Positions 1 to 64,000 are shown, counted from the stretch's first letter. The stretch: DNA of 64,000 nucleotides from an uncultured Bacillota bacterium (GCA_900317975.1 ONIZ01000001.1:323479-387478), one strand, 5' to 3'. Made by a program: numbers and translations. Notes: generated from the sequence alone by a model not told the origin.

Positions 1-2969
1 TCTACATAACAGATGTCTTCAAATCTCATAAGATATACATTTGTTCCTGGGCTAACATTTGAATAGTTATAGAAGTTAGCCATGTTCTTGTTGTCATATG
101 AATAAGTACCATCATTTGTTATTGAAGTAGAAACATTATATATTTTGAATTCATTAGTTGTAATATTGAATTCCAATCCATTCCAGATGTTCTTATTATA
201 TACTGCCGAACTTGATACACCATGCTCTTTATATGGATATAGTATCTGGCAGTTATCATTTCTTATATAGTTATTGTAGTTTTGATCCCATATCAATGAT
301 GCATTAGAATTAGACTTGTCTTGAATCTTCTGATTTTCTTCATTAAGATAGATGTCTTGTTTTGTATATGGATTATTCTGACGGAAATAGATCCATTGAC
401 CAAGATGCTGTGGAGCCATTGTCTCATTTATAAGTAATGGTACTCGTTCATAGTTTCCAATTGTTCTATTATAAGCATCTCTATTGTCTTCTAATAATGC
501 TATGTCTGAATTTCCTGGGAATTGTGAATATAGTTTGACAGGATATTTACCAGTATTCTTAATGATGATTCTCATATTCTTCTTTACAAAGGAATCGGCA
601 ATATTACTGTCATTAATATTTATTCTATTGATAGATCCTGAGAACAATTCCAATGTTTCATTATCAAATTCAAGATATACTGAATACTTAGCATTAATTG
701 ATTGCTCTATCAGATCTCTATATTTGTCAATATCATTAGACATAGAAGTAAGTTTGTCTTTCAATGACAATAGATTGTTTTCACTGGTATTGAATCCAGA
801 ATAAATATTTTCTGGCATGTGGAAGAATATCTGATTGTTGGCAATCACTTTATTGTTTATATGCTCTGCATAACCATCATTAATCAATGTCTTATTGAAT
901 GATGAAACAACTGAATCATCTCTGTTCTGAGCAAGAATATCAGCAATCTGTCTTAGTTCCTTATATTCTTCTGGGAATTCAAATGTCATTTCTCTAGACC
1001 ATGGTGTGTAAAGATTGATAAATGGCTGGCCTACATTATATTTGAATCTTACCTTGATGATCACATCTTCATCTTCATTTATAGGAATGTCTAATTGGTT
1101 CCATTTGATAATATTGTCTGAAACATTTTGTTCTTCCCAAATAATATTCATCTTAGAACCTGATTCATTCAATGTTGTTATTCTTTCTTTGTCTTGAGAA
1201 TTATATTTGTTCCAGTTTGTGAATGTTACATCATTTATTGAAGATAACGATGTAGTATCTGTATATAATGATTTGTATTTATATTGAAGATCTATACCAA
1301 TGATCTTTACTTCACTTGGTACGTTCAATGTAGCAAAATATTCTTCAAGTTGATCTGTTGATAGAATACCACGAATACGGAACTTTAGATCTTCTGTATG
1401 CTTCAATACTGATCTTGCATTCAACTGATCTACAACATCATTTAATTGTGTTGTTACCTGTGTTCTTTCTGTATAATATTCTTCAAGTTTCTTTTGTACT
1501 GATATCTGAGATATTGAGATCTCTTGCGACCAGTCAGTATTTGTCAATGTATTATATAAAGTATCTATGTTTGCATTGATTGAAGATAGTTTGTTGTTTA
1601 GTTCTCCCTTCTGATTATGCAAGTTTATGATCTCTTGAGTTGACTTGTCATCAATGATATGCTTGTTTATAGGGATGACCTTGATGTTTGTTGGATCAAT
1701 TGTCAAAGATACAAGATCCTGAATGACATCTGATGTCTGCAATAGATCTATAGTATTGAATGAATATTCTTGAAGTAATGGGTTTGATATATTACTTAAT
1801 CCATACAAGATGTCTCCAATGTTCTTTGCATATTCATTATAGTATGATATGTAGTCAATCTTGTTTCCATTAGAATCATATAATATATTTCCAAATTCAT
1901 CAGTCATGTTTATATTATTAAGATTGATGAATTGAGCATCTGATAGAATACTTCTTACGTTATTATAGATAGTACCAACAAATATTGCAATATATTGATC
2001 TTCCTCAAGTGGTATTTGAAGATAGTTATATTCAGAAAAATCATTCTCATATATTGTGAAGAACATGTTCTGATTTTCAGCAAATGTTTGAATATGAGCG
2101 TGCCCTATGTATTCTTCTATAATGATTTCATTTGTTGATGGATTGACACTTTTTACAAGATAGATATTATTAGTATTGTTCAATGCAAGATAGTCACCTA
2201 TCTTAATCTTGAAACGAATGGATGAGTCTTCTTGGTGCTTGTATTCAATAGTGTCTAATGTTATCTTATAGTTAAGATTCTCTTTATTATTGTCATTAAT
2301 TTCTGACCATGGGTTTCCTGACAACATTGTAGGAATGTCCATAATATTGAATTGAGAATTGTATGTCTCTTTTCTTATTGGTAGATCAATAATAGAATCA
2401 TAATAGTCATAATCATTTCCTCTTACATAAGTATAGAGATGTGCTAAAAGTTCATCATTTGTCTTTATATTGGAAGAACTAACAGTATTGAATATAGATG
2501 CAGATAAAGTATATTTTCTTACAAACATCTTTTCAATGTTATTTGTAAGATTCTTTATATTCATCTTCAAATAAAGCTTTGGTGTTACAAGATCTTTGAA
2601 ATAGTTATTGTCTGTATAAGATGCTACTATGTCTTTGCTATCAATATTCGGCTTTTGTGGAGCTGAATTTGATTTTATGAGATGGAACTTATACATATTT
2701 GATTTGTTCTCAAACCATGCATCTCCACTTTTTGGTATATTAATCAAGTTTGTAAGACTATTTTCTATAGTATCTAACTTGTTTTCCAAATAAAGAAAAG
2801 ATGGTATTGATACAGTACTATGTTCTCCGTCATTATTTACCATATCAACTACAATTTGTGGTGAACTACTTGACAAACTTTGATTCAATGCAGTTAGCAT
2901 ATTGACACAATTTGTATATAAGTCAAAAATCTTTACATAATATTCTTTTATTGTATTGTTAGTTTCCAT
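1..2969 (-). CDS. large virion structural protein (3' end outside window)
   Basis: A minus-strand reading frame starts at the ATG complementary to 2967-2969. I read sample stretches, including the first 550 bases of the window, and found no stop codon before the left edge, giving about 989 visible residues. The protein begins METNNTIKEYYVKIFDLY and is rich in Asn, Ile, Ser and Tyr. Residues about 450-515 look like a coiled coil. The rest looks like beta-rich structural sequence with many short polar repeats. I recognise no named domain. Size, composition and pairing with a second large protein (gap 11 nt) suggest a baseplate, tail or other virion component. This is inference from context. Short plus-strand frames inside it are shadows. 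Confidence 0.85.
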   Translation of the reverse strand, partial: METNNTIKEYYVKIFDLYTNCVNMLTALNQSLSSSSPQIVVDMVNNDGEHSTVSIPSFLYLENKLDTIENSLTNLINIPKSGDAWFENKSNMYKFHLIKSNSAPQKPNIDSKDIVASYTDNNYFKDLVTPKLYLKMNIKNLTNNIEKMFVRKYTLSASIFNTVSSSNIKTNDELLAHLYTYVRGNDYDYYDSIIDLPIRKETYNSQFNIMDIPTMLSGNPWSEINDNNKENLNYKITLDTIEYKHQEDSSIRFKIKIGDYLALNNTNNIYLVKSVNPSTNEIIIEEYIGHAHIQTFAENQNMFFTIYENDFSEYNYLQIPLEEDQYIAIFVGTIYNNVRSILSDAQFINLNNINMTDEFGNILYDSNGNKIDYISYYNEYAKNIGDILYGLSNISNPLLQEYSFNTIDLLQTSDVIQDLVSLTIDPTNIKVIPINKHIIDDKSTQEIINLHNQKGELNNKLSSINANIDTLYNTLTNTDWSQEISISQISVQKKLEEYYTERTQVTTQLNDVVDQLNARSVLKHTEDLKFRIRGILSTDQLEEYFATLNVPSEVKIIGIDLQYKYKSLYTDTTSLSSINDVTFTNWNKYNSQDKERITTLNESGSKMNIIWEEQNVSDNIIKWNQLDIPINEDEDVIIKVRFKYNVGQPFINLYTPWSREMTFEFPEEYKELRQIADILAQNRDDSVVSSFNKTLINDGYAEHINNKVIANNQIFFHMPENIYSGFNTSENNLLSLKDKLTSMSNDIDKYRDLIEQSINAKYSVYLEFDNETLELFSGSINRININDSNIADSFVKKNMRIIIKNTGKYPVKLYSQFPGNSDIALLEDNRDAYNRTIGNYERVPLLINETMAPQHLGQWIYFRQNNPYTKQDIYLNEENQKIQDKSNSNASLIWDQNYNNYIRNDNCQILYPYKEHGVSSSAVYNKNIWNGLEFNITTNEFKIYNVSTSITNDGTYSYDNKNMANFYNYSNVSPGTNVYLMRFEDICYV

Positions 2970-2980
2970 TATATGATGAT

Positions 2981-4357
2981 TTAACTATTTTTTATTTTCC
3001 ATTTTATTCTAGATTGATCTAAGAACTCTTCCAGTTCATCTATTCTAGTTTTCAATTCATTATATCTATTGTCTATCTTACTATCTAGATCTGAAGTCTT
3101 ACTCCATAACTCATCTATGTTTTGGATTGTACCCATGTTATTGATAGTGTTTTCAAGACGAATGATCTTACTTTGTAATGATATTATAAGCTCATTATAT
3201 TTATTAAGCATGTCTACATATTTTGTCTGTTTTGACAATATTTCTGCAAAAGTTATATAGGCATCTTTTATTGCATCTGGGCTATATTCATCATTTTGAA
3301 TCTTAAGTGAATAAGGGAATGGTTTGAACTGTGTGCTTATAAGTAATGACCAGTTTGACGAATATTTTCCAGTTTCTTCAGATTCAAGTGTAATAGTATT
3401 GTCAGAGAAATATATTCCCAATGGTATGTTCTTTTGAGTATATCCCTTGTCTAATTGCTCTGAAGTATCATTCAAAACAATTGTTGATGATGTTTCATTA
3501 TTAGATTCATCTATATCATTTGTTATTATATTATTGATTTCAAGTGAATCAAAAAGAGGAATAATTACATTGAATTTTATACTATCATGATTAGCAGATA
3601 TTGTAATTCCTGTAATACTACTTTGTGTATTGTATATTTTATCTGTATTATTGTCCCATACAGGAGGAATATTTACATAGTCATTAATAGCAGTATTTGC
3701 GGTCAATTCATCAATATTCCATCCATAAAGACAAGTATTTGAATAATCATCACCATTAGCATCTTTATACTCATACATATCATGTCTATCTTGATCTGAT
3801 ATTGTATTAATAGTGAATTTTGGCTTTACTCGCTTTGATGGAGATATAGTACAAATAATATCAGCAAATGTACCATTATAGTCATATTCAACAACATCTC
3901 CCAAATGAGGGAAATCAATGATCTCTTGATAATTAGTTACTAAATCAGTAGTAAAATTTGATTCTAATGTATTAATATCAGTAATATTAGTATTATTAAT
4001 TGATTCAATTCCTGCCTTGTTAAAAGCATAATGATATAATAGCATTATAAGATAACTTAATGGATGACGTAGTTCTATATCTCCATTCTTTGGTAAGTTG
4101 TCTCTTAAGAATGCTAATTTGTTTTCATAATAAGCTGATAGATAGTTTTTTATAAGATCTGCCTTATTTGCATTATATTCATCAGTTGTAACTTTATCTT
4201 TATCTAATGCTTGAAGATATACACATAAGAATCTTGATGGAAACAGTTTTTGATTGATTGCTAATATGTCTCCAGTTAAAGCTTCTGTATAGTTATCAAA
4301 AGTCAAAAAATGTGAATCACTATTCTGTTCATAGAAAATATTTGTCTTTCTCTTCAT
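2981..4357 (-). CDS. virion-associated protein with C-terminal coiled coil
   Basis: 458 residues with no recognised domain. The N-terminal 350 residues are mixed and Asn/Asp-rich, and residues about 385-450 form a heptad-like coiled coil (ISLQSKIIRLENTINNM and following). It lies 11 nt upstream of the large structural gene on the same strand, so the two are probably co-transcribed. The start ATG is preceded by a very AT-rich stretch containing TATAAAAAATA on the minus strand, a loose match to a T4 late promoter. A structural role is inferred from strand, neighbour and composition only. Confidence 0.85.
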   Translation of the reverse strand: MKRKTNIFYEQNSDSHFLTFDNYTEALTGDILAINQKLFPSRFLCVYLQALDKDKVTTDEYNANKADLIKNYLSAYYENKLAFLRDNLPKNGDIELRHPLSYLIMLLYHYAFNKAGIESINNTNITDINTLESNFTTDLVTNYQEIIDFPHLGDVVEYDYNGTFADIICTISPSKRVKPKFTINTISDQDRHDMYEYKDANGDDYSNTCLYGWNIDELTANTAINDYVNIPPVWDNNTDKIYNTQSSITGITISANHDSIKFNVIIPLFDSLEINNIITNDIDESNNETSSTIVLNDTSEQLDKGYTQKNIPLGIYFSDNTITLESEETGKYSSNWSLLISTQFKPFPYSLKIQNDEYSPDAIKDAYITFAEILSKQTKYVDMLNKYNELIISLQSKIIRLENTINNMGTIQNIDELWSKTSDLDSKIDNRYNELKTRIDELEEFLDQSRIKWKIKNS

Positions 4358-4535
4358 GGTATAATATAATATTATAATCTATACTTATTTTTTATAATTA
4401 AAAATAATAATGATGATTAACTTTGTTGTTCTTTTGATTGAAAAATTTCATCGTTAAAACTATTTTCTAATCATAATAATTTATCTTAAAAATTATATAT
4501 ATGAAACAAATTAATTCTTTTTAACATTTATTGAA

Positions 4536-4565
4536 TTGAATATTAATATTAGCTATGTCTATTTT
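4536..4565 (+). promoter_or_regulatory. possible phage promoter for the exonuclease gene
   Basis: TTGAAT and TATTTT are separated by 18 nt, looser than the 16 nt of the main promoter family. It lies in the 240-nt divergent gap before the exonuclease gene. Apart from this, the gap is plain AT-rich sequence with no gene. Confidence 0.35.
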
Positions 4566-4597
4566 ATATATTATAAGAAAATATATTATCTATAGAT

Positions 4598-5335
4598 ATG
4601 AATAATTTTGTAATTTTTGACTTAGAAACAACCGGACTTGATAGAGAAAAGGATCAGATCATTCAATTTGCTGGTATTAAGATTAATAAAGCTACAAATA
4701 AGATTATTGATCAAAAGAACATATATATACAGCCAATTGGTGATTATCATATTCCATATCAGTCTTTCTTTAAGCATAGAATAACAGCAAAGATGTTGAA
4801 TGACAAACCACATTTCAAGGATGTCGCTAAAGAGATCTTTGAATTCTTTGCAGATTCAGATATCATCACTTATAATGGGACATCATTTGACATACCTTTT
4901 TTAGTAAATGAGTTCAAGAAATGTGGTATGACTTTTTCAGTTCTTAATATAGATTGTTATGATGCATTTTTGGAAGAGAAAAGACGAAATGGAAATACAT
5001 TGGAAGATACATATAGAAGATATAAGGGAAAATCAATGGAGGAAGCTGGTCTAACTGCTCATGATGCATTGTCAGATGTTAAAGCAACATATTCAGTATT
5101 TGTGGCTCAGCAACGAAATAACTCATATAATCCTGAACAGATCTTTGGAGAAGACAATGTCATATCAATGCAAGAATTCAATAATGAACTTTGCCCATGC
5201 TTTAATGTTGGTAAATATAAGAATCTTAGTATTGGATTTGTACAGACTATAGATAAGAACTATCTTAACTGGGCAATATCTGATAATTGTAATTTTTCGA
5301 AATCAACAAAGAACTTTATAAAGAAATACATTTAA
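4598..5335 (+). CDS. DnaQ/ExoX-like DEDDh 3'-5' exonuclease
   Basis: 245 residues. The exonuclease domain has ExoI FDLETTG (Asp8, Glu10), ExoII TYNGTSFDIPFL (Asp98) and ExoIII HDALSD (His155, Asp160), the full DEDDh set for two-metal 3'-5' DNA hydrolysis. After a linker, residues about 190-245 carry NVGKYKNLSIGFV and a downstream YLNW, like the small C-terminal domain that follows DnaQ-type nucleases in ExoX-like proteins. The phage polymerase has its own exonuclease domain, so this enzyme is more likely to act in repair, recombination or nucleotide recycling. It opens the plus-strand block after a divergent gap. The family call is firm; the exact substrate is unknown. Confidence 0.9.
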   Translation: MNNFVIFDLETTGLDREKDQIIQFAGIKINKATNKIIDQKNIYIQPIGDYHIPYQSFFKHRITAKMLNDKPHFKDVAKEIFEFFADSDIITYNGTSFDIPFLVNEFKKCGMTFSVLNIDCYDAFLEEKRRNGNTLEDTYRRYKGKSMEEAGLTAHDALSDVKATYSVFVAQQRNNSYNPEQIFGEDNVISMQEFNNELCPCFNVGKYKNLSIGFVQTIDKNYLNWAISDNCNFSKSTKNFIKKYI

Positions 5336-5368
5336 TTATATATATAATCACATTTAATTATTAAATAT

Positions 5369-5785
5369 ATGAGAAAATATTTATTTACATTTTTATTGAT
5401 GTTTACAATGTTGTTTGGAACATCTATTGAGTCAAATGCACAGACTTATACTTATAGGTCATTTCAGTTTTCTTATAAGCAGTTGTTAGATAATGGCCAT
5501 TGGACTAATTGGTCAAAATGGGAGGATTCAAATCTTCTTATTACTATCAATTATGATGATGACGTTATCAATATCTATTCGCAAATGCCTCAGAAGTATG
5601 TTATTGTTAGTCATTCAGACAGTTATACTGATGAATCTGGTGGCCGTCAGGTAAGATTCAATTTCATAGACCAAGACGGTGATAAAGGAACAATTAGGTT
5701 TAGAATTGAAAAGAACGGAAATTCTCAGCTTTATATTGATTTTGCAGATATCATGTGGGTTTATAATGTAAGAAAGATTGAGTAG
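5369..5785 (+). CDS. secreted/periplasmic protein of unknown function
   Basis: 138 residues with a clear signal peptide: MRKYLFTF, a hydrophobic core to about residue 19, then ESNAQ with likely cleavage near residue 24-25. Cleavage before Gln after Asn-Ala is typical of Bacteroidota exported proteins. The mature part is beta-rich (alternating Tyr, Thr, Ser, Asp) and has no Cys. It follows the exonuclease by 33 nt. A phage-encoded exported protein could alter the host envelope, but nothing in the sequence shows this. Confidence 0.85.
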   Translation: MRKYLFTFLLMFTMLFGTSIESNAQTYTYRSFQFSYKQLLDNGHWTNWSKWEDSNLLITINYDDDVINIYSQMPQKYVIVSHSDSYTDESGGRQVRFNFIDQDGDKGTIRFRIEKNGNSQLYIDFADIMWVYNVRKIE

Positions 5786-5813
5786 TAATATGCAAAGATA
5801 AAATTATATTGAG

Positions 5814-5843
5814 TTTAACATTTTAAAAGATTAGAATTATGAA
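5814..5843 (+). repeat. 30-bp leader repeat, copy 1
   Basis: TTTAACATTTTAAAAGATTA followed by GAATTATGAA reads into the start codon of the next gene. An identical 30-bp copy precedes another small hydrophobic gene at 7473-7502. It may be a shared translation-initiation leader or the edge of a duplication. Confidence 0.8.
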
Positions 5844-6027
5844 GGATTTTTTTGTTACAGTATTACTTAAAGTTTTAGTTGATTTGATCCCTGGTTTGTT
5901 GTTTACATTTGCAACAATTGCCACTATGAATATAAATATTGTAGTTGGAATATTTATGTATATTATTGCTTATTCAGGTCTTAATCTACATACATATCTT
6001 ATCAACAAATATGATTTGAACAAATAA
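5839..6027 (+). CDS. small membrane protein
   Basis: 62 residues and almost wholly hydrophobic, with two predicted transmembrane helices (about 5-27 and 30-52) and a short charged C-terminus (NKYDLNK). There is no recognised family. It shares its 30-bp leader with the gene at 7498. It is probably an inner-membrane phage accessory protein. Confidence 0.75.
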   Translation: MKDFFVTVLLKVLVDLIPGLLFTFATIATMNINIVVGIFMYIIAYSGLNLHTYLINKYDLNK

Positions 6028-6041
6028 TTATTATAAAGACA

Positions 6042-6434
6042 ATGGAAATAACGATTAATATTGAAAATGATAGCAAGTTCAATGAAGTACTATCTAAAGA
6101 ACTTGATGCTTTTACAAAAGAAGAACTACATAAGATATGTCAGACAGCTCTTTTAAAATATATGAGTGATCCTGAACGGTTTGATTATCTATTTGTAAAT
6201 AAAACTTATGGGTATGCACGTCCAACTCCATTATTGGAAGAAGCTGCAAGAAAGATAGATTTCCAACCATTATATAAAGACATTCAAGAAAAGATCATTA
6301 AATATATTGGTGAAAACTATCAAGATATTGTTAAAGACATAATCAAGGATATGTTCATTAGAGGATTTGAGAATTCAATTGTATATAGCGCAGATTTTGC
6401 ATATAAGATAAAAGATAGATTACATGAGCTATAA
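6042..6434 (+). CDS. hypothetical protein
   Basis: 130 residues, helical and charged (many Glu, Lys, Asp), with no signal peptide or Cys. No family is recognised. It starts 15 nt after the membrane gene, and its last codons overlap the possible upstream start of the next gene. Confidence 0.8.
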   Translation: MEITINIENDSKFNEVLSKELDAFTKEELHKICQTALLKYMSDPERFDYLFVNKTYGYARPTPLLEEAARKIDFQPLYKDIQEKIIKYIGENYQDIVKDIIKDMFIRGFENSIVYSADFAYKIKDRLHEL

Positions 6435-6435
6435 T

Positions 6436-6642
6436 ATGGAGAAAAATAGAACACTTTATTTTTGGCTAACAGTTGGTAGTATGATAAATCTTTCTGCATA
6501 TTTCATACTAATGTTGATCATACCAGTAAAAGAACAGATCATATTTAAGAAAGAATATTGTCTATTCATGATACCTTTATTGCTCTATTCTATATTTCAA
6601 TTTATAATTAACTATGTTAAGGTAACTGAAGAAGATGATTGA
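6436..6642 (+). CDS. small membrane protein
   Basis: 68 residues from the ATG directly after the upstream stop; an ATG at 6424 would add four residues and overlap the upstream gene. Two hydrophobic segments (about 8-30 and 40-58) and an acidic tail (VTEEDD) indicate a two-helix membrane protein. No family is recognised. Confidence 0.7.
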   Translation: MEKNRTLYFWLTVGSMINLSAYFILMLIIPVKEQIIFKKEYCLFMIPLLLYSIFQFIINYVKVTEEDD

Positions 6643-6684
6643 TATTAATAAGAAAATTTGAATAGTTTAATTTGTGATGCCATT

Positions 6685-6912
6685 ATGAAAAAATATAGAA
6701 TTATTAAAGAGATACGGGATAAAGAAGTATATTTCATGCCTCAAAAGAAGACCTTATTTAGGTGGAAATATCTTAAGGGTTATACTTCAATAGAGTTTAG
6801 TTTTTCATATCCGCTTCGTTTTGACACTTATGATAAAGCTCTTGAATGCATTATGAATGATGAAGATGTTAAAATTACATTTATAAAAGGTGATAGAATT
6901 CTAATAGTATGA
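6685..6912 (+). CDS. hypothetical protein
   Basis: 75 residues starting MKKYRIIKEI. The frame is open further upstream but only to a TTG codon, so the first ATG is preferred. The protein is basic and aromatic-rich. Its TGA overlaps the ATG of the zinc-ribbon gene (ATGA), indicating translational coupling. Confidence 0.7.
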   Translation: MKKYRIIKEIRDKEVYFMPQKKTLFRWKYLKGYTSIEFSFSYPLRFDTYDKALECIMNDEDVKITFIKGDRILIV

Positions 6913-7088
6913 AAGTAATAAAAGAACCACAGAAACCTAAAGTTAATTGGACTAAGCAAATAGTATGTCCAATGTGTGGAGCTACTCTTGAATATACAAA
7001 TTTAGATATACAGAGGAGGCAGCTTAGATATAATGAATTAGAAAATACTATAACATGTGGGTATTGTCATAAATGGTTTTGTGTATGA
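6909..7088 (+). CDS. zinc-ribbon miniprotein
   Basis: 59 residues. CPMCG and CGYCH about 30 residues apart give a four-Cys zinc ribbon. ATGA overlaps join it to the genes on both sides. It belongs to a scattered set of unrelated zinc-ribbon miniproteins in this window. Such proteins often bind nucleic acid or RNA polymerase, but nothing more specific is visible. Confidence 0.75.
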   Translation: MKVIKEPQKPKVNWTKQIVCPMCGATLEYTNLDIQRRQLRYNELENTITCGYCHKWFCV

Positions 7089-7456
7089 TGAATATATTTA
7101 GAAAGATACGAGATGCATTAGTAAATTATTTTTCTAATATTGGTAAAGAGCTAAAAGAATATTTTAAAAATAATTTGGGAGAAACTCTATTTGGAATTGG
7201 ATGTTTTGTCTTTTTCATTCTGTTTTTTATAATACCTAAAATAATGACAATAGTATTAGTTACATTATTTTTTATTGGTATGTTATTTTTTATATCATTA
7301 TTATGGTGGTATAATTTACAAATAACACTAAATGAAACGAAATATCCATATCTTGCAACAACATTATATATATTTATTTGGTTATTATGTGCTATAGTTG
7401 CTATATATTGTATAATTTTAATAGATAAGGCAGTGTATTTAGATAAAGGAATTTGA
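7085..7456 (+). CDS. membrane protein
   Basis: 123 residues from the ATG that overlaps the previous stop; ATG 7073 and ATG 7088 are alternatives. An amphipathic N-terminus is followed by three or four hydrophobic segments (about 37-56, 58-78, 92-113). No family is recognised. Confidence 0.75.
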   Translation: MMNIFRKIRDALVNYFSNIGKELKEYFKNNLGETLFGIGCFVFFILFFIIPKIMTIVLVTLFFIGMLFFISLLWWYNLQITLNETKYPYLATTLYIFIWLLCAIVAIYCIILIDKAVYLDKGI

Positions 7457-7472
7457 TTATGAAAATAGTTTT

Positions 7473-7502
7473 TTTAACATTTTAAAAGATTAGAATTATG
7501 AA
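7473..7502 (+). repeat. 30-bp leader repeat, copy 2
   Basis: Identical to 5814-5843, again ending in the start codon of a small hydrophobic gene. Confidence 0.8.
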
Positions 7503-7740
7503 AAATTTAAAAACTTTTTTATTAGGTATGTTTTTTTGTTTTGGTATGTTAATGCTACAAAGCTCAATTAATGGTGGAATATATGATCATCAACAGCCAA
7601 TGACTCAAACAGTAACTATCAAATATTTATATGGGGAGAATGGAGCAAAGTATAGTTTGATAATTACAGAATCAACAGATCATAATAAATGTGTTTCTGT
7701 TCATACACAACTTGTAACAGGAACCCTTCATAAAAAATAA
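7498..7740 (+). CDS. small exported or membrane-anchored protein
   Basis: 80 residues with an N-terminal hydrophobic segment (about 6-24) that could be a signal peptide or anchor. It is followed by a short Thr/Ser-rich region with one Cys. No family is recognised. It shares its leader with the gene at 5839. Confidence 0.65.
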   Translation: MKNLKTFLLGMFFCFGMLMLQSSINGGIYDHQQPMTQTVTIKYLYGENGAKYSLIITESTDHNKCVSVHTQLVTGTLHKK

Positions 7741-7772
7741 AATTAATTAAAAATTCTAAAATAAAAAAAATC

Positions 7773-8201
7773 ATGATAGACATCAATAAGAAAATTATGG
7801 AAGCTATGAAAGCCCATGATAAGGTAGCATCAGAAACATATAAGCTGCTTAAGGCAAAGATTCTTGAGTTCAAGACAGCAAAGAATGCAAGAGAGTATAA
7901 TGATGCTGAGGAGATCAATTTGATCAATAAGATGATTGCTGATAGAAACAATTCTGCAGATATCTATAAGCAGAACAACCGGCAAGACTTGGCAGATGCA
8001 GAATATGCTCAAGCTAAGGTGCTTCAAGAACTCTTGCCAGCATTGCCTACACAAGAGGATATTGTCAACTATCTTAATGAGAACTACTCAGATGGTATTG
8101 AGAAGAAAATGATGGGTGTTGTTATTAAAGAAGTTAAAGAAAAGCTTCTTGGAGCAGATGGTAAGACTGTTGCTGATTGTGTAAAGAACATTCTAAAATA
8201 A
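7773..8201 (+). CDS. YqeY/GatB-like domain protein
   Basis: 142 residues, close to the usual 147-150 of YqeY proteins. The N-terminal half is helical, with the family pattern of about 45 residues leading to EAEEIN-like and NRQDLADAEYAQAKVLQELLP. The C-terminal half (PTQEDIVNYLNE, MGVVIKEVKEK, ADGKTVADCVKNIL) matches the small helical domain shared with GatB, which binds tRNA in the amidotransferase. The role of free-standing YqeY is not well defined. A phage copy could touch tRNA or translation, but this is inference. Confidence 0.8.
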   Translation: MIDINKKIMEAMKAHDKVASETYKLLKAKILEFKTAKNAREYNDAEEINLINKMIADRNNSADIYKQNNRQDLADAEYAQAKVLQELLPALPTQEDIVNYLNENYSDGIEKKMMGVVIKEVKEKLLGADGKTVADCVKNILK

Positions 8202-8207
8202 AGATCT

Positions 8208-8474
8208 ATGATTACAGAAATAGAAGATATTCAAGGAAAATCACTTAATGTTGGTGATCATGTTGCATGGGGAGAAACTACTAGTACTTCTAATGCTGTA
8301 ATTTGTCATGGTGAAATAGTTAGTATTATTAAAAAGCCTTTTCAAACTCATATAAAAGTAAAAATTATAAAAGAAGGAGGATATGCTCTCCTTAAAGGAG
8401 GATATTGGTCAGCAATTGATCAGATAAGAACATTTATATATCCACGAAATTATCATAATCTAATAAAACTTTAA
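8208..8474 (+). CDS. hypothetical protein, SH3/KOW-like
   Basis: 88 residues. The LNVGDHVAWGE start and short beta-strand pattern resemble the small SH3-like barrels common in Bacteroidota phages. The family assignment is tentative. It starts 6 nt after the YqeY-like gene. Confidence 0.7.
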   Translation: MITEIEDIQGKSLNVGDHVAWGETTSTSNAVICHGEIVSIIKKPFQTHIKVKIIKEGGYALLKGGYWSAIDQIRTFIYPRNYHNLIKL

Positions 8475-8478
8475 TAAT

Positions 8479-8574
8479 ATGAAAGATAAGATTAAGACTC
8501 ATGTAACAGCTATTATGTTGTTTATTGTATTATTGGGATGTTTAGGTTCTCTATACTTTTTACTTAGTAATTAA
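8479..8574 (+). CDS. 31-residue single-pass membrane peptide
   Basis: ATG to TAA in the gap after the SH3-like gene. It encodes a charged N-terminus (MKDKIKTH) and one hydrophobic helix (about 9-28). Its position between tightly packed genes supports a real gene, but the length is at the limit of what can be judged. Confidence 0.45.
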   Translation: MKDKIKTHVTAIMLFIVLLGCLGSLYFLLSN

Positions 8575-8603
8575 CTTTTATTAACAGATATATCTTTATA
8601 TTA

Positions 8604-8623
8604 TTGAAAATCTGTTCTATATT
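8604..8623 (+). promoter_or_regulatory. variant promoter-like element with short spacer
   Basis: TTGAAA and CTATATTATAATAT match the two ends of the phage promoter, but the spacer is only 8 nt instead of 16. TTGAA lies inside a hairpin formed by AACAGAT (8583-8589) and ATCTGTT (8610-8616). It may be a deleted promoter or a different control element for the next gene. Confidence 0.3.
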
Positions 8624-8659
8624 ATAATATAATTATATATAAACTTAAATTTTACAACT

Positions 8660-9490
8660 ATGTTAGAAAGAGAAGATGTTTTGATTCAAGCAATGGAAGA
8701 TTGCTACCGTGAAATGTTTGCTAAGGCTCAGCCTGAAGCAGATTGGGACAACCTTATTCAAGAATATAAAGATGGTAAGATTGATGAAAAGAAAGATGGC
8801 CCAGTATATGATCGTCATTATCTTTCACAAGATGAGTATACTTATATATTGAATAAGTATTTGGATGCTTATCGTATCAAGTCTGAATGGAGAGAAGATA
8901 TTGAGATATTGGAAGAGTATCTTACAAAGGGTGGTTCAAAGGATAAATATTTTGAATCATATGAAGATGAAAATGGCTATCATCCTGCTTATCGTGGCTA
9001 TGAAAAAGTTGCTCCTTTGAAGAATCATATCAAGGATATTGTTGCTCCTTATTATGTAGGTTATGAGAAGACTCAGAATGAGATTGCTCAGAAGGTTACT
9101 GATAAGGTGATGGAACTTATTTCTACTTGCAAGAACTTCTATTCATTCAATCGTGATGAGATGAAATTCAGAAATACTTTGGCTATGGGTGCATCTCCTA
9201 CATCAAGCGCTGAGACCGTTAAGAAGTGGTGGAAAGATCATTATGATGTGGACATTGAGATTGAAGAGAGAAATCCATTGCTTTTCTGGGAGTATGATTA
9301 CTATGGAGATGAAATCGATGAAGTCATGACAAGTGAGTATGGGGAGAACTGGAAAGAAGTATTTGATAAGAAATGGGAAGAGCAGAAGGCTAAAAAACAA
9401 GCAGAACTTGAAGAATTAAGAAAGAAATTTGATGCTCTTAAGTCTGATGTTATAGTTGATAAAGCAGATAAAAAGGATGTAGAAGAATGA
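8660..9490 (+). CDS. hypothetical protein, charged
   Basis: 276 residues, soluble, very rich in Glu, Lys, Asp and Tyr. The C-terminal 45 residues form a charged helix likely to be a coiled coil (EEQKAKKQAELEELRKKFDA). No domain is recognised. Its GC and codon choice look slightly richer than the nearby miniproteins, which suggests a well-expressed gene. It follows a short promoter-like region. Confidence 0.85.
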   Translation: MLEREDVLIQAMEDCYREMFAKAQPEADWDNLIQEYKDGKIDEKKDGPVYDRHYLSQDEYTYILNKYLDAYRIKSEWREDIEILEEYLTKGGSKDKYFESYEDENGYHPAYRGYEKVAPLKNHIKDIVAPYYVGYEKTQNEIAQKVTDKVMELISTCKNFYSFNRDEMKFRNTLAMGASPTSSAETVKKWWKDHYDVDIEIEERNPLLFWEYDYYGDEIDEVMTSEYGENWKEVFDKKWEEQKAKKQAELEELRKKFDALKSDVIVDKADKKDVEE

Positions 9491-9493
9491 TTT

Positions 9494-9802
9494 ATGAATA
9501 ATACCATTACTGAAGAAATTCTATTGAATGCAGGATTTGAACATCTTGTACATGAAACTGATTTGATGGCTGGATATCAAAAAGAAGCTTTTGGAATAAA
9601 TAACTATAAGGTATTTAGAATATGGACTAATGATTATCATCCCATTAAATTAGACATAGATAATGGATGGAACAATAGAGGAACGCTTTGGCATTTACAT
9701 ATAGATAATGATAGTTGTGAAACTATAGGTAGTGCAGATATTGATACCGTTGAACAATTCAATAAGTTAATGGAAGTATTTGATAGTAAGTTTAGATTAT
9801 GA
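9494..9802 (+). CDS. hypothetical protein
   Basis: 102 residues with the pattern NAGFEHLVHE, YKVFRIWTND, LWHLHIDNDSCETIGSADI and EQFNKLMEVF. Small proteins of this layout are common in Bacteroidota phages and have no known function. Its stop overlaps the next start (ATGA). Confidence 0.8.
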   Translation: MNNTITEEILLNAGFEHLVHETDLMAGYQKEAFGINNYKVFRIWTNDYHPIKLDIDNGWNNRGTLWHLHIDNDSCETIGSADIDTVEQFNKLMEVFDSKFRL

Positions 9803-10128
9803 ATATATTAAAGGCAATTAGAAACATATATTATAAGAATATCTTAGGGAAGTATGTCTTGACAGATATTGAATATATGTTGTGGAGGAATATTTGTAGG
9901 AAGGCTTGTCAAGGCTATGCGCAATGGTTTAGTAAGACAAGAGGTGATGATGTTTGCGGCCCATGGATAGCTAATTGTACAACTGAAGAAGGAGATCTAT
10001 TAAATAAGATATATCATTATCTATATAAAGATGATCTATGGGTTGCCTTGCCTCTATCAACAGCACAAATCAATTATATGTTATATGAAGACATAAAAGA
10101 CAAAGTCATATATGAAAGCAAGAGATAA
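9799..10128 (+). CDS. hypothetical protein
   Basis: 109 residues, Tyr/Trp-rich and helical, with four Cys (three clustered near residues 34-57) but no clear metal motif. It is coupled by ATGA to the gene before and overlaps the next gene by 17 nt. No family is recognised. Confidence 0.75.
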   Translation: MNILKAIRNIYYKNILGKYVLTDIEYMLWRNICRKACQGYAQWFSKTRGDDVCGPWIANCTTEEGDLLNKIYHYLYKDDLWVALPLSTAQINYMLYEDIKDKVIYESKR

Positions 10129-10315
10129 AGAACTGTTACAACATTATTTTCATTGCCCAAGCTGTAATAGTTTTGTACAATTTACGGTAGAAGATTTAAT
10201 GGATGATGAAAAAACATTAATTTGCCCTTCTTGTGGCTTGCATATCAATATTGATCATAGACAGGCTTCAAAGGATATAATAGATAAAATCAATAAATTA
10301 AAGAGTTATGATTAA
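10112..10315 (+). CDS. zinc-ribbon miniprotein
   Basis: 67 residues with CPSCN and CPSCG 24 residues apart (residues about 16-43), a four-Cys zinc ribbon inside a charged helical context. It overlaps both neighbours, so it is part of one coupled mRNA. Confidence 0.75.
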   Translation: MKARDKELLQHYFHCPSCNSFVQFTVEDLMDDEKTLICPSCGLHINIDHRQASKDIIDKINKLKSYD

Positions 10316-10481
10316 AGTAATAGATGTAGAATTAGCTGGTGAAGAATGGATCAAAGAATCCGTTGGTGAATCCAAATATTGGACTAATAAAGTCATTGAT
10401 AAGTTTATTGCTGATGGGTGGAATATAAGGGATTGGAAGATTACTAATCAGGATATTCTATTTATTCTTGAAAAACCTTAA
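10308..10481 (+). CDS. hypothetical small protein
   Basis: 57 residues (MIKVIDVELAGEEWIKE...), overlapping the zinc-ribbon gene by 8 nt. The alternating hydrophobic pattern suggests a small alpha-beta fold. Bacteroidota phages carry many proteins with a similar DKFIADGWNI layout. Function unknown. Confidence 0.6.
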   Translation: MIKVIDVELAGEEWIKESVGESKYWTNKVIDKFIADGWNIRDWKITNQDILFILEKP

Positions 10482-10514
10482 TTATTTTTAATTAAATATT
10501 AGTTTAATTTAATA

Positions 10515-10796
10515 ATGAGAAGATTTACAAATTTTATAATGGAAACGAAAGGTGATCCTATTGATGAACAATGGATTAATGATGATAAACCAGTAATGAC
10601 TAAAGATGGGCGTCCAGCAATTATTGAAAAGGTCAATTATGATGAAGTTCCAAATATTATAACAGGCAAAGTAAAATGGAATGACACATTACTTGATTAT
10701 GAATGGGATGATTCCGGTATATGTTTGAAAGCATTAGACAGATTAGGCAATCCTAAAAAGCCAGATGAAGCAGATAACTTAGTAAAAGGAGCATAG
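10515..10796 (+). CDS. hypothetical protein with capsid-targeting-like N-terminus
   Basis: 93 residues. It begins MRRFTNFIMETKG, close to the T4 internal-protein targeting peptide MKTYQEFIAE, with IME as a possible prohead-protease site. The rest is an acidic beta-rich domain (VMTKDGRPAIIEKV...). No other family is recognised. The targeting idea is inference from the N-terminus, shared with genes at 13312, 16299 and 17505. Confidence 0.75.
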   Translation: MRRFTNFIMETKGDPIDEQWINDDKPVMTKDGRPAIIEKVNYDEVPNIITGKVKWNDTLLDYEWDDSGICLKALDRLGNPKKPDEADNLVKGA

Positions 10797-10800
10797 ACAT

Positions 10801-11115
10801 ATGTTTGAAACAGATTTGAATTATATGGGACTGGCATCTTATAATGAATTGATTAGATTGAAAGTTGTTCCAGATATCCCTAAAGATGAATTGACTGAAG
10901 AAGATCTTACAAAAGACAATGAAATAATATATAATAAACTTGGAGACTATCTTTTGAATCAGATATTAGAATATAAAGATGGGCATGTTCAAAAGATAGA
11001 CTACAAGTTTGATGAAACAGGTGGATTTGTACAATTGATTCTCATATTAGCATTATGCTATATAAACAATATGGATCTTAATAACTATTTCAATCTACCT
11101 ATTAAACTTAAATAA
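10801..11115 (+). CDS. hypothetical helical protein, paralogue of next gene
   Basis: 104 residues, acidic. The C-terminus (LILALCYINNMDLNNYFNLP) resembles that of the next gene (LLKSIFAYCGEKNIDLNKYF), suggesting a duplicated helical module. No catalytic motif is visible. Confidence 0.75.
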   Translation: MFETDLNYMGLASYNELIRLKVVPDIPKDELTEEDLTKDNEIIYNKLGDYLLNQILEYKDGHVQKIDYKFDETGGFVQLILILALCYINNMDLNNYFNLPIKLK

Positions 11116-11129
11116 AAGATATATAATAT

Positions 11130-11375
11130 ATGGAAAGCAATACACGTATAAATTTAGATCACGTTTGTAAAGAGTTTTCAAATAAAATCTATCAAAACTG
11201 TGAAGAAGACATTTTGAATGATATGTTTGATACTATGGAAAAAATTGGTATAATTGGAAAAGAAAACTTTACAAATGATGATGACTATCTGTTTGTCAAG
11301 TTGTTGAAATCAATTTTCGCATATTGTGGTGAAAAAAATATAGATTTGAATAAATATTTTTCACTTTCTGTTTGA
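11130..11375 (+). CDS. hypothetical helical protein, paralogue of previous gene
   Basis: 81 residues, acidic and helical. Its final 25 residues align by eye with the end of the upstream gene. Function unknown. Confidence 0.75.
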   Translation: MESNTRINLDHVCKEFSNKIYQNCEEDILNDMFDTMEKIGIIGKENFTNDDDYLFVKLLKSIFAYCGEKNIDLNKYFSLSV

Positions 11376-11401
11376 ATTTATTTATTGTATTTATCTATAT
11401 T
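11372..11401 (+). promoter_or_regulatory. probable phage promoter for the S1-domain gene
   Basis: TTGAAT and TATATT are separated by 18 nt. The -35 overlaps the stop of the previous gene. The S1-domain gene begins about 65 nt downstream. Confidence 0.45.
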
Positions 11402-11467
11402 TAATATATATTAAAACTTTTTAATAAATAATAATTTTTGTTTAACCCTTTTAAAAATTTAGAATCA

Positions 11468-12574
11468 ATGAGAAAGGAAATTAACACCAATAAACTTATT
11501 ACATTTAGTGATATTGAAGGTGATGTATTTAGTGGTTTTAAGAATGACAAAGAGAGAATTAAGTACATCTCTAGAAATTATGCTAATATGAATATCGCTA
11601 AAGCATTCGCAACTTTTTATAATACTCCTATTGCACAGGATACTAAGCATTCATCTGTTGTCAATAATGTCATCAATATTGAGCTTGGTCAAGTCTATGT
11701 TGGCAATGTTGTATCTTTCAATAAGACCTCAATGACATTCTCAATTCCTGGAGTAAAGAACGAGCTTTATTCTAATGAGAACTTCACCACATGCTTTGAT
11801 AGCATTAATGCTTATCTTGCTACACATAACAATATGCTTGCCTTTGAGGTAAGGGAGAAGAAGGACAATAAGTATTATGTATCCGTTATTCAGGGATATT
11901 ATAGGATCTGGACACATCGTATTTTGAAGTCTATTGAGAAGATGCAGTCAATTCATGTATATATTGATGATCTTGTAAAGGGTGGTTATATTTGTCATAC
12001 CAATATTGATGAGTTGAATGAACTTACTGGTCGTAACTATACTCATTCAGTATTCATTCCCGGTTCACATATTGTATTGAACATTGAGCATGACTTTGAG
12101 AAGTGGATTGGAGAGGAAGTAGACATCATTCCTCAGAAGTTTGTAGACTTTAAGACTGTTGGGTATGGTCCTAATAAGTTGATTGAGAAGTCTTTGGTTG
12201 GATCTCGTAAGCTGGTACTTCAGGTTACTGGTATGAAGAACTTATATGACATCTATAATAACTTTGAGATGCTTAATAAGCTTAAGGAATCTGGAAAGAA
12301 TGTTAGTGTAGAATCCCAGATATTTGATGGTACTGTAACTGGTATTATCAATTCATCAAAGAAGACTGGTGCATTCGTAGAATTGGATGGACAATATATT
12401 ACTGGTCTTATGCCAGTTGATTCATTTGATACTCTCAACTACAAGCCTGGTGATCATGTAAGAGTCACTATCAAGGAGTTTGAAGTACAGGATGGTAAGG
12501 ATCCATTCATTATGAACAAACAGGGTAATGTTGTAAAATGCAACTGTCGCCCAGTATTTGAACTAGTAGTTTAA
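11468..12574 (+). CDS. S1-domain (OB-fold) RNA/ssDNA-binding protein
   Basis: 368 residues from the first ATG. The frame extends ten codons further, but only to a TTG. The C-terminal 85 residues form an S1/OB-type module: FDGTVTGIINSSKKTGAFVE, then LDGQYITGLMP, YKPGDHVRVTIKEFE, the usual G-x-V-x(n)-G-A-F-V and G-D-x-V pattern. An earlier stretch (GQVYVGNVVSFNKTSMTFSI) may be a second, diverged OB fold. S1 domains bind single-stranded RNA. Use of GC-richer codons and its own terminator suggest strong expression. A role in translation or RNA handling is likely but unproven. Confidence 0.8.
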   Translation: MRKEINTNKLITFSDIEGDVFSGFKNDKERIKYISRNYANMNIAKAFATFYNTPIAQDTKHSSVVNNVINIELGQVYVGNVVSFNKTSMTFSIPGVKNELYSNENFTTCFDSINAYLATHNNMLAFEVREKKDNKYYVSVIQGYYRIWTHRILKSIEKMQSIHVYIDDLVKGGYICHTNIDELNELTGRNYTHSVFIPGSHIVLNIEHDFEKWIGEEVDIIPQKFVDFKTVGYGPNKLIEKSLVGSRKLVLQVTGMKNLYDIYNNFEMLNKLKESGKNVSVESQIFDGTVTGIINSSKKTGAFVELDGQYITGLMPVDSFDTLNYKPGDHVRVTIKEFEVQDGKDPFIMNKQGNVVKCNCRPVFELVV

Positions 12575-12604
12575 TTGATTGTATAATTCATATAATTTCT
12601 TTAT

Positions 12605-12634
12605 AATGGAAGACTGTTAAGTCTTCCATTTTTT
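12605..12634 (+). terminator. intrinsic terminator after the S1-domain gene
   Basis: An 11-bp stem (AATGGAAGACT / AGTCTTCCATT) with a 4-nt loop is followed by a run of T. Confidence 0.9.
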
Positions 12635-12668
12635 GTATATTTTTAATTAAAATATATATATCTTTCAT

Positions 12669-12848
12669 ATGATAACAAAAGAAATATTTCTACAGTTTGT
12701 ATGTCTTCAGAATTCAGGAAAATATAATATCATAACTGACAAATGGCAGATCATAGATATCTTGAATATAACTGAAGTCAAATATAATGACATATTAAAG
12801 AACTATTCGTATTATTATAGTAAATATGTTCAAGAAACTATAGATTAG
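12669..12848 (+). CDS. hypothetical small protein
   Basis: 59 residues, Tyr/Ile/Lys-rich (MITKEIFLQFVCLQNSGKYN...). It sits alone between a terminator and a promoter. No family is recognised. Confidence 0.5.
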   Translation: MITKEIFLQFVCLQNSGKYNIITDKWQIIDILNITEVKYNDILKNYSYYYSKYVQETID

Positions 12849-12850
12849 CA

Positions 12851-12878
12851 TTGAATATTCTGTATAATGAACTATATT
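12851..12878 (+). promoter_or_regulatory. phage promoter (TTGAAT-16-TATATT)
   Basis: Exact -35 and -10 hexamers with 16-nt spacing, 44 nt before the next start. Confidence 0.65.
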
Positions 12879-12921
12879 AATATTGTCAACAAATATTATA
12901 TATCATTAATTAGTGAAGAAT

Positions 12922-13086
12922 ATGGAATGGTACGAAAAGTTTGAAAAGGTTATTGAACTTCTTGATAAAGATAAAGTTCTTCAGGAAGTTGCAAATTATT
13001 TTCCTGCAGGTGAGATTGATAAATTCACTGAATCTTTAATTGCTGCATATGATTTGGAGAATGAGTTTGAAGAAAATAATCAATAA
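12922..13086 (+). CDS. hypothetical small acidic protein
   Basis: 54 residues, helical and acidic (MEWYEKFEKVIELLDKDK...). It is first in a short unit with the zinc-ribbon gene. Function unknown. Confidence 0.6.
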   Translation: MEWYEKFEKVIELLDKDKVLQEVANYFPAGEIDKFTESLIAAYDLENEFEENNQ

Positions 13087-13111
13087 TTAAAATATATTAG
13101 GAGGAAATACT

Positions 13112-13237
13112 ATGTTTATTAGATGTCCAAAGTGTAAGAAAGATACACCAGTTATCATTAATGATGCTCTTGATGAAAATGGTGAAGTATTTAAGTGTGA
13201 ACATTGTGGCTATTTGTTTAGATTTACTGATAAATAG
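13112..13237 (+). CDS. zinc-ribbon miniprotein with strong Shine-Dalgarno
   Basis: 41 residues: CPKCK and CEHCG form a four-Cys zinc ribbon spanning almost the whole protein. The start is preceded by AGGAGGAAA, a strong Shine-Dalgarno sequence that most genes here lack. It ends just before a phage promoter. Confidence 0.7.
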   Translation: MFIRCPKCKKDTPVIINDALDENGEVFKCEHCGYLFRFTDK

Positions 13238-13248
13238 TCTATGATCTA

Positions 13249-13276
13249 TTGAATTTTTCTGATGAATGACTATATT
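13249..13276 (+). promoter_or_regulatory. phage promoter (TTGAAT-16-TATATT)
   Basis: Exact hexamers with 16-nt spacing and the common ACTATATTAAATATGTAATTA-like tail, 36 nt before the next start. Confidence 0.7.
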
Positions 13277-13311
13277 AAATATGTAATTATTAATTTTTAA
13301 ACTTTATAGTT

Positions 13312-13722
13312 ATGAGAAACTGGATACATTTCAACGAGTTAAATGAGGCAATGAACTGCCACAGGTCCGAAAAGAATAATCTTACTGCTGGTATGTGTGC
13401 AACAATGTTTTGTGGAACTGACAGGTATGCAATGGTAGTTACAAAGGTTACTTCAAACAAGACTATTCGGGTGGCTCATATCAAGGATGAAGACATGGAA
13501 AAGATCACCACAGTTGATGGAATTCAGTATCTTCCAAATGAAGTGATCAATGAATATCTTTCTGAGGATCATCCTGACAAGTGGGGTTATTGGGGATATC
13601 GTACCGGTACAACTTATACACTTCGTAAGAATGGCCGATGGATGCCAAAGGGACAGGACATGTGGGGTACTTCTTCAATTCATGTTGGTCATGCAGAAAA
13701 CTACAGAGATCCATCATTCTAA
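13312..13722 (+). CDS. hypothetical protein with capsid-targeting-like N-terminus
   Basis: 136 residues. The N-terminus MRNWIHFNELNEAMN fits the M-[KR]-x-[FWY]-x-x-[FY]-x-x-E pattern seen in three other proteins here. LNE before Ala would suit a T4-type prohead protease. The C-terminal half is Gly/Trp/Tyr-rich (WGYWGYRTGTTYTLRKNGRW). It has its own promoter and GC-richer codons. Function unknown. Confidence 0.8.
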   Translation: MRNWIHFNELNEAMNCHRSEKNNLTAGMCATMFCGTDRYAMVVTKVTSNKTIRVAHIKDEDMEKITTVDGIQYLPNEVINEYLSEDHPDKWGYWGYRTGTTYTLRKNGRWMPKGQDMWGTSSIHVGHAENYRDPSF

Positions 13723-13750
13723 TAATCAACATATAAATAATATATATAAT

Positions 13751-13954
13751 ATGATTACATTAATTACAAAATGCCCGCAGTGTGGCAAGGAAAACGAAAT
13801 TCATGTTAATGAGCATGACTATGAGAACTATAAGAATGGAGATTTAGTACAAAATGCTTTTCCATATCTTTCATTAGCAGACCGAGAAATGCTTATCTCT
13901 GGTGTATGCCCAACATGTTGGAAAAAGATTTTTGATATTACAGGAGCGGAATAG
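13751..13954 (+). CDS. zinc-binding miniprotein
   Basis: 67 residues from the ATG after an AT-rich gap; the frame is open upstream only as a shadow of the previous gene. CPQCG near the start and CPTCW near residue 55 form a four-Cys site. The middle is helical (FPYLSLADREMLISG). Function unknown. Confidence 0.75.
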   Translation: MITLITKCPQCGKENEIHVNEHDYENYKNGDLVQNAFPYLSLADREMLISGVCPTCWKKIFDITGAE

Positions 13955-13975
13955 AATAACAAATATCACAAAATA

Positions 13976-14004
13976 AAAGAGGGTAGACAACTATCCTCTT
14001 TGTT
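13976..14004. terminator. bidirectional terminator between convergent genes
   Basis: An 11-bp stem (AAAGAGGGTAG / CTATCCTCTTT, one G-T pair) has A-rich and T-rich flanks. It overlaps the last codons of the minus-strand gene and follows the plus-strand block. Confidence 0.8.
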
Positions 14005-14254
14005 TGTATGAATATGTATCATAGTCTTCTTCTAAATACTCTATACTATATCTGAACAATCTACTATTTGGGCAATTATGATTATATGGGAAATTTGAAT
14101 AATTTGTTGGTGGTCTAGAAAACTTATCTGGAATCCATGGGCATCTACCATTCTCTTTATTCCAGAACATACAGTTCCAACAAATTTTGAATTTTTTGTC
14201 TATACCTAATTTTGATTTTGGTTTTAGATCTGCTTTCTTTATTCGTTGAGCCAC
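13991..14254 (-). CDS. Cys-rich hypothetical protein
   Basis: 87 residues, basic. Two CxxC-like groups (CWNCMFW, then C in NGRCPW and C in NHNCPN) could bind a metal. It lies 2 nt downstream of the SLOG gene on the same strand. No family is recognised. Confidence 0.75.
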   Translation of the reverse strand: MAQRIKKADLKPKSKLGIDKKFKICWNCMFWNKENGRCPWIPDKFSRPPTNYSNFPYNHNCPNSRLFRYSIEYLEEDYDTYSYKQRG

Positions 14255-14256
14255 AA

Positions 14257-14886
14257 TTAGATCTCAATAACACCTGACTGTGGAAGCCATCTGTTATTTT
14301 TTGTGTATTTCTTATGTGGTGTTGGATTAGGAGTTGGTTCAGGTTTTTCTTCTATAAGTGTCTCTTGTGTATTATTGTCTTCTTCAAATGATGCATAATA
14401 GAATCCTGAGAATTCATTTGTCATATATTCTGTTGTATTGAATACTAATACTTCTTTCTTATATTTCTTGCACCATTCAAAATCATTTTTTGTTCCATGA
14501 GATTTGCCATCCCATATAGCAAGACAAACATCACAATTTGCTATGATGTCCTCATTACGTCTAAATCCTGCAGATTTCCCATATTTTTCCCATTCTGCTT
14601 TGAAGATCTTTACTGGAATATTGTTTTTCTTTGCCCAATTCTCTCCAAATGAATCAGGACCTTTTGCTCCACCAGAGACTATTTCTTTTGGAGCACCAAA
14701 CATATATTTGAATACATTGAATATTCTTTCAACAAGTTTCTCATCAGTAATAGATCTACTGCCAACAATTGCTAATCTTATTTCTGACTGTTTGTTCTTA
14801 CTAGCCAATATTTGATACATGCCAGCCAAGTCTGTTATTACTCCATTAGTAAAATCTATTTCATATAGTCTTTGAAAATTCTCCAT
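14257..14886 (-). CDS. SLOG-superfamily (DUF2493/YspA-like) nucleotide-binding protein
   Basis: 209 residues. Residues about 35-150 carry the SLOG Rossmann-like fold: LAIVGSRSITDEKLV, IVSGGAKGPDSFGENWAKKN, GFRRNEDIIANCDVCLAIWD and GTKNDFEW. The GS-R, GGAxG-D and R-N motifs are those of the DprA/LOG-related DUF2493 group, thought to bind nucleotides or nucleotide-derived ligands. The C-terminal 45 residues are a Pro/Glu-rich tail. SLOG proteins occur in nucleotide-signalling and anti-phage systems, so a phage copy might bind a signal nucleotide or NAD-derived ligand. That is inference. Confidence 0.85.
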   Translation of the reverse strand: MENFQRLYEIDFTNGVITDLAGMYQILASKNKQSEIRLAIVGSRSITDEKLVERIFNVFKYMFGAPKEIVSGGAKGPDSFGENWAKKNNIPVKIFKAEWEKYGKSAGFRRNEDIIANCDVCLAIWDGKSHGTKNDFEWCKKYKKEVLVFNTTEYMTNEFSGFYYASFEEDNNTQETLIEEKPEPTPNPTPHKKYTKNNRWLPQSGVIEI

Positions 14887-14904
14887 AATAGTATAGTATA
14901 TTTA

Positions 14905-15003
14905 TTAAAAATTATATTTATAAAAATGCGGATAAACCAAAGCAAGCTTAATAGAACATATTAACACTCCCAATGATTTACCCGCTAGAGATATATTCGC
15001 CAT
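14905..15003 (-). CDS. possible 32-residue peptide
   Basis: The ATG overlaps the upstream stop as TAATG, a common coupling arrangement. The peptide begins MANISLAGKSLGVLICSIKL and is hydrophobic and basic. It lies in the gap before the SLOG gene and contains the TATAAATA box, so the frame may be chance. Confidence 0.3.
   Translation of the reverse strand: MANISLAGKSLGVLICSIKLALVYPHFYKYNF
14915..14922 (-). promoter_or_regulatory. T4-late-like box TATAAATA
   Basis: An exact TATAAATA on the minus strand, about 29 nt before the SLOG gene start, where a T4 late promoter would lie. The region is AT-rich, so chance cannot be excluded. Confidence 0.4.
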
Positions 15004-15536
15004 TACTCAGATCGTACCTCAACTGGAGCAACACCATTTTGGTTAGCTGAAGCAGGATCCAAAATCTGTAGTCTATCAAGGATGATATTATGTTTTGACG
15101 CATTATCCCAGATTTGTTCTGTCAATACTGAATATTCATCTCTTAAATCTTCAAAAAACTTGTTGATTGCGACAACCTTCTTCCATTCGTCATATCCTTC
15201 AAACTTCATTTCACCAAGTGTTCTTAATGTTCCATCAAACATTGGATATAATACAGTCGCTGGACGTGTCTTAGGATCCCAGAAGTCATACATAGTAATC
15301 AAACCAACAGTATATTGCCAAGTAACTGCTTGCTTATTCAAAAAATATCTGATAGCCTCAGCAACTTCTTTATATCCTTTTGTTGGTAATTTGAATTGAT
15401 GCTTTGCAATCTTTGTATTAAGTTCATTGGCTTCATCTATAACGCCCTTTTCAATTTCTAAAACCTCTTTCAAAGATTTAGAATCAATTAATTTCTTATA
15501 TTCTTCTAATTCTTTTTGTTTTGCTAATTGATCCAT
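15003..15536 (-). CDS. hypothetical protein
   Basis: 177 residues with a charged coiled-coil-like N-terminus (about 1-45), then an aromatic-rich middle (WQYTVGLITMYDFWDPKTRP, TVLYPMFDGTLRTLGEMKF) and a helical C-terminus. The layout suggests a conserved phage protein, possibly virion-related given its strand and late-like box. No family is recognised. Confidence 0.8.
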   Translation of the reverse strand: MDQLAKQKELEEYKKLIDSKSLKEVLEIEKGVIDEANELNTKIAKHQFKLPTKGYKEVAEAIRYFLNKQAVTWQYTVGLITMYDFWDPKTRPATVLYPMFDGTLRTLGEMKFEGYDEWKKVVAINKFFEDLRDEYSVLTEQIWDNASKHNIILDRLQILDPASANQNGVAPVEVRSE

Positions 15537-15556
15537 AAATTTTTATAGTCTATATA

Positions 15557-15564
15557 TATTTATA
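15557..15564 (-). promoter_or_regulatory. T4-late-like box TATAAATA
   Basis: An exact TATAAATA on the minus strand, 21 nt before the start of the downstream gene, overlapping the stop of the gene upstream. Confidence 0.4.
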
Positions 15565-16087
15565 ACAAAATTATTCCTATTATGATTAATGCAATTACTA
15601 AATATATTCCAAGGTGAATCATCATTTTCTTGAAACATCTGCTCATATATTTTCTAGATATCATATCAAATACTATGAGGTAATTGTCATAATTTTCCGG
15701 TCCTACATGAGTAATGTCTAATGTAATATATTCATACAGATTATTTATTTTGAACAATGAATTCAAAAGTGACATTTGTCTGTAGATCCAGTTCTTTATA
15801 TATTCAATGTCATTTGTCTTATCATCATCTAATTCAATGATCATTGATGAAATGTCTACTTTACCATTGATGTCTATTATTGGATTGATAATTCCATATA
15901 ATCGTCCAATCCAATCTTTAGACAAATCACATTTGATATATTTTTTAATAAGATCTTTGAATTCATTTGAATAGAATGCCTCACTTATCAAATTATAGTC
16001 CTTTGCATAGTAATAGATAGATTCCAAAAATGCTAATATCTTGAATATCAAAAAATTTGATAATATTTTCTTTATAAGCTTCATCAA
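15560..16087 (-). CDS. tail-anchored membrane protein
   Basis: 175 residues. The last 20 residues are a hydrophobic helix (GIYLVIALIIIGIILL), with a weaker hydrophobic N-terminus (FLIFKILAFL). The middle is helical and charged. It is probably anchored by its C-terminus with the bulk in the cytoplasm. It is first in the minus-strand unit. Function unknown. Confidence 0.75.
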   Translation of the reverse strand: MMKLIKKILSNFLIFKILAFLESIYYYAKDYNLISEAFYSNEFKDLIKKYIKCDLSKDWIGRLYGIINPIIDINGKVDISSMIIELDDDKTNDIEYIKNWIYRQMSLLNSLFKINNLYEYITLDITHVGPENYDNYLIVFDMISRKYMSRCFKKMMIHLGIYLVIALIIIGIILL

Positions 16088-16190
16088 AATAAATACATAA
16101 ATTTATTTTTATATAATATAAAATAGAAAAAGATACAATTCCTATTCAATTAAAAAATAACAAAATTTTTAAATTTTTTATATAATTTTA

Positions 16191-16218
16191 TTGAATTTTT
16201 TAGAATTTTTTCTATTTT
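16191..16218 (+). promoter_or_regulatory. probable phage promoter for the sigma factor gene
   Basis: TTGAAT, 16 nt, TATTTT in the 210-nt divergent gap. The rest of the gap is AT-rich with no gene. Confidence 0.5.
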
Positions 16219-16298
16219 TATATTGAAACATAAAGTCTATTCAGTTAGACAATTGTTGGATGTTAAAATAAAATGTATAAAATAAATATAAAGCGAAT

Positions 16299-17504
16299 AT
16301 GAAAAATTTTTCTAATTTTAATGAAGCAAAGGATTCTAAATCTTTGAATGTACAGAAAGACACAATTAACTATATTTCTGCAGATGATTTGAAGAAATAT
16401 TTGGAGATTGCATCCAAATTCATTTCTGATGATGCTAAAGAAGTTATCAACTGGTTGATTATCAATAATGAAACATATCTTCAAGATTTGGATCCACAGT
16501 TGCAAGCAGACAATGCATTAGAATATTTCTACAACAAGGGTCTACCATCAGATCCACATTTGAAAGAACTTTATCAGGCAATTACTCGTATTAGTAGAAA
16601 TGAACGTTTGTTAGAAATCCCAGTATTTCAGACAAAGGAACAATTTGAATCAATTATTACAAAGAAGATTTCACCAGATGAGATTCTTCTTGATTTGAAG
16701 TCAGAAGCAGGCAGAAACAAAATTGCCAAGCAGTATGAGCCATTGATCCATAAGATCATCAGACAGTGGTTCAACAAGTCATCTCTTGGTTATGACGATC
16801 TTATTTCTGTGGCTTATGAAGCCCTTACTTATGCTATGAATTCATTTGGTAAACGTAAAGTACGTGATGCTAATGGAAAATGGGTTGAAGCAGAAAAGGA
16901 AGAGAACAGTAAGTCAGCAAACTATTCATTTACTCAGTATGCTGCTTATTGTATCAATAATGGTATCAAGGATGAGATCAAGCATAAGTCACATCTTGTA
17001 AGAGTTCCTGCATCACAGCAGAAAAAAGAAAGAGATCAGAAGGGACATAACACTAAGTCATATGCGGTATCTGGATCTCAGTATGTTGTGCATGACAAAG
17101 ATGGAAAGGGAAAGACATTATTTGATTTCATTGACAATGGAGAAAATGGCAACAAAGGTATTGATCAGGAAGATCTCAATATGCTATGGAAAACAGTCTA
17201 CAGTAAGTTGAATGACAACTTTAGTGAAAGAGACCTTAAGATCTTCTATTCATTATTTGGTCTTAACGGTTATGCACAGGTTAAAGCTAAGAAACTGGCT
17301 AAAGACAATGGTATTGCAGAATCATCAATTACAGCTATCAAGATGAAAGTTATCAAATTCATCAAGAATGACAAGACATTATGGATGGCATTCAATGAAA
17401 TATTGAATATTGTTGGTGAGTCTAGACAAGAAAAATATAATGAAGAAGATCAGTATTCTGAAGCTCATAGTATGCCAAATATATATAATATGAGAAGTCT
17501 ATAA
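16299..17504 (+). CDS. phage RNA polymerase sigma factor (sigma-70 family)
   Basis: 401 residues. Residues about 143-235 match sigma region 2: YEPLIHKIIRQWFNKSSLGY, then DDLISVAYEALTYAMNSF and, after an insertion of about 25 residues, FTQYAAYCINNGIKDEIKH. Residues about 315-360 match region 4 with a helix-turn-helix (FSERDLKIFYSLFGLNGYAQ, then KLAKDNGIAESSITAIK). It would bind host core RNA polymerase and direct it to phage promoters, as T4 gp55 does for late genes. It is larger than gp55 and has a helical N-terminal 120 residues of unknown role. The first residues, MKNFSNFNEAKDSK, resemble the T4 capsid-targeting peptide. The next gene starts immediately after its stop. Confidence 0.9.
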   Translation: MKNFSNFNEAKDSKSLNVQKDTINYISADDLKKYLEIASKFISDDAKEVINWLIINNETYLQDLDPQLQADNALEYFYNKGLPSDPHLKELYQAITRISRNERLLEIPVFQTKEQFESIITKKISPDEILLDLKSEAGRNKIAKQYEPLIHKIIRQWFNKSSLGYDDLISVAYEALTYAMNSFGKRKVRDANGKWVEAEKEENSKSANYSFTQYAAYCINNGIKDEIKHKSHLVRVPASQQKKERDQKGHNTKSYAVSGSQYVVHDKDGKGKTLFDFIDNGENGNKGIDQEDLNMLWKTVYSKLNDNFSERDLKIFYSLFGLNGYAQVKAKKLAKDNGIAESSITAIKMKVIKFIKNDKTLWMAFNEILNIVGESRQEKYNEEDQYSEAHSMPNIYNMRSL

Positions 17505-18026
17505 ATGAAATCATTTAATAATTATATAAAAGAAGAATTTGAACTTTATGGAGTAAAGAATCTTGAAGTTGTTTTTGATTGTAATCCAGAACAGAAATTT
17601 CTAGAATTTCAAGTACCGGAAACATATAATGAAGACAGTTTCCAGATCTATGTTCAAGACGTATTTCTATCTCAACTCCCAGGTGATCCAAAACTTGCTG
17701 AGCATTTCTTTGGAAAGAACAGAAAAAACATTTTTGATGTATATTTTGTTTATGACAAATATGAAAAGGATGATGAATCAACAAGTGATGATACATTTGA
17801 GTTTATGACATCTTATGATTCCAAATCAAATGATGAGAAATATGCTTATATAAGAGTTGAAAAGATGCAATATGTAATTAAGTTTGATGTGTTTGAATAT
17901 AAATGTGAAGATGTGAATGATACAAAAGACATCTTAGTAGACATATTCAAGACATGTGAAACAAATACAACAAACAAATTCCCATTGAAATTAGTACTTA
18001 ATGAGGATGAAATGAAATATATTTAA
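17505..18026 (+). CDS. hypothetical protein with capsid-targeting-like N-terminus
   Basis: 173 residues, acidic and beta-rich. The N-terminus MKSFNNYIKEEFELYG closely fits the T4 internal-protein targeting peptide, with IKE as a possible prohead-protease site. It abuts the sigma gene with no gap, so the two are surely co-translated. No other family is recognised. It could be an internal head protein. Confidence 0.8.
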   Translation: MKSFNNYIKEEFELYGVKNLEVVFDCNPEQKFLEFQVPETYNEDSFQIYVQDVFLSQLPGDPKLAEHFFGKNRKNIFDVYFVYDKYEKDDESTSDDTFEFMTSYDSKSNDEKYAYIRVEKMQYVIKFDVFEYKCEDVNDTKDILVDIFKTCETNTTNKFPLKLVLNEDEMKYI

Positions 18027-18045
18027 TGAATAAAAGAAGAAAGAC

Positions 18046-19017
18046 ATGTTGAAGACAAAGAAATTTTGGTATATATTATTGTTTTCTATACTTTATCTTA
18101 TTGTTGCAGGTAGTTCATTCTGGCATGCTATAGCTTTCTTTGGCTTAGCGAACAATACAGTCATGAGTATTATTCTTGCTTTTGCATTTGAGGTTGGACA
18201 AGCTGCAGTATTGTTTTCATTGTTGACATCTAAGAAGGACCGAAATAGAGTCATCCCATGGGCATTGATGACAATGTTTACTTTAGTACAGGTTATTGGT
18301 AATGTATATAGTTCATATAAATACATCATATCAAATTCAGTAGCTGATCTAAGATATTTCAAAGAACCAATATTCATTTGGACACAATTACCTGATGATC
18401 AGGCTACAGTCATCATAACCTATGTAGTTGGAGCTATTCTCCCTATTGCTGCTCTTTTATTGACATCTATGATAACTAACTATTTGACAGATGAAGAAGA
18501 AGCTAAATTGGAAAATAAGAAGCTAATTGATGAACAAAATGAAGAGAAACTTCAAGAGGTCATTGAAAAAGCACCAGAAACCACATTTATAGAAGAACAA
18601 CCTGAGCAAGAAGAGGAAACATTTTTTGGAAAAATACCTGAAAAGGGACCAGAACAACCACCTATCATGTTAGAACCTGAACAGGTAAAAGAGTTCTATG
18701 AAACAGAAAAATTACCAGAAGAGAAAAAAGAAGAGCCTAAATATGATTCTGTAGATGAAGCAATAGAACACGCTCATGATAATGAAACTGGATTAACTGG
18801 CATAGAGAACAAGATAAAGGAAGAAGAAAGTAGTTTAGACAATGATCCTGCTGTAATAGATAGACAAGTAAATGAAAATACTATTGATAAGGAAGATACA
18901 GACAAAACTATTAAAGAAGATGATCCTAATCTAAAGCAAGCAGATATGTTAATGGGTGGTAATATATTAAGTAAGAATCATAGGGACTCCCATTTTATAA
19001 ACATTGATAATAAATAA
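18046..19017 (+). CDS. four-helix membrane protein with long acidic tail
   Basis: 323 residues. Four transmembrane helices are visible (about 8-30, 36-60, 69-90, 118-146). A cytoplasmic tail of about 175 residues follows, rich in Glu, Pro, Lys and Asp (EEQPEQEEETFF, PEEKKEEPKYD) and probably disordered. The topology recalls membrane proteins that tether partners through a long tail. No family is recognised. A strong terminator follows. Confidence 0.85.
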   Translation: MLKTKKFWYILLFSILYLIVAGSSFWHAIAFFGLANNTVMSIILAFAFEVGQAAVLFSLLTSKKDRNRVIPWALMTMFTLVQVIGNVYSSYKYIISNSVADLRYFKEPIFIWTQLPDDQATVIITYVVGAILPIAALLLTSMITNYLTDEEEAKLENKKLIDEQNEEKLQEVIEKAPETTFIEEQPEQEEETFFGKIPEKGPEQPPIMLEPEQVKEFYETEKLPEEKKEEPKYDSVDEAIEHAHDNETGLTGIENKIKEEESSLDNDPAVIDRQVNENTIDKEDTDKTIKEDDPNLKQADMLMGGNILSKNHRDSHFINIDNK

Positions 19018-19042
19018 GTATAGATTATATATTTTATATAGA

Positions 19043-19072
19043 AAGAAGGGATAGCAATATCTCTTCTTTTTT
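19043..19072 (+). terminator. intrinsic terminator
   Basis: A stem AGAAGGGATA / TATCTCTTCT with a GCAA loop, followed by a T-run, 25 nt after the membrane protein gene. A promoter-like CTATTTTT follows at about 19098 but has no good -35. Confidence 0.85.
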
Positions 19073-19134
19073 GTTGTATATTTTTCTGTAAAATTTACTA
19101 TTTTTATATATAAATATAAATGTGTATTTAAGTT

Positions 19135-19602
19135 ATGTATAATCATTTTGACTATATTGATAATTTTACTATCATATATGGAATATCTCTTGATAATCAA
19201 TCACCAAAAGTAGAGCAATTCATTATTGATAAAGTAGAAAAGACCCATAACCAGTTTGTTGGTGATAGTGTAATATTGAATCTAGTATCAGAAAATGGAG
19301 ACAAATTATATTTGCCATTAGTACAAAGATATGTTAATGCTGAAGGTGATGATTTACGACATCCAATACAGAAAACTTTAAGTAATCATAAAACATGGCA
19401 ATCTGATGACTATAAGATGTATTCATATATTGTTTCTTTTGACAGAGATGAATTAATAGATGAATATTGTATGGGTATAGAGGAAGAAAATCTAGAATTA
19501 AGTAAGAAGAATTGTGAGCTATTGAAACAAATAGAAGCAAACAGACAAAAGATATCTAGTATTAGAAAACAAAGACTTTATGAAATTACTGATGAAATTT
19601 AA
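19135..19602 (+). CDS. hypothetical protein with C-terminal coiled coil
   Basis: 155 residues. Residues about 1-110 form a mixed domain (IIYGISLDNQSPKVEQFIID...), and residues 115-150 a coiled coil (GIEEENLELSKKNCELLKQI). It precedes the polymerase by 103 nt. No family is recognised. Confidence 0.8.
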   Translation: MYNHFDYIDNFTIIYGISLDNQSPKVEQFIIDKVEKTHNQFVGDSVILNLVSENGDKLYLPLVQRYVNAEGDDLRHPIQKTLSNHKTWQSDDYKMYSYIVSFDRDELIDEYCMGIEEENLELSKKNCELLKQIEANRQKISSIRKQRLYEITDEI

Positions 19603-19646
19603 CTATATTAATATATAAAGTTGACAATTTAATAATATATATAAAA

Positions 19647-19680
19647 ATAGGAGTTGATCCTATATCTGATATTTTCAGAT
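19647..19680 (+). promoter_or_regulatory. two adjacent hairpins in the DNA polymerase leader
   Basis: Hairpin 1 is ATAGGA-GTTGA-TCCTAT; hairpin 2 is ATCTGA-TATTT-TCAGAT. They are separated by zero bases and end 25 nt before the polymerase start. In T4 and RB69 the polymerase represses its own mRNA by binding a leader hairpin, so these are candidate operators. TTGACA at 19621 may belong to a promoter. Confidence 0.5.
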
Positions 19681-19705
19681 TTAATAATTTATTTAATTTT
19701 TAATT

Positions 19706-22486
19706 ATGATACTTGATAGAACATGGAATAAGAAAGACCAAAAATTGACTATTTCTTATATTGATAAGATGGGAAATAGAAAATTTTATTCAAGACATTT
19801 ACATCATATTAAGTCTTATGAATATGACGCAAATGGCGAATTTGAAACATGGAACGGAAAAAGAGCAAACAAGGTATTTAAGGATACTATGAATTATACT
19901 CCAAATGAATTTGACATTCTTGAATTCATGTATGAGTTACCAGAAGATCTAAATACTGAAATGCATGCTCAATATTTTCCAAAATTATATTTCTTTGATA
20001 TTGAGACTGAGGTAAGTGATGAGTTTCCTGATCCAGAATTAGCAGAACAAAAAGTTACAGCTATTTCATTAGTTGGGCCAGATCTAAGTTGTATTGTCTA
20101 TGGTCTTCACCAGTTGAATGAAGATCAGATTGCATTATTCAAAAAACGTTATCTTGATTGGATTGAGAATAATGAGTTTGCAAAGAATCTTGTTGAAAGT
20201 AATGGATGGAAACCTAAAGTCTTATATCAGCATTTCATTAATGAAGATGATATGCTTAAGCATTTCTTTACTATTATCATTCCTAAGATTGGTTGTTTAG
20301 CTGGTTGGAATTCATACGGATTTGACTGGCAGTATCTTGTAAATAGAATCATTAGAAGATTTGGTAAGAATGTTGCTTGGAATATGATAAGGAAAGCATC
20401 CCCAACAGGAGAGACAAGACAGTATAGTTGGGAAGATGTTGGTGGTGTAAAGAAGAAATGCCCAGGCCCATGTCATTCTATTATCTTGGACTATATGCAG
20501 ATTGTTAAAGACTATGATTATATTTTGAGACCTTATGAATCATATTCTTTGGATTGGGTAGGTAATGCTGCAGTAAAAGCTCATAAGATCAAATATGAGG
20601 GAACATTGCAAGATCTATATGAGAAAGATCCTGAGTGGTATTATTTCTATAATGCTATTGATAGTTGTATTGGAGAGCTTATTCATTATAAGTTGAAAGC
20701 TGTTGAATCACCATGTGCAGTATCTTCAGTAACATTGGTTCCTCTTCTTTCAGCTTTTGGACAAGTAGCCTTAGGAACAGCTAATGTATTTGAAGAGTTC
20801 TATTCACAAGGAAAGAAAGTTGTATGGGACTATGATGCTATAGAAAGAACAAAAGTACCGTATGAGGGAGCATTTTGTGCTTGTGTTCCAGGACGTTATG
20901 AGTTTTGTGTTTGTGATGATTTTGCTTCGCTTTATCCTTCTCAAGTTCGTACTTGCAATCTGTCATTTGAGAATTTCCATGAGAAGAGAGTTGGGCCAGA
21001 TAGCTTTGGTAGATATACAATTCAGAAATGGTCAGAGCAGGAGCTTGAAGAATTCCGTCATAACCCAGACTATTTTGTATCAGTAATGGGTAATGTATAT
21101 AAGAATGATAAAGACTATGCATTCCGTCGTATTCAGGCTAAATTAAAGGGCTTACGAGACAAATATAAGTATACTGGACAAAGAATAGATTCAGAACTAT
21201 TAGTAGAGATTGATAATATAATAAACAATAAGAAAAAGCATACAAAAGTATCTGATGATGTATTAGACCTTATGAAGTTGAAGTTTCATAAGACAATGGA
21301 TGATCTATATGAAATGGAAACTGAAGAGTTGAAGAAGTTTAGAGTTGAAGTTGTTGATCTCAGACATGAATATACTTTGCTTGAGTTAGCTCATAAGGTT
21401 TTGGGTAATGGATTGTATGGTGCTTGTGCTAATCAATACTTTTTCTTCTTTAATGCTTCACTTGCGGCAGACATCACGGGAGAATGCAGACATCTTACAA
21501 AGACTATGTGGCATAATTTGGAAGAGTTCTTCCATGAGACAATATGGAAACGTAAAGATCTTTGGGAGAAGTTTGATTTTGCTCTTGATGAAAGCATGCA
21601 TGAATGGTATAGGACAACTCCAGTAAGCGTATATTCTGACACTGACTCAGTCTATTCTACTTATGGAAATTTATTCAAATGCATGATGCCAGAATATAAA
21701 GAGAAATATAAAGAAGATCGTTCTAAGGTTGACTGGATTCTTAAATTCAATAAAGAGTTCTTGGATGGCCAGAACAATCAATGGTGTAGAGACATCTATG
21801 AACCAAGACATGGAAAGAATGTACATGAGTTTGAATTGGAGACAATTGTAAGGGCTCAGATATGTTTGAAGAAAAAGAAATACCTTAAGGGCTATGCTTA
21901 TGTGAAGGGTAAGTTCTATGATGTACCAAAGGTGTCTGGAACAGGTATTGAGATCATTAAGTCAACTACACCAAAGCTATGCAGGACTATATTGACAGAT
22001 CTTATGAATAGTCTTATGTTTGAGTATAATGAGAATGAGAAAGATCTATATATGATTAATTTCAATCAAAAGTTAGCTAACTACAGAAAACAGTTCTATA
22101 ATGCTCCTATTGAAGACATATCACAATCTGTTGGTGTTGGTGACTATAAGAAATATGTAGTTGAAGATGAAGATGCTCTTATTCTCGGTAAACAATGTCC
22201 TGTATCTGTCCAGTCAGTAGCAAGATTCAATTTTATGGCTCATCAAAATGGTGAGGACAACAAGAAGTTCTATTCAGGAAAGATCAAATATTATAATATA
22301 AGAATCAATGACAAGACAACTGGGTATTTCGGATATCAAGCTGGTGAACTGCCTGATTGGGCTCCTCCTATGGACAAACTAGTACAATGGAAGAAAACAG
22401 TCATTGATCCAATCAACAGGTTCTTGGAGGTAATGCAAATACCAGATGCTAATCCAACTGGAGCAATACAAATGAGTTTATTTTAA
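19706..22486 (+). CDS. family B replicative DNA polymerase (T4 gp43-like)
   Basis: 926 residues, close to T4 gp43 (898). The N-terminal 3'-5' exonuclease has ExoI FFDIETEV (Asp98, Glu100), ExoII WNSYGFDWQYL (Asp207) and ExoIII YNAIDSC (Asp319). The polymerase domain has motif A DDFASLYPSQVR (Asp405), motif B KVLGNGLYG (Lys564; Gly replaces the usual Ser) and motif C YSDTDSVYS (Asp645, Asp647). KKKKYLKGYAYVKG matches the conserved KKxY region. The protein ends in QMSLF, which matches the bacterial sliding-clamp-binding consensus QLxLF and the QLGLF end of E. coli Pol II. All catalytic residues are present, so it should be active. Confidence 0.97.
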   Translation: MILDRTWNKKDQKLTISYIDKMGNRKFYSRHLHHIKSYEYDANGEFETWNGKRANKVFKDTMNYTPNEFDILEFMYELPEDLNTEMHAQYFPKLYFFDIETEVSDEFPDPELAEQKVTAISLVGPDLSCIVYGLHQLNEDQIALFKKRYLDWIENNEFAKNLVESNGWKPKVLYQHFINEDDMLKHFFTIIIPKIGCLAGWNSYGFDWQYLVNRIIRRFGKNVAWNMIRKASPTGETRQYSWEDVGGVKKKCPGPCHSIILDYMQIVKDYDYILRPYESYSLDWVGNAAVKAHKIKYEGTLQDLYEKDPEWYYFYNAIDSCIGELIHYKLKAVESPCAVSSVTLVPLLSAFGQVALGTANVFEEFYSQGKKVVWDYDAIERTKVPYEGAFCACVPGRYEFCVCDDFASLYPSQVRTCNLSFENFHEKRVGPDSFGRYTIQKWSEQELEEFRHNPDYFVSVMGNVYKNDKDYAFRRIQAKLKGLRDKYKYTGQRIDSELLVEIDNIINNKKKHTKVSDDVLDLMKLKFHKTMDDLYEMETEELKKFRVEVVDLRHEYTLLELAHKVLGNGLYGACANQYFFFFNASLAADITGECRHLTKTMWHNLEEFFHETIWKRKDLWEKFDFALDESMHEWYRTTPVSVYSDTDSVYSTYGNLFKCMMPEYKEKYKEDRSKVDWILKFNKEFLDGQNNQWCRDIYEPRHGKNVHEFELETIVRAQICLKKKKYLKGYAYVKGKFYDVPKVSGTGIEIIKSTTPKLCRTILTDLMNSLMFEYNENEKDLYMINFNQKLANYRKQFYNAPIEDISQSVGVGDYKKYVVEDEDALILGKQCPVSVQSVARFNFMAHQNGEDNKKFYSGKIKYYNIRINDKTTGYFGYQAGELPDWAPPMDKLVQWKKTVIDPINRFLEVMQIPDANPTGAIQMSLF

Positions 22487-22498
22487 TATTACTTTCTA

Positions 22499-22526
22499 TT
22501 GAATTTTGACAGATTTTAACTATATT
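22499..22526 (+). promoter_or_regulatory. phage promoter for the NAD-salvage genes
   Basis: TTGAAT, 16 nt, TATATT, 29 nt before the nicotinamidase start and just after the polymerase stop. Confidence 0.7.
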
Positions 22527-22554
22527 GTTTATATAAATTAAAATATATATAAAT

Positions 22555-23205
22555 ATGAGTAAGAAGAATAAGATCACAAATTCAGTGAAGAAAACACTTG
22601 TTATTGTTGATGCTCAGAATGATTTCTGTAATCCTGATGGAGCATTGTATGTAAAAGGCGCAGAAAACATTGTCAAGCCTATTATTGATTATGTAAAGAA
22701 GAACAAGGCAACTATTGATCAGATCATTTTTACAAGAGACTGGCATTTGAACAAAGATGAGTCATTCAAGAAAAATGGTGGTATCTGGCCTGTTCATTGT
22801 GTACAGAATACTGAAGGTGCTAACATCAATAAGGAATTGTATGACGCATTGATTCAGACAAGAATTCCTGTAAAGATTGTCAATAAGGGAACAACATTCA
22901 ATCATGAAGAATATGGAGCGTTTGAACACTGTGGAACTTTCCATCATCTTTATCCTAATAGTACTCCAACTGTAAGCAATTGCTATTTTGCTAACTATGA
23001 GTCTTCTTCAGGAACAAGAATTGTCAATGAAGATGTAGTTGTATGTGGAGTTGCTGGTGACTATTGTGTAAAAGAGACAATTAAGAATCTTATTAAGCAC
23101 TGGAAAAACTTCAAGATTGAGGTCTTTATGGATGGTATTGCTTCTATTGATGATGGTACTTCTTTGATGGAACTTATTGAAGATAAAAATTTGAAAGTGA
23201 TCTAA
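22555..23205 (+). CDS. pncA: nicotinamidase
   Basis: 216 residues, the usual length. It hydrolyses nicotinamide to nicotinate and ammonia, the first step of the Preiss-Handler salvage route. The catalytic triad is visible: Asp19 in VIVDAQNDFC, Lys111 in VNKGTTF and Cys171 in VCGVAGDYCVKET. The metal site has Asp62 and His64 (TRDWH) and His81 (WPVHCVQNTEGA). No residue needed for activity is missing. It stands directly upstream of pncB, the enzyme that uses its product, and behind its own promoter. The stop codon overlaps the first of two 18-bp repeats in the pncA-pncB gap. Isochorismatase-family relatives have a similar fold, but the full triad plus metal site and the neighbour make nicotinamidase the clear call. 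Confidence 0.95.
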   Translation: MSKKNKITNSVKKTLVIVDAQNDFCNPDGALYVKGAENIVKPIIDYVKKNKATIDQIIFTRDWHLNKDESFKKNGGIWPVHCVQNTEGANINKELYDALIQTRIPVKIVNKGTTFNHEEYGAFEHCGTFHHLYPNSTPTVSNCYFANYESSSGTRIVNEDVVVCGVAGDYCVKETIKNLIKHWKNFKIEVFMDGIASIDDGTSLMELIEDKNLKVI

Positions 23206-23261
23206 AGTATCATATAGTAAACTTTAAGGCACTTTTTATATCATAAAGTATCATATAATAA
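23203..23261 (+). repeat. paired 18-bp direct repeats between pncA and pncB
   Basis: TAAAGTATCATATAGTAA (23203-23220) and TAAAGTATCATATAATAA (23244-23261) differ at one base and are 41 bp apart, about four helix turns. Such spacing suits an operator for a dimeric regulator, but nothing proves binding. Confidence 0.55.
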
Positions 23262-23298
23262 CTATTATTTAATAAGTTTAATATAAAAAATATTTACA

Positions 23299-24489
23299 AT
23301 GATTTATTCTATTCTTGACACAGATCTGTATAAGTTCACTACAAGTTATGCTTATATGAAATTGTTTCCAAATGCTGAATGTACTTTCACTTTCAAAGAC
23401 AGGAACAATGTAAAACGTACTCCACAGTTTCTTAAAAGATTCAAAGCAAAGCTTAAAGAGTTCTGTGAGAATGCTTGTCTTACATCTACTGAATATTATT
23501 TGCTTAAAGAATCTCATCGTAGTGATTTCATTCCAACATATTATTGGGAGTGGTTGTATTCATTCCGATTTGATTATGGCAAGATCAAAGTATATCTTAA
23601 TGAAGATGATGTACTTTGTATGGAGGTAACTGATAAATGCTATAAATGTACCTTATATGAGATTCCTTGTATGTTCCTTATTTCAGAGGTCAATAATGAA
23701 GACAAAGTTATTGATTGGGAACTAACAATGAATAAACTCAGAGAAAAAATTGATTTAGCTAATGAAAATGGAATGCTGTTCTCTGAGTTTGGTACACGTC
23801 GTAGATTCAGTCAAGAAGTTCAAGATCAGGTTTGCTGTATTTTAAAACAATATGCAAAGACTTGTGTAGGAACATCAAACGTATATTTCGCTCTTAAGTA
23901 TGGAATGAAGCCAATTGGTACACATCCACATGAATGGTTTATGTTCCATGGAGCACAGTATGGATATAAGCAGGCTAATTATATTGCTCTTGAGAATTGG
24001 GTAAATGTGTATGATGGAGATCTTGGTATTGCTCTTTCTGATACATATACATCAGATGTGTTCTTCAATAACTTCTCATTAAAACAGGCTAAGCTTTTTG
24101 ATGGGGTTCGTCAAGATTCAGGAGATGAAATTGAATTTATCAAAAAGACTATTGAATTCTACAAGGGAAAGGGAATTGATTATAGTAACAAAACAATTGT
24201 ATTCTCTAATGCTCTTGATTTTCCTAAAGCAGTAAAAATTAAGACATATTGTGATAATAGAAATATTAAATGTTCATTTGGAATCGGCACAAATCTTACA
24301 TGCGATGTATATGATAAAAATGGTGAAAATTATCCACATGAAAATATCGTAATGAAGATGTCTCAATGTAGAATGAATGAACATAGTTTATGGCATCCGG
24401 CAATTAAGATTTCTGATGATTTTGGAAAGCATATGGGAAATAATAAAGAATTTGAACATGCATGCTATGAATTGAACATTGTTATTTAA
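23299..24489 (+). CDS. pncB: nicotinate phosphoribosyltransferase
   Basis: 396 residues (E. coli PncB is 400). It converts nicotinate, PRPP and ATP to nicotinate mononucleotide. Family motifs in order: LLDTDLYK-like start (ILDTDLYKFTTSYAY), SEFGTRRRFSQEVQ (about 162-175), CVGTSNVYFA, GTHPHEWFMFHG with His211 at the phosphorylated His position, RQDSGDEIEF, IVFSNALDFPKAV and FGIGTNLTCD. These are PncB and not NAMPT/NadV signatures, matching a nicotinamidase upstream. The gene ends in a terminator-promoter element. The call is firm. Confidence 0.95.
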   Translation: MIYSILDTDLYKFTTSYAYMKLFPNAECTFTFKDRNNVKRTPQFLKRFKAKLKEFCENACLTSTEYYLLKESHRSDFIPTYYWEWLYSFRFDYGKIKVYLNEDDVLCMEVTDKCYKCTLYEIPCMFLISEVNNEDKVIDWELTMNKLREKIDLANENGMLFSEFGTRRRFSQEVQDQVCCILKQYAKTCVGTSNVYFALKYGMKPIGTHPHEWFMFHGAQYGYKQANYIALENWVNVYDGDLGIALSDTYTSDVFFNNFSLKQAKLFDGVRQDSGDEIEFIKKTIEFYKGKGIDYSNKTIVFSNALDFPKAVKIKTYCDNRNIKCSFGIGTNLTCDVYDKNGENYPHENIVMKMSQCRMNEHSLWHPAIKISDDFGKHMGNNKEFEHACYELNIVI

Positions 24490-24514
24490 ATTATAAATAA
24501 TATATAAGTTTTAT

Positions 24515-24545
24515 CCCAGAAATATTGAATTATTTCTGGGATTTA
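24515..24545 (+). terminator. hairpin after pncB, loop is the next promoter's -35
   Basis: A perfect 10-bp stem, CCCAGAAATA / TATTTCTGGG, has the 6-nt loop TTGAAT. The T tract is short (ATTTA), so termination may be weak. Confidence 0.65.
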
Positions 24546-24552
24546 CTATATT
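24525..24552 (+). promoter_or_regulatory. phage promoter embedded in the pncB terminator
   Basis: TTGAAT (the hairpin loop), 16 nt, TATATT. The spacer consists of the 3' hairpin arm and the T tract. Confidence 0.75.
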
Positions 24553-24578
24553 ATAACTGTAATTAAAAATATAAGAAT

Positions 24579-24821
24579 ATGTTAAAGTATAAATCATCAG
24601 ATGTTCAAAAGATGGTTGATATTTTTGCTAAAATTAGTGAAAATAAAGACAATCAGACAAAAGTAATGGATGAACTTAAGAAATTAGTTGACTATCCAGA
24701 AAACGTTATTCTAGAATTCTTGCATTGTATAGAAATTCTTAATGATAAAGATGAAACTTATCTTAAGGAAAACTACTGGGGAATTATTGGTTATATTACA
24801 ATGAGGTTGAATTTTTCTTAA
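24579..24821 (+). CDS. hypothetical helical protein
   Basis: 80 residues, helical and charged (MLKYKSSDVQKMVDIFAKIS...). It is first in a four-gene run behind the terminator-promoter. No family is recognised. Confidence 0.75.
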   Translation: MLKYKSSDVQKMVDIFAKISENKDNQTKVMDELKKLVDYPENVILEFLHCIEILNDKDETYLKENYWGIIGYITMRLNFS

Positions 24822-24834
24822 ATTATATATTAAT

Positions 24835-25158
24835 ATGTTTGCATTAATTAGAGGTACTGGCATGCTAGTTGGAATCTTTTCCACTAAAGAGCATATGAAA
24901 GTTGTCATTGAAGAACTGATTGAAAATGAATATCAGACTTCAGGAGCACATGGTGATTATAATTTCAGATATATTGAATTTGAAATTAATGAACCTTGGT
25001 TTAGTGATGATGAATATAATAAAGAAGTTGGTCAAGCACTATTCAGTCTGTCAACAATGCATACTGAGTATTTTAAGCATTGTATAAAGACAGATTGGTC
25101 TACTGGACAAATTCTTGATATGGATTCAGACAATACTACAAATATAAATGAAAGATAA
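24835..25158 (+). CDS. hypothetical protein
   Basis: 107 residues. The N-terminus MFALIRGTGMLVGIFSTKEH and a middle FRYIEFEINEPW suggest a small alpha-beta fold common in Bacteroidota phages. The C-terminus is acidic. Function unknown. Confidence 0.75.
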   Translation: MFALIRGTGMLVGIFSTKEHMKVVIEELIENEYQTSGAHGDYNFRYIEFEINEPWFSDDEYNKEVGQALFSLSTMHTEYFKHCIKTDWSTGQILDMDSDNTTNINER

Positions 25159-25160
25159 TT

Positions 25161-25433
25161 ATGAAAGTTTATATTGTATCAACTCAGGTATTTTTCAAAG
25201 AGAATGGAATTGAATATGCAATGGCTGTAGATCTCGATGATGATCTAAAACTATTTAGTGACTATTCTAGAGCTGTTAATGAATATAATTCTGTCATTAA
25301 TAATCTTAGAAATAATTTTATGGATCATGAAGAGGAAATTGTTAGACCATCTGAAGACTTGGGAACAGTTCTATATAATAAGTATGAAACTGTCAGTTAT
25401 GTTGTCAAACTAACATCTAAAGACGTCTATTGA
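25161..25433 (+). CDS. hypothetical protein
   Basis: 90 residues with an alternating beta-alpha pattern (MKVYIVSTQVFFKENGIEYA). It lies 2 nt after the previous gene and 1 nt before the next. Its layout resembles the small domain of the preceding gene. Function unknown. Confidence 0.75.
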   Translation: MKVYIVSTQVFFKENGIEYAMAVDLDDDLKLFSDYSRAVNEYNSVINNLRNNFMDHEEEIVRPSEDLGTVLYNKYETVSYVVKLTSKDVY

Positions 25434-25434
25434 T

Positions 25435-25845
25435 ATGAAAGAAAAACTGTTTTTTATTAGTTTAGCATGCATATTATCAGGTATAATAATTTATCTATTG
25501 GGTGGACTTATTTTCAGTTCTCGTCCAGTTGTTGTGAAAGAAACAAAAGACTACATTTATGTAAAGAAATATGCATTATATAATAGGGATTCTACAGTTT
25601 ATAAATATCATCAGCCAATAAAGTATGATGGTATTGTGACAAGAAAGTATAAATATGGATCTTGGACTGGATTACCCGGTAAGGGTGGTGTTTTTGTATA
25701 TCATTATAATGTTGATGTTCAGTTCAATAATACTACACATAGATTATATGGCAGAAATTATTATGATATGTTTAATGAAGGCAATAAAGTAATTGTAATA
25801 GAAAAGTTCTGGCCACGTAATGATTATGAATACATATTAAAATGA
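25435..25845 (+). CDS. membrane-anchored protein, PGKGG family
   Basis: 136 residues with one N-terminal transmembrane helix (about 5-27) and an extracytoplasmic beta-rich domain. Motifs YKYHQPIKYDGIV, GLPGKGGVF, YNVDVQFNN and VIVIEKFWPR also occur, diverged, in the gene at 40227. It is probably inner-membrane anchored and facing the periplasm. No known family. Confidence 0.8.
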   Translation: MKEKLFFISLACILSGIIIYLLGGLIFSSRPVVVKETKDYIYVKKYALYNRDSTVYKYHQPIKYDGIVTRKYKYGSWTGLPGKGGVFVYHYNVDVQFNNTTHRLYGRNYYDMFNEGNKVIVIEKFWPRNDYEYILK

Positions 25846-25870
25846 TAATATATAATTACTGTATTTTATT

Positions 25871-25899
25871 GTGAATTTTTATGGGTTAATTACTATATT
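25871..25899 (+). promoter_or_regulatory. probable phage promoter
   Basis: GTGAAT, 17 nt, TATATT, with the usual ACGTAATTAAAA tail, 28 nt before the next start. Confidence 0.5.
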
Positions 25900-25926
25900 T
25901 ATAACGTAATTAAAATTTATCAATAT

Positions 25927-27249
25927 ATGGGTACATATGTACATTTTTCAATCGGAGAAAATCTTGGCAAAGTTCTTCTTGATATTGCTCAAGAACATAT
26001 TTTGAATGGAGAACCTCAAGAGGCTATTGAAACATACGTAAAAAGTTTTAATGGTATGAATGAATCCTATGCATTGCAAATTCTTAGGAACAATTTTGTC
26101 ATTGAGACTTGTGAAGATGGTGTAAACATCAATCTTACAAATGATAAAAACGTAAGATTCCAGAATGCTGAATACATCTATGATTGGCAAAAACTTATGA
26201 ATGACAAGATCAAAGATTTACAAGGTTATGTTGAAAGTTATCATGAAATTGTAAAACAGTTTAATAAGCATTCAAATTATGCTATCTATGATGCAAATAT
26301 TACAGAAATTGTAAAGCGATATTATGGAGAGGAAAACATGTCTGATGTTGGTATTCATAATATTGCTGCAAAACTTATTGGAGGAGATGATTTTGCATGG
26401 AATCTTTATTCAAATGGTTCTAATGTCTGGTCTCATTTAGAAGGAGATGTTGAAAGTGGTGATGCTAAACCTTATCAATATGCACTGTATTTCATTGTAA
26501 AGTATGTCAATCTTATCAGATCAATGTATAAGGATTATGTCAAGTTTGAAAAATCTTATATATGGCTTTTAGATAAGATGTTTATCAAGCGTATTCCATT
26601 AGTTGAATCAGATATTGAAAATGTATTAGACATCATTAAAGAATTTTGTAATCCAAATACAGGATATTATCATCCAATGTGCGACGAAAAGATTACAGAT
26701 CTTAAAGAGACTATCTATGATGAAATTCTTAAGACATCTTGGGGAAAGGAATATCTACAGAATGGAATCATAAAGAAGAATATTATGGATGGTTATGATG
26801 CTGGTTGGCTGTCTCCAGATGGTGAATTCTATGGAGGTAATGGTCCAACTTCCGCTATGATTCATATGAATATTGCTGAACAGATCTTCAAGGGAAATAA
26901 TATATATGCTAATAGAATGGCAAAAGATGGTGTATCTATTTGGAGTGGAAGTAATTCACCTGACTATTGGCTCGAAAAGGATGGCTGGGTTAAGATCCAT
27001 CATAATGATTGTTACGGAGCATTCATTGGTGAAAGAAATCCTGAAAACAGAACACCAGATTTTCCTTATGCATATAAGCCCACAGATATTCAGATCAAAA
27101 TGATTTGCGACTATGCAGACAAATTTTATGGAGGAAAGTTCTATACAGAAGCAAATACACTTAGTAGAGACACACATCCAGATCCCTTTACAACTTATAA
27201 GGTTAGACAAATGGATGAATTCAAATTACATGAGATTTTTGGAAGATAA
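25927..27249 (+). CDS. hypothetical protein with repeated C-terminal motif
   Basis: 440 residues, soluble. The N-terminal 300 residues are helical and charged. Near residues 292-330 comes GWLSPDGEFYGGNGPTSAMI followed by HMNIAEQI. Near 352-420 the pattern returns in diverged form (DYWLEKDGWVKIHHNDCYG, then QIKMICDYADKFYGG). This W-L-x-x-D-G ... H ... A pattern appears in phage proteins of unknown function. No catalytic site can be assigned. It has its own promoter. Confidence 0.85.
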   Translation: MGTYVHFSIGENLGKVLLDIAQEHILNGEPQEAIETYVKSFNGMNESYALQILRNNFVIETCEDGVNINLTNDKNVRFQNAEYIYDWQKLMNDKIKDLQGYVESYHEIVKQFNKHSNYAIYDANITEIVKRYYGEENMSDVGIHNIAAKLIGGDDFAWNLYSNGSNVWSHLEGDVESGDAKPYQYALYFIVKYVNLIRSMYKDYVKFEKSYIWLLDKMFIKRIPLVESDIENVLDIIKEFCNPNTGYYHPMCDEKITDLKETIYDEILKTSWGKEYLQNGIIKKNIMDGYDAGWLSPDGEFYGGNGPTSAMIHMNIAEQIFKGNNIYANRMAKDGVSIWSGSNSPDYWLEKDGWVKIHHNDCYGAFIGERNPENRTPDFPYAYKPTDIQIKMICDYADKFYGGKFYTEANTLSRDTHPDPFTTYKVRQMDEFKLHEIFGR

Positions 27250-27279
27250 CAATGTCTATTTTAATTATAAAGTAAAGTT

Positions 27280-27435
27280 ATGACACAAGAGGATAAAGAA
27301 AAAATAACAAAGTTTTTGAAGACTAATTTGCATACCCATACGGATTGGACTGGAACATATGTTGAAACTCAATATAAATGTGAGAGTGTTGAGAAGTTTA
27401 TTGAAATATTTTTTAATTCAATTGAAGAAAAATAA
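27280..27435 (+). CDS. short LLQDLSARL-family relative
   Basis: 51 residues. MTQEDKEKITKFLKTNL resembles the start of the three tandem genes that follow (MTQEDKKLLLQDL), but the rest of the family domain is absent. It is a truncated or diverged copy. Confidence 0.55.
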   Translation: MTQEDKEKITKFLKTNLHTHTDWTGTYVETQYKCESVEKFIEIFFNSIEEK

Positions 27436-27462
27436 AAATCTAAAATAATAAAATAAGAAATA

Positions 27463-27654
27463 ATGGAAAGCAAATTTAAACTTGGTGACATATTCACTAA
27501 AAAACATACACGAGATACAATACCTATAGAAATATATGAAATATCTTATGATGCAAATGAACCAATATATAAGCTAAAACCCATTAGATTATGTGGTGAT
27601 GATGTTATATTAGGAGAAGAAGCATTAATAGAATTATATAATAAAATCAACTAA
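27463..27654 (+). CDS. hypothetical small protein
   Basis: 63 residues. FKLGDIFTKKHTRDTIPIEI and the following strands suggest a small SH3-like barrel. Proteins of this kind are frequent in Bacteroidota phages. Function unknown. Confidence 0.65.
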   Translation: MESKFKLGDIFTKKHTRDTIPIEIYEISYDANEPIYKLKPIRLCGDDVILGEEALIELYNKIN

Positions 27655-27667
27655 TATTTAATGAATT

Positions 27668-28132
27668 ATGACACAAGAGGATAAAAAACTATTATTGCAA
27701 GATCTTAGTGCAAGGCTGTCGTATGGTGTAATTGTAAGTACCCCTAAAGGTAATGGTCATCTTTGTACAATCAATCAAACCATATTTGGAAATGAATATG
27801 GGGTGAATATTGAAGCCACAAAAAGAGACAACTTTAATGATAATGAATGCGACATCAAACCTTATCTTTGCCCAATATCAAGTATGACGAAGAAAGAAAC
27901 TAAAGAATTATTTAAAGAGATTGGTTTTGAATTCACTTGTAATACTTGGAGAATTCCCGCACATTATAATTATGAGTTTGCCAAACAGATTAAAGGAATT
28001 CCAACTATCACTAATGTTGAATTCGTAAAGATGATTGATTGGCTTAATGCTCATCATTTTGATTATAGGGGACTTATTGAAAAGGGTCTTGCTATTGCTG
28101 TTACAGAAGAAAATAATCCTTATAAAGAATAA
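27668..28132 (+). CDS. LLQDLSARL-family protein, tandem copy 1
   Basis: 154 residues. The layout is M-T-Q-E-D-K, LLLQDLSARLSYG, a variable beta-rich middle, KPYLCPISSMTKKE, a variable helix, then DWLNAHHFDYRGLIEKG. I recognise this as a family of unknown function common in gut Bacteroidales phages. It heads three tandem copies whose last 35 codons are nearly identical in DNA, a sign of recent duplication. Confidence 0.85.
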   Translation: MTQEDKKLLLQDLSARLSYGVIVSTPKGNGHLCTINQTIFGNEYGVNIEATKRDNFNDNECDIKPYLCPISSMTKKETKELFKEIGFEFTCNTWRIPAHYNYEFAKQIKGIPTITNVEFVKMIDWLNAHHFDYRGLIEKGLAIAVTEENNPYKE

Positions 28133-28136
28133 AGTT

Positions 28137-28517
28137 ATGATACAAGAAGAAAAACAATTACTGTTGAAGGACCTTAGTGCAAGGTTGATGTATGGAATAA
28201 TCTGTAAATGCTTACATAGTAATAATGTTAAAGCAACAGCAATTGATACAGAAGATTCATCAGTATATTATTTTGATTGTGATGAATGGGAATCTATTGA
28301 ATATTGCAAGCCATATCTCCGTCCAATGTCTTCAATGACTGATGAAGAGAAAAAAGAATTATTTGAGATTGGTTGTGAAGGAAATATTGAATATCCTTAT
28401 GGTATGTACTTTAGATGTCAAGACTGGCTTAATGCTCATCATTTTGATTATCGTGGACTTATTGAAAAGGGTCTTGCTATTGCTGTTACTGAAGAAAATA
28501 ATCCTTATAAAAAATAA
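28137..28517 (+). CDS. LLQDLSARL-family protein, tandem copy 2
   Basis: 126 residues from the ATG five bases after the upstream stop; the frame is open further upstream only as a shadow. It has LLLKDLSARLMYG, KPYLRPMSSMTDEEKKELF and the shared C-terminus. The middle differs strongly from copy 1, so ends are conserved and centres vary. Confidence 0.85.
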   Translation: MIQEEKQLLLKDLSARLMYGIICKCLHSNNVKATAIDTEDSSVYYFDCDEWESIEYCKPYLRPMSSMTDEEKKELFEIGCEGNIEYPYGMYFRCQDWLNAHHFDYRGLIEKGLAIAVTEENNPYKK

Positions 28518-28521
28518 AGTT

Positions 28522-28932
28522 ATGACACAAGAAGAAAAACAACTATTGATCCAAGACCTTTCAACAAGGTTGCCATACAAAACGTATGTTAAAACAACAA
28601 AAGGCATTGGCTATGTCTATGCTATAAATACCTCTCAATTAGTTGAATTAAGCGTTGCTAATGATTCTGAATATTGGTCAGAAGTATTTAATATTGAGAA
28701 AATAAAACCATATCTCCGCTCAATGTCAAGTATGACTGAGGAAGAGACTATTGAATTTATAAATCTTACAGATAGTATTATAAAATTTGTAAATAAGCAT
28801 TATGCGGTATTAAGTCTTCAACAAATTGACTGGCTCAATGTACATCACTTTGACTATCAGGAATTAATTCCAAAAGGTCTTGCCATTGAGGTAACAAAAG
28901 ATAATAATCCTTATGAAAAACAATACAGTTAA
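28522..28932 (+). CDS. LLQDLSARL-family protein, tandem copy 3
   Basis: 136 residues: LLIQDLSTRLPYKTYVKTTK, KPYLRSMSSMTEEETIEF and the diverged end DWLNVHHFDYQELIPKGLAI. It is the most diverged of the three. It overlaps the next gene by 20 nt. Confidence 0.85.
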   Translation: MTQEEKQLLIQDLSTRLPYKTYVKTTKGIGYVYAINTSQLVELSVANDSEYWSEVFNIEKIKPYLRSMSSMTEEETIEFINLTDSIIKFVNKHYAVLSLQQIDWLNVHHFDYQELIPKGLAIEVTKDNNPYEKQYS

Positions 28933-29230
28933 GCAAATACGAGTATGTCTTGAAGAAGTTGCATCTTCAATTAATGAGTTTATTGACGAAATAATTGAAG
29001 ATTTTAAATTAAAAGAAGCATATAAGAATGGTGAAGAAGTAGAGATACAATATAGAGGAATTGGGCTTAACGGGGATTTTCATGAAGACATTCATCGTTC
29101 TGATGACGAGATAATCTATATACTTCATAATGACAAAACTGTTGGAATAATAATTGAAAGACGTACATCTTTCAATAATGCTGAACTTACATTCATAAAA
29201 ACATCAAAAAGAAAATTTAGAAAACTATGA
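28913..29230 (+). CDS. hypothetical protein
   Basis: 105 residues: helical N-terminus (EEVASSINEFIDEIIEDFKL), then a small beta region and a basic C-terminus (KTSKRKFRKL). It overlaps its neighbours at both ends. Function unknown. Confidence 0.75.
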   Translation: MKNNTVKQIRVCLEEVASSINEFIDEIIEDFKLKEAYKNGEEVEIQYRGIGLNGDFHEDIHRSDDEIIYILHNDKTVGIIIERRTSFNNAELTFIKTSKRKFRKL

Positions 29231-29622
29231 AAATTAATGAAAACATTAAGACTGAATTACCTTGTCCTCCTGATATGGATAAGCAATGTATAGAATTATA
29301 TTATCTTTTGAATAGTCTGCCTGACACACATACATTTGAATCTTGTTGTGGGCATGAAAGAGAAGTATATATGATGTTCTTCAGATGCTTTAATATTGGT
29401 GTATTATCAAGATTAGGAAGGGCTGTTTCAAGAAACTATTCTGACGGCAATTGGGAGATTGTCATTGATATAACAGACACAATGCCTTATGGGTGCTTCT
29501 GGCTTAGGACAACAAGTGTCCTTAAAAAGGATGAACTTGATGAAAGTCTTAAGGGGCTTATTGATAACATCCAATATTGGTTCAATGATGAGTTTGACAA
29601 TTATTTCAGTATAGACAAATAA
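29227..29622 (+). CDS. hypothetical protein
   Basis: 131 residues. CPPDMDKQCIELYYLLNSLP, FESCCGHER and FWLRTTSV are reminiscent of a small phage protein family with a conserved Cys-Cys-Gly-His. Metal binding is possible. Function unknown. Confidence 0.8.
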   Translation: MKINENIKTELPCPPDMDKQCIELYYLLNSLPDTHTFESCCGHEREVYMMFFRCFNIGVLSRLGRAVSRNYSDGNWEIVIDITDTMPYGCFWLRTTSVLKKDELDESLKGLIDNIQYWFNDEFDNYFSIDK

Positions 29623-29636
29623 TCTATAAGAATCAA

Positions 29637-29664
29637 TTGAATTTTCTGAAGATTGTTCTATATT
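29637..29664 (+). promoter_or_regulatory. phage promoter (TTGAAT-16-TATATT)
   Basis: Exact hexamers with 16-nt spacing and a TAATTGTAATAATTA tail. It is the nearest promoter upstream of nadE. Confidence 0.7.
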
Positions 29665-29695
29665 ATAATTGTAATAATTAAAAATTGAATATATT

Positions 29696-29815
29696 ATGTA
29701 TACAAGAGCAGAATTGTTAGAAATGGGAATGGATGAGCTTGAGCAGCTTTATGAAGAGTCTGCTGGAGACTATGATTCAGTAGAAGATCTTATGGAGTCT
29801 AATGGATTAATTTAG
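29696..29815 (+). CDS. 39-residue acidic protein
   Basis: MYTRAELLEMGMDELEQLYE and an acidic tail, wholly helical. It lies directly downstream of a strong promoter match. Function unknown. Confidence 0.55.
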   Translation: MYTRAELLEMGMDELEQLYEESAGDYDSVEDLMESNGLI

Positions 29816-29836
29816 GTAATAATTAAATTTTTGAAT

Positions 29837-30142
29837 ATGAAGTTTACAATTGGAATTAAGCCTACTATTCTAACGGGATATGGAACAACAAAGGCCGCAA
29901 AGGAAAGAGTTAGAAGTTCAGTAAATCAGTGTTTTAGTTATTCATCTATAGGAAATGGGTGGATGAATTCAAAATATGTTTATGGATATAATATTGAGGT
30001 TTATAAACGTGGAAAGCATCGTCACAATAAGCATTATATTGTTTATAAATATACATTTCCCATTGAAATGTTTAAGCTTATGAATGTTGAAATTTCACAA
30101 GGTCCCAGAACATTTAAGATTACCAGAAAAAAAATAATATAA
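29837..30142 (+). CDS. hypothetical basic protein
   Basis: 101 residues from the ATG, preferred over a TTG two codons earlier. It is basic and aromatic-rich (KHRHNKHYIVYKYTF). It could bind nucleic acid, but no motif shows this. It overlaps the next start by 1 nt. Confidence 0.7.
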   Translation: MKFTIGIKPTILTGYGTTKAAKERVRSSVNQCFSYSSIGNGWMNSKYVYGYNIEVYKRGKHRHNKHYIVYKYTFPIEMFKLMNVEISQGPRTFKITRKKII

Positions 30143-30267
30143 TGGAAATTGATTATCAAAAACTGTTTCAAGATGCTGCTATAGCATGGCAGGAAAATGA
30201 TTATAAACCAATTCACATTAGTAATAGATTTCTTAATATTATAAATAAACATTGTAAAAATAGATAG
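30142..30267 (+). CDS. hypothetical small protein
   Basis: 41 residues (MEIDYQKLFQDAAIAWQEND...), helical. It lies 2 nt before nadE, so it is probably coupled to it. Confidence 0.5.
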   Translation: MEIDYQKLFQDAAIAWQENDYKPIHISNRFLNIINKHCKNR

Positions 30268-30269
30268 TT

Positions 30270-31160
30270 ATGGACTACGCAAAAGTTTTTGAAACAATGG
30301 TTAATGAGACACAGAAATATCTTGAGTCAAATAATCTTCAAGCAATGATTTTGGGTATTTCTGGCGGATTAGACTCAACAGTTACAGCTGCAATTTGTCA
30401 TGAGGTTGAGAAACGAAATCCAGAGCTCAAGTTTATTGGTATTTCTCTTCCATGTTCCTCAAATTCTGAAGAAGAAAATGATTCCGCAAAAATTTGCATG
30501 AAGGCATTTTGTAAGTCAGGACAATGGTGGACAGAGAATCTTCAGAAGGAATATATGCTTATGCGAGCTACTTGTTCACAAAGACATCTTATGACAACAA
30601 TTGGTCAGGGAAATATCAAGGCTCGTCTTCGTATGACATATCTTTATAATGAAGCTAATTATTTCAACGGTCTTGTAATGGACACTGACAATCTTACAGA
30701 GCATTATCTTGGATTCTTCACAATTCATGGAGATGTTTGTGACTTCAATCCAATCGGTGGCCTTTGGAAGCATGAAGTATATTATCTTGCAGAGTATCTT
30801 TATACAGATTATTATGATGCTCCGTTTGGTCCTGATGGAGAAAGACATTTGGCTTTAGAACATGCTTTGAAGATCACTCCTACAGATGGAAACGGAGTAA
30901 ATGATCTTGGAGACATGGGACAGATTGCTCCTGAATTTGCTTATTGTAAGAATATGGATGCTTATGAAAAGGTAGACAATATTATCAGGACATATCTTTA
31001 TGGCATTCAGAGTCATCCTGAGGTATTTCAGGCAAGCATGCAGACATTATATGATACATATACACCAGAAACAGTAGATGGTATTATCAGAAGAATAAAA
31101 TCTACAGAATACAAACGTAAGAAACTTCCTATTGTAGTTGGCAGAAAAAAATATGAATAA
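30270..31160 (+). CDS. nadE: NAD synthetase, ammonia-dependent type
   Basis: 296 residues (E. coli NadE is 275). It amidates nicotinate adenine dinucleotide to NAD using ATP and ammonia. Visible motifs: the ATP pyrophosphatase loop ISGGLDSTVTAA (about 30-41), GQGNIKARLRMTYLYNEAN, MDTDNLTEHYLGFFTIHGD, FNPIGGLWKHEVY and near the end RRIKSTEYKRKKLPIV. There is no glutaminase domain, so it should use free ammonia, the by-product of the phage nicotinamidase. It completes, except for the NadD step, a nicotinamide-to-NAD route with pncA and pncB 6-8 kb upstream. Confidence 0.95.
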   Translation: MDYAKVFETMVNETQKYLESNNLQAMILGISGGLDSTVTAAICHEVEKRNPELKFIGISLPCSSNSEEENDSAKICMKAFCKSGQWWTENLQKEYMLMRATCSQRHLMTTIGQGNIKARLRMTYLYNEANYFNGLVMDTDNLTEHYLGFFTIHGDVCDFNPIGGLWKHEVYYLAEYLYTDYYDAPFGPDGERHLALEHALKITPTDGNGVNDLGDMGQIAPEFAYCKNMDAYEKVDNIIRTYLYGIQSHPEVFQASMQTLYDTYTPETVDGIIRRIKSTEYKRKKLPIVVGRKKYE

Positions 31161-31191
31161 TATTTAAGAAGATAATTAAAATTTTTGAATT

Positions 31192-31314
31192 ATGGCTTAT
31201 GTGATTTCAGATGAAGAGTTAGATAGAATTTGTGAAAGGTCAGAACAGACTTGTGGATGTGATTGCAAGAACTGTGAAGCATTCTGGGCAAATTATCGGT
31301 ATAATAATCAATAA
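31192..31314 (+). CDS. Cys-rich miniprotein
   Basis: 40 residues with five Cys, four of them in CGCDCKNC. This is too compact for a standard zinc ribbon. It may bind a metal or cluster. It follows nadE by 31 nt. Confidence 0.55.
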   Translation: MAYVISDEELDRICERSEQTCGCDCKNCEAFWANYRYNNQ

Positions 31315-31329
31315 AAAAGAATAAGTATT

Positions 31330-31551
31330 ATGAAAAAGAAATTTGGTATTATAACAATTATTATGGTTTTTGTTATTGGGTTTATGATTGGCGTATTTAC
31401 AAATTCAGTAAAAGCAGTCAAATCTCCAGATCCAGTACCAGCAGTCAATAATGTACAAAGATATAGTGTAGATGTTCAAAGTGTCTATTACAATGGAAGA
31501 ACATATGTAGTATTCACTTCATCAGCTCCAAGTATGTGTGTTAGACCATAA
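31330..31551 (+). CDS. small exported or membrane-anchored protein
   Basis: 73 residues with an N-terminal hydrophobic segment (about 4-22) and a short polar remainder (YSVDVQSVYYNGRTYVVFTS). It may be anchored or secreted. Function unknown. Confidence 0.7.
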   Translation: MKKKFGIITIIMVFVIGFMIGVFTNSVKAVKSPDPVPAVNNVQRYSVDVQSVYYNGRTYVVFTSSAPSMCVRP

Positions 31552-31570
31552 ATCAATTAAAGTATAGAAT

Positions 31571-31846
31571 ATGGAGACAGTAAAAGTAGAAAATAGTCAG
31601 ACAGATAAGATCAATGAGTTCAAGAAACTGCTTCATTCAGGTATTGTGGAATTCAAATATACAAAGAAGAATGGAGAAGTTAGGGATGCTCGTGGTACAT
31701 TGTCTATTGATGTAATGGGAAAAGAGAATGAGCCTAAGGGAGGTGGAAAAGAATATCCGGAGAATGTTGTAAGATATTATGACTTGAATTCTGAAGGATG
31801 GCGTTCATTTGTCTTTGAAAACTTGATTGAATACAAAAAGACATAA
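31571..31846 (+). CDS. DUF2693-like (WYL_2/Sm-like SH3 fold) protein
   Basis: 91 residues. VEFKYTKKNGEVRDARGTLS, VRYYDLNSEGWRSFVFENLI matches the pattern of DUF2693 proteins, small SH3-like barrels in Bacteroidota phages and hosts. The function of the family is unknown. Its leader (ATCAATTAAAG) is repeated before the next gene. Confidence 0.75.
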   Translation: METVKVENSQTDKINEFKKLLHSGIVEFKYTKKNGEVRDARGTLSIDVMGKENEPKGGGKEYPENVVRYYDLNSEGWRSFVFENLIEYKKT

Positions 31847-31869
31847 ATATATCAATTAAAGCATAAGTT

Positions 31870-32070
31870 ATGAATCGTCTTAAAGCATTATGGAGAGTAC
31901 TTATATCTGATGAGTTCTTTGTTATGACAACTCATCAGATAATTGAAAGTGACTATAATCATCACGAATTAGAATATAAATGTATCAAGAACACTCATAG
32001 AGAAGGTTTTAAATATTATCTATACAGGTGGTTGCATGATCATGAAGCCTCTTTCTATGATGATATGTAG
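31870..32070 (+). CDS. hypothetical small protein
   Basis: 66 residues, rich in Tyr and His (NHHELEYKCIKNTHREGFKY). No family is recognised. About 100 nt of AT-rich sequence with no gene follow. Confidence 0.65.
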   Translation: MNRLKALWRVLISDEFFVMTTHQIIESDYNHHELEYKCIKNTHREGFKYYLYRWLHDHEASFYDDM

Positions 32071-32169
32071 TCAATGTTCTTTTATATATATTTATTTGTA
32101 ATAAAAGAAAACTATTTATATGAAAATGTTTTATTATTTTATAACAAATATATATAATAAATAGACTTA

Positions 32170-32340
32170 ATGAAACCAGTTGAGAAATTTCAAAGAATTA
32201 GAGACTATATAGATTCCCAGAATATTTGTGATTTTCTTATTGAATATATGAGTGATGATGAGCTTGAGAATCTATGTCATGAATTAGAAGAAGAATTTGA
32301 TGTACAATATGACGATGAATACGAAGAATATGAATATTAA
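32170..32340 (+). CDS. hypothetical acidic protein
   Basis: 56 residues. The C-terminal half is very acidic (EEEFDVQYDDEYEEYEY), suggesting a disordered or DNA-mimic-like tail. It overlaps the next gene by 11 nt. Confidence 0.65.
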   Translation: MKPVEKFQRIRDYIDSQNICDFLIEYMSDDELENLCHELEEEFDVQYDDEYEEYEY

Positions 32341-32524
32341 AGAACAATTAAACAAGCTTATACTTGATACAGCTGAAGCTAATGCAAAAGAAGCTATAAG
32401 TCAATTGAAGGAATCAAAGTTTGGAGATCTTGAGAAATCACTTATGATTGTCTTAAAGAATCTTTACATCAAAGGTATAAATGACGGTGCTCAATTAACA
32501 CTTCAGAGTAAACCTGAAAAGTAG
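32330..32524 (+). CDS. hypothetical helical protein
   Basis: 64 residues from the ATG at the overlap; earlier in-frame ATGs lie inside the upstream gene. The sequence is helical (MNIKEQLNKLILDTAEANAK...). Its stop is followed by a second open stretch in the -1 frame. Confidence 0.65.
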   Translation: MNIKEQLNKLILDTAEANAKEAISQLKESKFGDLEKSLMIVLKNLYIKGINDGAQLTLQSKPEK

Positions 32525-32616
32525 AAGTCAAGTATACAGGAATAATTCACACAGATGGCCGCAGAATGACCCAGACTCATCTCAATATAAAGAGTAATAA
32601 AATTATATATCCTTAG
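32521..32616 (+). other. start-less open stretch in the -1 frame
   Basis: 31 codons (VEVKYTGIIHTDGRRMTQTH...) read in the -1 frame from GAAAAG at the end of the previous gene, with no start codon of their own. This may be a gene remnant, an extension made by frameshifting, or chance. Confidence 0.3.
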
Positions 32617-32643
32617 AAAAACAGTTTAGTAGAGTTCATCAGA

Positions 32644-32991
32644 ATGTCTCAGAATGCAATTAATACTTTTAACATTTCTATCTATCAAGAGTTATTGAAA
32701 AGATATGATTATGGATTAAGACAAATGAAGAAGTATAATATGATCTATGATAAGATGAGAGGATATTATACTGCTAAAGACATAAAGTATATTATGGGAG
32801 TATATAAAGATGATCTCATAGACATAATAAACAGTAATTTGTTCAGTCTTTTTGTTCCTGACAAAGTAAAGAAAGATATATTGAAATTTATTCCAATTAT
32901 TGAATCAACATATTTACAGAAGCATTATGATTCAGTAATTGACAAGTTTGAAAAGATTAAATCAATGTTTTTCATAACAATAAACCCTTGA
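32644..32991 (+). CDS. hypothetical helical protein
   Basis: 115 residues, basic and Tyr-rich (YQELLKRYDYGLRQMKKYNM...), all helical. Its stop lies inside a strong terminator. Function unknown. Confidence 0.75.
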   Translation: MSQNAINTFNISIYQELLKRYDYGLRQMKKYNMIYDKMRGYYTAKDIKYIMGVYKDDLIDIINSNLFSLFVPDKVKKDILKFIPIIESTYLQKHYDSVIDKFEKIKSMFFITINP

Positions 32992-33015
32992 TAGTACGCT
33001 ATCAAGGGTTTTTAT
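32982..33015. terminator. strong bidirectional terminator
   Basis: A perfect 13-bp stem, AAACCCTTGATAG / CTATCAAGGGTTT, with a 4-nt loop and T-rich flank, lies between convergent genes. Confidence 0.95.
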
Positions 33016-33049
33016 TAGTGTTTTCATAGTTTTCAAAAATACTTAGTTT

Positions 33050-33319
33050 CTATATAATAAATAGAAGCAATAATGCAAATACTACTGCAGCAACGCCACC
33101 ATATAGAACATTCTTCCAATTGAAATTGAAGTCTATCATCAAGCATTTGAAGCCTTCAGCTGCTGCTGACATACAGATTCCTGCACATGCACCTAATCCA
33201 AATAGATTCCAGAATCCGACACCACTATTGCCGTCCCATACTTCTTGCATGATACCGAAGAAAGCGGTCAATACTGCAATAAGAATGTTAAACCAATATG
33301 ACTTAAATAATTCTATCAT
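33050..33319 (-). CDS. small membrane protein, holin candidate
   Basis: 89 residues from the ATG giving MIELFKSYW; an earlier in-frame ATG adds 21 unlikely residues. It has an N-terminal helix (WFNILIAVLTAFFGI), then EVWDGNSGVG, a Gly/Ala-rich helix (FGLGACAGICMSAAAEG) and a C-terminal helix (GGVAAVVFALLLLFII). Small Bacteroidota phage and prophage proteins with an E-x-W-D-G motif between helices are often near lysis genes. On the late (minus) strand, a holin or lysis role is plausible but unproven. Confidence 0.7.
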   Translation of the reverse strand: MIELFKSYWFNILIAVLTAFFGIMQEVWDGNSGVGFWNLFGLGACAGICMSAAAEGFKCLMIDFNFNWKNVLYGGVAAVVFALLLLFII

Positions 33320-33472
33320 AATATTTAGTTTTATATATTTATTTTTTAATAATAAAACTTTCATATTGAATTCTACAAACATATTTACTATTTTTTATCA
33401 TTATAATATATAAATAACAATATGAAGAAAACAATAATTAGAAATTAATAATTTATTAAAATTAAAAGAAAG

Positions 33473-33946
33473 ATGATTGGAACATTAACATTTAAGAAGT
33501 TTACTGGAGAGAAGCTAGAGAACGTAGAGGAATATGTAAAGAACTATTGTGAGGAGCATAAGAATGACAATATTGAGATTCTTGTTGGAACAGACTCACA
33601 GAACAAGAGAAGCTATACTACATATTCAACAGTAATAGCAATGTATACACCAGGACATGGCGCTCATTGCATATTCAAGAGATGGAGAACTCCAAAAGAG
33701 AGAATCCGTAATACAAGACTTTTGAAAGAGGTAGAAGAAAGCTTAAACATTGCCGAAAGTCTTGTTAAATACGGATGTCCAAAGCCAAAGTATATTGATA
33801 TAGACATAAACCCAAATCCAAAATATAAGTCAAATGAAGTATATCAGGCAGCAAGAGGCTGGATTGAGGGAATGGGCTATGAAGTGAGATACAAAACATT
33901 AGCACCATTGGTTACTACAGTAGCTGACTGGCTAGTAAAATCATAA
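33473..33946 (+). CDS. RNase H-like DUF458 protein
   Basis: 157 residues. EILVGTDSQNKRSYTTYSTV and PKYIDIDINPNPKYKSNEVY followed by GWIEGMGYEV are the hallmarks of the DUF458 group, which has an RNase H-like fold. Asp in GTDSQ and IDIDIN are candidate metal ligands. The biochemical role of the family is not established; a nuclease is possible. It is a single-gene unit ended by a terminator. Confidence 0.85.
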   Translation: MIGTLTFKKFTGEKLENVEEYVKNYCEEHKNDNIEILVGTDSQNKRSYTTYSTVIAMYTPGHGAHCIFKRWRTPKERIRNTRLLKEVEESLNIAESLVKYGCPKPKYIDIDINPNPKYKSNEVYQAARGWIEGMGYEVRYKTLAPLVTTVADWLVKS

Positions 33947-33973
33947 GGGAAATCTTAAAGACTTCCCTTTTTT
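33945..33973 (+). terminator. intrinsic terminator
   Basis: A hairpin AAGGGAAaTCTT / AAGAcTTCCCTT (one mismatch) followed by six T. Confidence 0.85.
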
Positions 33974-33987
33974 GTTTTAATATTTGA

Positions 33988-34015
33988 TTGAATTTCAGAA
34001 TTATTTTACTATATT
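33988..34015 (+). promoter_or_regulatory. phage promoter for the radical-SAM cassette
   Basis: TTGAAT, 16 nt, TATATT, directly after a terminator and 43 nt before the start. Confidence 0.7.
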
Positions 34016-34058
34016 AAATATATATAATTTTTAATACATAACTTAAATAATATATAAT

Positions 34059-35033
34059 ATGATTAAAGAATTTAAAACTCGTACTGGGGCAATTTATTGT
34101 GATACTGATAAGACTATGGAGTATCTTTATGTTGGAGATTATGGTCAGGAAAATAATATTAAGGCTGATTTTCTTGGATTCAAGAAGGAAATCAACTCTG
34201 TTCCCCATCATAAAGTAGACCTAAAAGATAAGATGGTTGTCACAATCTCAACACAGAAAGGCTGTCCAATGAAATGTATGTTCTGTGACTGTCCCAAAGT
34301 AAAATTTGGAGGTAATATCTCTAGAGTAGAACTTGCAGAAGAGGTTACTCAGGCTATTGCTTTTAGTGGTTGTAAGTACACAAGAAGATTTAATCTTCAT
34401 TTAGCAAGAATGGGAGAGCCTTCTTTTAATGCTAGAAATGTTCTTGATTTCTTAAAGTATGACCTTCGTGGTTTAGTAAATAATATGATGAAGGCAGACA
34501 CTATTCATCCAGTATTTACGACAATGTGTCCAAAAGGAATCGGAAAAGAAAAGTTGGCAAGTATTCTTCAAGAATTCTGTTCTATTAAGAATGATGATTA
34601 TAATGGAGAAGCTGGACTGCAGTTATCTATTAATTCAACCGATGAAGCTCAAAGAAATCAGTTATTCAGGGGTTGTTCATTAACACTTCAAGAAATTTCC
34701 GATATTGCTAAAGAGCTTCCAATGCCAAAAGGTAGAAAATATACATTAAACTTCCCAGTTACAGATACAATAATATTAGATCCTAAGGAGTTAAGCAGAT
34801 TGTTTGATAAAGACAAGTTCATTGTAAAGATTACTCCAATTCATGAGACTAATGAAGCTAATGAAAATGGAATCGGAACTCCAGAAGGATATTATAAGTA
34901 TGATGTATATAGACAATTTGAGCAGCCACTTTTGGCAGAAGGTTGGCAAGTAATTGTATTCATACCATCTAAGGAAGAAGATGAAGATCGCATTACTTGT
35001 GGAAATGCATTATTATCAATGGAAGAAAAATGA
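34059..35033 (+). CDS. RlmN/Cfr-like radical SAM enzyme
   Basis: 324 residues (Cfr 349, RlmN 384). ISTQKGCPMKCMFCDC carries the cluster Cys69, Cys73 and Cys76 in the RlmN-type context. ARMGEPSFNARNV matches the GMGEP motif, and ITCGNALLS near the end provides Cys314 where RlmN/Cfr have the methyl-carrying Cys (ACGQL). The auxiliary Cys seven residues before the cluster in RlmN (Cys118) is Thr62 here, so the standard two-Cys mechanism may not apply. The family relationship is firm. Methylation of rRNA or tRNA adenosine is possible but not certain. Its stop overlaps the start of the Fe-S flavoprotein. Confidence 0.85.
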   Translation: MIKEFKTRTGAIYCDTDKTMEYLYVGDYGQENNIKADFLGFKKEINSVPHHKVDLKDKMVVTISTQKGCPMKCMFCDCPKVKFGGNISRVELAEEVTQAIAFSGCKYTRRFNLHLARMGEPSFNARNVLDFLKYDLRGLVNNMMKADTIHPVFTTMCPKGIGKEKLASILQEFCSIKNDDYNGEAGLQLSINSTDEAQRNQLFRGCSLTLQEISDIAKELPMPKGRKYTLNFPVTDTIILDPKELSRLFDKDKFIVKITPIHETNEANENGIGTPEGYYKYDVYRQFEQPLLAEGWQVIVFIPSKEEDEDRITCGNALLSMEEK

Positions 35034-35713
35034 AATTCATATTTGTAAATAGCTCTCCAAAGAATGAAGATTCCTGTGTTGAACGAGCATTTGATGAAAT
35101 AAAGAATGTTCTTAAGTCAAATGGGCATACAGTGACAAGTTTCTATATTCATGTATTTGAAGATTGTAGAAACTGTAGAAACTGTAAGAATGGATTGCCA
35201 TGCCCACTGAAAGACGCAAATATAATTGACAATTTTATGGAAGAATCTGAAACTGCTGATGGGATAATATTTGGGTCACCTGTCTATTATGGAGGAATAA
35301 CAAGTCAGATGAAAGCATTTCTGACCAGACTGTTCTTTTCAAATCCAAAAGCATTAATGCTCAAGCCAATAGCAACTGTTGTTTCATCAAGACGTGCAGG
35401 TAGTACAACAGCTTTATCAGAATTCAATCTTCCATTCTTAATGCATTCATGTATTCTTGTTGGATCTCAATATTGGAATGAAGTTCATGGTGACACCCAA
35501 GAAGATGTTGAATTGGATTATGAGGGTCTTCAATGTATGCGAACATTAGCACAAAATATGATGTTTGTTGCAGATGCATTAAAAAACAAAGAACACCCAC
35601 AACATGAAGTCAAAAAGCATTTGAATTATATATCACGTGAATATAAAGCATATATTAATAATGATAAAGAAATGAAAGAGCTTTATGATATGATTTCATC
35701 TTCATATGAATAA
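35030..35713 (+). CDS. iron-sulfur flavoprotein (NAD(P)H-dependent FMN reductase fold)
   Basis: 227 residues, starting at the ATG that overlaps the upstream stop (ATGA). A flavodoxin-like fold: FIFVNSSPKNEDSC (phosphate loop), ADGIIFGSPVYYGGITSQMK (FMN contact). Residues 46-58 hold CRNCRNCKNGLPC, a compact C-x2-C-x2-C-x5-C cluster-binding motif as in archaeal and bacterial Isf proteins. It should carry FMN and a 4Fe-4S cluster and move electrons from NAD(P)H or ferredoxin. Placed between two radical SAM enzymes, which need a low-potential electron, it is a likely dedicated reductant. Confidence 0.85.
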   Translation: MKFIFVNSSPKNEDSCVERAFDEIKNVLKSNGHTVTSFYIHVFEDCRNCRNCKNGLPCPLKDANIIDNFMEESETADGIIFGSPVYYGGITSQMKAFLTRLFFSNPKALMLKPIATVVSSRRAGSTTALSEFNLPFLMHSCILVGSQYWNEVHGDTQEDVELDYEGLQCMRTLAQNMMFVADALKNKEHPQHEVKKHLNYISREYKAYINNDKEMKELYDMISSSYE

Positions 35714-35731
35714 AAATATTTACTTTATATA

Positions 35732-36604
35732 ATGTTCGGTAAATTAAGATATAATGTAAACCCTTGTGATCATGGATTTAGTGAGTTTATTGTGCATTTG
35801 ACAAAATCATGTGAAAACAAATGCCCATTTTGTATTGCTGCTAAATATGATGACAAAGGATATATAAAGCCAAATATAAAAGCTATATGTGAAACGCTTA
35901 AAAAATATGAAGGAAAATCTCCGTATGTAACAATTGGTGGTGGTGAACCTTTGCTATTTCTTGATGAAGTCATTGAACTTATTGATTGGATAAGAGCAAA
36001 CATGCAACTTGAAATATATATTGTAACTTCAATTCCATACACCTGTTACAAGAATCCTGATAAGTTCATGTATATTGTAAATCATGTTGACAACTTTCAG
36101 ATAACTACTCAGCATTATGATGAAAAAATAGCAGATGAAATAAGAGGTAGCAAATCTAAGTTTAGTCATAATGAATTTCTAAGATCAATTCCAAACAAAG
36201 ACAAGATCATATTGAATGTGAATGCATGTGCCCCATATATAAAGACTAAACAAGACATCATAGATAATATCAAGTTCTTTTATTATATGGGATATAAGAA
36301 CTATAGATTGGTTGAAATCAAAGATCACCCAGATATGTTTGTTGATATCCCAAAGACTCTTGGTGTAAAGATTAAGCCATTATTTGGGTGGGGCTGCAAG
36401 CAAGAAGTTGATTTTTCACAATTCATTCCAGGATTTGATGGCAAAGTCATAATGAATATGTCATGTTTCCTGAGGGATAAGCATCGTAAAGCAAATATAT
36501 GGGATATGATTAAGTCTATGACACGTCCATTATTTAGTAAGAAACATTTCTTTGGTGTCATATATGAAGATGGTTCAATATATCCATATTGGTTATCTAA
36601 ATAG
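35732..36604 (+). CDS. radical SAM protein
   Basis: 290 residues. The cluster motif is CENKCPFC (Cys27, Cys31, Cys34), and VTIGGGEPLLF (about 67-76) is the SAM-binding GGE motif. No C-terminal SPASM cluster set is seen, and only scattered Cys (NVNACAPY, WGCKQE, NMSCFL) follow. The subgroup and substrate are not recognisable. It follows the flavoprotein by 18 nt and is probably in the same operon. Confidence 0.85.
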   Translation: MFGKLRYNVNPCDHGFSEFIVHLTKSCENKCPFCIAAKYDDKGYIKPNIKAICETLKKYEGKSPYVTIGGGEPLLFLDEVIELIDWIRANMQLEIYIVTSIPYTCYKNPDKFMYIVNHVDNFQITTQHYDEKIADEIRGSKSKFSHNEFLRSIPNKDKIILNVNACAPYIKTKQDIIDNIKFFYYMGYKNYRLVEIKDHPDMFVDIPKTLGVKIKPLFGWGCKQEVDFSQFIPGFDGKVIMNMSCFLRDKHRKANIWDMIKSMTRPLFSKKHFFGVIYEDGSIYPYWLSK

Positions 36605-36654
36605 TTTTTTATTTTTATATATAAGAAATAGAAAAAAATATATTTGAACATATA

Positions 36655-37008
36655 ATGAAAGACTTAATTACAAAATTATCTGAGCATTTTTCTTCTAAAT
36701 ATGCATATGTAACTAATGATAATGAAATATATGAAATAAATGAGGAAGAACTTGAGGATCTTCGTGATAAAAGAATTGCTGAACTTGAAGCAACAATCAA
36801 ATCAATGCAAGATGAATTGAAATTATTAAAGGATGATAATAAATCATTAAAAGAAGTTACCACTAAGCAGAAAAAAAGTGAAGCTGCAAAGAAAGCAGCA
36901 AAAGCAAGATCAGAACGAAGAGCTGCGGCAGATAATGCTAGATGGACTCCACCAGTATGGGGATATGGAGGATGTGGCTATTCTAGAAATAATTATGGAG
37001 GATGCTAA
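36655..37008 (+). CDS. coiled-coil protein with Gly/Tyr-rich tail
   Basis: 117 residues: residues 30-75 form a coiled coil (KRIAELEATIKSMQDELKLL), then an Ala/Lys/Arg-rich helix and a tail WTPPVWGYGGCGYSRNNYGG. The aromatic-glycine tail could mediate adhesion or self-assembly. A terminator follows. Function unknown. Confidence 0.8.
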   Translation: MKDLITKLSEHFSSKYAYVTNDNEIYEINEEELEDLRDKRIAELEATIKSMQDELKLLKDDNKSLKEVTTKQKKSEAAKKAAKARSERRAAADNARWTPPVWGYGGCGYSRNNYGGC

Positions 37009-37035
37009 CTCAAAATTCACATATAAAATATATAA

Positions 37036-37065
37036 ATCTGGAAATGCAAGTTTCCAGATTTTTTT
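37036..37065 (+). terminator. intrinsic terminator
   Basis: Stem ATCTGGAAA / TTTCCAGAT with a 6-nt loop and a T-run. Confidence 0.9.
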
Positions 37066-37095
37066 GTCTTTATATTCAATTAAATTAAACAATAA

Positions 37096-37123
37096 TTGAA
37101 TTTTTCAAAAATGTAACTATATT
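37096..37123 (+). promoter_or_regulatory. phage promoter for the ligase unit
   Basis: TTGAAT, 16 nt, TATATT, 45 nt before the start. Confidence 0.7.
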
Positions 37124-37168
37124 ATTAATGTAATAATATTGATTGTTTAACTTAATTATATTAAAGAT

Positions 37169-37492
37169 ATGAACAAGAATTTTGCAGAAGTAGATTTTAA
37201 CAATGTTATTGGTACTTCATTCCATTATGGCGTCATCTATAATACTGCCGAAGAGATCTCAAATGTCTTGGGAACATATTTTACTGGAGATAAAGACAAG
37301 GTATGGAGAGAGTGGATGAGGGTTACTGATGATGGTACAGTCTTCACAGTATATGACTGGAAAGATGGTTATGTCTCAGAAACTAAGCCTCTCTACTATC
37401 ATATCGGAACACATACAGCAGAAGAGACTAAAAAGATTGTAGAAATTCTTAAGGAGGCAGGTCTTAATGCTTCTATTGACAAACTTTTCTAA
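37169..37492 (+). CDS. hypothetical protein
   Basis: 107 residues. FHYGVIYNTAEEISNVLGTY, WMRVTDDGTVFTVYDWKDGY and YYHIGTHTAEETKKIVEILK form a mixed alpha-beta domain, similar in style to small single-domain Bacteroidota phage proteins. It lies 15 nt before the ligase gene, so it is co-transcribed. Function unknown. Confidence 0.8.
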   Translation: MNKNFAEVDFNNVIGTSFHYGVIYNTAEEISNVLGTYFTGDKDKVWREWMRVTDDGTVFTVYDWKDGYVSETKPLYYHIGTHTAEETKKIVEILKEAGLNASIDKLF

Positions 37493-37507
37493 TTTATATA
37501 TATTAAT

Positions 37508-39397
37508 ATGACTCAAAAGGAAAAACTGGAGCTTTACAATAAAGCAAAAGAGGCTTATTACAATGGTCAGGAGATTATGACTGACTATGAGTTTGACCAA
37601 TTGGAGAAGGAGCTTGGTCTTGAGAACAAATCAAATGTCGGTTCTAAGCATAATCCTTCTTATACCGTCAAGCATCCATTCATTATGGGTTCTCTTTCAA
37701 AAGTACAGATCCATAAAGACAAGGATGGCAACATTGACTGGAAAAAATACAATGAGCAGGTTGCTAACTATATTGATATGGAGAATTCTTTTCATGTTAT
37801 CATTACTCCTAAATTTGATGGTTGCTCATTTGAATGTGAAATCAACAATGACAAGATCCAGTCAATTTCTTCAAGAGGAGATGGCAAATGGGGTAAAGAC
37901 TTAATGAATCATCTAATCAATTTCATTCCAAGTGAATATGTACATTTAGAGGGCCATTATGTACTTCGTGGAGAGGTATTGGTGAAGAAGTCAATATTTG
38001 AACAGAAATATGCAGAGAAGTTTACTAATCCCCGTTCGTTTGTTTCTGGTGTTTTGAACCGAGATTATAGTGGATTAGATAAAGAATTTCTTGAAATGCT
38101 TAATGATCTTTCAATTGTTATTTATGACTATAGATCTGAGCGTTATGGGACTTGGATTGATCATGAGTTTACTGAGCTTCCTTATAATAATGTTCTTCCT
38201 TCTTATTATAATAGAGATGCTTCAATTTATGAATCTGATGCTCTTGAGAAAGTATATAATGCATATGCTGATTATCGAAAGACCTGTGAATATGCTTTGG
38301 ATGGAATTGTAATCAAACCTATTGTTAAGAATCGTAGAAATAATCTTACTGAACATCGTCCTAAGGATTGTGTAGCAATTAAATTCATTCCCATGCTTCA
38401 GGAAACAGAAGTCGTGAATATCACCTGGAACCTCGGTAAGACTCATGAATTCATTCCTATTATTTGGGTAAAACCTGTAGAGATGGATGGCCGAATGGTA
38501 CAGAAGTGTTCAGGTCATAATCTTGGTTATCTTCGTCAAAAAGGAATTACTGTTGGTGCAAAGATTATTATGAGTTTGGCTGGTGACATTATTCCATTTA
38601 TGTACAAGGTGACTCAAGAAAATCCTGATGGAGAAATCCCAATGCCAACTACTTATGGTTATTATGAGGATGACATCCACCTGATGGCACTTATGGAGAT
38701 GAAAGACAGAATCAGAATGCAATTCTTGTCTTCAGTAACATCACTTAATATCCCAACAATTGGTAATCAAACTGCAAAAGAAATATGGGAATATTTAGAC
38801 AATACTGATGAACAAACTATGGAGTTTTTTGAAGTGGAGAAAAAAGAAATGCCATTCAATATTCTGCTTTGCTCACCTGAGGAAGTTTATTTTGGCGCTG
38901 GTTGTGGAAAACTTGGAGAAAATGCCAAGAAAGCATTTAAGAACATTCTTGATAATCTCACTCTTAATGACATTGTCAAATCATGTAATTTTCCATTCTG
39001 TGGTCCAAAAGTTGCAGAACAGGTTGTAAATCATCTTCTTGGTGAAATTCCTAATTGGGCTCATCTTGCAACAGAAGGATATCTTTGGGTATATGATACT
39101 AATTCATGGCAATATCAAAATGTTATGAAGATTCTGAATCATCTTGGAAAGAATTTTGATGACTTCAAGTTCCAACATCAAGAAGCTGTCAAAGAATCAT
39201 CCAATCAGATTCCAGTCATTCTTACTGGTGAACCTGTCAACTATAAGTCAAAGGGAGAGTTCTTGAAGCTTAACCCACAATATAGAAATACAGGATCATG
39301 GAAAGAGGTACAGATTGTATTTACCAATTCTATGGATAGTAATACAGGCAAGATGAAGAAAGCAAGAGAGAAGAACATTGAAATTAGATTATATTAA
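37508..39397 (+). CDS. ligA: NAD-dependent DNA ligase lacking the zinc finger
   Basis: 629 residues (bacterial LigA about 670). It seals nicks using NAD+, releasing NMN. Domain Ia: YYNGQEIMTDYEFDQLE, with the NMN-binding Tyr and Asp residues. The adenylated Lys102 lies in TPKFDGCSFEC. It has SSRGDGKWGKDL, LRGEVLVKKSIFE, NPRSFVSGVLN, LDGIVIKP and AIKFIP, and an OB-fold stretch WNLGKTHEFIPIIWVKPVEM. The four-Cys zinc finger expected after the OB fold is absent. Helix-hairpin-helix-like sequence follows, and the end (VILTGEPV ... NTGKMKKAREKNIEIRL) is a diverged BRCT. It creates direct NAD demand in a phage that also encodes NAD salvage. Confidence 0.95.
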   Translation: MTQKEKLELYNKAKEAYYNGQEIMTDYEFDQLEKELGLENKSNVGSKHNPSYTVKHPFIMGSLSKVQIHKDKDGNIDWKKYNEQVANYIDMENSFHVIITPKFDGCSFECEINNDKIQSISSRGDGKWGKDLMNHLINFIPSEYVHLEGHYVLRGEVLVKKSIFEQKYAEKFTNPRSFVSGVLNRDYSGLDKEFLEMLNDLSIVIYDYRSERYGTWIDHEFTELPYNNVLPSYYNRDASIYESDALEKVYNAYADYRKTCEYALDGIVIKPIVKNRRNNLTEHRPKDCVAIKFIPMLQETEVVNITWNLGKTHEFIPIIWVKPVEMDGRMVQKCSGHNLGYLRQKGITVGAKIIMSLAGDIIPFMYKVTQENPDGEIPMPTTYGYYEDDIHLMALMEMKDRIRMQFLSSVTSLNIPTIGNQTAKEIWEYLDNTDEQTMEFFEVEKKEMPFNILLCSPEEVYFGAGCGKLGENAKKAFKNILDNLTLNDIVKSCNFPFCGPKVAEQVVNHLLGEIPNWAHLATEGYLWVYDTNSWQYQNVMKILNHLGKNFDDFKFQHQEAVKESSNQIPVILTGEPVNYKSKGEFLKLNPQYRNTGSWKEVQIVFTNSMDSNTGKMKKAREKNIEIRLY

Positions 39398-39415
39398 TAT
39401 TAAAAAATTATGATT

Positions 39416-39769
39416 ATGACAATTCCTTTACATTTTATTATTTGTGGTGCCTTTGTTATCTTGGTAATTGGCCTTTTACTTGGTAATAAGATTGGACAGA
39501 TGGGTATGACTAAATTCAATATCAATGCTGATTTAATTGTAAAACCTGATGGTTTTCTAGGACCCGAATTTAAGGTAGTAAAAGTTGAAGAAGCATGTGA
39601 GAAACATAAAATAGATAGGTTGAAGACTAATGAACATGGATATACTACAAAGATTGCAAAATATACAATCCAGAATTCTTTCTATTCATGGAAAAAAGAC
39701 ATATATATTTTCTATGATAAACTCGGACAATATAATGTCGGTGATATACTTTATTTAACAAAATATTAA
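39416..39769 (+). CDS. membrane-anchored protein
   Basis: 117 residues; an ATG two codons earlier is an alternative start. One N-terminal transmembrane helix (about 5-24) is followed by a polar domain with IYIFYDKLGQYNVGDILYLT at its end. The closing VGD-x-L pattern also occurs in the lipoprotein at 47209. It faces the periplasm or cytoplasm; orientation is unclear. Confidence 0.75.
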   Translation: MTIPLHFIICGAFVILVIGLLLGNKIGQMGMTKFNINADLIVKPDGFLGPEFKVVKVEEACEKHKIDRLKTNEHGYTTKIAKYTIQNSFYSWKKDIYIFYDKLGQYNVGDILYLTKY

Positions 39770-39773
39770 ACAT

Positions 39774-40172
39774 ATGAAATACAAAGATGATTTGAAAATT
39801 GAATTCAGGGCCGTTCCTTATGCATCTGAGCATGTATTAGAATATAGGATTAGTCCAGACCAAGACTTGACATATTATAATGAATATTCTTTTCTTAAGT
39901 TCTTCACATTTAGAATAAAGAAGAAATATGATACTAATTGGAATAAAGCATGGCGATTTTTAAATTATGCAACAGCTTATCGCTATCCTGAATCTGAAGT
40001 TGATCCTCATCCAATATTCATATATAAACAATTAGATCTTGAATCATTCAAAATTAATTTTCCAACAATTGGACAATTTTTTAAGTATCTTGATGATATT
40101 AGCGATAAAGAAAGAGAAGAATATAAAAAAGCAAGAGAAAAGTATTTAAAGGATCATACTGTCTGGTATTAA
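39774..40172 (+). CDS. hypothetical protein
   Basis: 132 residues, aromatic and basic (FRIKKKYDTNWNKAWRFLNY), with a charged helical end (DKEREEYKKAREKYLK). Soluble. No family is recognised. Confidence 0.75.
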   Translation: MKYKDDLKIEFRAVPYASEHVLEYRISPDQDLTYYNEYSFLKFFTFRIKKKYDTNWNKAWRFLNYATAYRYPESEVDPHPIFIYKQLDLESFKINFPTIGQFFKYLDDISDKEREEYKKAREKYLKDHTVWY

Positions 40173-40175
40173 TAA

Positions 40176-40203
40176 TTGAATTTTTTGCAAACATAACTAT
40201 ATT
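40176..40203 (+). promoter_or_regulatory. phage promoter (TTGAAT-16-TATATT)
   Basis: Exact hexamers with 16-nt spacing and a TAATATTGTAATTAAAA tail. Confidence 0.7.
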
Positions 40204-40226
40204 AATATTGTAATTAAAATAAAATT

Positions 40227-40658
40227 ATGAGCAAGTTTGAAAAAATTTTATGCAGTATTGGTCTATTAGTTATCTTAGGTTTTGGAAGTTATGCTATTAT
40301 GACGCCATCTGATAAGCTTATCAGAGAAGACGGAAACTATTTGTATTATATGCAGTACACTACATGGGGATTTGATTCTGCTATTCATAAGTTTCATAAG
40401 CCAATTTATTATGATGGATATGTCGCAGACATAGATATTAATGAACATATAATTGGCATTCCTGGAAAAGGTGGTCACTGGGAAACAGATATTAAAGTTA
40501 TTATTTCATATGACAACAGAACATATACATATGAAGATGATAAATTTGGTTATGGTAGAACTTCAACTTATCATAATGGTGATATAATTAATAAAGGAGA
40601 TAAAGTGAAGGTTATTGAAACATTTTATCCAAGATATGAAGTTACATTTTTCAAATAA
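40227..40658 (+). CDS. membrane-anchored protein, PGKGG family
   Basis: 143 residues: N-terminal transmembrane helix (about 5-26), then HKFHKPIYYDGYV, GIPGKGGHWETDIKV and VIETFYPRYEV, a diverged copy of the protein at 25435. Both sit directly on their own promoters or operons, suggesting an independently acquired or duplicated surface-facing module. Function unknown. Confidence 0.8.
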   Translation: MSKFEKILCSIGLLVILGFGSYAIMTPSDKLIREDGNYLYYMQYTTWGFDSAIHKFHKPIYYDGYVADIDINEHIIGIPGKGGHWETDIKVIISYDNRTYTYEDDKFGYGRTSTYHNGDIINKGDKVKVIETFYPRYEVTFFK

Positions 40659-40660
40659 TA

Positions 40661-40688
40661 TTGAATTTTTCTTATAAATAACTATATT
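40661..40688 (+). promoter_or_regulatory. phage promoter (TTGAAT-16-TATATT)
   Basis: Exact hexamers, 16-nt spacing, TATAATTGTAATTA tail, 55 nt before the next start. Confidence 0.7.
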
Positions 40689-40742
40689 ATAATTGTAATT
40701 ATTGCAAATTAAATTTATAAATTTATAATAAAATATTTATAT

Positions 40743-40898
40743 ATGAGACATTGGAAAGTACAGATTAAAGAACGTGGAAATAATCATATTTTGACTCCTG
40801 AATTGGTTGGCAATTATGATGAAAAGGACTGCATTAAGTTTTTTGGGCTTGATGAGCCTGATGTAGAGTGGTATAAGTTAGAGGAAGTCACAAAATAA
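40743..40898 (+). CDS. hypothetical small protein
   Basis: 51 residues. The layout MRHWKVQIKERGNNHILTPE ... DCIKFFGLDEPDVEWYKLEE is one I associate with a small Bacteroidota phage family of unknown function. Confidence 0.65.
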   Translation: MRHWKVQIKERGNNHILTPELVGNYDEKDCIKFFGLDEPDVEWYKLEEVTK

Positions 40899-40906
40899 TT
40901 TCTATT

Positions 40907-41671
40907 ATGGCAGCAATTGACAAGATTTATGTAAAAACCAGAGACCAGTATCTTCAGTTTAAAGAATGGTGTGAGAAACAGCCAACATTTACTGATAAGT
41001 ATGGAAAGACTACAAGGCTTATTGATTATGTCTATAAGCATAATGAAGATTGGGATGGTGGTGTTGCCTTTATGGGCCCTTATTATCTTGATGCTTATCT
41101 AATCAAGAATTGTCCATTTGATTTTATTCAGAAAGAGCTAATGGTCAATTATGGGCATTGGTCTCAGGAAAAAATTGATGATGCTTATAATTGTGTAATG
41201 CATCGTACGGAAGAAAATAAAGATTTCTATAGTTGGCTTACTCCTGATGATTTTGTCATTGTTGATGGTGTTATTACTATGCCTAATCTTGAAGTTTCCG
41301 ACTATCAATTAATCAAAGAAGGCAAGCTATATAATAAGCCAACAACTAATAAAGAATATGTTGTTGGTAAGCATTTCAAATGTATTAGGCATCCATATAT
41401 CAAATATAATACTCCGTTTGGTATTAAGAACTGGTGGATTGATATTGATCCTCCTAAAGATTTGGGTTATATGTGGTATCATTCTGAGTATAATTCATGG
41501 GATTTCTGTGATGAGTTTGTTATTGCTGATTGGTCTAGTTCAACTGCGCATTGTCATACCGTTAAAGCATTGAAAAGATTGATGCTTAAATGGAAACTTC
41601 CTGTTGGAACTATTGTAAGAGCAACTGGAAGATATATTCCAGAAACTTATGAGTTTAGAATTACAAAATAA
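40907..41671 (+). CDS. hypothetical protein
   Basis: 254 residues, Trp/Tyr/Asp-rich, soluble. The visible stretches TRDQYLQFKEWCEKQPTF, WDGGVAFMGPYYLDAYLIKN and GIKNWWIDIDPPKDLGYMWY do not match a known enzyme. It uses GC-richer codons than its neighbours, suggesting good expression. Function unknown. Confidence 0.85.
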   Translation: MAAIDKIYVKTRDQYLQFKEWCEKQPTFTDKYGKTTRLIDYVYKHNEDWDGGVAFMGPYYLDAYLIKNCPFDFIQKELMVNYGHWSQEKIDDAYNCVMHRTEENKDFYSWLTPDDFVIVDGVITMPNLEVSDYQLIKEGKLYNKPTTNKEYVVGKHFKCIRHPYIKYNTPFGIKNWWIDIDPPKDLGYMWYHSEYNSWDFCDEFVIADWSSSTAHCHTVKALKRLMLKWKLPVGTIVRATGRYIPETYEFRITK

Positions 41672-41696
41672 TTATTTATAAGTGATTTATACTGAT

Positions 41697-41822
41697 ATGA
41701 AAAGTTATATCAATATGAAAGAAATTATAAGAAATTTAGGTGAGCATATTAATAATTATCCTCATACTAAAGCGCAAGAAAACATTTATTATCTCCTTTG
41801 TAAAATTGTTTATGGAAAATAA
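41697..41822 (+). CDS. hypothetical small protein
   Basis: 41 residues (MKSYINMKEIIRNLGEHINN...), helical. It lies 18 nt before the next gene. The gene is weakly supported. Confidence 0.45.
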   Translation: MKSYINMKEIIRNLGEHINNYPHTKAQENIYYLLCKIVYGK

Positions 41823-41840
41823 AAATTAAACTATAAGATT

Positions 41841-43319
41841 ATGAACTACGAAGAATTTAACAAAGGTTGTTTTGAAGAAGCAAAAAGACTTTATAAAACA
41901 GCTAATGCAGATCAAAGATATGTACTTGAAAAACTTTTCCCAGAACTCAAAGAGTCCGAGGATGAGAGGGTAAAGAAAACATTAATTGAATATTTTAATG
42001 CTTATCCTAAAGATTATTATGGGGAACTTAAAAAGAGTCATATTCTTGCTTGGCTTGAAAAGCAAGCTGAGAATAATAAATGGAAACCATCTAAAGATGA
42101 AATGGATGCTTTATATGGATTGGCATATATAACCAATAAAATGGATGACAAAAAAGATGAAGCGATTACAAAATTATATCAAGACTTAAAAAGGGAATTC
42201 TTTAATGGAGTTAGTTATGAGAATATGTTTCCTTCAAGTCCGGTAGATGCTCCAATAATAAATGGAAACCAAGATGAACAGAATCCCCCTGATAATGTTG
42301 AACTAAAGTTTAAGGTTCATGATTGGGTAGTGTTTAATAATAAACATCAATCTACTTATCAAGTAGAAAAAATAGAAGATGGGTATTATATTCTTAGACA
42401 TACACATGGTGGAACATTTAGAGTATGTGTACTACATGATGAAAGTCTTAGACTTTGGGATATTACCAAAGATGCAAAGGATGGTGATGTGCTTTCATTT
42501 AAGAATGATATATGTGGTATAATTATTTGTAAATCTCCTACTGATTATGATACAGGAAGTTATTGCAGACTTGTAAATGATAATTTTATAAATATAGAAG
42601 AAAGTGGATGGGATTCTACATTACTTGTTCCAACTACCAGAGAACAGTGTGTTCTTTTATTTGAAAAAATGCATGAAGCAGGATATGAATGGGATGATAT
42701 GAATAAAAAGTTGAAAAAAATTGAGCAGGCGTCTGTTGATAAAGTTAAACCTATATTTAATGTTGGTGATAAAATACAACACTTAAAAGATTGTGGGACT
42801 ATTATGACTATTGAAAAAATAGAAAATGATGAATATATATTTGCCAACAACATGGGCCATACTACTATTGAAAACGGAAATAAATGGTATCTTGTAGAGC
42901 AGAATCCTATTTGGGGTGAAGAGGATGAACATAGGATTAAAGATATTGTTTATTTCCTTGAAACAGCTAAGAAACATTATGCAAGTACGGAAGAATTAGA
43001 TGCTTGTATTAATTGGCTCAAATCCCTCAAATATATTAATAAACATTCATATACATTTGATGAAATAGATAAAGAAATATTGAATGCCGCTATTTTATTT
43101 GCTATGAATAGTACTGATGAATTTGCTTGCAATGGTGTAAATAAAGAAGATGTTATTGATTGGCTCAAATCCCTCAGACCTCAGAACCATTGGAAGCCAA
43201 GTGATGAGCAGATGAGAATACTTGACCTTGCAATAAGAGGTGGAATAAACCACGGAACGAGAGAAGAAACTACTCTTGTATCATTACTTAATGATTTAAA
43301 GAAACTAAAGGAGGAGTAA
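41841..43319 (+). CDS. WLEKQ/AGYEWD-family modular protein
   Basis: 492 residues. N-terminal module: LEKLFPELKESEDERVKKTL then HILAWLEKQ. Middle modules: FKVHDWVVFNNK, RLWDITKDAKDGDVLSFKND and TREQCVLLFEKMHEAGYEWD followed by KKLKKIE. A second FNVGDKIQHLKD barrel comes next, and the C-terminus repeats the helical W-L-K-S-L pattern. This is a modular family I know from gut Bacteroidales phages, with no function assigned. Three more copies lie downstream. Its last codons (KLKEE) encode AAAGGAGGAG, which serves as the Shine-Dalgarno of the next gene. Confidence 0.85.
   Translation: MNYEEFNKGCFEEAKRLYKTANADQRYVLEKLFPELKESEDERVKKTLIEYFNAYPKDYYGELKKSHILAWLEKQAENNKWKPSKDEMDALYGLAYITNKMDDKKDEAITKLYQDLKREFFNGVSYENMFPSSPVDAPIINGNQDEQNPPDNVELKFKVHDWVVFNNKHQSTYQVEKIEDGYYILRHTHGGTFRVCVLHDESLRLWDITKDAKDGDVLSFKNDICGIIICKSPTDYDTGSYCRLVNDNFINIEESGWDSTLLVPTTREQCVLLFEKMHEAGYEWDDMNKKLKKIEQASVDKVKPIFNVGDKIQHLKDCGTIMTIEKIENDEYIFANNMGHTTIENGNKWYLVEQNPIWGEEDEHRIKDIVYFLETAKKHYASTEELDACINWLKSLKYINKHSYTFDEIDKEILNAAILFAMNSTDEFACNGVNKEDVIDWLKSLRPQNHWKPSDEQMRILDLAIRGGINHGTREETTLVSLLNDLKKLKEE
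43296..43315 (+). repeat. 20-bp direct repeat, copy 1
   Basis: TTAAAGAAACTAAAGGAGGA at the end of the modular gene. It recurs exactly at 43493-43512, so the pair flanks the Cys-rich small gene. Confidence 0.85.
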
Positions 43320-43321
43320 CT

Positions 43322-43483
43322 ATGAAGAAATACATATCACCAAATACAGAAATAGTAGTATGTGGGCATTCAACAATTCTTACTGCAAGTATCATAGCAA
43401 GATGTAATACTTGGTGTAAGATGTGGCATATATGTCGTGATAGAGAAAATGGTAAACCTTGTGAAGACTTTATATTAAAATAA
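43322..43483 (+). CDS. Cys-rich small protein, precursor-like
   Basis: 53 residues. The start MKKYISPNTEIVVCGHS resembles the N-terminus of many short Bacteroidota peptides of the MKKY-x-x-P type, some of which look like peptide precursors. The C-terminal half (CNTWCKMWHICRDRENGKPC) has four Cys. A strong AAAGGAGGAG lies 8 nt upstream. It is flanked by 20-bp direct repeats, as if inserted. A modified-peptide precursor or disulfide-rich exported peptide is possible; neither is shown. Confidence 0.65.
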   Translation: MKKYISPNTEIVVCGHSTILTASIIARCNTWCKMWHICRDRENGKPCEDFILK

Positions 43484-43492
43484 CTTAAACAA

Positions 43493-43512
43493 TTAAAGAA
43501 ACTAAAGGAGGA
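43493..43512 (+). repeat. 20-bp direct repeat, copy 2
   Basis: An exact copy of 43296-43315. Here it supplies the Shine-Dalgarno of the following gene. Confidence 0.85.
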
Positions 43513-43520
43513 AGAAAATT

Positions 43521-43874
43521 ATGATTACCGAAGATTATGTATCTGTTGATGTAGCTAAGCTACTCAAAGAAAAGGGGATGGATAAATCTTATTTCAAACA
43601 TTATGTACAAAAAAACAATAATGATGGAACAAGTGAAGCAGTAATTGTTTGTACTCATCAGGCTGCTATGAAGTGGTTGAGAGAAAAGCACAACATCTGC
43701 ATCTCCATATATCCTGATAAAGGAAACAGATATGAAGCGGTTCTTTACAACATTAAAGATGATGTAGAAATTATACTACAATCTTTTGGGATTTATGGTA
43801 GTCATATCTTTGAAGATTCTTATGAAGAAGCTGTTGAAGCTGCATTGAAATATTGTCTTGAAAATTTGATTTAA
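43521..43874 (+). CDS. KEKG/KWLREEHN-family protein, copy 1
   Basis: 117 residues: ITEDYVSVDVAKLLKEKGMD, a variable middle, THQAAMKWLREKHNICISIY, then YEEAVEAALKYCLENLI at the end. A common small-protein family of gut Bacteroidales phages with no known function. Three more copies occur within 4 kb. Confidence 0.85.
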   Translation: MITEDYVSVDVAKLLKEKGMDKSYFKHYVQKNNNDGTSEAVIVCTHQAAMKWLREKHNICISIYPDKGNRYEAVLYNIKDDVEIILQSFGIYGSHIFEDSYEEAVEAALKYCLENLI

Positions 43875-43898
43875 TTTTTCTGTATTTGTTTCTATTTT
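43871..43898 (+). promoter_or_regulatory. possible phage promoter
   Basis: TTAATT, 16 nt, TATTTT. It has the spacing of the family but weaker hexamers, and overlaps the stop of the previous gene. Confidence 0.4.
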
Positions 43899-43923
43899 AT
43901 ATTTATAATATAAATAACAAGTT

Positions 43924-44088
43924 ATGGTTTGTAAGAATATTTCAACACAAATAGAATATAGGTATACATTTGTTGAGAATGGAAATGTAAGACTTGTAGA
44001 TAAAGATTCAAATGAAATTATTGAGTCTTATGAGAATTGGTGTGCAGATTATTATATAACAGATAAATGGAGAAATACACCCCGATAA
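43924..44088 (+). CDS. hypothetical small protein
   Basis: 54 residues (MVCKNISTQIEYRYTFVENG ...), a likely small beta domain. Function unknown. Confidence 0.6.
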   Translation: MVCKNISTQIEYRYTFVENGNVRLVDKDSNEIIESYENWCADYYITDKWRNTPR

Positions 44089-44112
44089 TAAAAATACATA
44101 AAAATTACATTA

Positions 44113-44544
44113 ATGGAGGTTAAAGACTTTAGTTTAAAAGATAATGAAATATTGACTGCCAAAGATTTAGAATTGGGAGATTGGGTATATAATGAAAAGA
44201 ATGAGATATGTAAAGTACATTCAATATCTCAGATATTTGATTCTAATATTCATCTTGATAATTATTCAAAACCTAATGATGGAACATTTGAGTTTGCTTT
44301 TGAAGTCTATCCGATTCCACTTACTGAAGATATCTTTAATAAGAATTTTAGTGATGATATAATATCTTGGCGTTCTGTAGATTATCCAACAAAATTATTT
44401 GTTATTATATATACAGAAGAAGGAACTGATGCAAATGATGTAATAATAACAATAGAATACGTTCATGAACTTCAACATTTATTAAGGCTTCTTAAGATTG
44501 AAAAGAAAATTGTATTAGATTTTTTAATAGACAATAATAATTAA
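44113..44544 (+). CDS. hypothetical protein of a common Bacteroidota phage family
   Basis: 143 residues. TAKDLELGDWVYNEKNEICK, EVYPIPLTEDIFNKNF and EYVHELQHLLRLLKIE match a family often seen in Bacteroidota phages and prophages: a small SH3-like start, then P-I-P-L-T-E and V-H-x-L-Q. Function unknown. Confidence 0.85.
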   Translation: MEVKDFSLKDNEILTAKDLELGDWVYNEKNEICKVHSISQIFDSNIHLDNYSKPNDGTFEFAFEVYPIPLTEDIFNKNFSDDIISWRSVDYPTKLFVIIYTEEGTDANDVIITIEYVHELQHLLRLLKIEKKIVLDFLIDNNN

Positions 44545-44551
44545 TATATAT

Positions 44552-45034
44552 ATGAGTACCAAGAACAAACTACACAAAATTTCAGTAGATTATGATATGA
44601 ATAAAGATCTATTAGAAGGTGTGCATAACTGGTGTTATAATAACATTTCATATACAGACTTAGTAAAAATACTTCGTAAAATTAATACAAATCGTCACAA
44701 AATAGTTCATGAGTTCACATTAGAAAAGAACTATTTGGTCAATGACACTATTGATAATATTATTGAATATCTAAAAGATTTGAAAGAAAAAGGATATGAT
44801 TCAATTGGAGAAGAATGGTCTGGTTATGAAGATAATTATTTTGTTGCATATAAGCATGATGATGAAGAAACCGATGAAGAGTATTACAAGAGACTTGCAC
44901 ATGAAGCAGATCATCTATATATAGAATTGAGAAATAATCTAAAGAAAAAAGAAGAAAAAATCAATGAATTGAATAAGTTAAAAGAACAGATCAAAAATAT
45001 AGAAAATGAATTATTGAATTATGAGGAAATATAA
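44552..45034 (+). CDS. hypothetical coiled-coil protein
   Basis: 160 residues, charged. The C-terminal 45 residues form a coiled coil (NNLKKKEEKINELNKLKEQI). It overlaps the next gene by 14 nt. No family is recognised. Confidence 0.75.
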   Translation: MSTKNKLHKISVDYDMNKDLLEGVHNWCYNNISYTDLVKILRKINTNRHKIVHEFTLEKNYLVNDTIDNIIEYLKDLKEKGYDSIGEEWSGYEDNYFVAYKHDDEETDEEYYKRLAHEADHLYIELRNNLKKKEEKINELNKLKEQIKNIENELLNYEEI

Positions 45035-45179
45035 GACATTTTGTTACCCAGAAAGTGTTATTAGATTTTTGGATGAATTAGAAAACAAGGGAGTTTTACC
45101 ACAAAATATTCATATTACTGAATCTGATAGAATCTTCACCGTTTTCTATAAAGACAAACCAACAAGAACAAATTTATAG
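45021..45179 (+). CDS. hypothetical small protein
   Basis: 52 residues (MRKYKTFCYPESVIRFLDEL...), basic. It overlaps the coiled-coil gene and ends 1 nt before the next. Function unknown. Confidence 0.6.
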   Translation: MRKYKTFCYPESVIRFLDELENKGVLPQNIHITESDRIFTVFYKDKPTRTNL

Positions 45180-45180
45180 A

Positions 45181-45456
45181 ATGATTGATATGAAAGAGAA
45201 AATACTTAAAGAAATTGATAGTTTTGTCAACATATGCTATACAATGCTCAGGATCGGCGCAGGTAATTTTGCTAAAGAGAATTTTCCAAGACTAGTAGAG
45301 AATTTCTATGATGAAAACAGATCTGATGAAGAAAACTATAAAGCAATAAAAGATATGTTTGAATTGAATATTGTATTTAATCAGGAAACCAATGAAGAAG
45401 TTGCAAAAACTATTCAAATATTCTTAGAAGGTTGGTATGACAAAATTAAGATATAA
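45181..45456 (+). CDS. hypothetical helical protein
   Basis: 91 residues, helical and acidic (MIDMKEKILKEIDSFVNICY...). An internal ATG at codon 4 is an alternative start. It is followed at once by a terminator-promoter hairpin. Confidence 0.75.
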   Translation: MIDMKEKILKEIDSFVNICYTMLRIGAGNFAKENFPRLVENFYDENRSDEENYKAIKDMFELNIVFNQETNEEVAKTIQIFLEGWYDKIKI

Positions 45457-45461
45457 TTAAT

Positions 45462-45489
45462 CCAGAAATTGAATTTTCTGGATTTTTTT
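45462..45489 (+). terminator. terminator whose loop is the next -35
   Basis: Stem CCAGAAA / TTTCTGG (7 bp), loop TTGAAT, then A and seven T. A good intrinsic terminator. Confidence 0.8.
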
Positions 45490-45496
45490 CTATATT
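45469..45496 (+). promoter_or_regulatory. phage promoter embedded in a terminator
   Basis: TTGAAT (loop), 16 nt made of the 3' arm plus T tract, TATATT, 29 nt before the next start. Confidence 0.8.
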
Positions 45497-45524
45497 ATAA
45501 TATGTAATATTAACATATTTAATT

Positions 45525-45923
45525 ATGATTAAAGAAGACTATGTATCATTTGAAGTAGCCAAATTACTTAAAGAGAAAGGGTTTGATGAATATTGCTTGA
45601 AAAATTATTGGAGTTCTGATAAAGAACTTCATGATTGGAAATGGGAATTAAGCTATAAACGAAATAGTGATGGAAATCGTAATACAAAAGATTGTGCAGC
45701 ACCAACACTTCAAATGGCAATGAAGTGGTTGAGGAAGGAACATAACATATTATTATTTCCCCTTCCAGCACAAGAAAATGGAAAACTTGTATATCTTGTA
45801 GAAGTTTGGACTTGGAATGAAGAAGAAGGTATATATGAATGTGCTTATGCTCCTATGCCAAGAAAAGAACCAGAGCAAGCTATTGAAGCTGCTATTAAAT
45901 ATTCACTTGAAAATTTGATTTAA
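45525..45923 (+). CDS. KEKG/KWLREEHN-family protein, copy 2
   Basis: 132 residues: IKEDYVSFEVAKLLKEKGFD, LQMAMKWLRKEHNILLF and AIEAAIKYSLENLI. The middle is unlike the other copies. It stands first behind a terminator-promoter. Confidence 0.85.
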   Translation: MIKEDYVSFEVAKLLKEKGFDEYCLKNYWSSDKELHDWKWELSYKRNSDGNRNTKDCAAPTLQMAMKWLRKEHNILLFPLPAQENGKLVYLVEVWTWNEEEGIYECAYAPMPRKEPEQAIEAAIKYSLENLI

Positions 45924-45941
45924 AAAATAGGAGAATAGATT

Positions 45942-46130
45942 ATGGCACAAGAAGATAAAGATCTGTGTAAGACATGTGAACATTATTGGAAAGATTTTCC
46001 ATACCCATTGGAATATGTTGTATCTCATTGTGAAATTCTTGATAAAAGGGATGGCTTATCTGCAAATATGAATGAAAAGGTGCCTTATCCTTGTTTGAAA
46101 TGCCCATTTAATAGTTATAAGAAAAAATAA
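45942..46130 (+). CDS. Cys-rich miniprotein
   Basis: 62 residues with six Cys: CKTC, C in SHCEIL, and CLKC, plus His residues. A zinc-binding or Fe-S site is possible. It lies between two copies of the KWLREEHN family. Function unknown. Confidence 0.7.
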   Translation: MAQEDKDLCKTCEHYWKDFPYPLEYVVSHCEILDKRDGLSANMNEKVPYPCLKCPFNSYKKK

Positions 46131-46134
46131 TTAT

Positions 46135-46530
46135 ATGATTACTGAAGATTATGTATCTTTTGAAGTGGCTAAGCTGCTCAAAGAGAAAGGGTTTTTTAAA
46201 GATGTAGATTTGAGAATGATTCAAAATTTGTCATTTTACGATAATATTGGTTTATCTCATAATCTTAACAAATGGTATGATAGTTTAATTCAAGATAAAA
46301 TAGATTTTGTAGTTGCTCCAACTCATCAAATGGCAATGAAATGGCTGAGAGAAGAAAAAAGAACATCAATCATTATTGAATTTGACGTTACAAAAAGAGG
46401 ATATTGCCCTTATGTTCATCAACTTGATTATGATATGGATTGGGTGGTTAAATGGAGAATTAATATTCCGATGAAATATGAAGAAGCTGTTGAAGTTGCA
46501 CTTAAATATACACTTGAAAATTTGATTTGA
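46135..46530 (+). CDS. KEKG/KWLREEHN-family protein, copy 3
   Basis: 131 residues: ITEDYVSFEVAKLLKEKGFF, THQMAMKWLREEKRTSIII and YEEAVEVALKYTLENLI. It has the same ends as the other copies and a different centre. Confidence 0.85.
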   Translation: MITEDYVSFEVAKLLKEKGFFKDVDLRMIQNLSFYDNIGLSHNLNKWYDSLIQDKIDFVVAPTHQMAMKWLREEKRTSIIIEFDVTKRGYCPYVHQLDYDMDWVVKWRINIPMKYEEAVEVALKYTLENLI

Positions 46531-46536
46531 ATAACT

Positions 46537-46761
46537 ATGGCAACAGGTAGAAGACTATTAGAGGAATCAATGCCTCACAATTATAAGCAAGGATGTCTAT
46601 ATCCTACACACTATTTAGAGACTGAAGAGAAGCCTTATGGAGGAACAAAGAAACGTAATGTCAGACATGTTCGTAAGATGGGCCAATCAAAAGTCAGAAA
46701 ACAGTTAAAGAAGGATTTAGAAAAGGAATTAGAAAATATTGAAGAGGAGACAAAATTATGA
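46537..46761 (+). CDS. hypothetical basic protein
   Basis: 74 residues. A basic middle (GTKKRNVRHVRKMGQSKVRK) and an acidic helical end suggest a nucleic-acid or protein adaptor. It overlaps the next gene by ATGA. Confidence 0.65.
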   Translation: MATGRRLLEESMPHNYKQGCLYPTHYLETEEKPYGGTKKRNVRHVRKMGQSKVRKQLKKDLEKELENIEEETKL

Positions 46762-47114
46762 TTAAAGAAGATTTTGTATCTTTCGAAGTGGCTCAGTTGC
46801 TAAAAGAGAAAGGACTTAATATGCCACTTAATAGTAAAGATTGGATATGTTGTATGTATGATGAAAATGGAAATATTCATTGGGGTATGTATGCTGAAAA
46901 CTGGTATTTTAGAATAACTCATCAAGTAGCAATGAAATGGTTGAGAGAAGTGCATAATATTAACATTGAAATTAGGTGCTATAAAAACATTGTAGAAGCA
47001 TTCATTATGACAATTGAAGATCTTCCTAAATGCTTGGTTAGGGGTATATCATCAAATAAATATGAAGAAACCGTTGAAGCAGCACTAAAACATTGTCTTA
47101 AAAATTTGATTTAA
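46758..47114 (+). CDS. KEKG/KWLREEHN-family protein, copy 4
   Basis: 118 residues: IKEDFVSFEVAQLLKEKGLN, THQVAMKWLREVHNINI and YEETVEAALKHCLKNLI. It is coupled to the basic protein upstream. Confidence 0.85.
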   Translation: MIKEDFVSFEVAQLLKEKGLNMPLNSKDWICCMYDENGNIHWGMYAENWYFRITHQVAMKWLREVHNINIEIRCYKNIVEAFIMTIEDLPKCLVRGISSNKYEETVEAALKHCLKNLI

Positions 47115-47131
47115 AAATATAAGGATAAGTT

Positions 47132-47206
47132 ATGGCAACAATTAAAAGTTATATAGATATAGAACATAGCAAGAAGTTGACAAAGTTTTTTCAAAATTTG
47201 ATTTGA
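47132..47206 (+). pseudogene. 24-codon chimeric remnant of two families
   Basis: MATIKSYIDIEHSKKLTKFF followed by QNLI. The start looks like the YTNLEQSKKLAE family that follows, and the end like the ENLI end of the KWLREEHN family just upstream. It lies exactly at the border of the two clusters and is probably the scar of a recombination or deletion. Confidence 0.5.
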
Positions 47207-47208
47207 AT

Positions 47209-47466
47209 ATGGGAAAGAAAATAATTTTGTTTGTATTTATACTCTTAGCATTTACCGGGTGTGATGTAACAATGGGACGATTAAATGTGACAAATGGGAC
47301 TAAATACATAGTTACATCAAAGAAGAAAAAGGTAGATGATTATTACTATACTTATCATCTTATTAAAGAAGGAGAAGATACACTGTATAATTATCATTAT
47401 ATAGACACTGCTAATTTTAACATTGGGGATACGTTAGTTTTAACCATCAAAGTAAAAGGAGAATAA
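47209..47466 (+). CDS. small lipoprotein
   Basis: 85 residues from the ATG three bases after the upstream remnant. The signal peptide ends in a lipobox (LAFTGC, Cys18). The short mature domain ends in FNIGDTLVLTIKVKGE, a small beta barrel-like closure also seen in the anchored protein at 39416. It is probably attached to the periplasmic side of a membrane or the outer membrane. Confidence 0.75.
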   Translation: MGKKIILFVFILLAFTGCDVTMGRLNVTNGTKYIVTSKKKKVDDYYYTYHLIKEGEDTLYNYHYIDTANFNIGDTLVLTIKVKGE

Positions 47467-47469
47467 GTT

Positions 47470-47901
47470 ATGAAAAGTTATACTGATTTAGATCAAAGTA
47501 AGAAGTTGGCAGAGATACTGGCGATTGAAAGCGCAGATTATCATTATATTGCACAAGGAGAAACAGCATATGTCTATCCATATACTTTGTCAAGTGATGC
47601 TATAGAACAATATAAAAATATTAAGTATATTCCTTGTTGGAGTCTTGCTGCATTAATGAATCTATTGCCAAGTGAATTTACAGAAAAAGGTGAATATTCT
47701 GAAACTACATATAAAATAGACATTCGTAAATATGCATTAACCGATGATGTAGATATTTATCAGATTGCGTATGGTAATTATCGTTGGTTTAAAGATGGGA
47801 GTAATATATGGGTCGATATGGTTAATAGTGGTGAAAGAGAAGAGTTAATTGATGCTGTATTCCAAATGATTTGTTGGTTAAAAGAAAATGATAAGTTATG
47901 A
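47470..47901 (+). CDS. YTNLEQSKKLAE-family protein, copy 1
   Basis: 143 residues: KSYTDLDQSKKLAEILAIES, a variable middle, IPCWSLAALMNLLP and a helical end. A small-protein family frequent in gut Bacteroidales phages and of unknown function. It overlaps the next gene by ATGA. Confidence 0.85.
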   Translation: MKSYTDLDQSKKLAEILAIESADYHYIAQGETAYVYPYTLSSDAIEQYKNIKYIPCWSLAALMNLLPSEFTEKGEYSETTYKIDIRKYALTDDVDIYQIAYGNYRWFKDGSNIWVDMVNSGEREELIDAVFQMICWLKENDKL

Positions 47902-48116
47902 TTGATACAGAAGAACTACTAAATAGATTATACAAAAGAGCAGAAGAAGGATATTATGATGATAAGCCCGCGTATCAGTTTTCTAAAGATGAACTGAACT
48001 TGATGCATTATCTTGGATGGATGGATGAAGCAAGTTACAATATTAAGAAACAAAAATTAGAACAGAGAATTGATGAGTATTATTGTCTTGAACAACATTA
48101 TTTATTAGTAATATGA
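47898..48116 (+). CDS. hypothetical helical protein
   Basis: 72 residues, helical, Tyr-rich (MIDTEELLNRLYKRAEEGYY...). ATGA overlaps at both ends wedge it between two copies of the YTNLEQSKKLAE family. Function unknown. Confidence 0.75.
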   Translation: MIDTEELLNRLYKRAEEGYYDDKPAYQFSKDELNLMHYLGWMDEASYNIKKQKLEQRIDEYYCLEQHYLLVI

Positions 48117-48487
48117 AAGGTTATACAAATTTAGAACAAAGTAAGAAGTTGGCAGAGATTCTGCCGTTTGAAAGTGCGGATATGCATTGGCAATATATTG
48201 AAGAAGATAATGGACAACTACAATGGTTTTGTTTTCCAAAAGATTTTTCAATTAATCAACATGATACAATTTCAGCTTGGAGTCTTGCAGCATTGCTTAA
48301 TGTCATTCCTAAGAAAATAAAAGATTTTAATGTATTGAGAATTGATATAGGTGAAAGTACTTTTGCTATATGGTATGATGAAATTGGGTATGGAGTCAAT
48401 AGGGAATTACCTGATATAGAAATGAAGGAACCGGTTGATGCATGTGTTGAAATGATATTGAAATTAAAAGAAAAAAATCAGATATGA
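48113..48487 (+). CDS. YTNLEQSKKLAE-family protein, copy 2
   Basis: 124 residues: KGYTNLEQSKKLAEILPFES, ISAWSLAALLNVIPKK, and a helical end with PVDACVEMI. The first 20 codons are nearly identical to copy 3. Confidence 0.85.
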   Translation: MKGYTNLEQSKKLAEILPFESADMHWQYIEEDNGQLQWFCFPKDFSINQHDTISAWSLAALLNVIPKKIKDFNVLRIDIGESTFAIWYDEIGYGVNRELPDIEMKEPVDACVEMILKLKEKNQI

Positions 48488-48906
48488 AAGGTTATACAAA
48501 TTTAGAACAAAGCAAAAAGTTGGCAGAGTTTTTGTCACTTAAAAGTGCAGATATGTGTCTGACTTTTGTAAATAAGGTATGGAATCCTGTATGGGGTAAA
48601 GCGGATGATATTTATCAACTTCAAAAAAAATGTTATGAACCTGATTATACTAAAGATAACTATGTTGATATTGATGAATTTGAACCAAAAGTGGTTCCTT
48701 GTTGGAGTCTTGCAGCACTGCTTGGTGTTTTGCCTGATACTATAACAAGTAATGACGGAATTGCTTTCAAGTTAAATATCAAAAAGAACATTATTGAATA
48801 TTCCAATCCTCCTTTATATCTTATATATAAATCTGTTAAATCAGATAATATTGTTGATGCTTGCTATGAAATGATATTTAAATTACATGAATTAAATTTA
48901 TTGTAA
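48484..48906 (+). CDS. YTNLEQSKKLAE-family protein, copy 3
   Basis: 140 residues: KGYTNLEQSKKLAEFLSLKS, VPCWSLAALLGVLPDTI and IVDACYEMIFKL. It is coupled to copy 2 by ATGA. Confidence 0.85.
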   Translation: MKGYTNLEQSKKLAEFLSLKSADMCLTFVNKVWNPVWGKADDIYQLQKKCYEPDYTKDNYVDIDEFEPKVVPCWSLAALLGVLPDTITSNDGIAFKLNIKKNIIEYSNPPLYLIYKSVKSDNIVDACYEMIFKLHELNLL

Positions 48907-48908
48907 CT

Positions 48909-49247
48909 ATGGATAAGAAAGAAATATATTTTTGTGTTGATTATTTTAGCAAATATTATTTTCCTTTAGAAGGTATTTGGGATGCTACTAATTATGAAGA
49001 TACTGAATATGCTATTAAGAATAATATGCCAATAATTGTAACATATTCTATGGCTCATTTATCTTTTGATCTCATTAATCTTGGATATGACATATATCTT
49101 TGCTATAGAGATAAAAAAGTAAAAATTGAACCTCACATGGATTTATCAGGAATTGGTGAACCCTGTAAAGATCTGAAATTTGGTCATAACATATTCAAAT
49201 TGTTCAGAGCTGGTGTTTTTAATGAACTTTTAGGAATTAATGACTAA
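48909..49247 (+). CDS. hypothetical protein
   Basis: 112 residues, mixed alpha-beta and aromatic-rich (MDKKEIYFCVDYFSKYYFPL...). No family is recognised. It follows copy 3 by 2 nt. Confidence 0.75.
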   Translation: MDKKEIYFCVDYFSKYYFPLEGIWDATNYEDTEYAIKNNMPIIVTYSMAHLSFDLINLGYDIYLCYRDKKVKIEPHMDLSGIGEPCKDLKFGHNIFKLFRAGVFNELLGIND

Positions 49248-49276
49248 TTATAATAAACTATTGACAGGTAGAGAGT

Positions 49277-49528
49277 ATGAATAAAAAGAAATTTGAAACA
49301 AAAGAAGAATATCTTGAATATTGTAAGAAATATGAGATATTGAACATTCCATCAAACTATGGATCCCAATACACTTATATAAATGAAGGAATAAAAAGAG
49401 ATACTTATTTTGGTGAACGATATATTTCTTATGAGCCAAAGTCTTATCCTTGTATTATGATTTGGGAAGATAATGGAGCATCAATTAATGGTGTGTTTGT
49501 CTATGAATCTGATTTCAATAATAACTAA
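49277..49528 (+). CDS. hypothetical protein
   Basis: 83 residues: a charged helical start (MNKKKFETKEEYLEYCKKYE), then a beta-rich half. Function unknown. Confidence 0.7.
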   Translation: MNKKKFETKEEYLEYCKKYEILNIPSNYGSQYTYINEGIKRDTYFGERYISYEPKSYPCIMIWEDNGASINGVFVYESDFNNN

Positions 49529-49558
49529 TATTAATATATATAATTAAAACAAATAATT

Positions 49559-50212
49559 ATGAGTACTTGGACATGGACATTTATTAAGCCTGAATATTTA
49601 TCAAAGACGGCTATTGAAAACTTATTGAATGATGCTATCAAACATTGTGGTGGTATTTATTATGAAAACTATAAAAAGTATGGGTGGGATTATGAATTGA
49701 AAGATTGGCTTGATATGCATAAAGAGGAATATGATTATTTTGTTAATATATGTGGTGTTCCTGAAGAAAAAATGACTGAAGAATACCTTACTGAAGAGTT
49801 GAAGAAAAGAATTGAAAAATGCGAGGAATATGTAAAATATTATCAAATGGTTCTTGATGGTAAGATGACATTCAGAGAGATGCTTGAAAAAACAAAAGAC
49901 AAAAAACAACCATCAAAACCACATTTGATGAACTATGGATATAGTCGTGATTTTTATGTTATTGAACGTCATGGGGATATATATGTTAATATAAAATTTG
50001 AATGGTGGAGAAACCAAAGAGATTCAGAAAATGAGTTTTATACTGTAGATAGTCTTATTGAAGAAGTAAAGAAATCAAGATATCTAAGTTATTATGATTA
50101 TGAACTTGGTGAATATGTTAGTGAAAATGAATTGACACCAAAGCTTGAAAAGAAATTACGAGAATATTATGGGGCAATTGGAGACAATAATTTTTACGTT
50201 CATTTCGGATAA
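49559..50212 (+). CDS. hypothetical protein
   Basis: 217 residues, soluble. The start WTWTFIKPEYLSKTAIENLL and middle EEYVKYYQMVLDGKMTFREM are helical. The C-terminal half is beta-rich (RDFYVIERHGDIYVNIKFEW). No known domain is recognised. Confidence 0.8.
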   Translation: MSTWTWTFIKPEYLSKTAIENLLNDAIKHCGGIYYENYKKYGWDYELKDWLDMHKEEYDYFVNICGVPEEKMTEEYLTEELKKRIEKCEEYVKYYQMVLDGKMTFREMLEKTKDKKQPSKPHLMNYGYSRDFYVIERHGDIYVNIKFEWWRNQRDSENEFYTVDSLIEEVKKSRYLSYYDYELGEYVSENELTPKLEKKLREYYGAIGDNNFYVHFG

Positions 50213-50259
50213 TATAATATTAAATAAGTGAATGTCAAATAATTTAATAACTAATTAAT

Positions 50260-50490
50260 ATGGAAACAATCAATTTTTCTTGGAAACCGATAACTGAGAT
50301 TCCGACAAAACATTGGGCAAATAATTATGCAATAAGCCCTTTATATTTAGTACGTTGTGGAGAAAAGGATGGTGTATCTATTCTTGGATATTCTCACTAT
50401 AGTTTTGCTACAAAAACTTGGATAGATTGTTTTAACGCAACAGCTGCAGGAGTACATAAAGTTACGGAATGGACAGATATTAAAATATAA
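50260..50490 (+). CDS. DUF551-like protein
   Basis: 76 residues. The pattern W-x-P-I-T-E-I-P ... YLVRCGEKDGVSILGYSHY ... W-I-D-C ... VTEWTDIKI matches DUF551, a short domain common in phages of gut bacteria and of unknown function. It overlaps the next start by 1 nt (TAATG). Confidence 0.75.
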   Translation: METINFSWKPITEIPTKHWANNYAISPLYLVRCGEKDGVSILGYSHYSFATKTWIDCFNATAAGVHKVTEWTDIKI

Positions 50491-50759
50491 TGCCTATGTC
50501 ACATAAAGATCTATTAATAAGATGTCATCATCAAATAGGAAGTTTCAAATATATTATAGTAAAAAGAAAACAAGATAATAAGTTGGTTCCATTACGAGTA
50601 TATTTGAATGAGGTACAAGCAAATGCAACATCTTATGATAAAGATTCTATAGTAGTTTCAGTAAAGTATAAGATTCGCTATTGTGGAAAAACAAAATGGA
50701 TAAATGAAGATAATATCTATGACACAAAAGAAGAAGCATATAAAATAATATTAAAATAA
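50490..50759 (+). CDS. hypothetical basic protein
   Basis: 89 residues, basic (IIVKRKQDNKLVPLRVYLNE). Function unknown. It is translationally coupled to the DUF551 gene. Confidence 0.7.
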   Translation: MPMSHKDLLIRCHHQIGSFKYIIVKRKQDNKLVPLRVYLNEVQANATSYDKDSIVVSVKYKIRYCGKTKWINEDNIYDTKEEAYKIILK

Positions 50760-50765
50760 TAAATT

Positions 50766-50915
50766 ATGACTGAAGAAGATGTAAGAAAACAAATGCAAGA
50801 AGGATTTGCAAAGGTACAACCCAAAGTTGTGGAAATGACAAATATTATTATGGATGCTTATCAAGAAGGATTCAAAACATGTTTTAAGTTATTAACTGGG
50901 CAAGAATTTAATTAA
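50766..50915 (+). CDS. hypothetical helical small protein
   Basis: 49 residues (MTEEDVRKQMQEGFAKVQPK...), all helical. Short but well packed between neighbours. Confidence 0.6.
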   Translation: MTEEDVRKQMQEGFAKVQPKVVEMTNIIMDAYQEGFKTCFKLLTGQEFN

Positions 50916-50943
50916 ATATAATAAATATAATTTTTAATACATT

Positions 50944-51270
50944 ATGATTTATAAAGGAAAAACATATAATACATTTGGCGAAGTATTTAATTTGGGGTTG
51001 AAACTCGCTAAGGAAAATAATGAGGAAGCACAAGAATTCTTCAAAGAGTATATTAAGTATATTGTTACATGTAATAATTGTTCAATAGATGAAGCTACAG
51101 AAATTGCTCAGAGAAACTTTGGGTATTTTGCAGGATATTATAATCAAGATGTATGCGATATTATTTATAAAACTTATGGTACTTCACATCCAATATTTGG
51201 AGACAAACCATTTGAAGTGAGTCCTGAGAAAGCATATCAAACTGGATTAGAAATTGGAAAAAGCCTATGA
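50944..51270 (+). CDS. hypothetical helical protein
   Basis: 108 residues. TYNTFGEVFNLGLKLAKENN, IDEATEIAQRNFGYFAGYYN and AYQTGLEIGKSL suggest a helical family seen in Bacteroidota phages. The protein-end pattern resembles the previous small helical gene. Function unknown. Confidence 0.8.
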   Translation: MIYKGKTYNTFGEVFNLGLKLAKENNEEAQEFFKEYIKYIVTCNNCSIDEATEIAQRNFGYFAGYYNQDVCDIIYKTYGTSHPIFGDKPFEVSPEKAYQTGLEIGKSL

Positions 51271-51686
51271 TTTATATATTATTAAGTATATTTATATTAT
51301 ATACAATTTGTTGTTGTCTTGATGGACCAGATCTTAAGCCTAAGTGGCAAGATTGGTTAGGTGGCAAATTACATCAATATGGGAATCAATTTGTAAAATA
51401 CATTCCATATTATCCATTAGATTTTTCTCCTATGAATGTTAAGATATATGAACAACATATAGAACCTATACAACTAAAAAATAGAAGTTATGTTTCTGAA
51501 TTTGATTTGTTGCATAATGGTTATAATAAAGATATATATATGGATCATCTTGTAAAGTCTAGTCATAGGCAATTATTTGATGAAATTGAAAAGAATAATC
51601 TTATTACAACAGAAATTATTCAGAATCCTTATAATCATTCAATAGAAATCGAAAGTAGATTAGAAGTATGTAAAAACGTCATTTAA
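51267..51686 (+). CDS. membrane-anchored hypothetical protein
   Basis: 139 residues with an N-terminal hydrophobic segment (IYILLSIFILYTICCC) as anchor or signal, then a soluble domain. It is coupled by ATGA to the gene before. No family is recognised. Confidence 0.7.
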   Translation: MIYILLSIFILYTICCCLDGPDLKPKWQDWLGGKLHQYGNQFVKYIPYYPLDFSPMNVKIYEQHIEPIQLKNRSYVSEFDLLHNGYNKDIYMDHLVKSSHRQLFDEIEKNNLITTEIIQNPYNHSIEIESRLEVCKNVI

Positions 51687-51699
51687 ACAAAATATTATT

Positions 51700-51834
51700 A
51701 TGAAAAGTTGGACAGCATCAGATCATGGAAAGGTTGAAGAAATTAAGATTGCTCTTCTACAACTTGAAAAAGAACATCTTATTTCATATAGTGAGGAAAT
51801 GGAATGGTTAGATAATCTTAAATACAGAGAATAA
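51700..51834 (+). CDS. hypothetical small protein
   Basis: 44 residues, charged helix (GKVEEIKIALLQLEKEHLIS). It lies 2 nt before the next gene. Function unknown. Confidence 0.55.
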   Translation: MKSWTASDHGKVEEIKIALLQLEKEHLISYSEEMEWLDNLKYRE

Positions 51835-51836
51835 TT

Positions 51837-52304
51837 ATGAATATATTTAATTTTATAAAACAGATATTTTGCTCTCATAATTATGTTTTTAGACAAAATA
51901 TTTATGGGGATGAAATTAATGAACATAATGGAAATCGTTCTATATGGCAATGCACAAAATGCGGAAAGATAATCTATAAAAAGGATCAAAAGTTAGATAT
52001 AGATAATACATTATCATTAGATACTGAATTATCTAATTTAACTGATATTTATTATAGAAACATTGAAAAGGAATGGGAAAAATCTCATGCTAAACTTATA
52101 AACTACACAATAGCTGGTTTAAAATGTAATGCTAAAAAAGGTTTAAATAGTTGGGAAGGATATGTTATATTAAAAAATGATGATGTTAAATATTTTAGAG
52201 ACTTTTTTCAAAAACAATATTTAGAAATTGAGATGAAAACGAACACTAAAAGTGATGTTGACACAAAGGAATATTATGTAAAAATTTATTGGGGTAAACT
52301 TTAG
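51837..52304 (+). CDS. zinc-finger hypothetical protein
   Basis: 155 residues. The N-terminal CSHNYVFRQ followed by WQCTKCGKIIYKKDQ is a C-x2-H / C-x2-C-type metal site common in small phage proteins. The rest is a mixed domain with no known match. Confidence 0.75.
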   Translation: MNIFNFIKQIFCSHNYVFRQNIYGDEINEHNGNRSIWQCTKCGKIIYKKDQKLDIDNTLSLDTELSNLTDIYYRNIEKEWEKSHAKLINYTIAGLKCNAKKGLNSWEGYVILKNDDVKYFRDFFQKQYLEIEMKTNTKSDVDTKEYYVKIYWGKL

Positions 52305-52309
52305 ATATT

Positions 52310-52507
52310 ATGATTAAGAAATTTGAGTTGAATGATACTGAATATCAAAGGGCAGTAGAATTTGAAAAGAAACATAGACATTATTCTGGTGCAATAGGTG
52401 GACATATATCTGTTGAGTTTTCATTAACAGGTCTTGGTTGTGCTAAAACGGTAAAATGCTTTATTTGTGATGAATCTGAAAATATAACTGATTATTCTCA
52501 CTGGTAA
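52310..52507 (+). CDS. hypothetical small protein
   Basis: 65 residues. HRHYSGAIGGHISVEFSLTG, then CAKTVKCFICDESENITDY, form a common small phage protein with a likely single-domain metal or beta fold. It lies 3 nt before the phosphatase gene. Confidence 0.7.
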   Translation: MIKKFELNDTEYQRAVEFEKKHRHYSGAIGGHISVEFSLTGLGCAKTVKCFICDESENITDYSHW

Positions 52508-52510
52508 ATT

Positions 52511-53317
52511 ATGGATAACATACATACAATAGTAATTCCTGATGTTCATGGTAGAACATTTTGGAAAACAGTTTTTGAAAAATATACTAAGGAAGACTAT
52601 CCAGATATTGTTATAGTCTTTCTTGGTGATTATGTTGATCCTTATTCATTTGAAGGGATTGATAAAGAATCAGCAATTGACAATTTCAAAGAAATCATAG
52701 ATGTAGCCAAAGCTGACAATAGAGTGCATCTTCTTTTTGGAAATCATGATATGCATTATTGGTATGATGCTCCTTATAAATGTAGGGTAGATAATAAGAA
52801 CTATGATATTATCAAAAAGATATTCTTGGATAATTTTGATATGTTCAATGTTGCATATGAAGAAATAATTGATGATGAAAAGTTCTTATATACTCATGCT
52901 GGTGTCACACAATATTGGTTGAATCATCTTCAGTTTCATGGTAAGATGGGCTTAGAAACTAATTTTGGAAAGATGAAAGAGTCTCAAATTCCTTTTTGTG
53001 AAATGCTTAGAGACATGACACCTGATGCAGACAAGTTGAACAAACTAAAAGGTAATTTCCAAGGTGAAGCAAATCTTTGGATGGCATCTTATTCACGTGG
53101 TGGTGATTATTCAGATGGAAGTTGTATATGGGCAGACTTATCAGAATGGTTTTATAATGGAGCTGAAATTTCAGGAATATGGCAAGTATTCGGTCATTCA
53201 CGTTGGTCTAAAAATGATCCAGATAACTTATATATTGACTATGATAGAAAGTTTGCTTGTGTAGATACAGGTAGTTCTTGGATAATTACTAATGGCAAAC
53301 AATTTATTAAAGTCTAA
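52511..53317 (+). CDS. metallophosphoesterase (PPP-like)
   Basis: 268 residues. Metal-site motifs in order: IPDVHGR (Asp11, His13), FLGDYVDPY (Asp40, Asp43), FGNHDMHYWYD (Asn78, His79), THAGVT (His129) and FGHSRW (His near 235). This is the full calcineurin-like di-metal set. Similar phage enzymes include the lambda protein phosphatase and T4 Pnkp phosphatases. It could act on phosphoproteins, nucleic-acid ends or nucleotides; the substrate is not shown. Confidence 0.9.
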   Translation: MDNIHTIVIPDVHGRTFWKTVFEKYTKEDYPDIVIVFLGDYVDPYSFEGIDKESAIDNFKEIIDVAKADNRVHLLFGNHDMHYWYDAPYKCRVDNKNYDIIKKIFLDNFDMFNVAYEEIIDDEKFLYTHAGVTQYWLNHLQFHGKMGLETNFGKMKESQIPFCEMLRDMTPDADKLNKLKGNFQGEANLWMASYSRGGDYSDGSCIWADLSEWFYNGAEISGIWQVFGHSRWSKNDPDNLYIDYDRKFACVDTGSSWIITNGKQFIKV

Positions 53318-53335
53318 TATTTTAACATATTATTA

Positions 53336-53363
53336 TTGAATTTTTTCATATCTTTACTATATT
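53336..53363 (+). promoter_or_regulatory. phage promoter (TTGAAT-16-TATATT)
   Basis: Exact hexamers, 16-nt spacing, TATTATTGTAATTAAT tail, 33 nt before the next start. Confidence 0.7.
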
Positions 53364-53395
53364 ATTATTGTAATTAATATTAAAATTTTAAAGAT

Positions 53396-53626
53396 ATGAA
53401 GTCATTAGTATTTTCTTTCGGTTTCTATTTTTTGTTGGTAATGAATCTTATTGCTATCAGTAATCCTCTTTCATTGTGGATGCTGACAGCAATTTTCTTT
53501 GATCTGGTTGCGCTTTATTTCTCAAAGAACATCTCAAGTAAAATGATTTACAAGATTTCCGGAATCAGCTATCTTCAGAAGATGTTCAAAAATAATCCGG
53601 TAATTATGGAAATGACTAATGAGTAA
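53396..53626 (+). CDS. small membrane protein
   Basis: 76 residues: two transmembrane helices (about 2-22 and 25-46), then a basic amphipathic end (SSKMIYKISGISYLQKMFKN). First gene behind a promoter. Function unknown. Confidence 0.75.
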   Translation: MKSLVFSFGFYFLLVMNLIAISNPLSLWMLTAIFFDLVALYFSKNISSKMIYKISGISYLQKMFKNNPVIMEMTNE

Positions 53627-53656
53627 ACTTATTTAAATAATTAAAAGATAAGTGAT

Positions 53657-54889
53657 ATGAACTACGAAAAGAAATACAACGAGGCTCTTGACAGAGCAAA
53701 AATGGAAATGTCTAAAGATGGCATGAAGAATGATGTAATAGCCATACATTTAGCAGAGACTATATTTCCTGAGCTTAAAAAAGATGAGAATGAGATGATA
53801 AAGGAAGAACTTATTAAACACCTAAAGGAAGGTGCTGAAGGTTATGAACCAGCGGGCAGCAACAGTGATTATAAACGATGGCTTACTTGGTTTGAAAAGC
53901 AAGATGAATTAGTTAATTCTTTATCAAAAGGATTAGATAATGCACATGAACGGATTGATAAACTTATACAGAAAAATAATGAATTATGTGTCAAACTTGA
54001 AAAGCAAAGTGAGAAGAAACATAAATTCAATATAGGAGATATTATCTCAGATGGCCAGGCAGTATTCCGTGTTGATAATATTACAAAGAATTGTATTGGA
54101 CAAGATTGTTATTTTCTTGTTAATGTAGAATCCGAGAAAAAAGGAATTCGATACCTTCAACTTACTGATTCACAAGGAAACCGTCATAATTTTGGAGAAA
54201 TAACTTGGTTATGTGAACAAGTTGATGCAAAATTTGAAAAGCAAGACAAGCAGAAATCTGTTGATACAGTTAAACCTAAGTTTGAGATTGGTGATTGGGT
54301 TATCAATAGAACCAACGCTATTATCATGCAGATTATAAATAATAAAGATTTTTATGAATCTGTTGAAATAAATGGACAAAGAAGAACAGATAGCTATGAT
54401 TATGCAGACCGGGATTTTAGACTTTGGACTATTCAGGATGTAAATGATGGTGATGTTCTTGTTGGGAGTTATGGAACTTTCATTTTTATGAGTAAAAGTT
54501 ATGGTTATTGTGGCATATTAAGTGATAACACATTTATAAGAAGTACAGGAAATAATGAGTGGACAGAAGATCTGCATCCAGCCACCAAAGAACAGCGTGA
54601 TCTTTTATTTAAAAAGATGAAGGAAGCAGGATATGAGTGGGATGGTGAAAAGAAGGAGTTGAAGAAGTTTCATGTTATTGATGAAGGCAAACCTGAAATG
54701 GACTATTGTTTCACTAAAATGATGAATGATGAAAAAGTAAGTTCTGCGTGGAGTGAAGAAGATACATTTAAGGTACAAAGAATATGTAAGTATTTGGATG
54801 AAGGCAAGAAGTATTATGCTGATATTACTGAAGTTAGAGAATGTATGAATTGGCTCAAATCCATTAAAGAAAGATTAGGAGGAAAATAA
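53657..54889 (+). CDS. WLEKQ/AGYEWD-family modular protein, copy 2
   Basis: 410 residues. FPELKKDENEMIKEELIKHL, then WLTWFEKQ, a coiled coil (ERIDKLIQKNNELCVKLEKQ), two SH3-like modules (FNIGDIISDGQAVFRVDNI and FEIGDWVINRTNAI), RLWTIQDVNDGDVLVG, ATKEQRDLLFKKMKEAGYEW and a last helical W-L-K-S-I. The ends match the gene at 41841, while internal modules differ in number and order. Function unknown. Confidence 0.85.
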   Translation: MNYEKKYNEALDRAKMEMSKDGMKNDVIAIHLAETIFPELKKDENEMIKEELIKHLKEGAEGYEPAGSNSDYKRWLTWFEKQDELVNSLSKGLDNAHERIDKLIQKNNELCVKLEKQSEKKHKFNIGDIISDGQAVFRVDNITKNCIGQDCYFLVNVESEKKGIRYLQLTDSQGNRHNFGEITWLCEQVDAKFEKQDKQKSVDTVKPKFEIGDWVINRTNAIIMQIINNKDFYESVEINGQRRTDSYDYADRDFRLWTIQDVNDGDVLVGSYGTFIFMSKSYGYCGILSDNTFIRSTGNNEWTEDLHPATKEQRDLLFKKMKEAGYEWDGEKKELKKFHVIDEGKPEMDYCFTKMMNDEKVSSAWSEEDTFKVQRICKYLDEGKKYYADITEVRECMNWLKSIKERLGGK

Positions 54890-54891
54890 TT

Positions 54892-55074
54892 ATGGTATTG
54901 ATATTTAGTATTATATTTATTTTATGTATTATTTGGATATATTGGTTAGAACGTGATATCTATTGTCCAAAATGTGGTAATAAACTTAGAAAAGTAGGTA
55001 ATCATAGGTGTTGTGATTGGTGTAATTCTTGGTATTTTGTGAATGCTTTAGGAATTATTAAAAAATGGAAATAA
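54892..55074 (+). CDS. membrane-anchored zinc-ribbon miniprotein
   Basis: 60 residues: one N-terminal transmembrane helix (about 2-20), then CPKCG and CCDWC 14 residues apart. This is an anchored four-Cys zinc ribbon. GGAGGA in the end of the upstream gene gives it a strong ribosome-binding site. Confidence 0.75.
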   Translation: MVLIFSIIFILCIIWIYWLERDIYCPKCGNKLRKVGNHRCCDWCNSWYFVNALGIIKKWK

Positions 55075-55081
55075 TAAAGTT

Positions 55082-55231
55082 ATGACAAGAGAAGAATGGA
55101 AAATTGTATTTAGCAAAGCATCTGTTAATATGACTCAAGAAATTTGTGACGGAATTGGGCATAATGTTTTGCCATCACAAGAAAAATTAATAGCACAAGA
55201 AATTATAAACCAAATATTTAAAGCTTTATGA
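55082..55231 (+). CDS. hypothetical small protein
   Basis: 49 residues (MTREEWKIVFSKASVNMTQE...), helical. Its stop overlaps the next start (ATGA). Confidence 0.6.
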   Translation: MTREEWKIVFSKASVNMTQEICDGIGHNVLPSQEKLIAQEIINQIFKAL

Positions 55232-56586
55232 AAACATTGGAAAAAAAGGCAAGAGCCTATGATGAGGCTATTAGAAAAGCAGCAGCATTATACAAAGCAT
55301 CAGAGCCTATGAGCGGCTGTAATGTTATAATTGAAACTCTTTTCCCAGAACTCAAAGAGTCAGAGGATGAGATGATAAGGAAAGAGCTTTTGGAACATTG
55401 TAAGATTCTAGCTAAACCATATATTCAAACAGGAAATAAATGTCCTCAAATTCAATCTTGGATTGCTTGGCTTGAAAGGCAAGGTGAGTTGCCCATTTAT
55501 AATATTCCTTCAAAGGAAATTATTCTTGCTATATGGGATTTAGGCAATGAATGGAAAGAACTTACAGGTAGTTCTATATCAACAGAATATGATACCCAGC
55601 TTAATTATATTCAAAATCATTGGCATGAAAGCGAATACTATTTAAGAGCAATGCAAAACGAGCAGAAACTTATTGATAAGGATGAACTAAAGTCAAAGTT
55701 TAAGGTTGGTGATTGGGTAGTAGATAAGAATGGAACCATTCAACAAATCTTATCCTACAAGGATGGTATATATAAGCATACAAATGGCTATTCTTCAAAA
55801 ATGTTTGAAGATGAGTGGAGGTTATGGGACATTATCAAAGATGCAAAGGATGGTGATGTACTTGCTACAGATGATGGTAATATTTGTATTTTTGATGGTA
55901 CAGTTAAAGATGGTAAATATCCTTTTGCTTATTGTGGATTTACAAAACATAGATTTGAATTTTATGATAGAAGACTGCCATTTACCAATAATAATATTTA
56001 TCCCGCAACCAAAGAGCAATATGATACTCTAATGAAGGCAATGTCTAATACTGGATATACTTTTGACTTTGAGAAGAAAGAATTAGTAAATTATGGAAAA
56101 GATGATATTGATAAACCAAATTTCAATATTGGAGATTGGATTACTAATGGGATTGATGTTGACAAAATAATTGGAATAGATTTAGAAGATGAAAACTATT
56201 TGTTTGAAAATGGTAGAAAATCAGATATTTCATTAGTTGATAGTAATAGTCATAACTGGACTATTCAAGATGCAAAGGATGGTGATATACTTGCGGTTGA
56301 AGATAAAAACTTTATAACTCCATTTGTTGCTATTTACAAAGAGCGTGGTTTAGACTTCTTTAATTCACGTTGTTTTATCGGATTTGATGGAAATTTCTAT
56401 AAAAGTGAACAAGGACATGATATAGAAAATATTCATCCAGCTACTAAAGAACAATGTATTTTCTTGTTCCAAAAAATGCATGAAGCAGGATATGAATGGG
56501 ATGATGAGAAGAAAGAATTAAAGAAGATTAAAGTAAATGAAGCAATGTATGATGATGATAAATTAAGAGAAGCAATATGTGAATAA
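55228..56586 (+). CDS. WLEKQ/AGYEWD-family modular protein, copy 3
   Basis: 452 residues. FPELKESEDEMIRKELLEHC, WIAWLERQGE, then two repeats of the unit made of a G-D-W barrel (FKVGDWVVDKNGTI; FNIGDWITNGIDV), DAKDGDVLA or DAKDGDILA, and ATKEQ. It ends QKMHEAGYEWDDEKKELKKI. The internal duplication is clear. Function unknown. Confidence 0.85.
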   Translation: MKTLEKKARAYDEAIRKAAALYKASEPMSGCNVIIETLFPELKESEDEMIRKELLEHCKILAKPYIQTGNKCPQIQSWIAWLERQGELPIYNIPSKEIILAIWDLGNEWKELTGSSISTEYDTQLNYIQNHWHESEYYLRAMQNEQKLIDKDELKSKFKVGDWVVDKNGTIQQILSYKDGIYKHTNGYSSKMFEDEWRLWDIIKDAKDGDVLATDDGNICIFDGTVKDGKYPFAYCGFTKHRFEFYDRRLPFTNNNIYPATKEQYDTLMKAMSNTGYTFDFEKKELVNYGKDDIDKPNFNIGDWITNGIDVDKIIGIDLEDENYLFENGRKSDISLVDSNSHNWTIQDAKDGDILAVEDKNFITPFVAIYKERGLDFFNSRCFIGFDGNFYKSEQGHDIENIHPATKEQCIFLFQKMHEAGYEWDDEKKELKKIKVNEAMYDDDKLREAICE

Positions 56587-56606
56587 AAACATAATAATTA
56601 TAAATA

Positions 56607-56759
56607 ATGTGTACAATAAAAGAATTCATAGAGAATTATGTAAAGATAAAGAATAAAGAAACAGGAAAAGAAGAATCAATTAAATTATTACCATATCAAC
56701 TACAGTTTATAAATCAGTGGAAATTAACAAGAAAAAATAAGCATGAAGAAAATGATTAA
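56607..56759 (+). CDS. hypothetical small protein
   Basis: 50 residues (MCTIKEFIENYVKIKNKETG...), basic. The phrase LLPYQLQFINQW recalls the N-terminus of some large terminases but is too short to be one. It overlaps the next gene by 17 nt. Confidence 0.55.
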   Translation: MCTIKEFIENYVKIKNKETGKEESIKLLPYQLQFINQWKLTRKNKHEEND

Positions 56760-57147
56760 GATTGTTCCAGATTATCCAGATGTTGTCATAGGTTCAAGAA
56801 CTGTTACTGAATCAAAGTTTCAGGTTTTGAATTTTATGAATTTGATTTATGATTGCATTGTAAATGAAAAGGATCATAATTCAACTGGTTATTCAAATCT
56901 TAGACCGCGGTCAGATAACTTGACATATGAAATTGCAAGACTTGTAAAAAATGAAGAAATTTCAAAGATCTATTATTATGACATCAATAAACATATATAT
57001 AATTTGATTGAAGCAATAAGAGTAAATCTTGAAACATCTTCTTCTAATGAAACAAGAAAACTATGCATAGAAATTTGGAAGAATCTTCTTAAGGAGCTCA
57101 CAAAATTATTTGATCTTAAATATACATTGAAATATGAAAATAAGTAA
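56743..57147 (+). CDS. hypothetical helical protein
   Basis: 134 residues, helical (FQVLNFMNLIYDCIVNEKDH, LIEAIRVNLETSSSNE). Soluble. A terminator-promoter hairpin follows at once. Function unknown. Confidence 0.75.
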   Translation: MKKMIKIVPDYPDVVIGSRTVTESKFQVLNFMNLIYDCIVNEKDHNSTGYSNLRPRSDNLTYEIARLVKNEEISKIYYYDINKHIYNLIEAIRVNLETSSSNETRKLCIEIWKNLLKELTKLFDLKYTLKYENK

Positions 57148-57148
57148 T

Positions 57149-57176
57149 CCAGAAATTGAATTTTCTGGATTTTTTT
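57149..57176 (+). terminator. terminator whose loop is the next -35
   Basis: Stem CCAGAAA / TTTCTGG, loop TTGAAT, then A and seven T. Identical to the element at 45462. Confidence 0.8.
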
Positions 57177-57183
57177 CTATATT
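57156..57183 (+). promoter_or_regulatory. phage promoter embedded in a terminator
   Basis: TTGAAT (loop), 16 nt, TATATT, with an ATATATGTAATTAATA tail. Confidence 0.8.
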
Positions 57184-57216
57184 ATATATGTAATTAATAA
57201 TTAAAACTTAAAGATT

Positions 57217-57498
57217 ATGAATGAGCGTAAAGAAGTTTTGAGTTTCATGATTTACATGTGGAACCGGTGGTCAATGACCGAAGCAGCAATCGTATTCAAT
57301 GGGTATGATAACACCAATACCGATAAATGGGAGTACTCTCTTGGTCATCATATGTGGGAGAAATGGTTATATAACTGTAAGAATTATGGAACTATGGGGT
57401 CCGCCGAAAGAATGGTTGCAGAACTTGACATGGAGAATCTTAATAAGCTTGTAGAGCGAGCATGCTCATTGTATTGCGGAAGAGAATCTAAAAAATAA
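57217..57498 (+). CDS. hypothetical protein
   Basis: 93 residues, Trp/Met-rich (VLSFMIYMWNRWSMTEAAIV, LGHHMWEKWLYNC). It uses GC-richer codons than its neighbours and follows a strong promoter, so it is probably well expressed. Function unknown. Confidence 0.8.
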   Translation: MNERKEVLSFMIYMWNRWSMTEAAIVFNGYDNTNTDKWEYSLGHHMWEKWLYNCKNYGTMGSAERMVAELDMENLNKLVERACSLYCGRESKK

Positions 57499-57515
57499 AT
57501 AATTATATAAAAACT

Positions 57516-57788
57516 ATGACAACATTAATTTATATTTTGGCTGTTCTGTTATTGATTGTAATGATTGTACATGTATCAATAGAGATCTATGCTTATATTA
57601 TCAATAGAAAATCAGATGCGGCTTTCATAAAGCTTCAAGAAACATTTAATAATGTCCAGCAAGATTTTGCTAATGAGAAAGCAAATTTTAGAAAAATTAT
57701 TGAATCTAAGAATGAAGAGATTAAAATTTTAGCTACTGAAATCCACAGATTAAAACTTGAGCTTTTAAAATCCGGAAAACAATCATAA
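57516..57788 (+). CDS. membrane-anchored coiled-coil protein
   Basis: 90 residues: one N-terminal transmembrane helix (about 4-28), then a coiled coil from residue 40 to the end (FRKIIESKNEEIKILATEIH). The layout recalls small spanin- or tether-like proteins, but no lysis genes adjoin. Function unknown. Confidence 0.75.
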   Translation: MTTLIYILAVLLLIVMIVHVSIEIYAYIINRKSDAAFIKLQETFNNVQQDFANEKANFRKIIESKNEEIKILATEIHRLKLELLKSGKQS

Positions 57789-57805
57789 CATAAATCTTAG
57801 AAACA

Positions 57806-58465
57806 ATGCAAAAAGAATTAATTAACAAACGAATTGATCTTCTATTATCTATAACCGAAAGAGCCGGAAAATATAGAAACAATAGACCATATAAAGCATG
57901 GCTTCCAGAAAATGTAACAGATGCAACTGCTTCTCAAAATGATTATGTAAAATATCTCTGTAAAGGAACTCCAAAGACTATTTATGATGGAAGATTTGTT
58001 GCAGTATCAGGATTCATTTTTGCAGTTGTAGATGGTAAATATTCTATCTTAGCTAATCTTCGTGGTCAAGGTACTCCAGACTATCAAGGCTATTGGAATG
58101 CCCCTTGTGGTTATCTTGAACGATTTGAAAATTCTAAACAAGGTATTCAACGAGAGATCTTTGAGGAATGTGGCTTTATTATTGATACAAAAGACCTGAA
58201 GATCAAACATGTAGAGACAGAACCTGAGGAATGCAATAATGGAAATGTAACAATCAGACATACCGCATTCCTTGGAAAGATCAAACCAGAATATGTCAAT
58301 AAGACAGGTGGAGAAGAAAATGAAGTTGATTCTGTAAAATGGATTCCTATTGATGAATTAGACAATTATAAATGGGCATTCAACCATCGTAAGACAATTG
58401 AGAAATATGCTCCTAAAAAATGGAAACGTAAGTTGGTTGAATTCTATTATGCATCATTATTTTAA
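57806..58465 (+). CDS. Nudix hydrolase
   Basis: 219 residues. The Nudix box is complete at about 102-124: G, five residues, E, seven residues (NSKQGIQ), then REIFEECGF. The flanks fit the fold: GFIFAVVDGKYSILANLRGQ before, and NVTIRHTAFLGKIKPE and VDSVKWIPIDELD after. Nudix enzymes cleave nucleoside diphosphates linked to another group, such as ADP-ribose, NADH, Ap4A, dNTPs or RNA caps. The specific substrate cannot be read from the sequence. With NAD salvage in the same genome, ADP-ribose or NAD(H) are candidates. T4 has a Nudix enzyme of similar role (NudE.1). Confidence 0.92.
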   Translation: MQKELINKRIDLLLSITERAGKYRNNRPYKAWLPENVTDATASQNDYVKYLCKGTPKTIYDGRFVAVSGFIFAVVDGKYSILANLRGQGTPDYQGYWNAPCGYLERFENSKQGIQREIFEECGFIIDTKDLKIKHVETEPEECNNGNVTIRHTAFLGKIKPEYVNKTGGEENEVDSVKWIPIDELDNYKWAFNHRKTIEKYAPKKWKRKLVEFYYASLF

Positions 58466-58479
58466 TATATATAATAACT

Positions 58480-58647
58480 ATGAAGCCAACATATATGACC
58501 GCTGAAAAAATCATATCAAGAATCAGAGAAGAGATTGATAAGATCTATGAGAAATATGAAGGTCACCCATTAATTGAAGAAGATGATCTATTAGAAGGTT
58601 TTGAAGATATTATTAATGATTATTATGAAGATATAAGTCCAATGTAA
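58480..58647 (+). CDS. hypothetical acidic small protein
   Basis: 55 residues, helical and acidic (MKPTYMTAEKIISRIREEID...). It lies between the Nudix gene and a terminator-promoter. Function unknown. Confidence 0.65.
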   Translation: MKPTYMTAEKIISRIREEIDKIYEKYEGHPLIEEDDLLEGFEDIINDYYEDISPM

Positions 58648-58657
58648 TAAAAATAAT

Positions 58658-58684
58658 TTGAAAATTGAATTTTCAAGATTTTTT
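58658..58684 (+). terminator. weak terminator with TTGAA loop
   Basis: Stem TTGAAAA / TTTTCAA around TTGAA, then GA and six T. AT-only pairs except one make it weaker than the CCAGAAA copies. Confidence 0.55.
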
Positions 58685-58692
58685 ACTATATT
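58665..58692 (+). promoter_or_regulatory. phage promoter embedded in a hairpin
   Basis: TTGAAT, 16 nt, TATATT, with an ATATATGTAATAATTA tail. Confidence 0.75.
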
Positions 58693-58722
58693 ATATATGT
58701 AATAATTATAATAATTAGAAAT

Positions 58723-59133
58723 ATGAAAAAGATTTTGAAGAATTGGATTAAGAAGTATTTGAAAAAGCATCTGAACGTTCATCCGAAGAACTATTATTTT
58801 TTGCGTTGGCTAGCAGATATAGGGAAGAATGAGAAACAGATGGATGATGTTTGTGCTGGTGTGGCTCGATGGATGTATGACACAGATGAGACTAATTTAT
58901 TGGGTCATTTGAATGATTTGTTTGTGGTTGATAATAATATCTACATTGTAACATTCCGTCCTGGTCTTTGGATTGGTAAAGGTGGCCAGACAGTTGAAAG
59001 TCTTAAGCATTCACTGAACTACAATATTGATGGTGAGAAGATAAATGATTATGACATACGATTTATTGAGGTACATAAGCAACCATATTCAGAAGTTTTG
59101 TCCTATGCTTATATGTATGCTAACAATTGGTAA
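58723..59133 (+). CDS. KH-like RNA-binding protein
   Basis: 136 residues. NIYIVTFRPGLWIGKGGQTV followed by ESLKHSLN is very like the type II KH segment of ribosomal protein S3 and relatives (R-P-x-x-I-G-K-x-G-x-x-I), with GKGG as the GxxG RNA-binding loop (about residues 87-90). The N-terminal 30 residues are strongly basic (KKILKNWIKKYLKKHLNVHP). RNA or ssDNA binding is likely. A role in mRNA or ribosome control is inference. Confidence 0.75.
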   Translation: MKKILKNWIKKYLKKHLNVHPKNYYFLRWLADIGKNEKQMDDVCAGVARWMYDTDETNLLGHLNDLFVVDNNIYIVTFRPGLWIGKGGQTVESLKHSLNYNIDGEKINDYDIRFIEVHKQPYSEVLSYAYMYANNW

Positions 59134-59160
59134 ATATCATTTAGAAATTAATATATAAAT

Positions 59161-59424
59161 ATGAAAAAGATTTTATTTTGTTTATTTGCAGTATTTTGTT
59201 TAGCTTCATGTGAGCAGTATGTCAGTCGCGTAGCTGGTGGAAATGTAACTATTAAGCTACAGCCTGGCGAAAAACTTGTAGAAGCTACATGGAAAGATGA
59301 TGCTAACTTATGGTATCTTGTTGAACCTATGGATTCTGATTATGTTCCTAAGACAAAGAAATTCAAAGAAAGCTCTTTGTTCGGTGTAATGCAAGGATCT
59401 GTAACATTTGTTGAGTCTAAGTAA
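59161..59424 (+). CDS. small lipoprotein
   Basis: 87 residues. The signal peptide ends in LASC (Cys17). The mature part, VTIKLQPGEKLVEATWKDDA ... LWYLVEPM, is a small beta domain frequent in Bacteroidota phage genomes. It is probably anchored on the periplasmic or outer membrane side. Function unknown; superinfection exclusion is a possibility for phage lipoproteins. Confidence 0.8.
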   Translation: MKKILFCLFAVFCLASCEQYVSRVAGGNVTIKLQPGEKLVEATWKDDANLWYLVEPMDSDYVPKTKKFKESSLFGVMQGSVTFVESK

Positions 59425-59445
59425 TCAAATAATAATTAATGCAAT

Positions 59446-59829
59446 ATGAAATTCTTTAAGTATTTTTCTTATTCTGAATTGAAGCTTATTTGCAAGTTGC
59501 TTGATAAAGAGAGTTGTTATTTTCGTAATACTCAGAAGCATTTTATTAAGTGCTTAGGTGAGACAATTGTCAATCTTCTACTATGGGGAGGATGTCTTAA
59601 AGAAAGTCCATCTACTGGAATGCCTTGGGATTATAAAGAAGATTGTTATGAATTTACAAAGAAATTCCGTAGAGTTTTTAATTTTATGACTTGCCCATTT
59701 TGGCTATGGGTTAAAATCTATGTATTGAATTTCTATTGGTTCAAACATCAATGGGAAAAACTGAGAATTGCATGTGGTCATCATTATGATTGGCAAGATT
59801 ATCTGGGATATGATATTGAAACAGATTAA
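59446..59829 (+). CDS. hypothetical protein
   Basis: 127 residues, rich in Trp, Phe, Tyr and Cys (FNFMTCPFWLWVKIYVLNFYW). The hydrophobic middle could be membrane-associated but is interrupted by charges. No family is recognised. Confidence 0.75.
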   Translation: MKFFKYFSYSELKLICKLLDKESCYFRNTQKHFIKCLGETIVNLLLWGGCLKESPSTGMPWDYKEDCYEFTKKFRRVFNFMTCPFWLWVKIYVLNFYWFKHQWEKLRIACGHHYDWQDYLGYDIETD

Positions 59830-59847
59830 AATAAAAAATAGAAAATT

Positions 59848-60372
59848 ATGGACACATATGAAAATAAATATAAAGAAGCTCTTGAAATAGCAATGGTTGC
59901 TTATAAAGATGAAGACCGACATCTTAAAGCAACATTGGAAAGAATCTTCCCTGAACTCACAGAATCTGAGGATGAGAAGATAAGGAAAAAAATAATAGAT
60001 TACTTTAGAGGTAGTGTTGGATTAGGAGTTGCAATTGGCGGAGTTTCAGTAAAAGATATGGTATCTTGGCTTGAAAAACAAGGTGAGAAGAAAGCCAAAT
60101 GGACTGATAATGATAGAACAATGGCTTTTACTTTAATGCGGGATGTAGACCAAATGTCTTATATTAGTAAAGAAGGAAAGGATGAACGAATTGGGTGGCT
60201 TAATTCTCTTGATGAAAAGTTTACTTCAACAGAACCTGCTTGGAGTGAAGAGGATTCATTCAGAACGAAAACTTTAATATCGGTAATCAAGTCAGGTGGT
60301 AATATAAGATCCGAATTGAGAAATGAATTTGTAAATTGGCTCAAATCCATTAAAGAAAGAATCATAAAATAA
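59848..60372 (+). CDS. WLEKQ/AGYEWD-family protein, short copy 4
   Basis: 174 residues. LERIFPELTESEDEKIRKKI, then VSWLEKQGEKKAKW and an ending WLKSIKERIIK. It keeps the N- and C-terminal modules of the family but has lost the internal SH3-like barrels. Function unknown. Confidence 0.85.
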   Translation: MDTYENKYKEALEIAMVAYKDEDRHLKATLERIFPELTESEDEKIRKKIIDYFRGSVGLGVAIGGVSVKDMVSWLEKQGEKKAKWTDNDRTMAFTLMRDVDQMSYISKEGKDERIGWLNSLDEKFTSTEPAWSEEDSFRTKTLISVIKSGGNIRSELRNEFVNWLKSIKERIIK

Positions 60373-60385
60373 ATTATATATAAAT

Positions 60386-60571
60386 ATGAGTAAAAAATTA
60401 ACATTAGGAGATGACAAGGTATTTGGCGGAGTATGTTCTGGGCTTGCAGAATACTTCAATATGGATATCGTATTAGTCAGGATTATATATCTAGTTTTGA
60501 CTTGTGCAACAACATTTCCTGGGCTATTGGTTTATTTGATAATGTGGATATGTATGCCACATAAATATTGA
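60386..60571 (+). CDS. PspC-domain protein
   Basis: 61 residues, a free-standing PspC domain: DDKVFGGVCSGLAEYFNMDI, VRIIYLVLTCATTFPGLLVY, LIMWICMPHK. PspC senses membrane stress and regulates the phage-shock response in bacteria. A phage copy could buffer or suppress that response during infection or lysis timing. That role is inference. It lies 13 nt after the short modular gene. Confidence 0.88.
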   Translation: MSKKLTLGDDKVFGGVCSGLAEYFNMDIVLVRIIYLVLTCATTFPGLLVYLIMWICMPHKY

Positions 60572-60575
60572 TTTT

Positions 60576-61067
60576 ATGAAGACTATAAAAGTATTATCTC
60601 AGAAGCTATTTGATATTTATTGTGCATATATTGGTCTTAATGATTCAAATATTGAAGACAACAAAGACTATGCATATATATCAATTATAGGTACTTCTGA
60701 GTGTCTTAACTACTATCTTGATGAAGGTGATACTTGTCATTATTTCTCAAGTGACCATGAAAATGTAATCAATCTTGAGTTTGATGATATATCCACAGAT
60801 GAGATGGAGTATAATGGACATATTTTTACAGGATTGACAATGAATCAGGCTGAGAAGCTTTTCAAGTTCATTGAGAAAAACATTGACAAAAACTTCATCA
60901 TTCATTGTAGAGCAGGTAAGAGCAGAAGTCAAGCTGTAGGATCATTTATTATGAATTTCTATCCTGACTTTACTTCAGATACAATACTTCCTTATTGTAA
61001 TAAAGATGTCTATCGGAAACTAAGTAGATGCTATTATAAGAAATATAACCCAGAATATGAAACATAA
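60576..61067 (+). CDS. Cys-dependent (dual-specificity-like) phosphatase
   Basis: 163 residues. The catalytic loop HCRAGKSRS (Cys111 to Arg117) is the C-x5-R signature of protein-tyrosine and dual-specificity phosphatases. NFIIHCRAGKSRSQAVGSFI is in the expected strand-loop-helix context. The general acid is probably an Asp in the upstream INLEFDDISTDE stretch. It could remove phosphate from host proteins, nucleotides or RNA ends. It follows the PspC gene by 4 nt. Confidence 0.88.
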   Translation: MKTIKVLSQKLFDIYCAYIGLNDSNIEDNKDYAYISIIGTSECLNYYLDEGDTCHYFSSDHENVINLEFDDISTDEMEYNGHIFTGLTMNQAEKLFKFIEKNIDKNFIIHCRAGKSRSQAVGSFIMNFYPDFTSDTILPYCNKDVYRKLSRCYYKKYNPEYET

Positions 61068-61072
61068 AAAGT

Positions 61073-61258
61073 ATGAAATACATTGAGAAATATTTAGAGG
61101 AGGTTGTAAAAGTCAAGCCTCTTGGTAAAGTCACTGTTAAAGATGAATATTTTGGAGATTTGTCTGGAAATATGGTTTATATTGATGATCATTGTTCAGA
61201 TATTTTTGTCTCACATGCGGATTATGCAAATTGGTTGGAAAATAAAATAAAATTATGA
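61073..61258 (+). CDS. hypothetical small protein
   Basis: 61 residues (MKYIEKYLEEVVKVKPLGKV...), a mixed small fold. It lies between the phosphatase and a membrane gene. Function unknown. Confidence 0.65.
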   Translation: MKYIEKYLEEVVKVKPLGKVTVKDEYFGDLSGNMVYIDDHCSDIFVSHADYANWLENKIKL

Positions 61259-61261
61259 AAT

Positions 61262-61522
61262 ATGAATAATCTAACATCTTTATTGAATATACTTGCTGTT
61301 ATATTGGTATGTTTATTTAGCTATTTAGTCATAGGATATTATATATTTATAATATTTAATGGAGAATTTGAAAATTTTCGTAAACGTCTAAGTAAACGTC
61401 AAAGAGTGACAATAAATACTTTAGCATGTATATTATGGCCAATAGCTTTAGTAATATTACTATTTAAAACTATTGTGGAAATAATGATATACTTATATAA
61501 AGACATAAAGGAATTATCATAA
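61262..61522 (+). CDS. small membrane protein
   Basis: 86 residues with two transmembrane helices (about 8-30, 48-75) separated by a basic loop (NFRKRLSKRQRVT). The loop is probably cytoplasmic. Function unknown. Confidence 0.75.
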   Translation: MNNLTSLLNILAVILVCLFSYLVIGYYIFIIFNGEFENFRKRLSKRQRVTINTLACILWPIALVILLFKTIVEIMIYLYKDIKELS

Positions 61523-61562
61523 AAGAATTATAATAAAGTTTAATCTAAAAAAATATTAAGTT

Positions 61563-62384
61563 ATGAAGAAGATTTTTAGTTTTTTGATTTTGTGTATGTT
61601 TGTTATGAGTATGACTTCTTGTAGGAAGGTTGCTCCCAATGTTGGTGAGGAATGCGTATTAACGTATAAGCCATGGTTCTTTGGGCATGGTGGTATTGAT
61701 ATGACTCCTGTAGAATCTGGTCTTACTTGGTGTGCAATCACAACTTATGCCGATACCTTTAAGATCATCCCAGTAAAATGGCAAGTGAATATGGAGGATC
61801 TTGTTAGTGATGATAATACTCCTTTGGATTTTCATACTGTTATTATCACTCAGATTGAAGCAGGAAAGTCACCTGTTCTTTTGAAAAACTATGGTAAGCA
61901 ATGGTTTATGACAAACTTGTATAATTATTACTGTAATATTGTGCGAGATCATATTTCACAACATAGCCCATTTGATTTGATGAGCAATAGACAGATCTTG
62001 AATGATATTGATGCAAAGGTATTGAAACAGATGCAGGATTTTGTTGCTGAGTTGTCAAAGAATAAAAAATTCCCTGTAGTGATCAAACAGGTAACAATTG
62101 GTAAAGCTTTGCCTAATACGGAACAGTTAGCAGAAATGAACAGAACGGCAAAAGCAGTACAAGCAAAACAAACACAGGAGCGAGAAGCAGAAGTACAGAT
62201 GGCAAGAGAGAAAGCTGAACGTCAGAGAGCAAAAGCAGATAAAGCATATATGCAGGAAATGAATCTTAATCCTCAGGACTTCATTCAACTTAAATGGATT
62301 GAAACAATCAACAACAAGTCTGGAGCTAATATTGATGTCATGGTAGGTTCTCCTTCTACATCAATGTGGAATATTCGAAGATAA
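61563..62384 (+). CDS. SPFH/prohibitin-like lipoprotein
   Basis: 273 residues. The signal peptide ends in MTSC (Cys20), so it is lipid-anchored. Residues about 30-185 resemble an SPFH (Band 7/prohibitin) domain (TTYADTFKIIPVKWQVNMED, HTVIITQIEAGKSPVLLKNY). Residues 190-235 form a long charged coiled coil (EREAEVQMAREKAERQRAKA), as in SPFH proteins, which assemble into membrane-attached rings. Similar lipoproteins occur in other Bacteroidota phages. A membrane-protecting or exclusion role is inference. A strong terminator follows. Confidence 0.82.
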   Translation: MKKIFSFLILCMFVMSMTSCRKVAPNVGEECVLTYKPWFFGHGGIDMTPVESGLTWCAITTYADTFKIIPVKWQVNMEDLVSDDNTPLDFHTVIITQIEAGKSPVLLKNYGKQWFMTNLYNYYCNIVRDHISQHSPFDLMSNRQILNDIDAKVLKQMQDFVAELSKNKKFPVVIKQVTIGKALPNTEQLAEMNRTAKAVQAKQTQEREAEVQMAREKAERQRAKADKAYMQEMNLNPQDFIQLKWIETINNKSGANIDVMVGSPSTSMWNIRR

Positions 62385-62400
62385 ATGATATAACAAATAA

Positions 62401-62430
62401 AAGGAAGAACTTAAGTTCTTCCTTTTTTGA
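62401..62430. terminator. bidirectional terminator
   Basis: A perfect 24-nt palindrome (AAGGAAGAACTT / AAGTTCTTCCTT) with a T-run on one side and A-rich sequence on the other, between convergent genes. Confidence 0.92.
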
Positions 62431-64000
62431 TTATATGATTTTCTTGAATGTGAATGTACATGATGTATTTGATATACTATTAGTTTCACATGCAATTTGT
62501 AATTTATTTCCGATTGTTCTTAAATATAATCTATTTGTACCATTACCACCATGCAACATTATTTCATCTGTATAATTACCAGATAGATTTGGATTTATTG
62601 TCATTGTTCCAGAATAATAACCACAAGTTGTAGAATATAATAGAGCAGAATATAATCCTGTTGTAAATGTATTATTAAATGTGTATGCATCTTTCCAATT
62701 AGTTTCTATTGTTAATGTTGTAGTAACAGTAATTTTTTCATAGTTTTCATCTGTAGAAATTTCAATATTGTTATTTGATTTTGATATAGAAATACCATTA
62801 CCTGATTTTATATAAGCATATGTGCCATCCGTTGTTAATAAATAACTTGAATTGTTAGCAGATAGAATTCTTACACCATCTTGGACTTCCAAAATACCTG
62901 ATACTGTATCATATTGTAATTTATTTTGAAGGATATAACCATAAGATAGATCATTTGGATTAGAACCTGTAAGCATTAAATATGCTGTAGCATTAGATCC
63001 ACCATTGAATGATTTGATTTCAACCTTATGATCACCATTAAATGTATCTATAGCTTTTGTAGTTCCATTATCAAGAAGAACATTATTTCCAGTTCCTCCT
63101 TTCTTTATAAATGAATTAGCATATGCATATCCAGTAGCTACAATATTTTCACTAACATAACTTGATCCTTCAACATATGATTTTCCTGTTACCTTTAATC
63201 TATAATTTGTTTGATTATTACCATTTATTGTAAGATAATTAATATTAGCAAGATAATTACCATCAGTTGAAATTGATGTATTTGTAATTGTATCTTTAGA
63301 TGTATAAAATGATAATCGGCTAGCTTGTCCTGTATTAACATTAGATTTAAGTTCATATGTCATTATAGTTGGAACACCATTATTAAAATATATACCTTTA
63401 GTAGCAGATCCAGCTGAACCAGTATATGTACCTATAATATTATCATTTGTATAGAAAGCAAAATGATCAGTTTGTCCTGTATTAACATGAGATTTAAGTT
63501 CATATGTCATTACAGTTGGAACACCGGCATTAAGATACATTCCCTTTGTTGTTGATCCAATTGTTGTTTCATATGCTGCTATAGTATTGTTTTCTTTATA
63601 GTAAGTTAAATGATATTTAGTACCAGCATAAGTATAAGCATATGTAGCATATTGACATGCAGCAAATGATGACCCATTCCAATAAGCACCTTGATATTTA
63701 GATCCAATAGCAGTAGATGGTGTATGTAGGAAATCATTAAATGTGATACCACCATCAGCATTCAATAAATAAGTAGATCTATTATTATCTATAGATAGAA
63801 TTCTTACACCATCTTGGACTTCTAAAATACCTGCTTGTGTATCATATTGTAATTTATTTTGAAGGATATAACCATAAGATAGATCATTTGGATTAGAGCC
63901 CGTAAGCATTAAATATGCTGTAGCATTAGATCCACTATTGAATGATTTGATTTCAACCTTATGATCATCATTATTTATAGAAGAAAGTAATACATATGTT
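62431..64000 (-). CDS. tail-fibre-like protein (5' end outside window)
   Basis: The frame is open from the right edge to a TAA at 62433-62431, giving about 520 visible residues. It is Gly/Asn/Ser/Thr/Tyr-rich and made of repeats: one unit (KVEIKSFN, then SNATAYLMLTGSNPNDLSYG, then GILEVQDGVRILS) occurs twice, and another (TYELKSHVNTGQ / TYELKSNVNTGQ with KGMYLN / KGIYFN) also twice. SFIKKGGTGNNVLLDNGT is a motif common in phage fibres. The C-terminus (NRLYLRTIGNKLQIACETNS) looks like a beta-rich tip. It probably binds the host surface. The first in-frame ATG in view (63909) lies inside a repeat and is not the true start. Confidence 0.85.
   Translation of the reverse strand, partial: TYVLLSSINNDDHKVEIKSFNSGSNATAYLMLTGSNPNDLSYGYILQNKLQYDTQAGILEVQDGVRILSIDNNRSTYLLNADGGITFNDFLHTPSTAIGSKYQGAYWNGSSFAACQYATYAYTYAGTKYHLTYYKENNTIAAYETTIGSTTKGMYLNAGVPTVMTYELKSHVNTGQTDHFAFYTNDNIIGTYTGSAGSATKGIYFNNGVPTIMTYELKSNVNTGQASRLSFYTSKDTITNTSISTDGNYLANINYLTINGNNQTNYRLKVTGKSYVEGSSYVSENIVATGYAYANSFIKKGGTGNNVLLDNGTTKAIDTFNGDHKVEIKSFNGGSNATAYLMLTGSNPNDLSYGYILQNKLQYDTVSGILEVQDGVRILSANNSSYLLTTDGTYAYIKSGNGISISKSNNNIEISTDENYEKITVTTTLTIETNWKDAYTFNNTFTTGLYSALLYSTTCGYYSGTMTINPNLSGNYTDEIMLHGGNGTNRLYLRTIGNKLQIACETNSISNTSCTFTFKKII
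62860..63040 (-). repeat. fibre-gene repeat unit, copy 1
   Basis: About 180 bp nearly identical to 63793-63973, encoding the repeated fibre module. Confidence 0.8.
63793..63973 (-). repeat. fibre-gene repeat unit, copy 2
   Basis: The second copy of the module, 0.93 kb upstream in the gene. High DNA identity would allow recombination that deletes or duplicates the segment between. Confidence 0.8.

Follow-up and report, generated by a model that had tools for sequence, protein, structure and literature searches.

A jumbo phage genome encodes three enzymes of deamidated (Preiss-Handler) NAD salvage, the nicotinamidase PncA, the nicotinate phosphoribosyltransferase PncB, and the NAD synthetase NadE. 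We consider it likely that these genes are a phage copy of the bacterial pathway, that host NadD bridges the one step without a phage gene, and that the set most likely protects against NAD loss. The genes lie in a 64,000-nucleotide stretch, hereafter the window, which corresponds to bases 323479-387478 of a 410,106-bp contig. The same contig is found in IMG/VR as IMGVR_UViG_2799112330_000002 and was binned with a 1.9-Mb metagenome-assembled genome (MAG).

The phage contig and its three salvage enzymes

Virion genes on the contig encode a head maturation protease, a major head protein, a tail sheath, and a baseplate wedge protein. Together with a family B DNA polymerase (19706..22486, + strand, PF00136 and PF03104) and an NAD-dependent DNA ligase of 629 aa (37508..39397, + strand, PF01653 and PF03120), the latter an NAD consumer of the phage itself, they identify the contig as that of a contractile-tailed jumbo phage. 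The polymerase gene is directly upstream of pncA and marks the start of the accessory block described below. The contig ends do not overlap and the contig is not circular, and therefore a small unassembled piece may be missing from the phage sequence. Scans for regulatory elements gave no clear signal, with 81 promoter-like sites as compared to 64 ± 8 in shuffled sequence and terminators at the shuffle level.

PncA (22555..23205, + strand, 216 aa), which would convert nicotinamide to nicotinate, passes the cut-off of the isochorismatase family PF00857 with 44.9 bits, while its match to PRK11609 is partial and falls under the nicotinamidase equivalog cut-off (74 versus 174 bits). Since that cut-off is missed, the assignment as a nicotinamidase is a probable one that rests on fold and residues. 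The best structural matches of the AlphaFold2 model (pLDDT 83) are the nicotinamidases 1ilw, 3r2j, and 2h0r; the input alignments for this model and for that of NadE consisted of viral sequences only. Residues D19, K111, and C171, which we take to be the catalytic triad, and D62, H64, and H81, presumably the metal ligands, are invariant wherever they are aligned (108-116 of 116 viral sequences). PncA is the more divergent of the enzymes as compared to PncB and NadE.

The start of PncB (23299..24489, + strand, 396 aa) is 94 bp past the end of PncA. The enzyme, predicted to form nicotinate mononucleotide (NaMN) from nicotinate and PRPP (with ATP), passes the TIGR01514 equivalog cut-off with 363 versus 269.6 bits, and the closest solved structure is the nicotinate phosphoribosyltransferase (NAPRTase) 2im5 (E 1.7e-97), which we take to be from Porphyromonas gingivalis. 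His211 is conserved in 127/127 aligned viral sequences. PncB is nested inside Bacteroidales PncBs in our tree, and this placement suggests that the host of the phage is a member of the Bacteroidales. We also considered that the phage gene was copied from the co-binned MAG, and rejected this origin given that the MAG PncB is of another type (36.8 versus 185.6 bits to PF04095) and that the phage PncB falls within the Bacteroidales.

NadE (30270..31160, + strand, 296 aa) is located 5.8 kb beyond PncB, with small genes in between, and would convert nicotinate adenine dinucleotide (NaAD) to NAD. The protein passes the TIGR00552 cut-off (129.5 versus 63.7 bits), and Foldseek matched its AlphaFold2 model (pLDDT 89) over the full length to the NH3-dependent NAD synthetase 1xng with an E value of 6e-13. 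The SGGxDS loop is conserved in ∼142/143 aligned viral sequences. Because its length and predicted fold leave no glutaminase domain, NadE should use ammonia as a substrate.

The NaMN adenylyltransferase step

The step that joins PncB to NadE, the NadD-catalyzed conversion of NaMN to NaAD, has no gene on the contig. No NadD was detected on the whole 410-kb contig by motif, tblastn, Pfam, or two phage-built NadD profiles, with the best weak matches read closely. Since NadD is absent, the deamidated route cannot yield NAD from phage enzymes alone, and we infer that the route closes only via the NadD of the host. NadD is a housekeeping enzyme with a near-universal distribution in bacteria, and the MAG binned with the contig encodes its own, hence a host can supply the step. 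The MAG enzyme is part of a salvage operon (on C54) with the composition PncA-PncB-Nudix-NadE-NadD, and the broader PF01467 family was found in 14/14 control genomes. Most of the ∼400-kb relatives of the phage carry NadD.

Other enzymes that could replace this step, or the route as a whole, were sought on the contig as well. The sole HIGH-type nucleotidyltransferase, P0001 (C82:72821-73924), matches cytidyltransferase families and is encoded in the head cluster, among proteins that have a common N-terminal peptide. P0001 was rejected as the missing NadD, as the relative 3300031994_002305 has a true NadD in addition to a P0001 homolog in the same head-type setting. With this cytidyltransferase-like protein as the only HIGH-type enzyme, there is no clear NMN adenylyltransferase (NadR or NadM) on the contig. 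PncB is its only member of the NAPRTase/Nampt family, with a weak match to phrog_448 (37 bits), and thus neither NadV nor Namat, the Nampt-like nicotinamide ADP-ribose transferase, is present on the contig.

A Nudix hydrolase of 219 aa (57806..58465, + strand, PF00293 with 45.9 bits) is also encoded in the window and was recovered by a profile of the Nudix family that is found beside phage NAD clusters. The closest relative, the same 3300031994_002305 (376 kb, G002), has NadD after its Nudix homolog, whereas in the window other genes follow. The first-pass annotation had described three complete enzymes with intact catalytic motifs, and the gene positions, the family models, the conserved residues, and the PncA and NadE folds agree with that description. 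It had also read the set as a pathway from nicotinamide to NAD and as a third way to restore NAD; the three enzymes and a real, recurrent deamidated set bear this out in part, but the NadD gap was overlooked and, with NaMN to NaAD absent from the 410-kb contig, the route is incomplete in this phage.

Recurrence and origin of the set in large phages

To determine how often the genes occur together, an IMG/VR sample of 145 contigs that encode a relative of PncB or of NadE was collected by profile-guided scans. PncA, PncB, and NadE were found within one locus (fetched with ±10 kb) in 70 of the 145 contigs, 33 of which have NadD there too, and the set is carried by contigs of 140-412 kb. When large PncB-bearing viral records were searched whole, NadE was detected with its profile in 11/11 and a clear NadD was present record-wide in 14/25. 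Across 50,697 GenBank phage records, PncB is found in 13, PncA in 14, and NadE in 36. The PncB records also have PncA in 10/13 cases (expected 0.004) and NadE in 9/13 (expected 0.009), counts that include near-duplicates and are raw for genome size; an illustrative calculation with 500-1000 large genomes and 6/10 distinct genomes still gives p < 1e-5. The PncA-PncB-NadE set is more than a chance trio. Many GenBank phages carry NadE with the rest of the set absent, and PncB is also annotated singly.

Two named phages carry a fuller set. Sinorhizobium phage Phosso encodes PncA, a NadM-like adenylyltransferase, Nudix, PncB, and NadE within ∼6 kb; in Agrobacterium phage Atu_ph07, genes for all five of these functions are present as well but lie farther apart. 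Both are cultured phages with complete genomes. The family assignments extend to the phage enzymes sampled, with two NadDs over the TIGR00482 equivalog cut-off (144 and 123 versus 112), 10/10 PncBs over that of TIGR01514, and one PncA over that of PRK11609 (212 versus 174). Members of the Nudix family are present in 30 of 104 NAD-gene neighborhoods, and some NAD clusters have NADAR, Macro, and ADP-ribosylglycohydrolase genes in their vicinity.

The set varies between close relatives. No PncB or NadE was found in relatives whose DNA polymerase is 67-78% identical, which are represented by partial contigs no longer than 236 kb; the three relatives inspected (77-78% identical polymerase) have other genes after the polymerase. 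Because these polymerase-sharing fragments are without PncB and NadE, the NAD set is an accessory block. This makes an essential role harder to argue for and is in keeping with a selective pressure that differs from host to host. Searches that started from the major head protein or from P0001 returned few relatives only. The PncB tree, which was built by a quick method, has long branches among distant rows, and samples the 80 nearest bacterial sequences, requires the label to switch between phage and bacterium at least six times. The set therefore does not descend as one block from a single ancestor; phage PncBs were acquired several times, with the same set assembled repeatedly. The proposal that a deamidated set distinct from NARP1 (Adps plus Namat) and from NadV plus NadR exists in phages is thus upheld by the many unrelated large phages in which the genes recur together in a cluster, and the suggested check on co-occurrence of the three genes came out in favor in the 70 IMG/VR contigs, Phosso, and Atu_ph07 but not in the polymerase-sharing fragments.

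Proposed role and relation to known systems

Our current model is that, during infection, PncA would convert nicotinamide, including that freed by NAD cleavage, to nicotinate, from which PncB would make NaMN with PRPP. An adenylyltransferase, which is phage-borne in many related phages and would be the NadD of the host for this phage, would then form NaAD, and NadE would amidate it to NAD. Based on known Nudix chemistry, and if a defense splits NAD into nicotinamide and ADP-ribose, a Nudix hydrolase may cleave the ADP-ribose to AMP and ribose-5-phosphate, the latter a PRPP precursor. NAD would thereby be raised or restored during replication. The most likely benefit is protection against NAD loss, of which NADase-type defenses are one cause, together with a supply for NAD users such as the phage DNA ligase. 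As with enzyme activity, timing, and the use of host NadD, we infer the counter-defense role; NAD restoration by the phage set after NADase defense is plausible. The wider proposal is that PncA-PncB-NadD-NadE constitutes a third phage NAD-restoring route, via nicotinate, which was assembled several times with PncB from different sources and counters NAD-depleting immunity, with some phages carrying three steps and relying on host NadD. We put this forward tentatively, at somewhat less than an even chance.

General NAD supply without a link to defense is a serious rival. The set could be an ordinary metabolic supplement for the NAD demand of the phage (its ligase, its large genome, and a long infection) or for hosts poor in NAD precursors, with nothing specific to NADase defense, and we give this reading a considerable probability that nevertheless stays well under one half. 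The NAD-dependent ligase inside the window and the occurrence of NadE alone in many phages are consistent with it, and because the MAG has a bacterial operon of the same make-up, the set could serve plain metabolism. However, patchy presence in close relatives and repeated assembly are easier to reconcile with an arms race of varying intensity than with a steady demand, and the ADP-ribose-linked families (Nudix, NADAR, Macro, and ADP-ribosylglycohydrolase) near many clusters point the same way; both observations are only suggestive.

The remaining alternatives concern the window phage itself or the data. That the set is a broken remnant, in which NadD was lost, PncA and PncB only carry nicotinamide as far as NaMN, and NadE is vestigial, would explain why NadD comes after Nudix in the 376-kb closest relative and not in the window. 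All three genes are intact with complete catalytic residues, however, a host copy of NadD can bridge the gap, and a short piece may be missing from the noncircular contig, which together make a remnant improbable. Alternatively, NadE could act on NaMN, as does the Francisella NadE-type enzyme, an NMN synthetase that converts NaMN to NMN, and the sequence NaMN to NMN to NAD would leave NadD unneeded. The Francisella enzyme 3fiu is indeed the third-ranked structural match of the NadE model, but 1xng and many genuine NAD synthetases fit it just as well, the same NadE occurs together with NadD in relatives, and an NMN adenylyltransferase is not evident on the contig; we regard this activity as very unlikely. 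Lastly, some short matches look bacterial, and MT836462 has only bacterial-type genes around pncB, which could indicate that the co-occurrence comes from bacterial DNA miscalled as viral. The virion genes on the window contig and the 140-412 kb size of contigs with the set argue against this, the two cultured, complete phage genomes contradict it, and we assign it almost no weight.

A recurrent deamidated set would imply that phages also draw on the nicotinate branch of salvage. It would lengthen the list of counter-defense genes to look for and would account for the stray jumbo-phage annotations of PncA, PncB, and NadE. Phosso and Atu_ph07, as cultured phages, offer a test of the idea. In the open-licence literature, we found no description of PncA-PncB-NadD-NadE as a module that recurs in phages. 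NadV, NadM, and NadR are the subject of two surveys of NAD genes in phages, in which the names PncA, PncB, and NadE do not appear (PMC9503650, PMC7824862). The accessible part of a report on Xanthomonas phage X1 (July 2026) lists pncB, nadM, nadD, nadE, and NAMPT, with the suggestion that such genes counteract NAD depletion (PMC13384950). X1 thus resembles the phages described here in its deamidated-route genes and their suggested purpose; it differs in that the same part of the report covers a single genome by annotation, lists no pncA, and contains no conservation or cluster analysis. The recurrent deamidated set is a variant of phage NAD reconstitution for which the X1 precedent covers parts.

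With the bacterial Preiss-Handler operon (PncA-PncB-NadD-NadE, often with Nudix, as in the MAG), the phage set shares its enzymes and chemistry and, in several phages, an equal gene make-up, whereas the phage version is an accessory block and, in the window phage, comes without NadD. The two established phage NAD-restoring routes both keep nicotinamide amidated. NARP2, like Vibrio phage KVP40, combines NadV, a nicotinamide phosphoribosyltransferase, with an NMN adenylyltransferase of the NadR/NatV type. It is similar to the present set in that a phage salvages nicotinamide via a mononucleotide, but this amidated route proceeds through NMN, while the window phage has the NAPRTase PncB with PncA and NadE in place of NadV. 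NARP1 consists of Adps, a PRPP-synthetase-like ADP-ribose kinase, and Namat (PMC12774641) and is likewise a phage-encoded system that would rebuild NAD from nicotinamide, a product of NADase defense. The difference is that NARP1 takes two steps, in which nicotinamide is coupled back to ADP-ribose pyrophosphate, whereas the set described here would deamidate nicotinamide, use PRPP, and depend on NadD and NadE to arrive at NAD.

Genes within and beside the NAD set

Between PncB and NadE, three small related proteins are encoded in tandem (window 27668-28932) and share a common C-terminal end, HFDYRGLIEKGLAIAVTEENNPYK-like in sequence. Consecutive genes for a radical SAM protein, an NADPH-dependent FMN reductase and a second radical SAM protein are located at window 34059-36604, and in 19 contigs a distantly related radical SAM family recurs in the vicinity of phage NAD clusters.

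Putative head-type proteins and a split polymerase

Outside the window, C82:70309-77207 of the same phage contig encodes a run of proteins with nearly identical N-terminal peptides (e.g., MKSINEYITES and MLTLKEYITE), which resemble the sequences that direct T4-type internal head proteins to the capsid. This run includes the HIGH-type enzyme P0001, which carries an internal copy of the peptide, MMTLKEYIFEAQ. In the related phage 3300028805_004760 (locus L309; G034:20000-39999, reverse complement 1864-6417), the DNA polymerase gene is interrupted by a 420-aa ORF that probably encodes an intron- or intein-borne homing endonuclease.

ADP-ribose-related genes and salvage clusters

At C82:222854-224763, a second Nudix gene of the window's phage is located near an ADP-ribosylglycohydrolase-family gene, and the glycohydrolase family is present in the NAD neighborhoods of seven phage contigs. 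In phage contig 3300037400_001691 (L038:9002-13162), adjoining genes in the order NadD-NADAR-PncB-NadE-Nudix-PncA encode the complete deamidated route together with two ADP-ribose-related enzymes; proteins similar to the window's tandem trio are encoded nearby. The MAG binned with the phage contig has its own salvage operon (G000:C54:3251-7270, locus L299), consisting of NadD, NadE, Nudix, PncB, and PncA, a gene make-up equal to that of several phage clusters.
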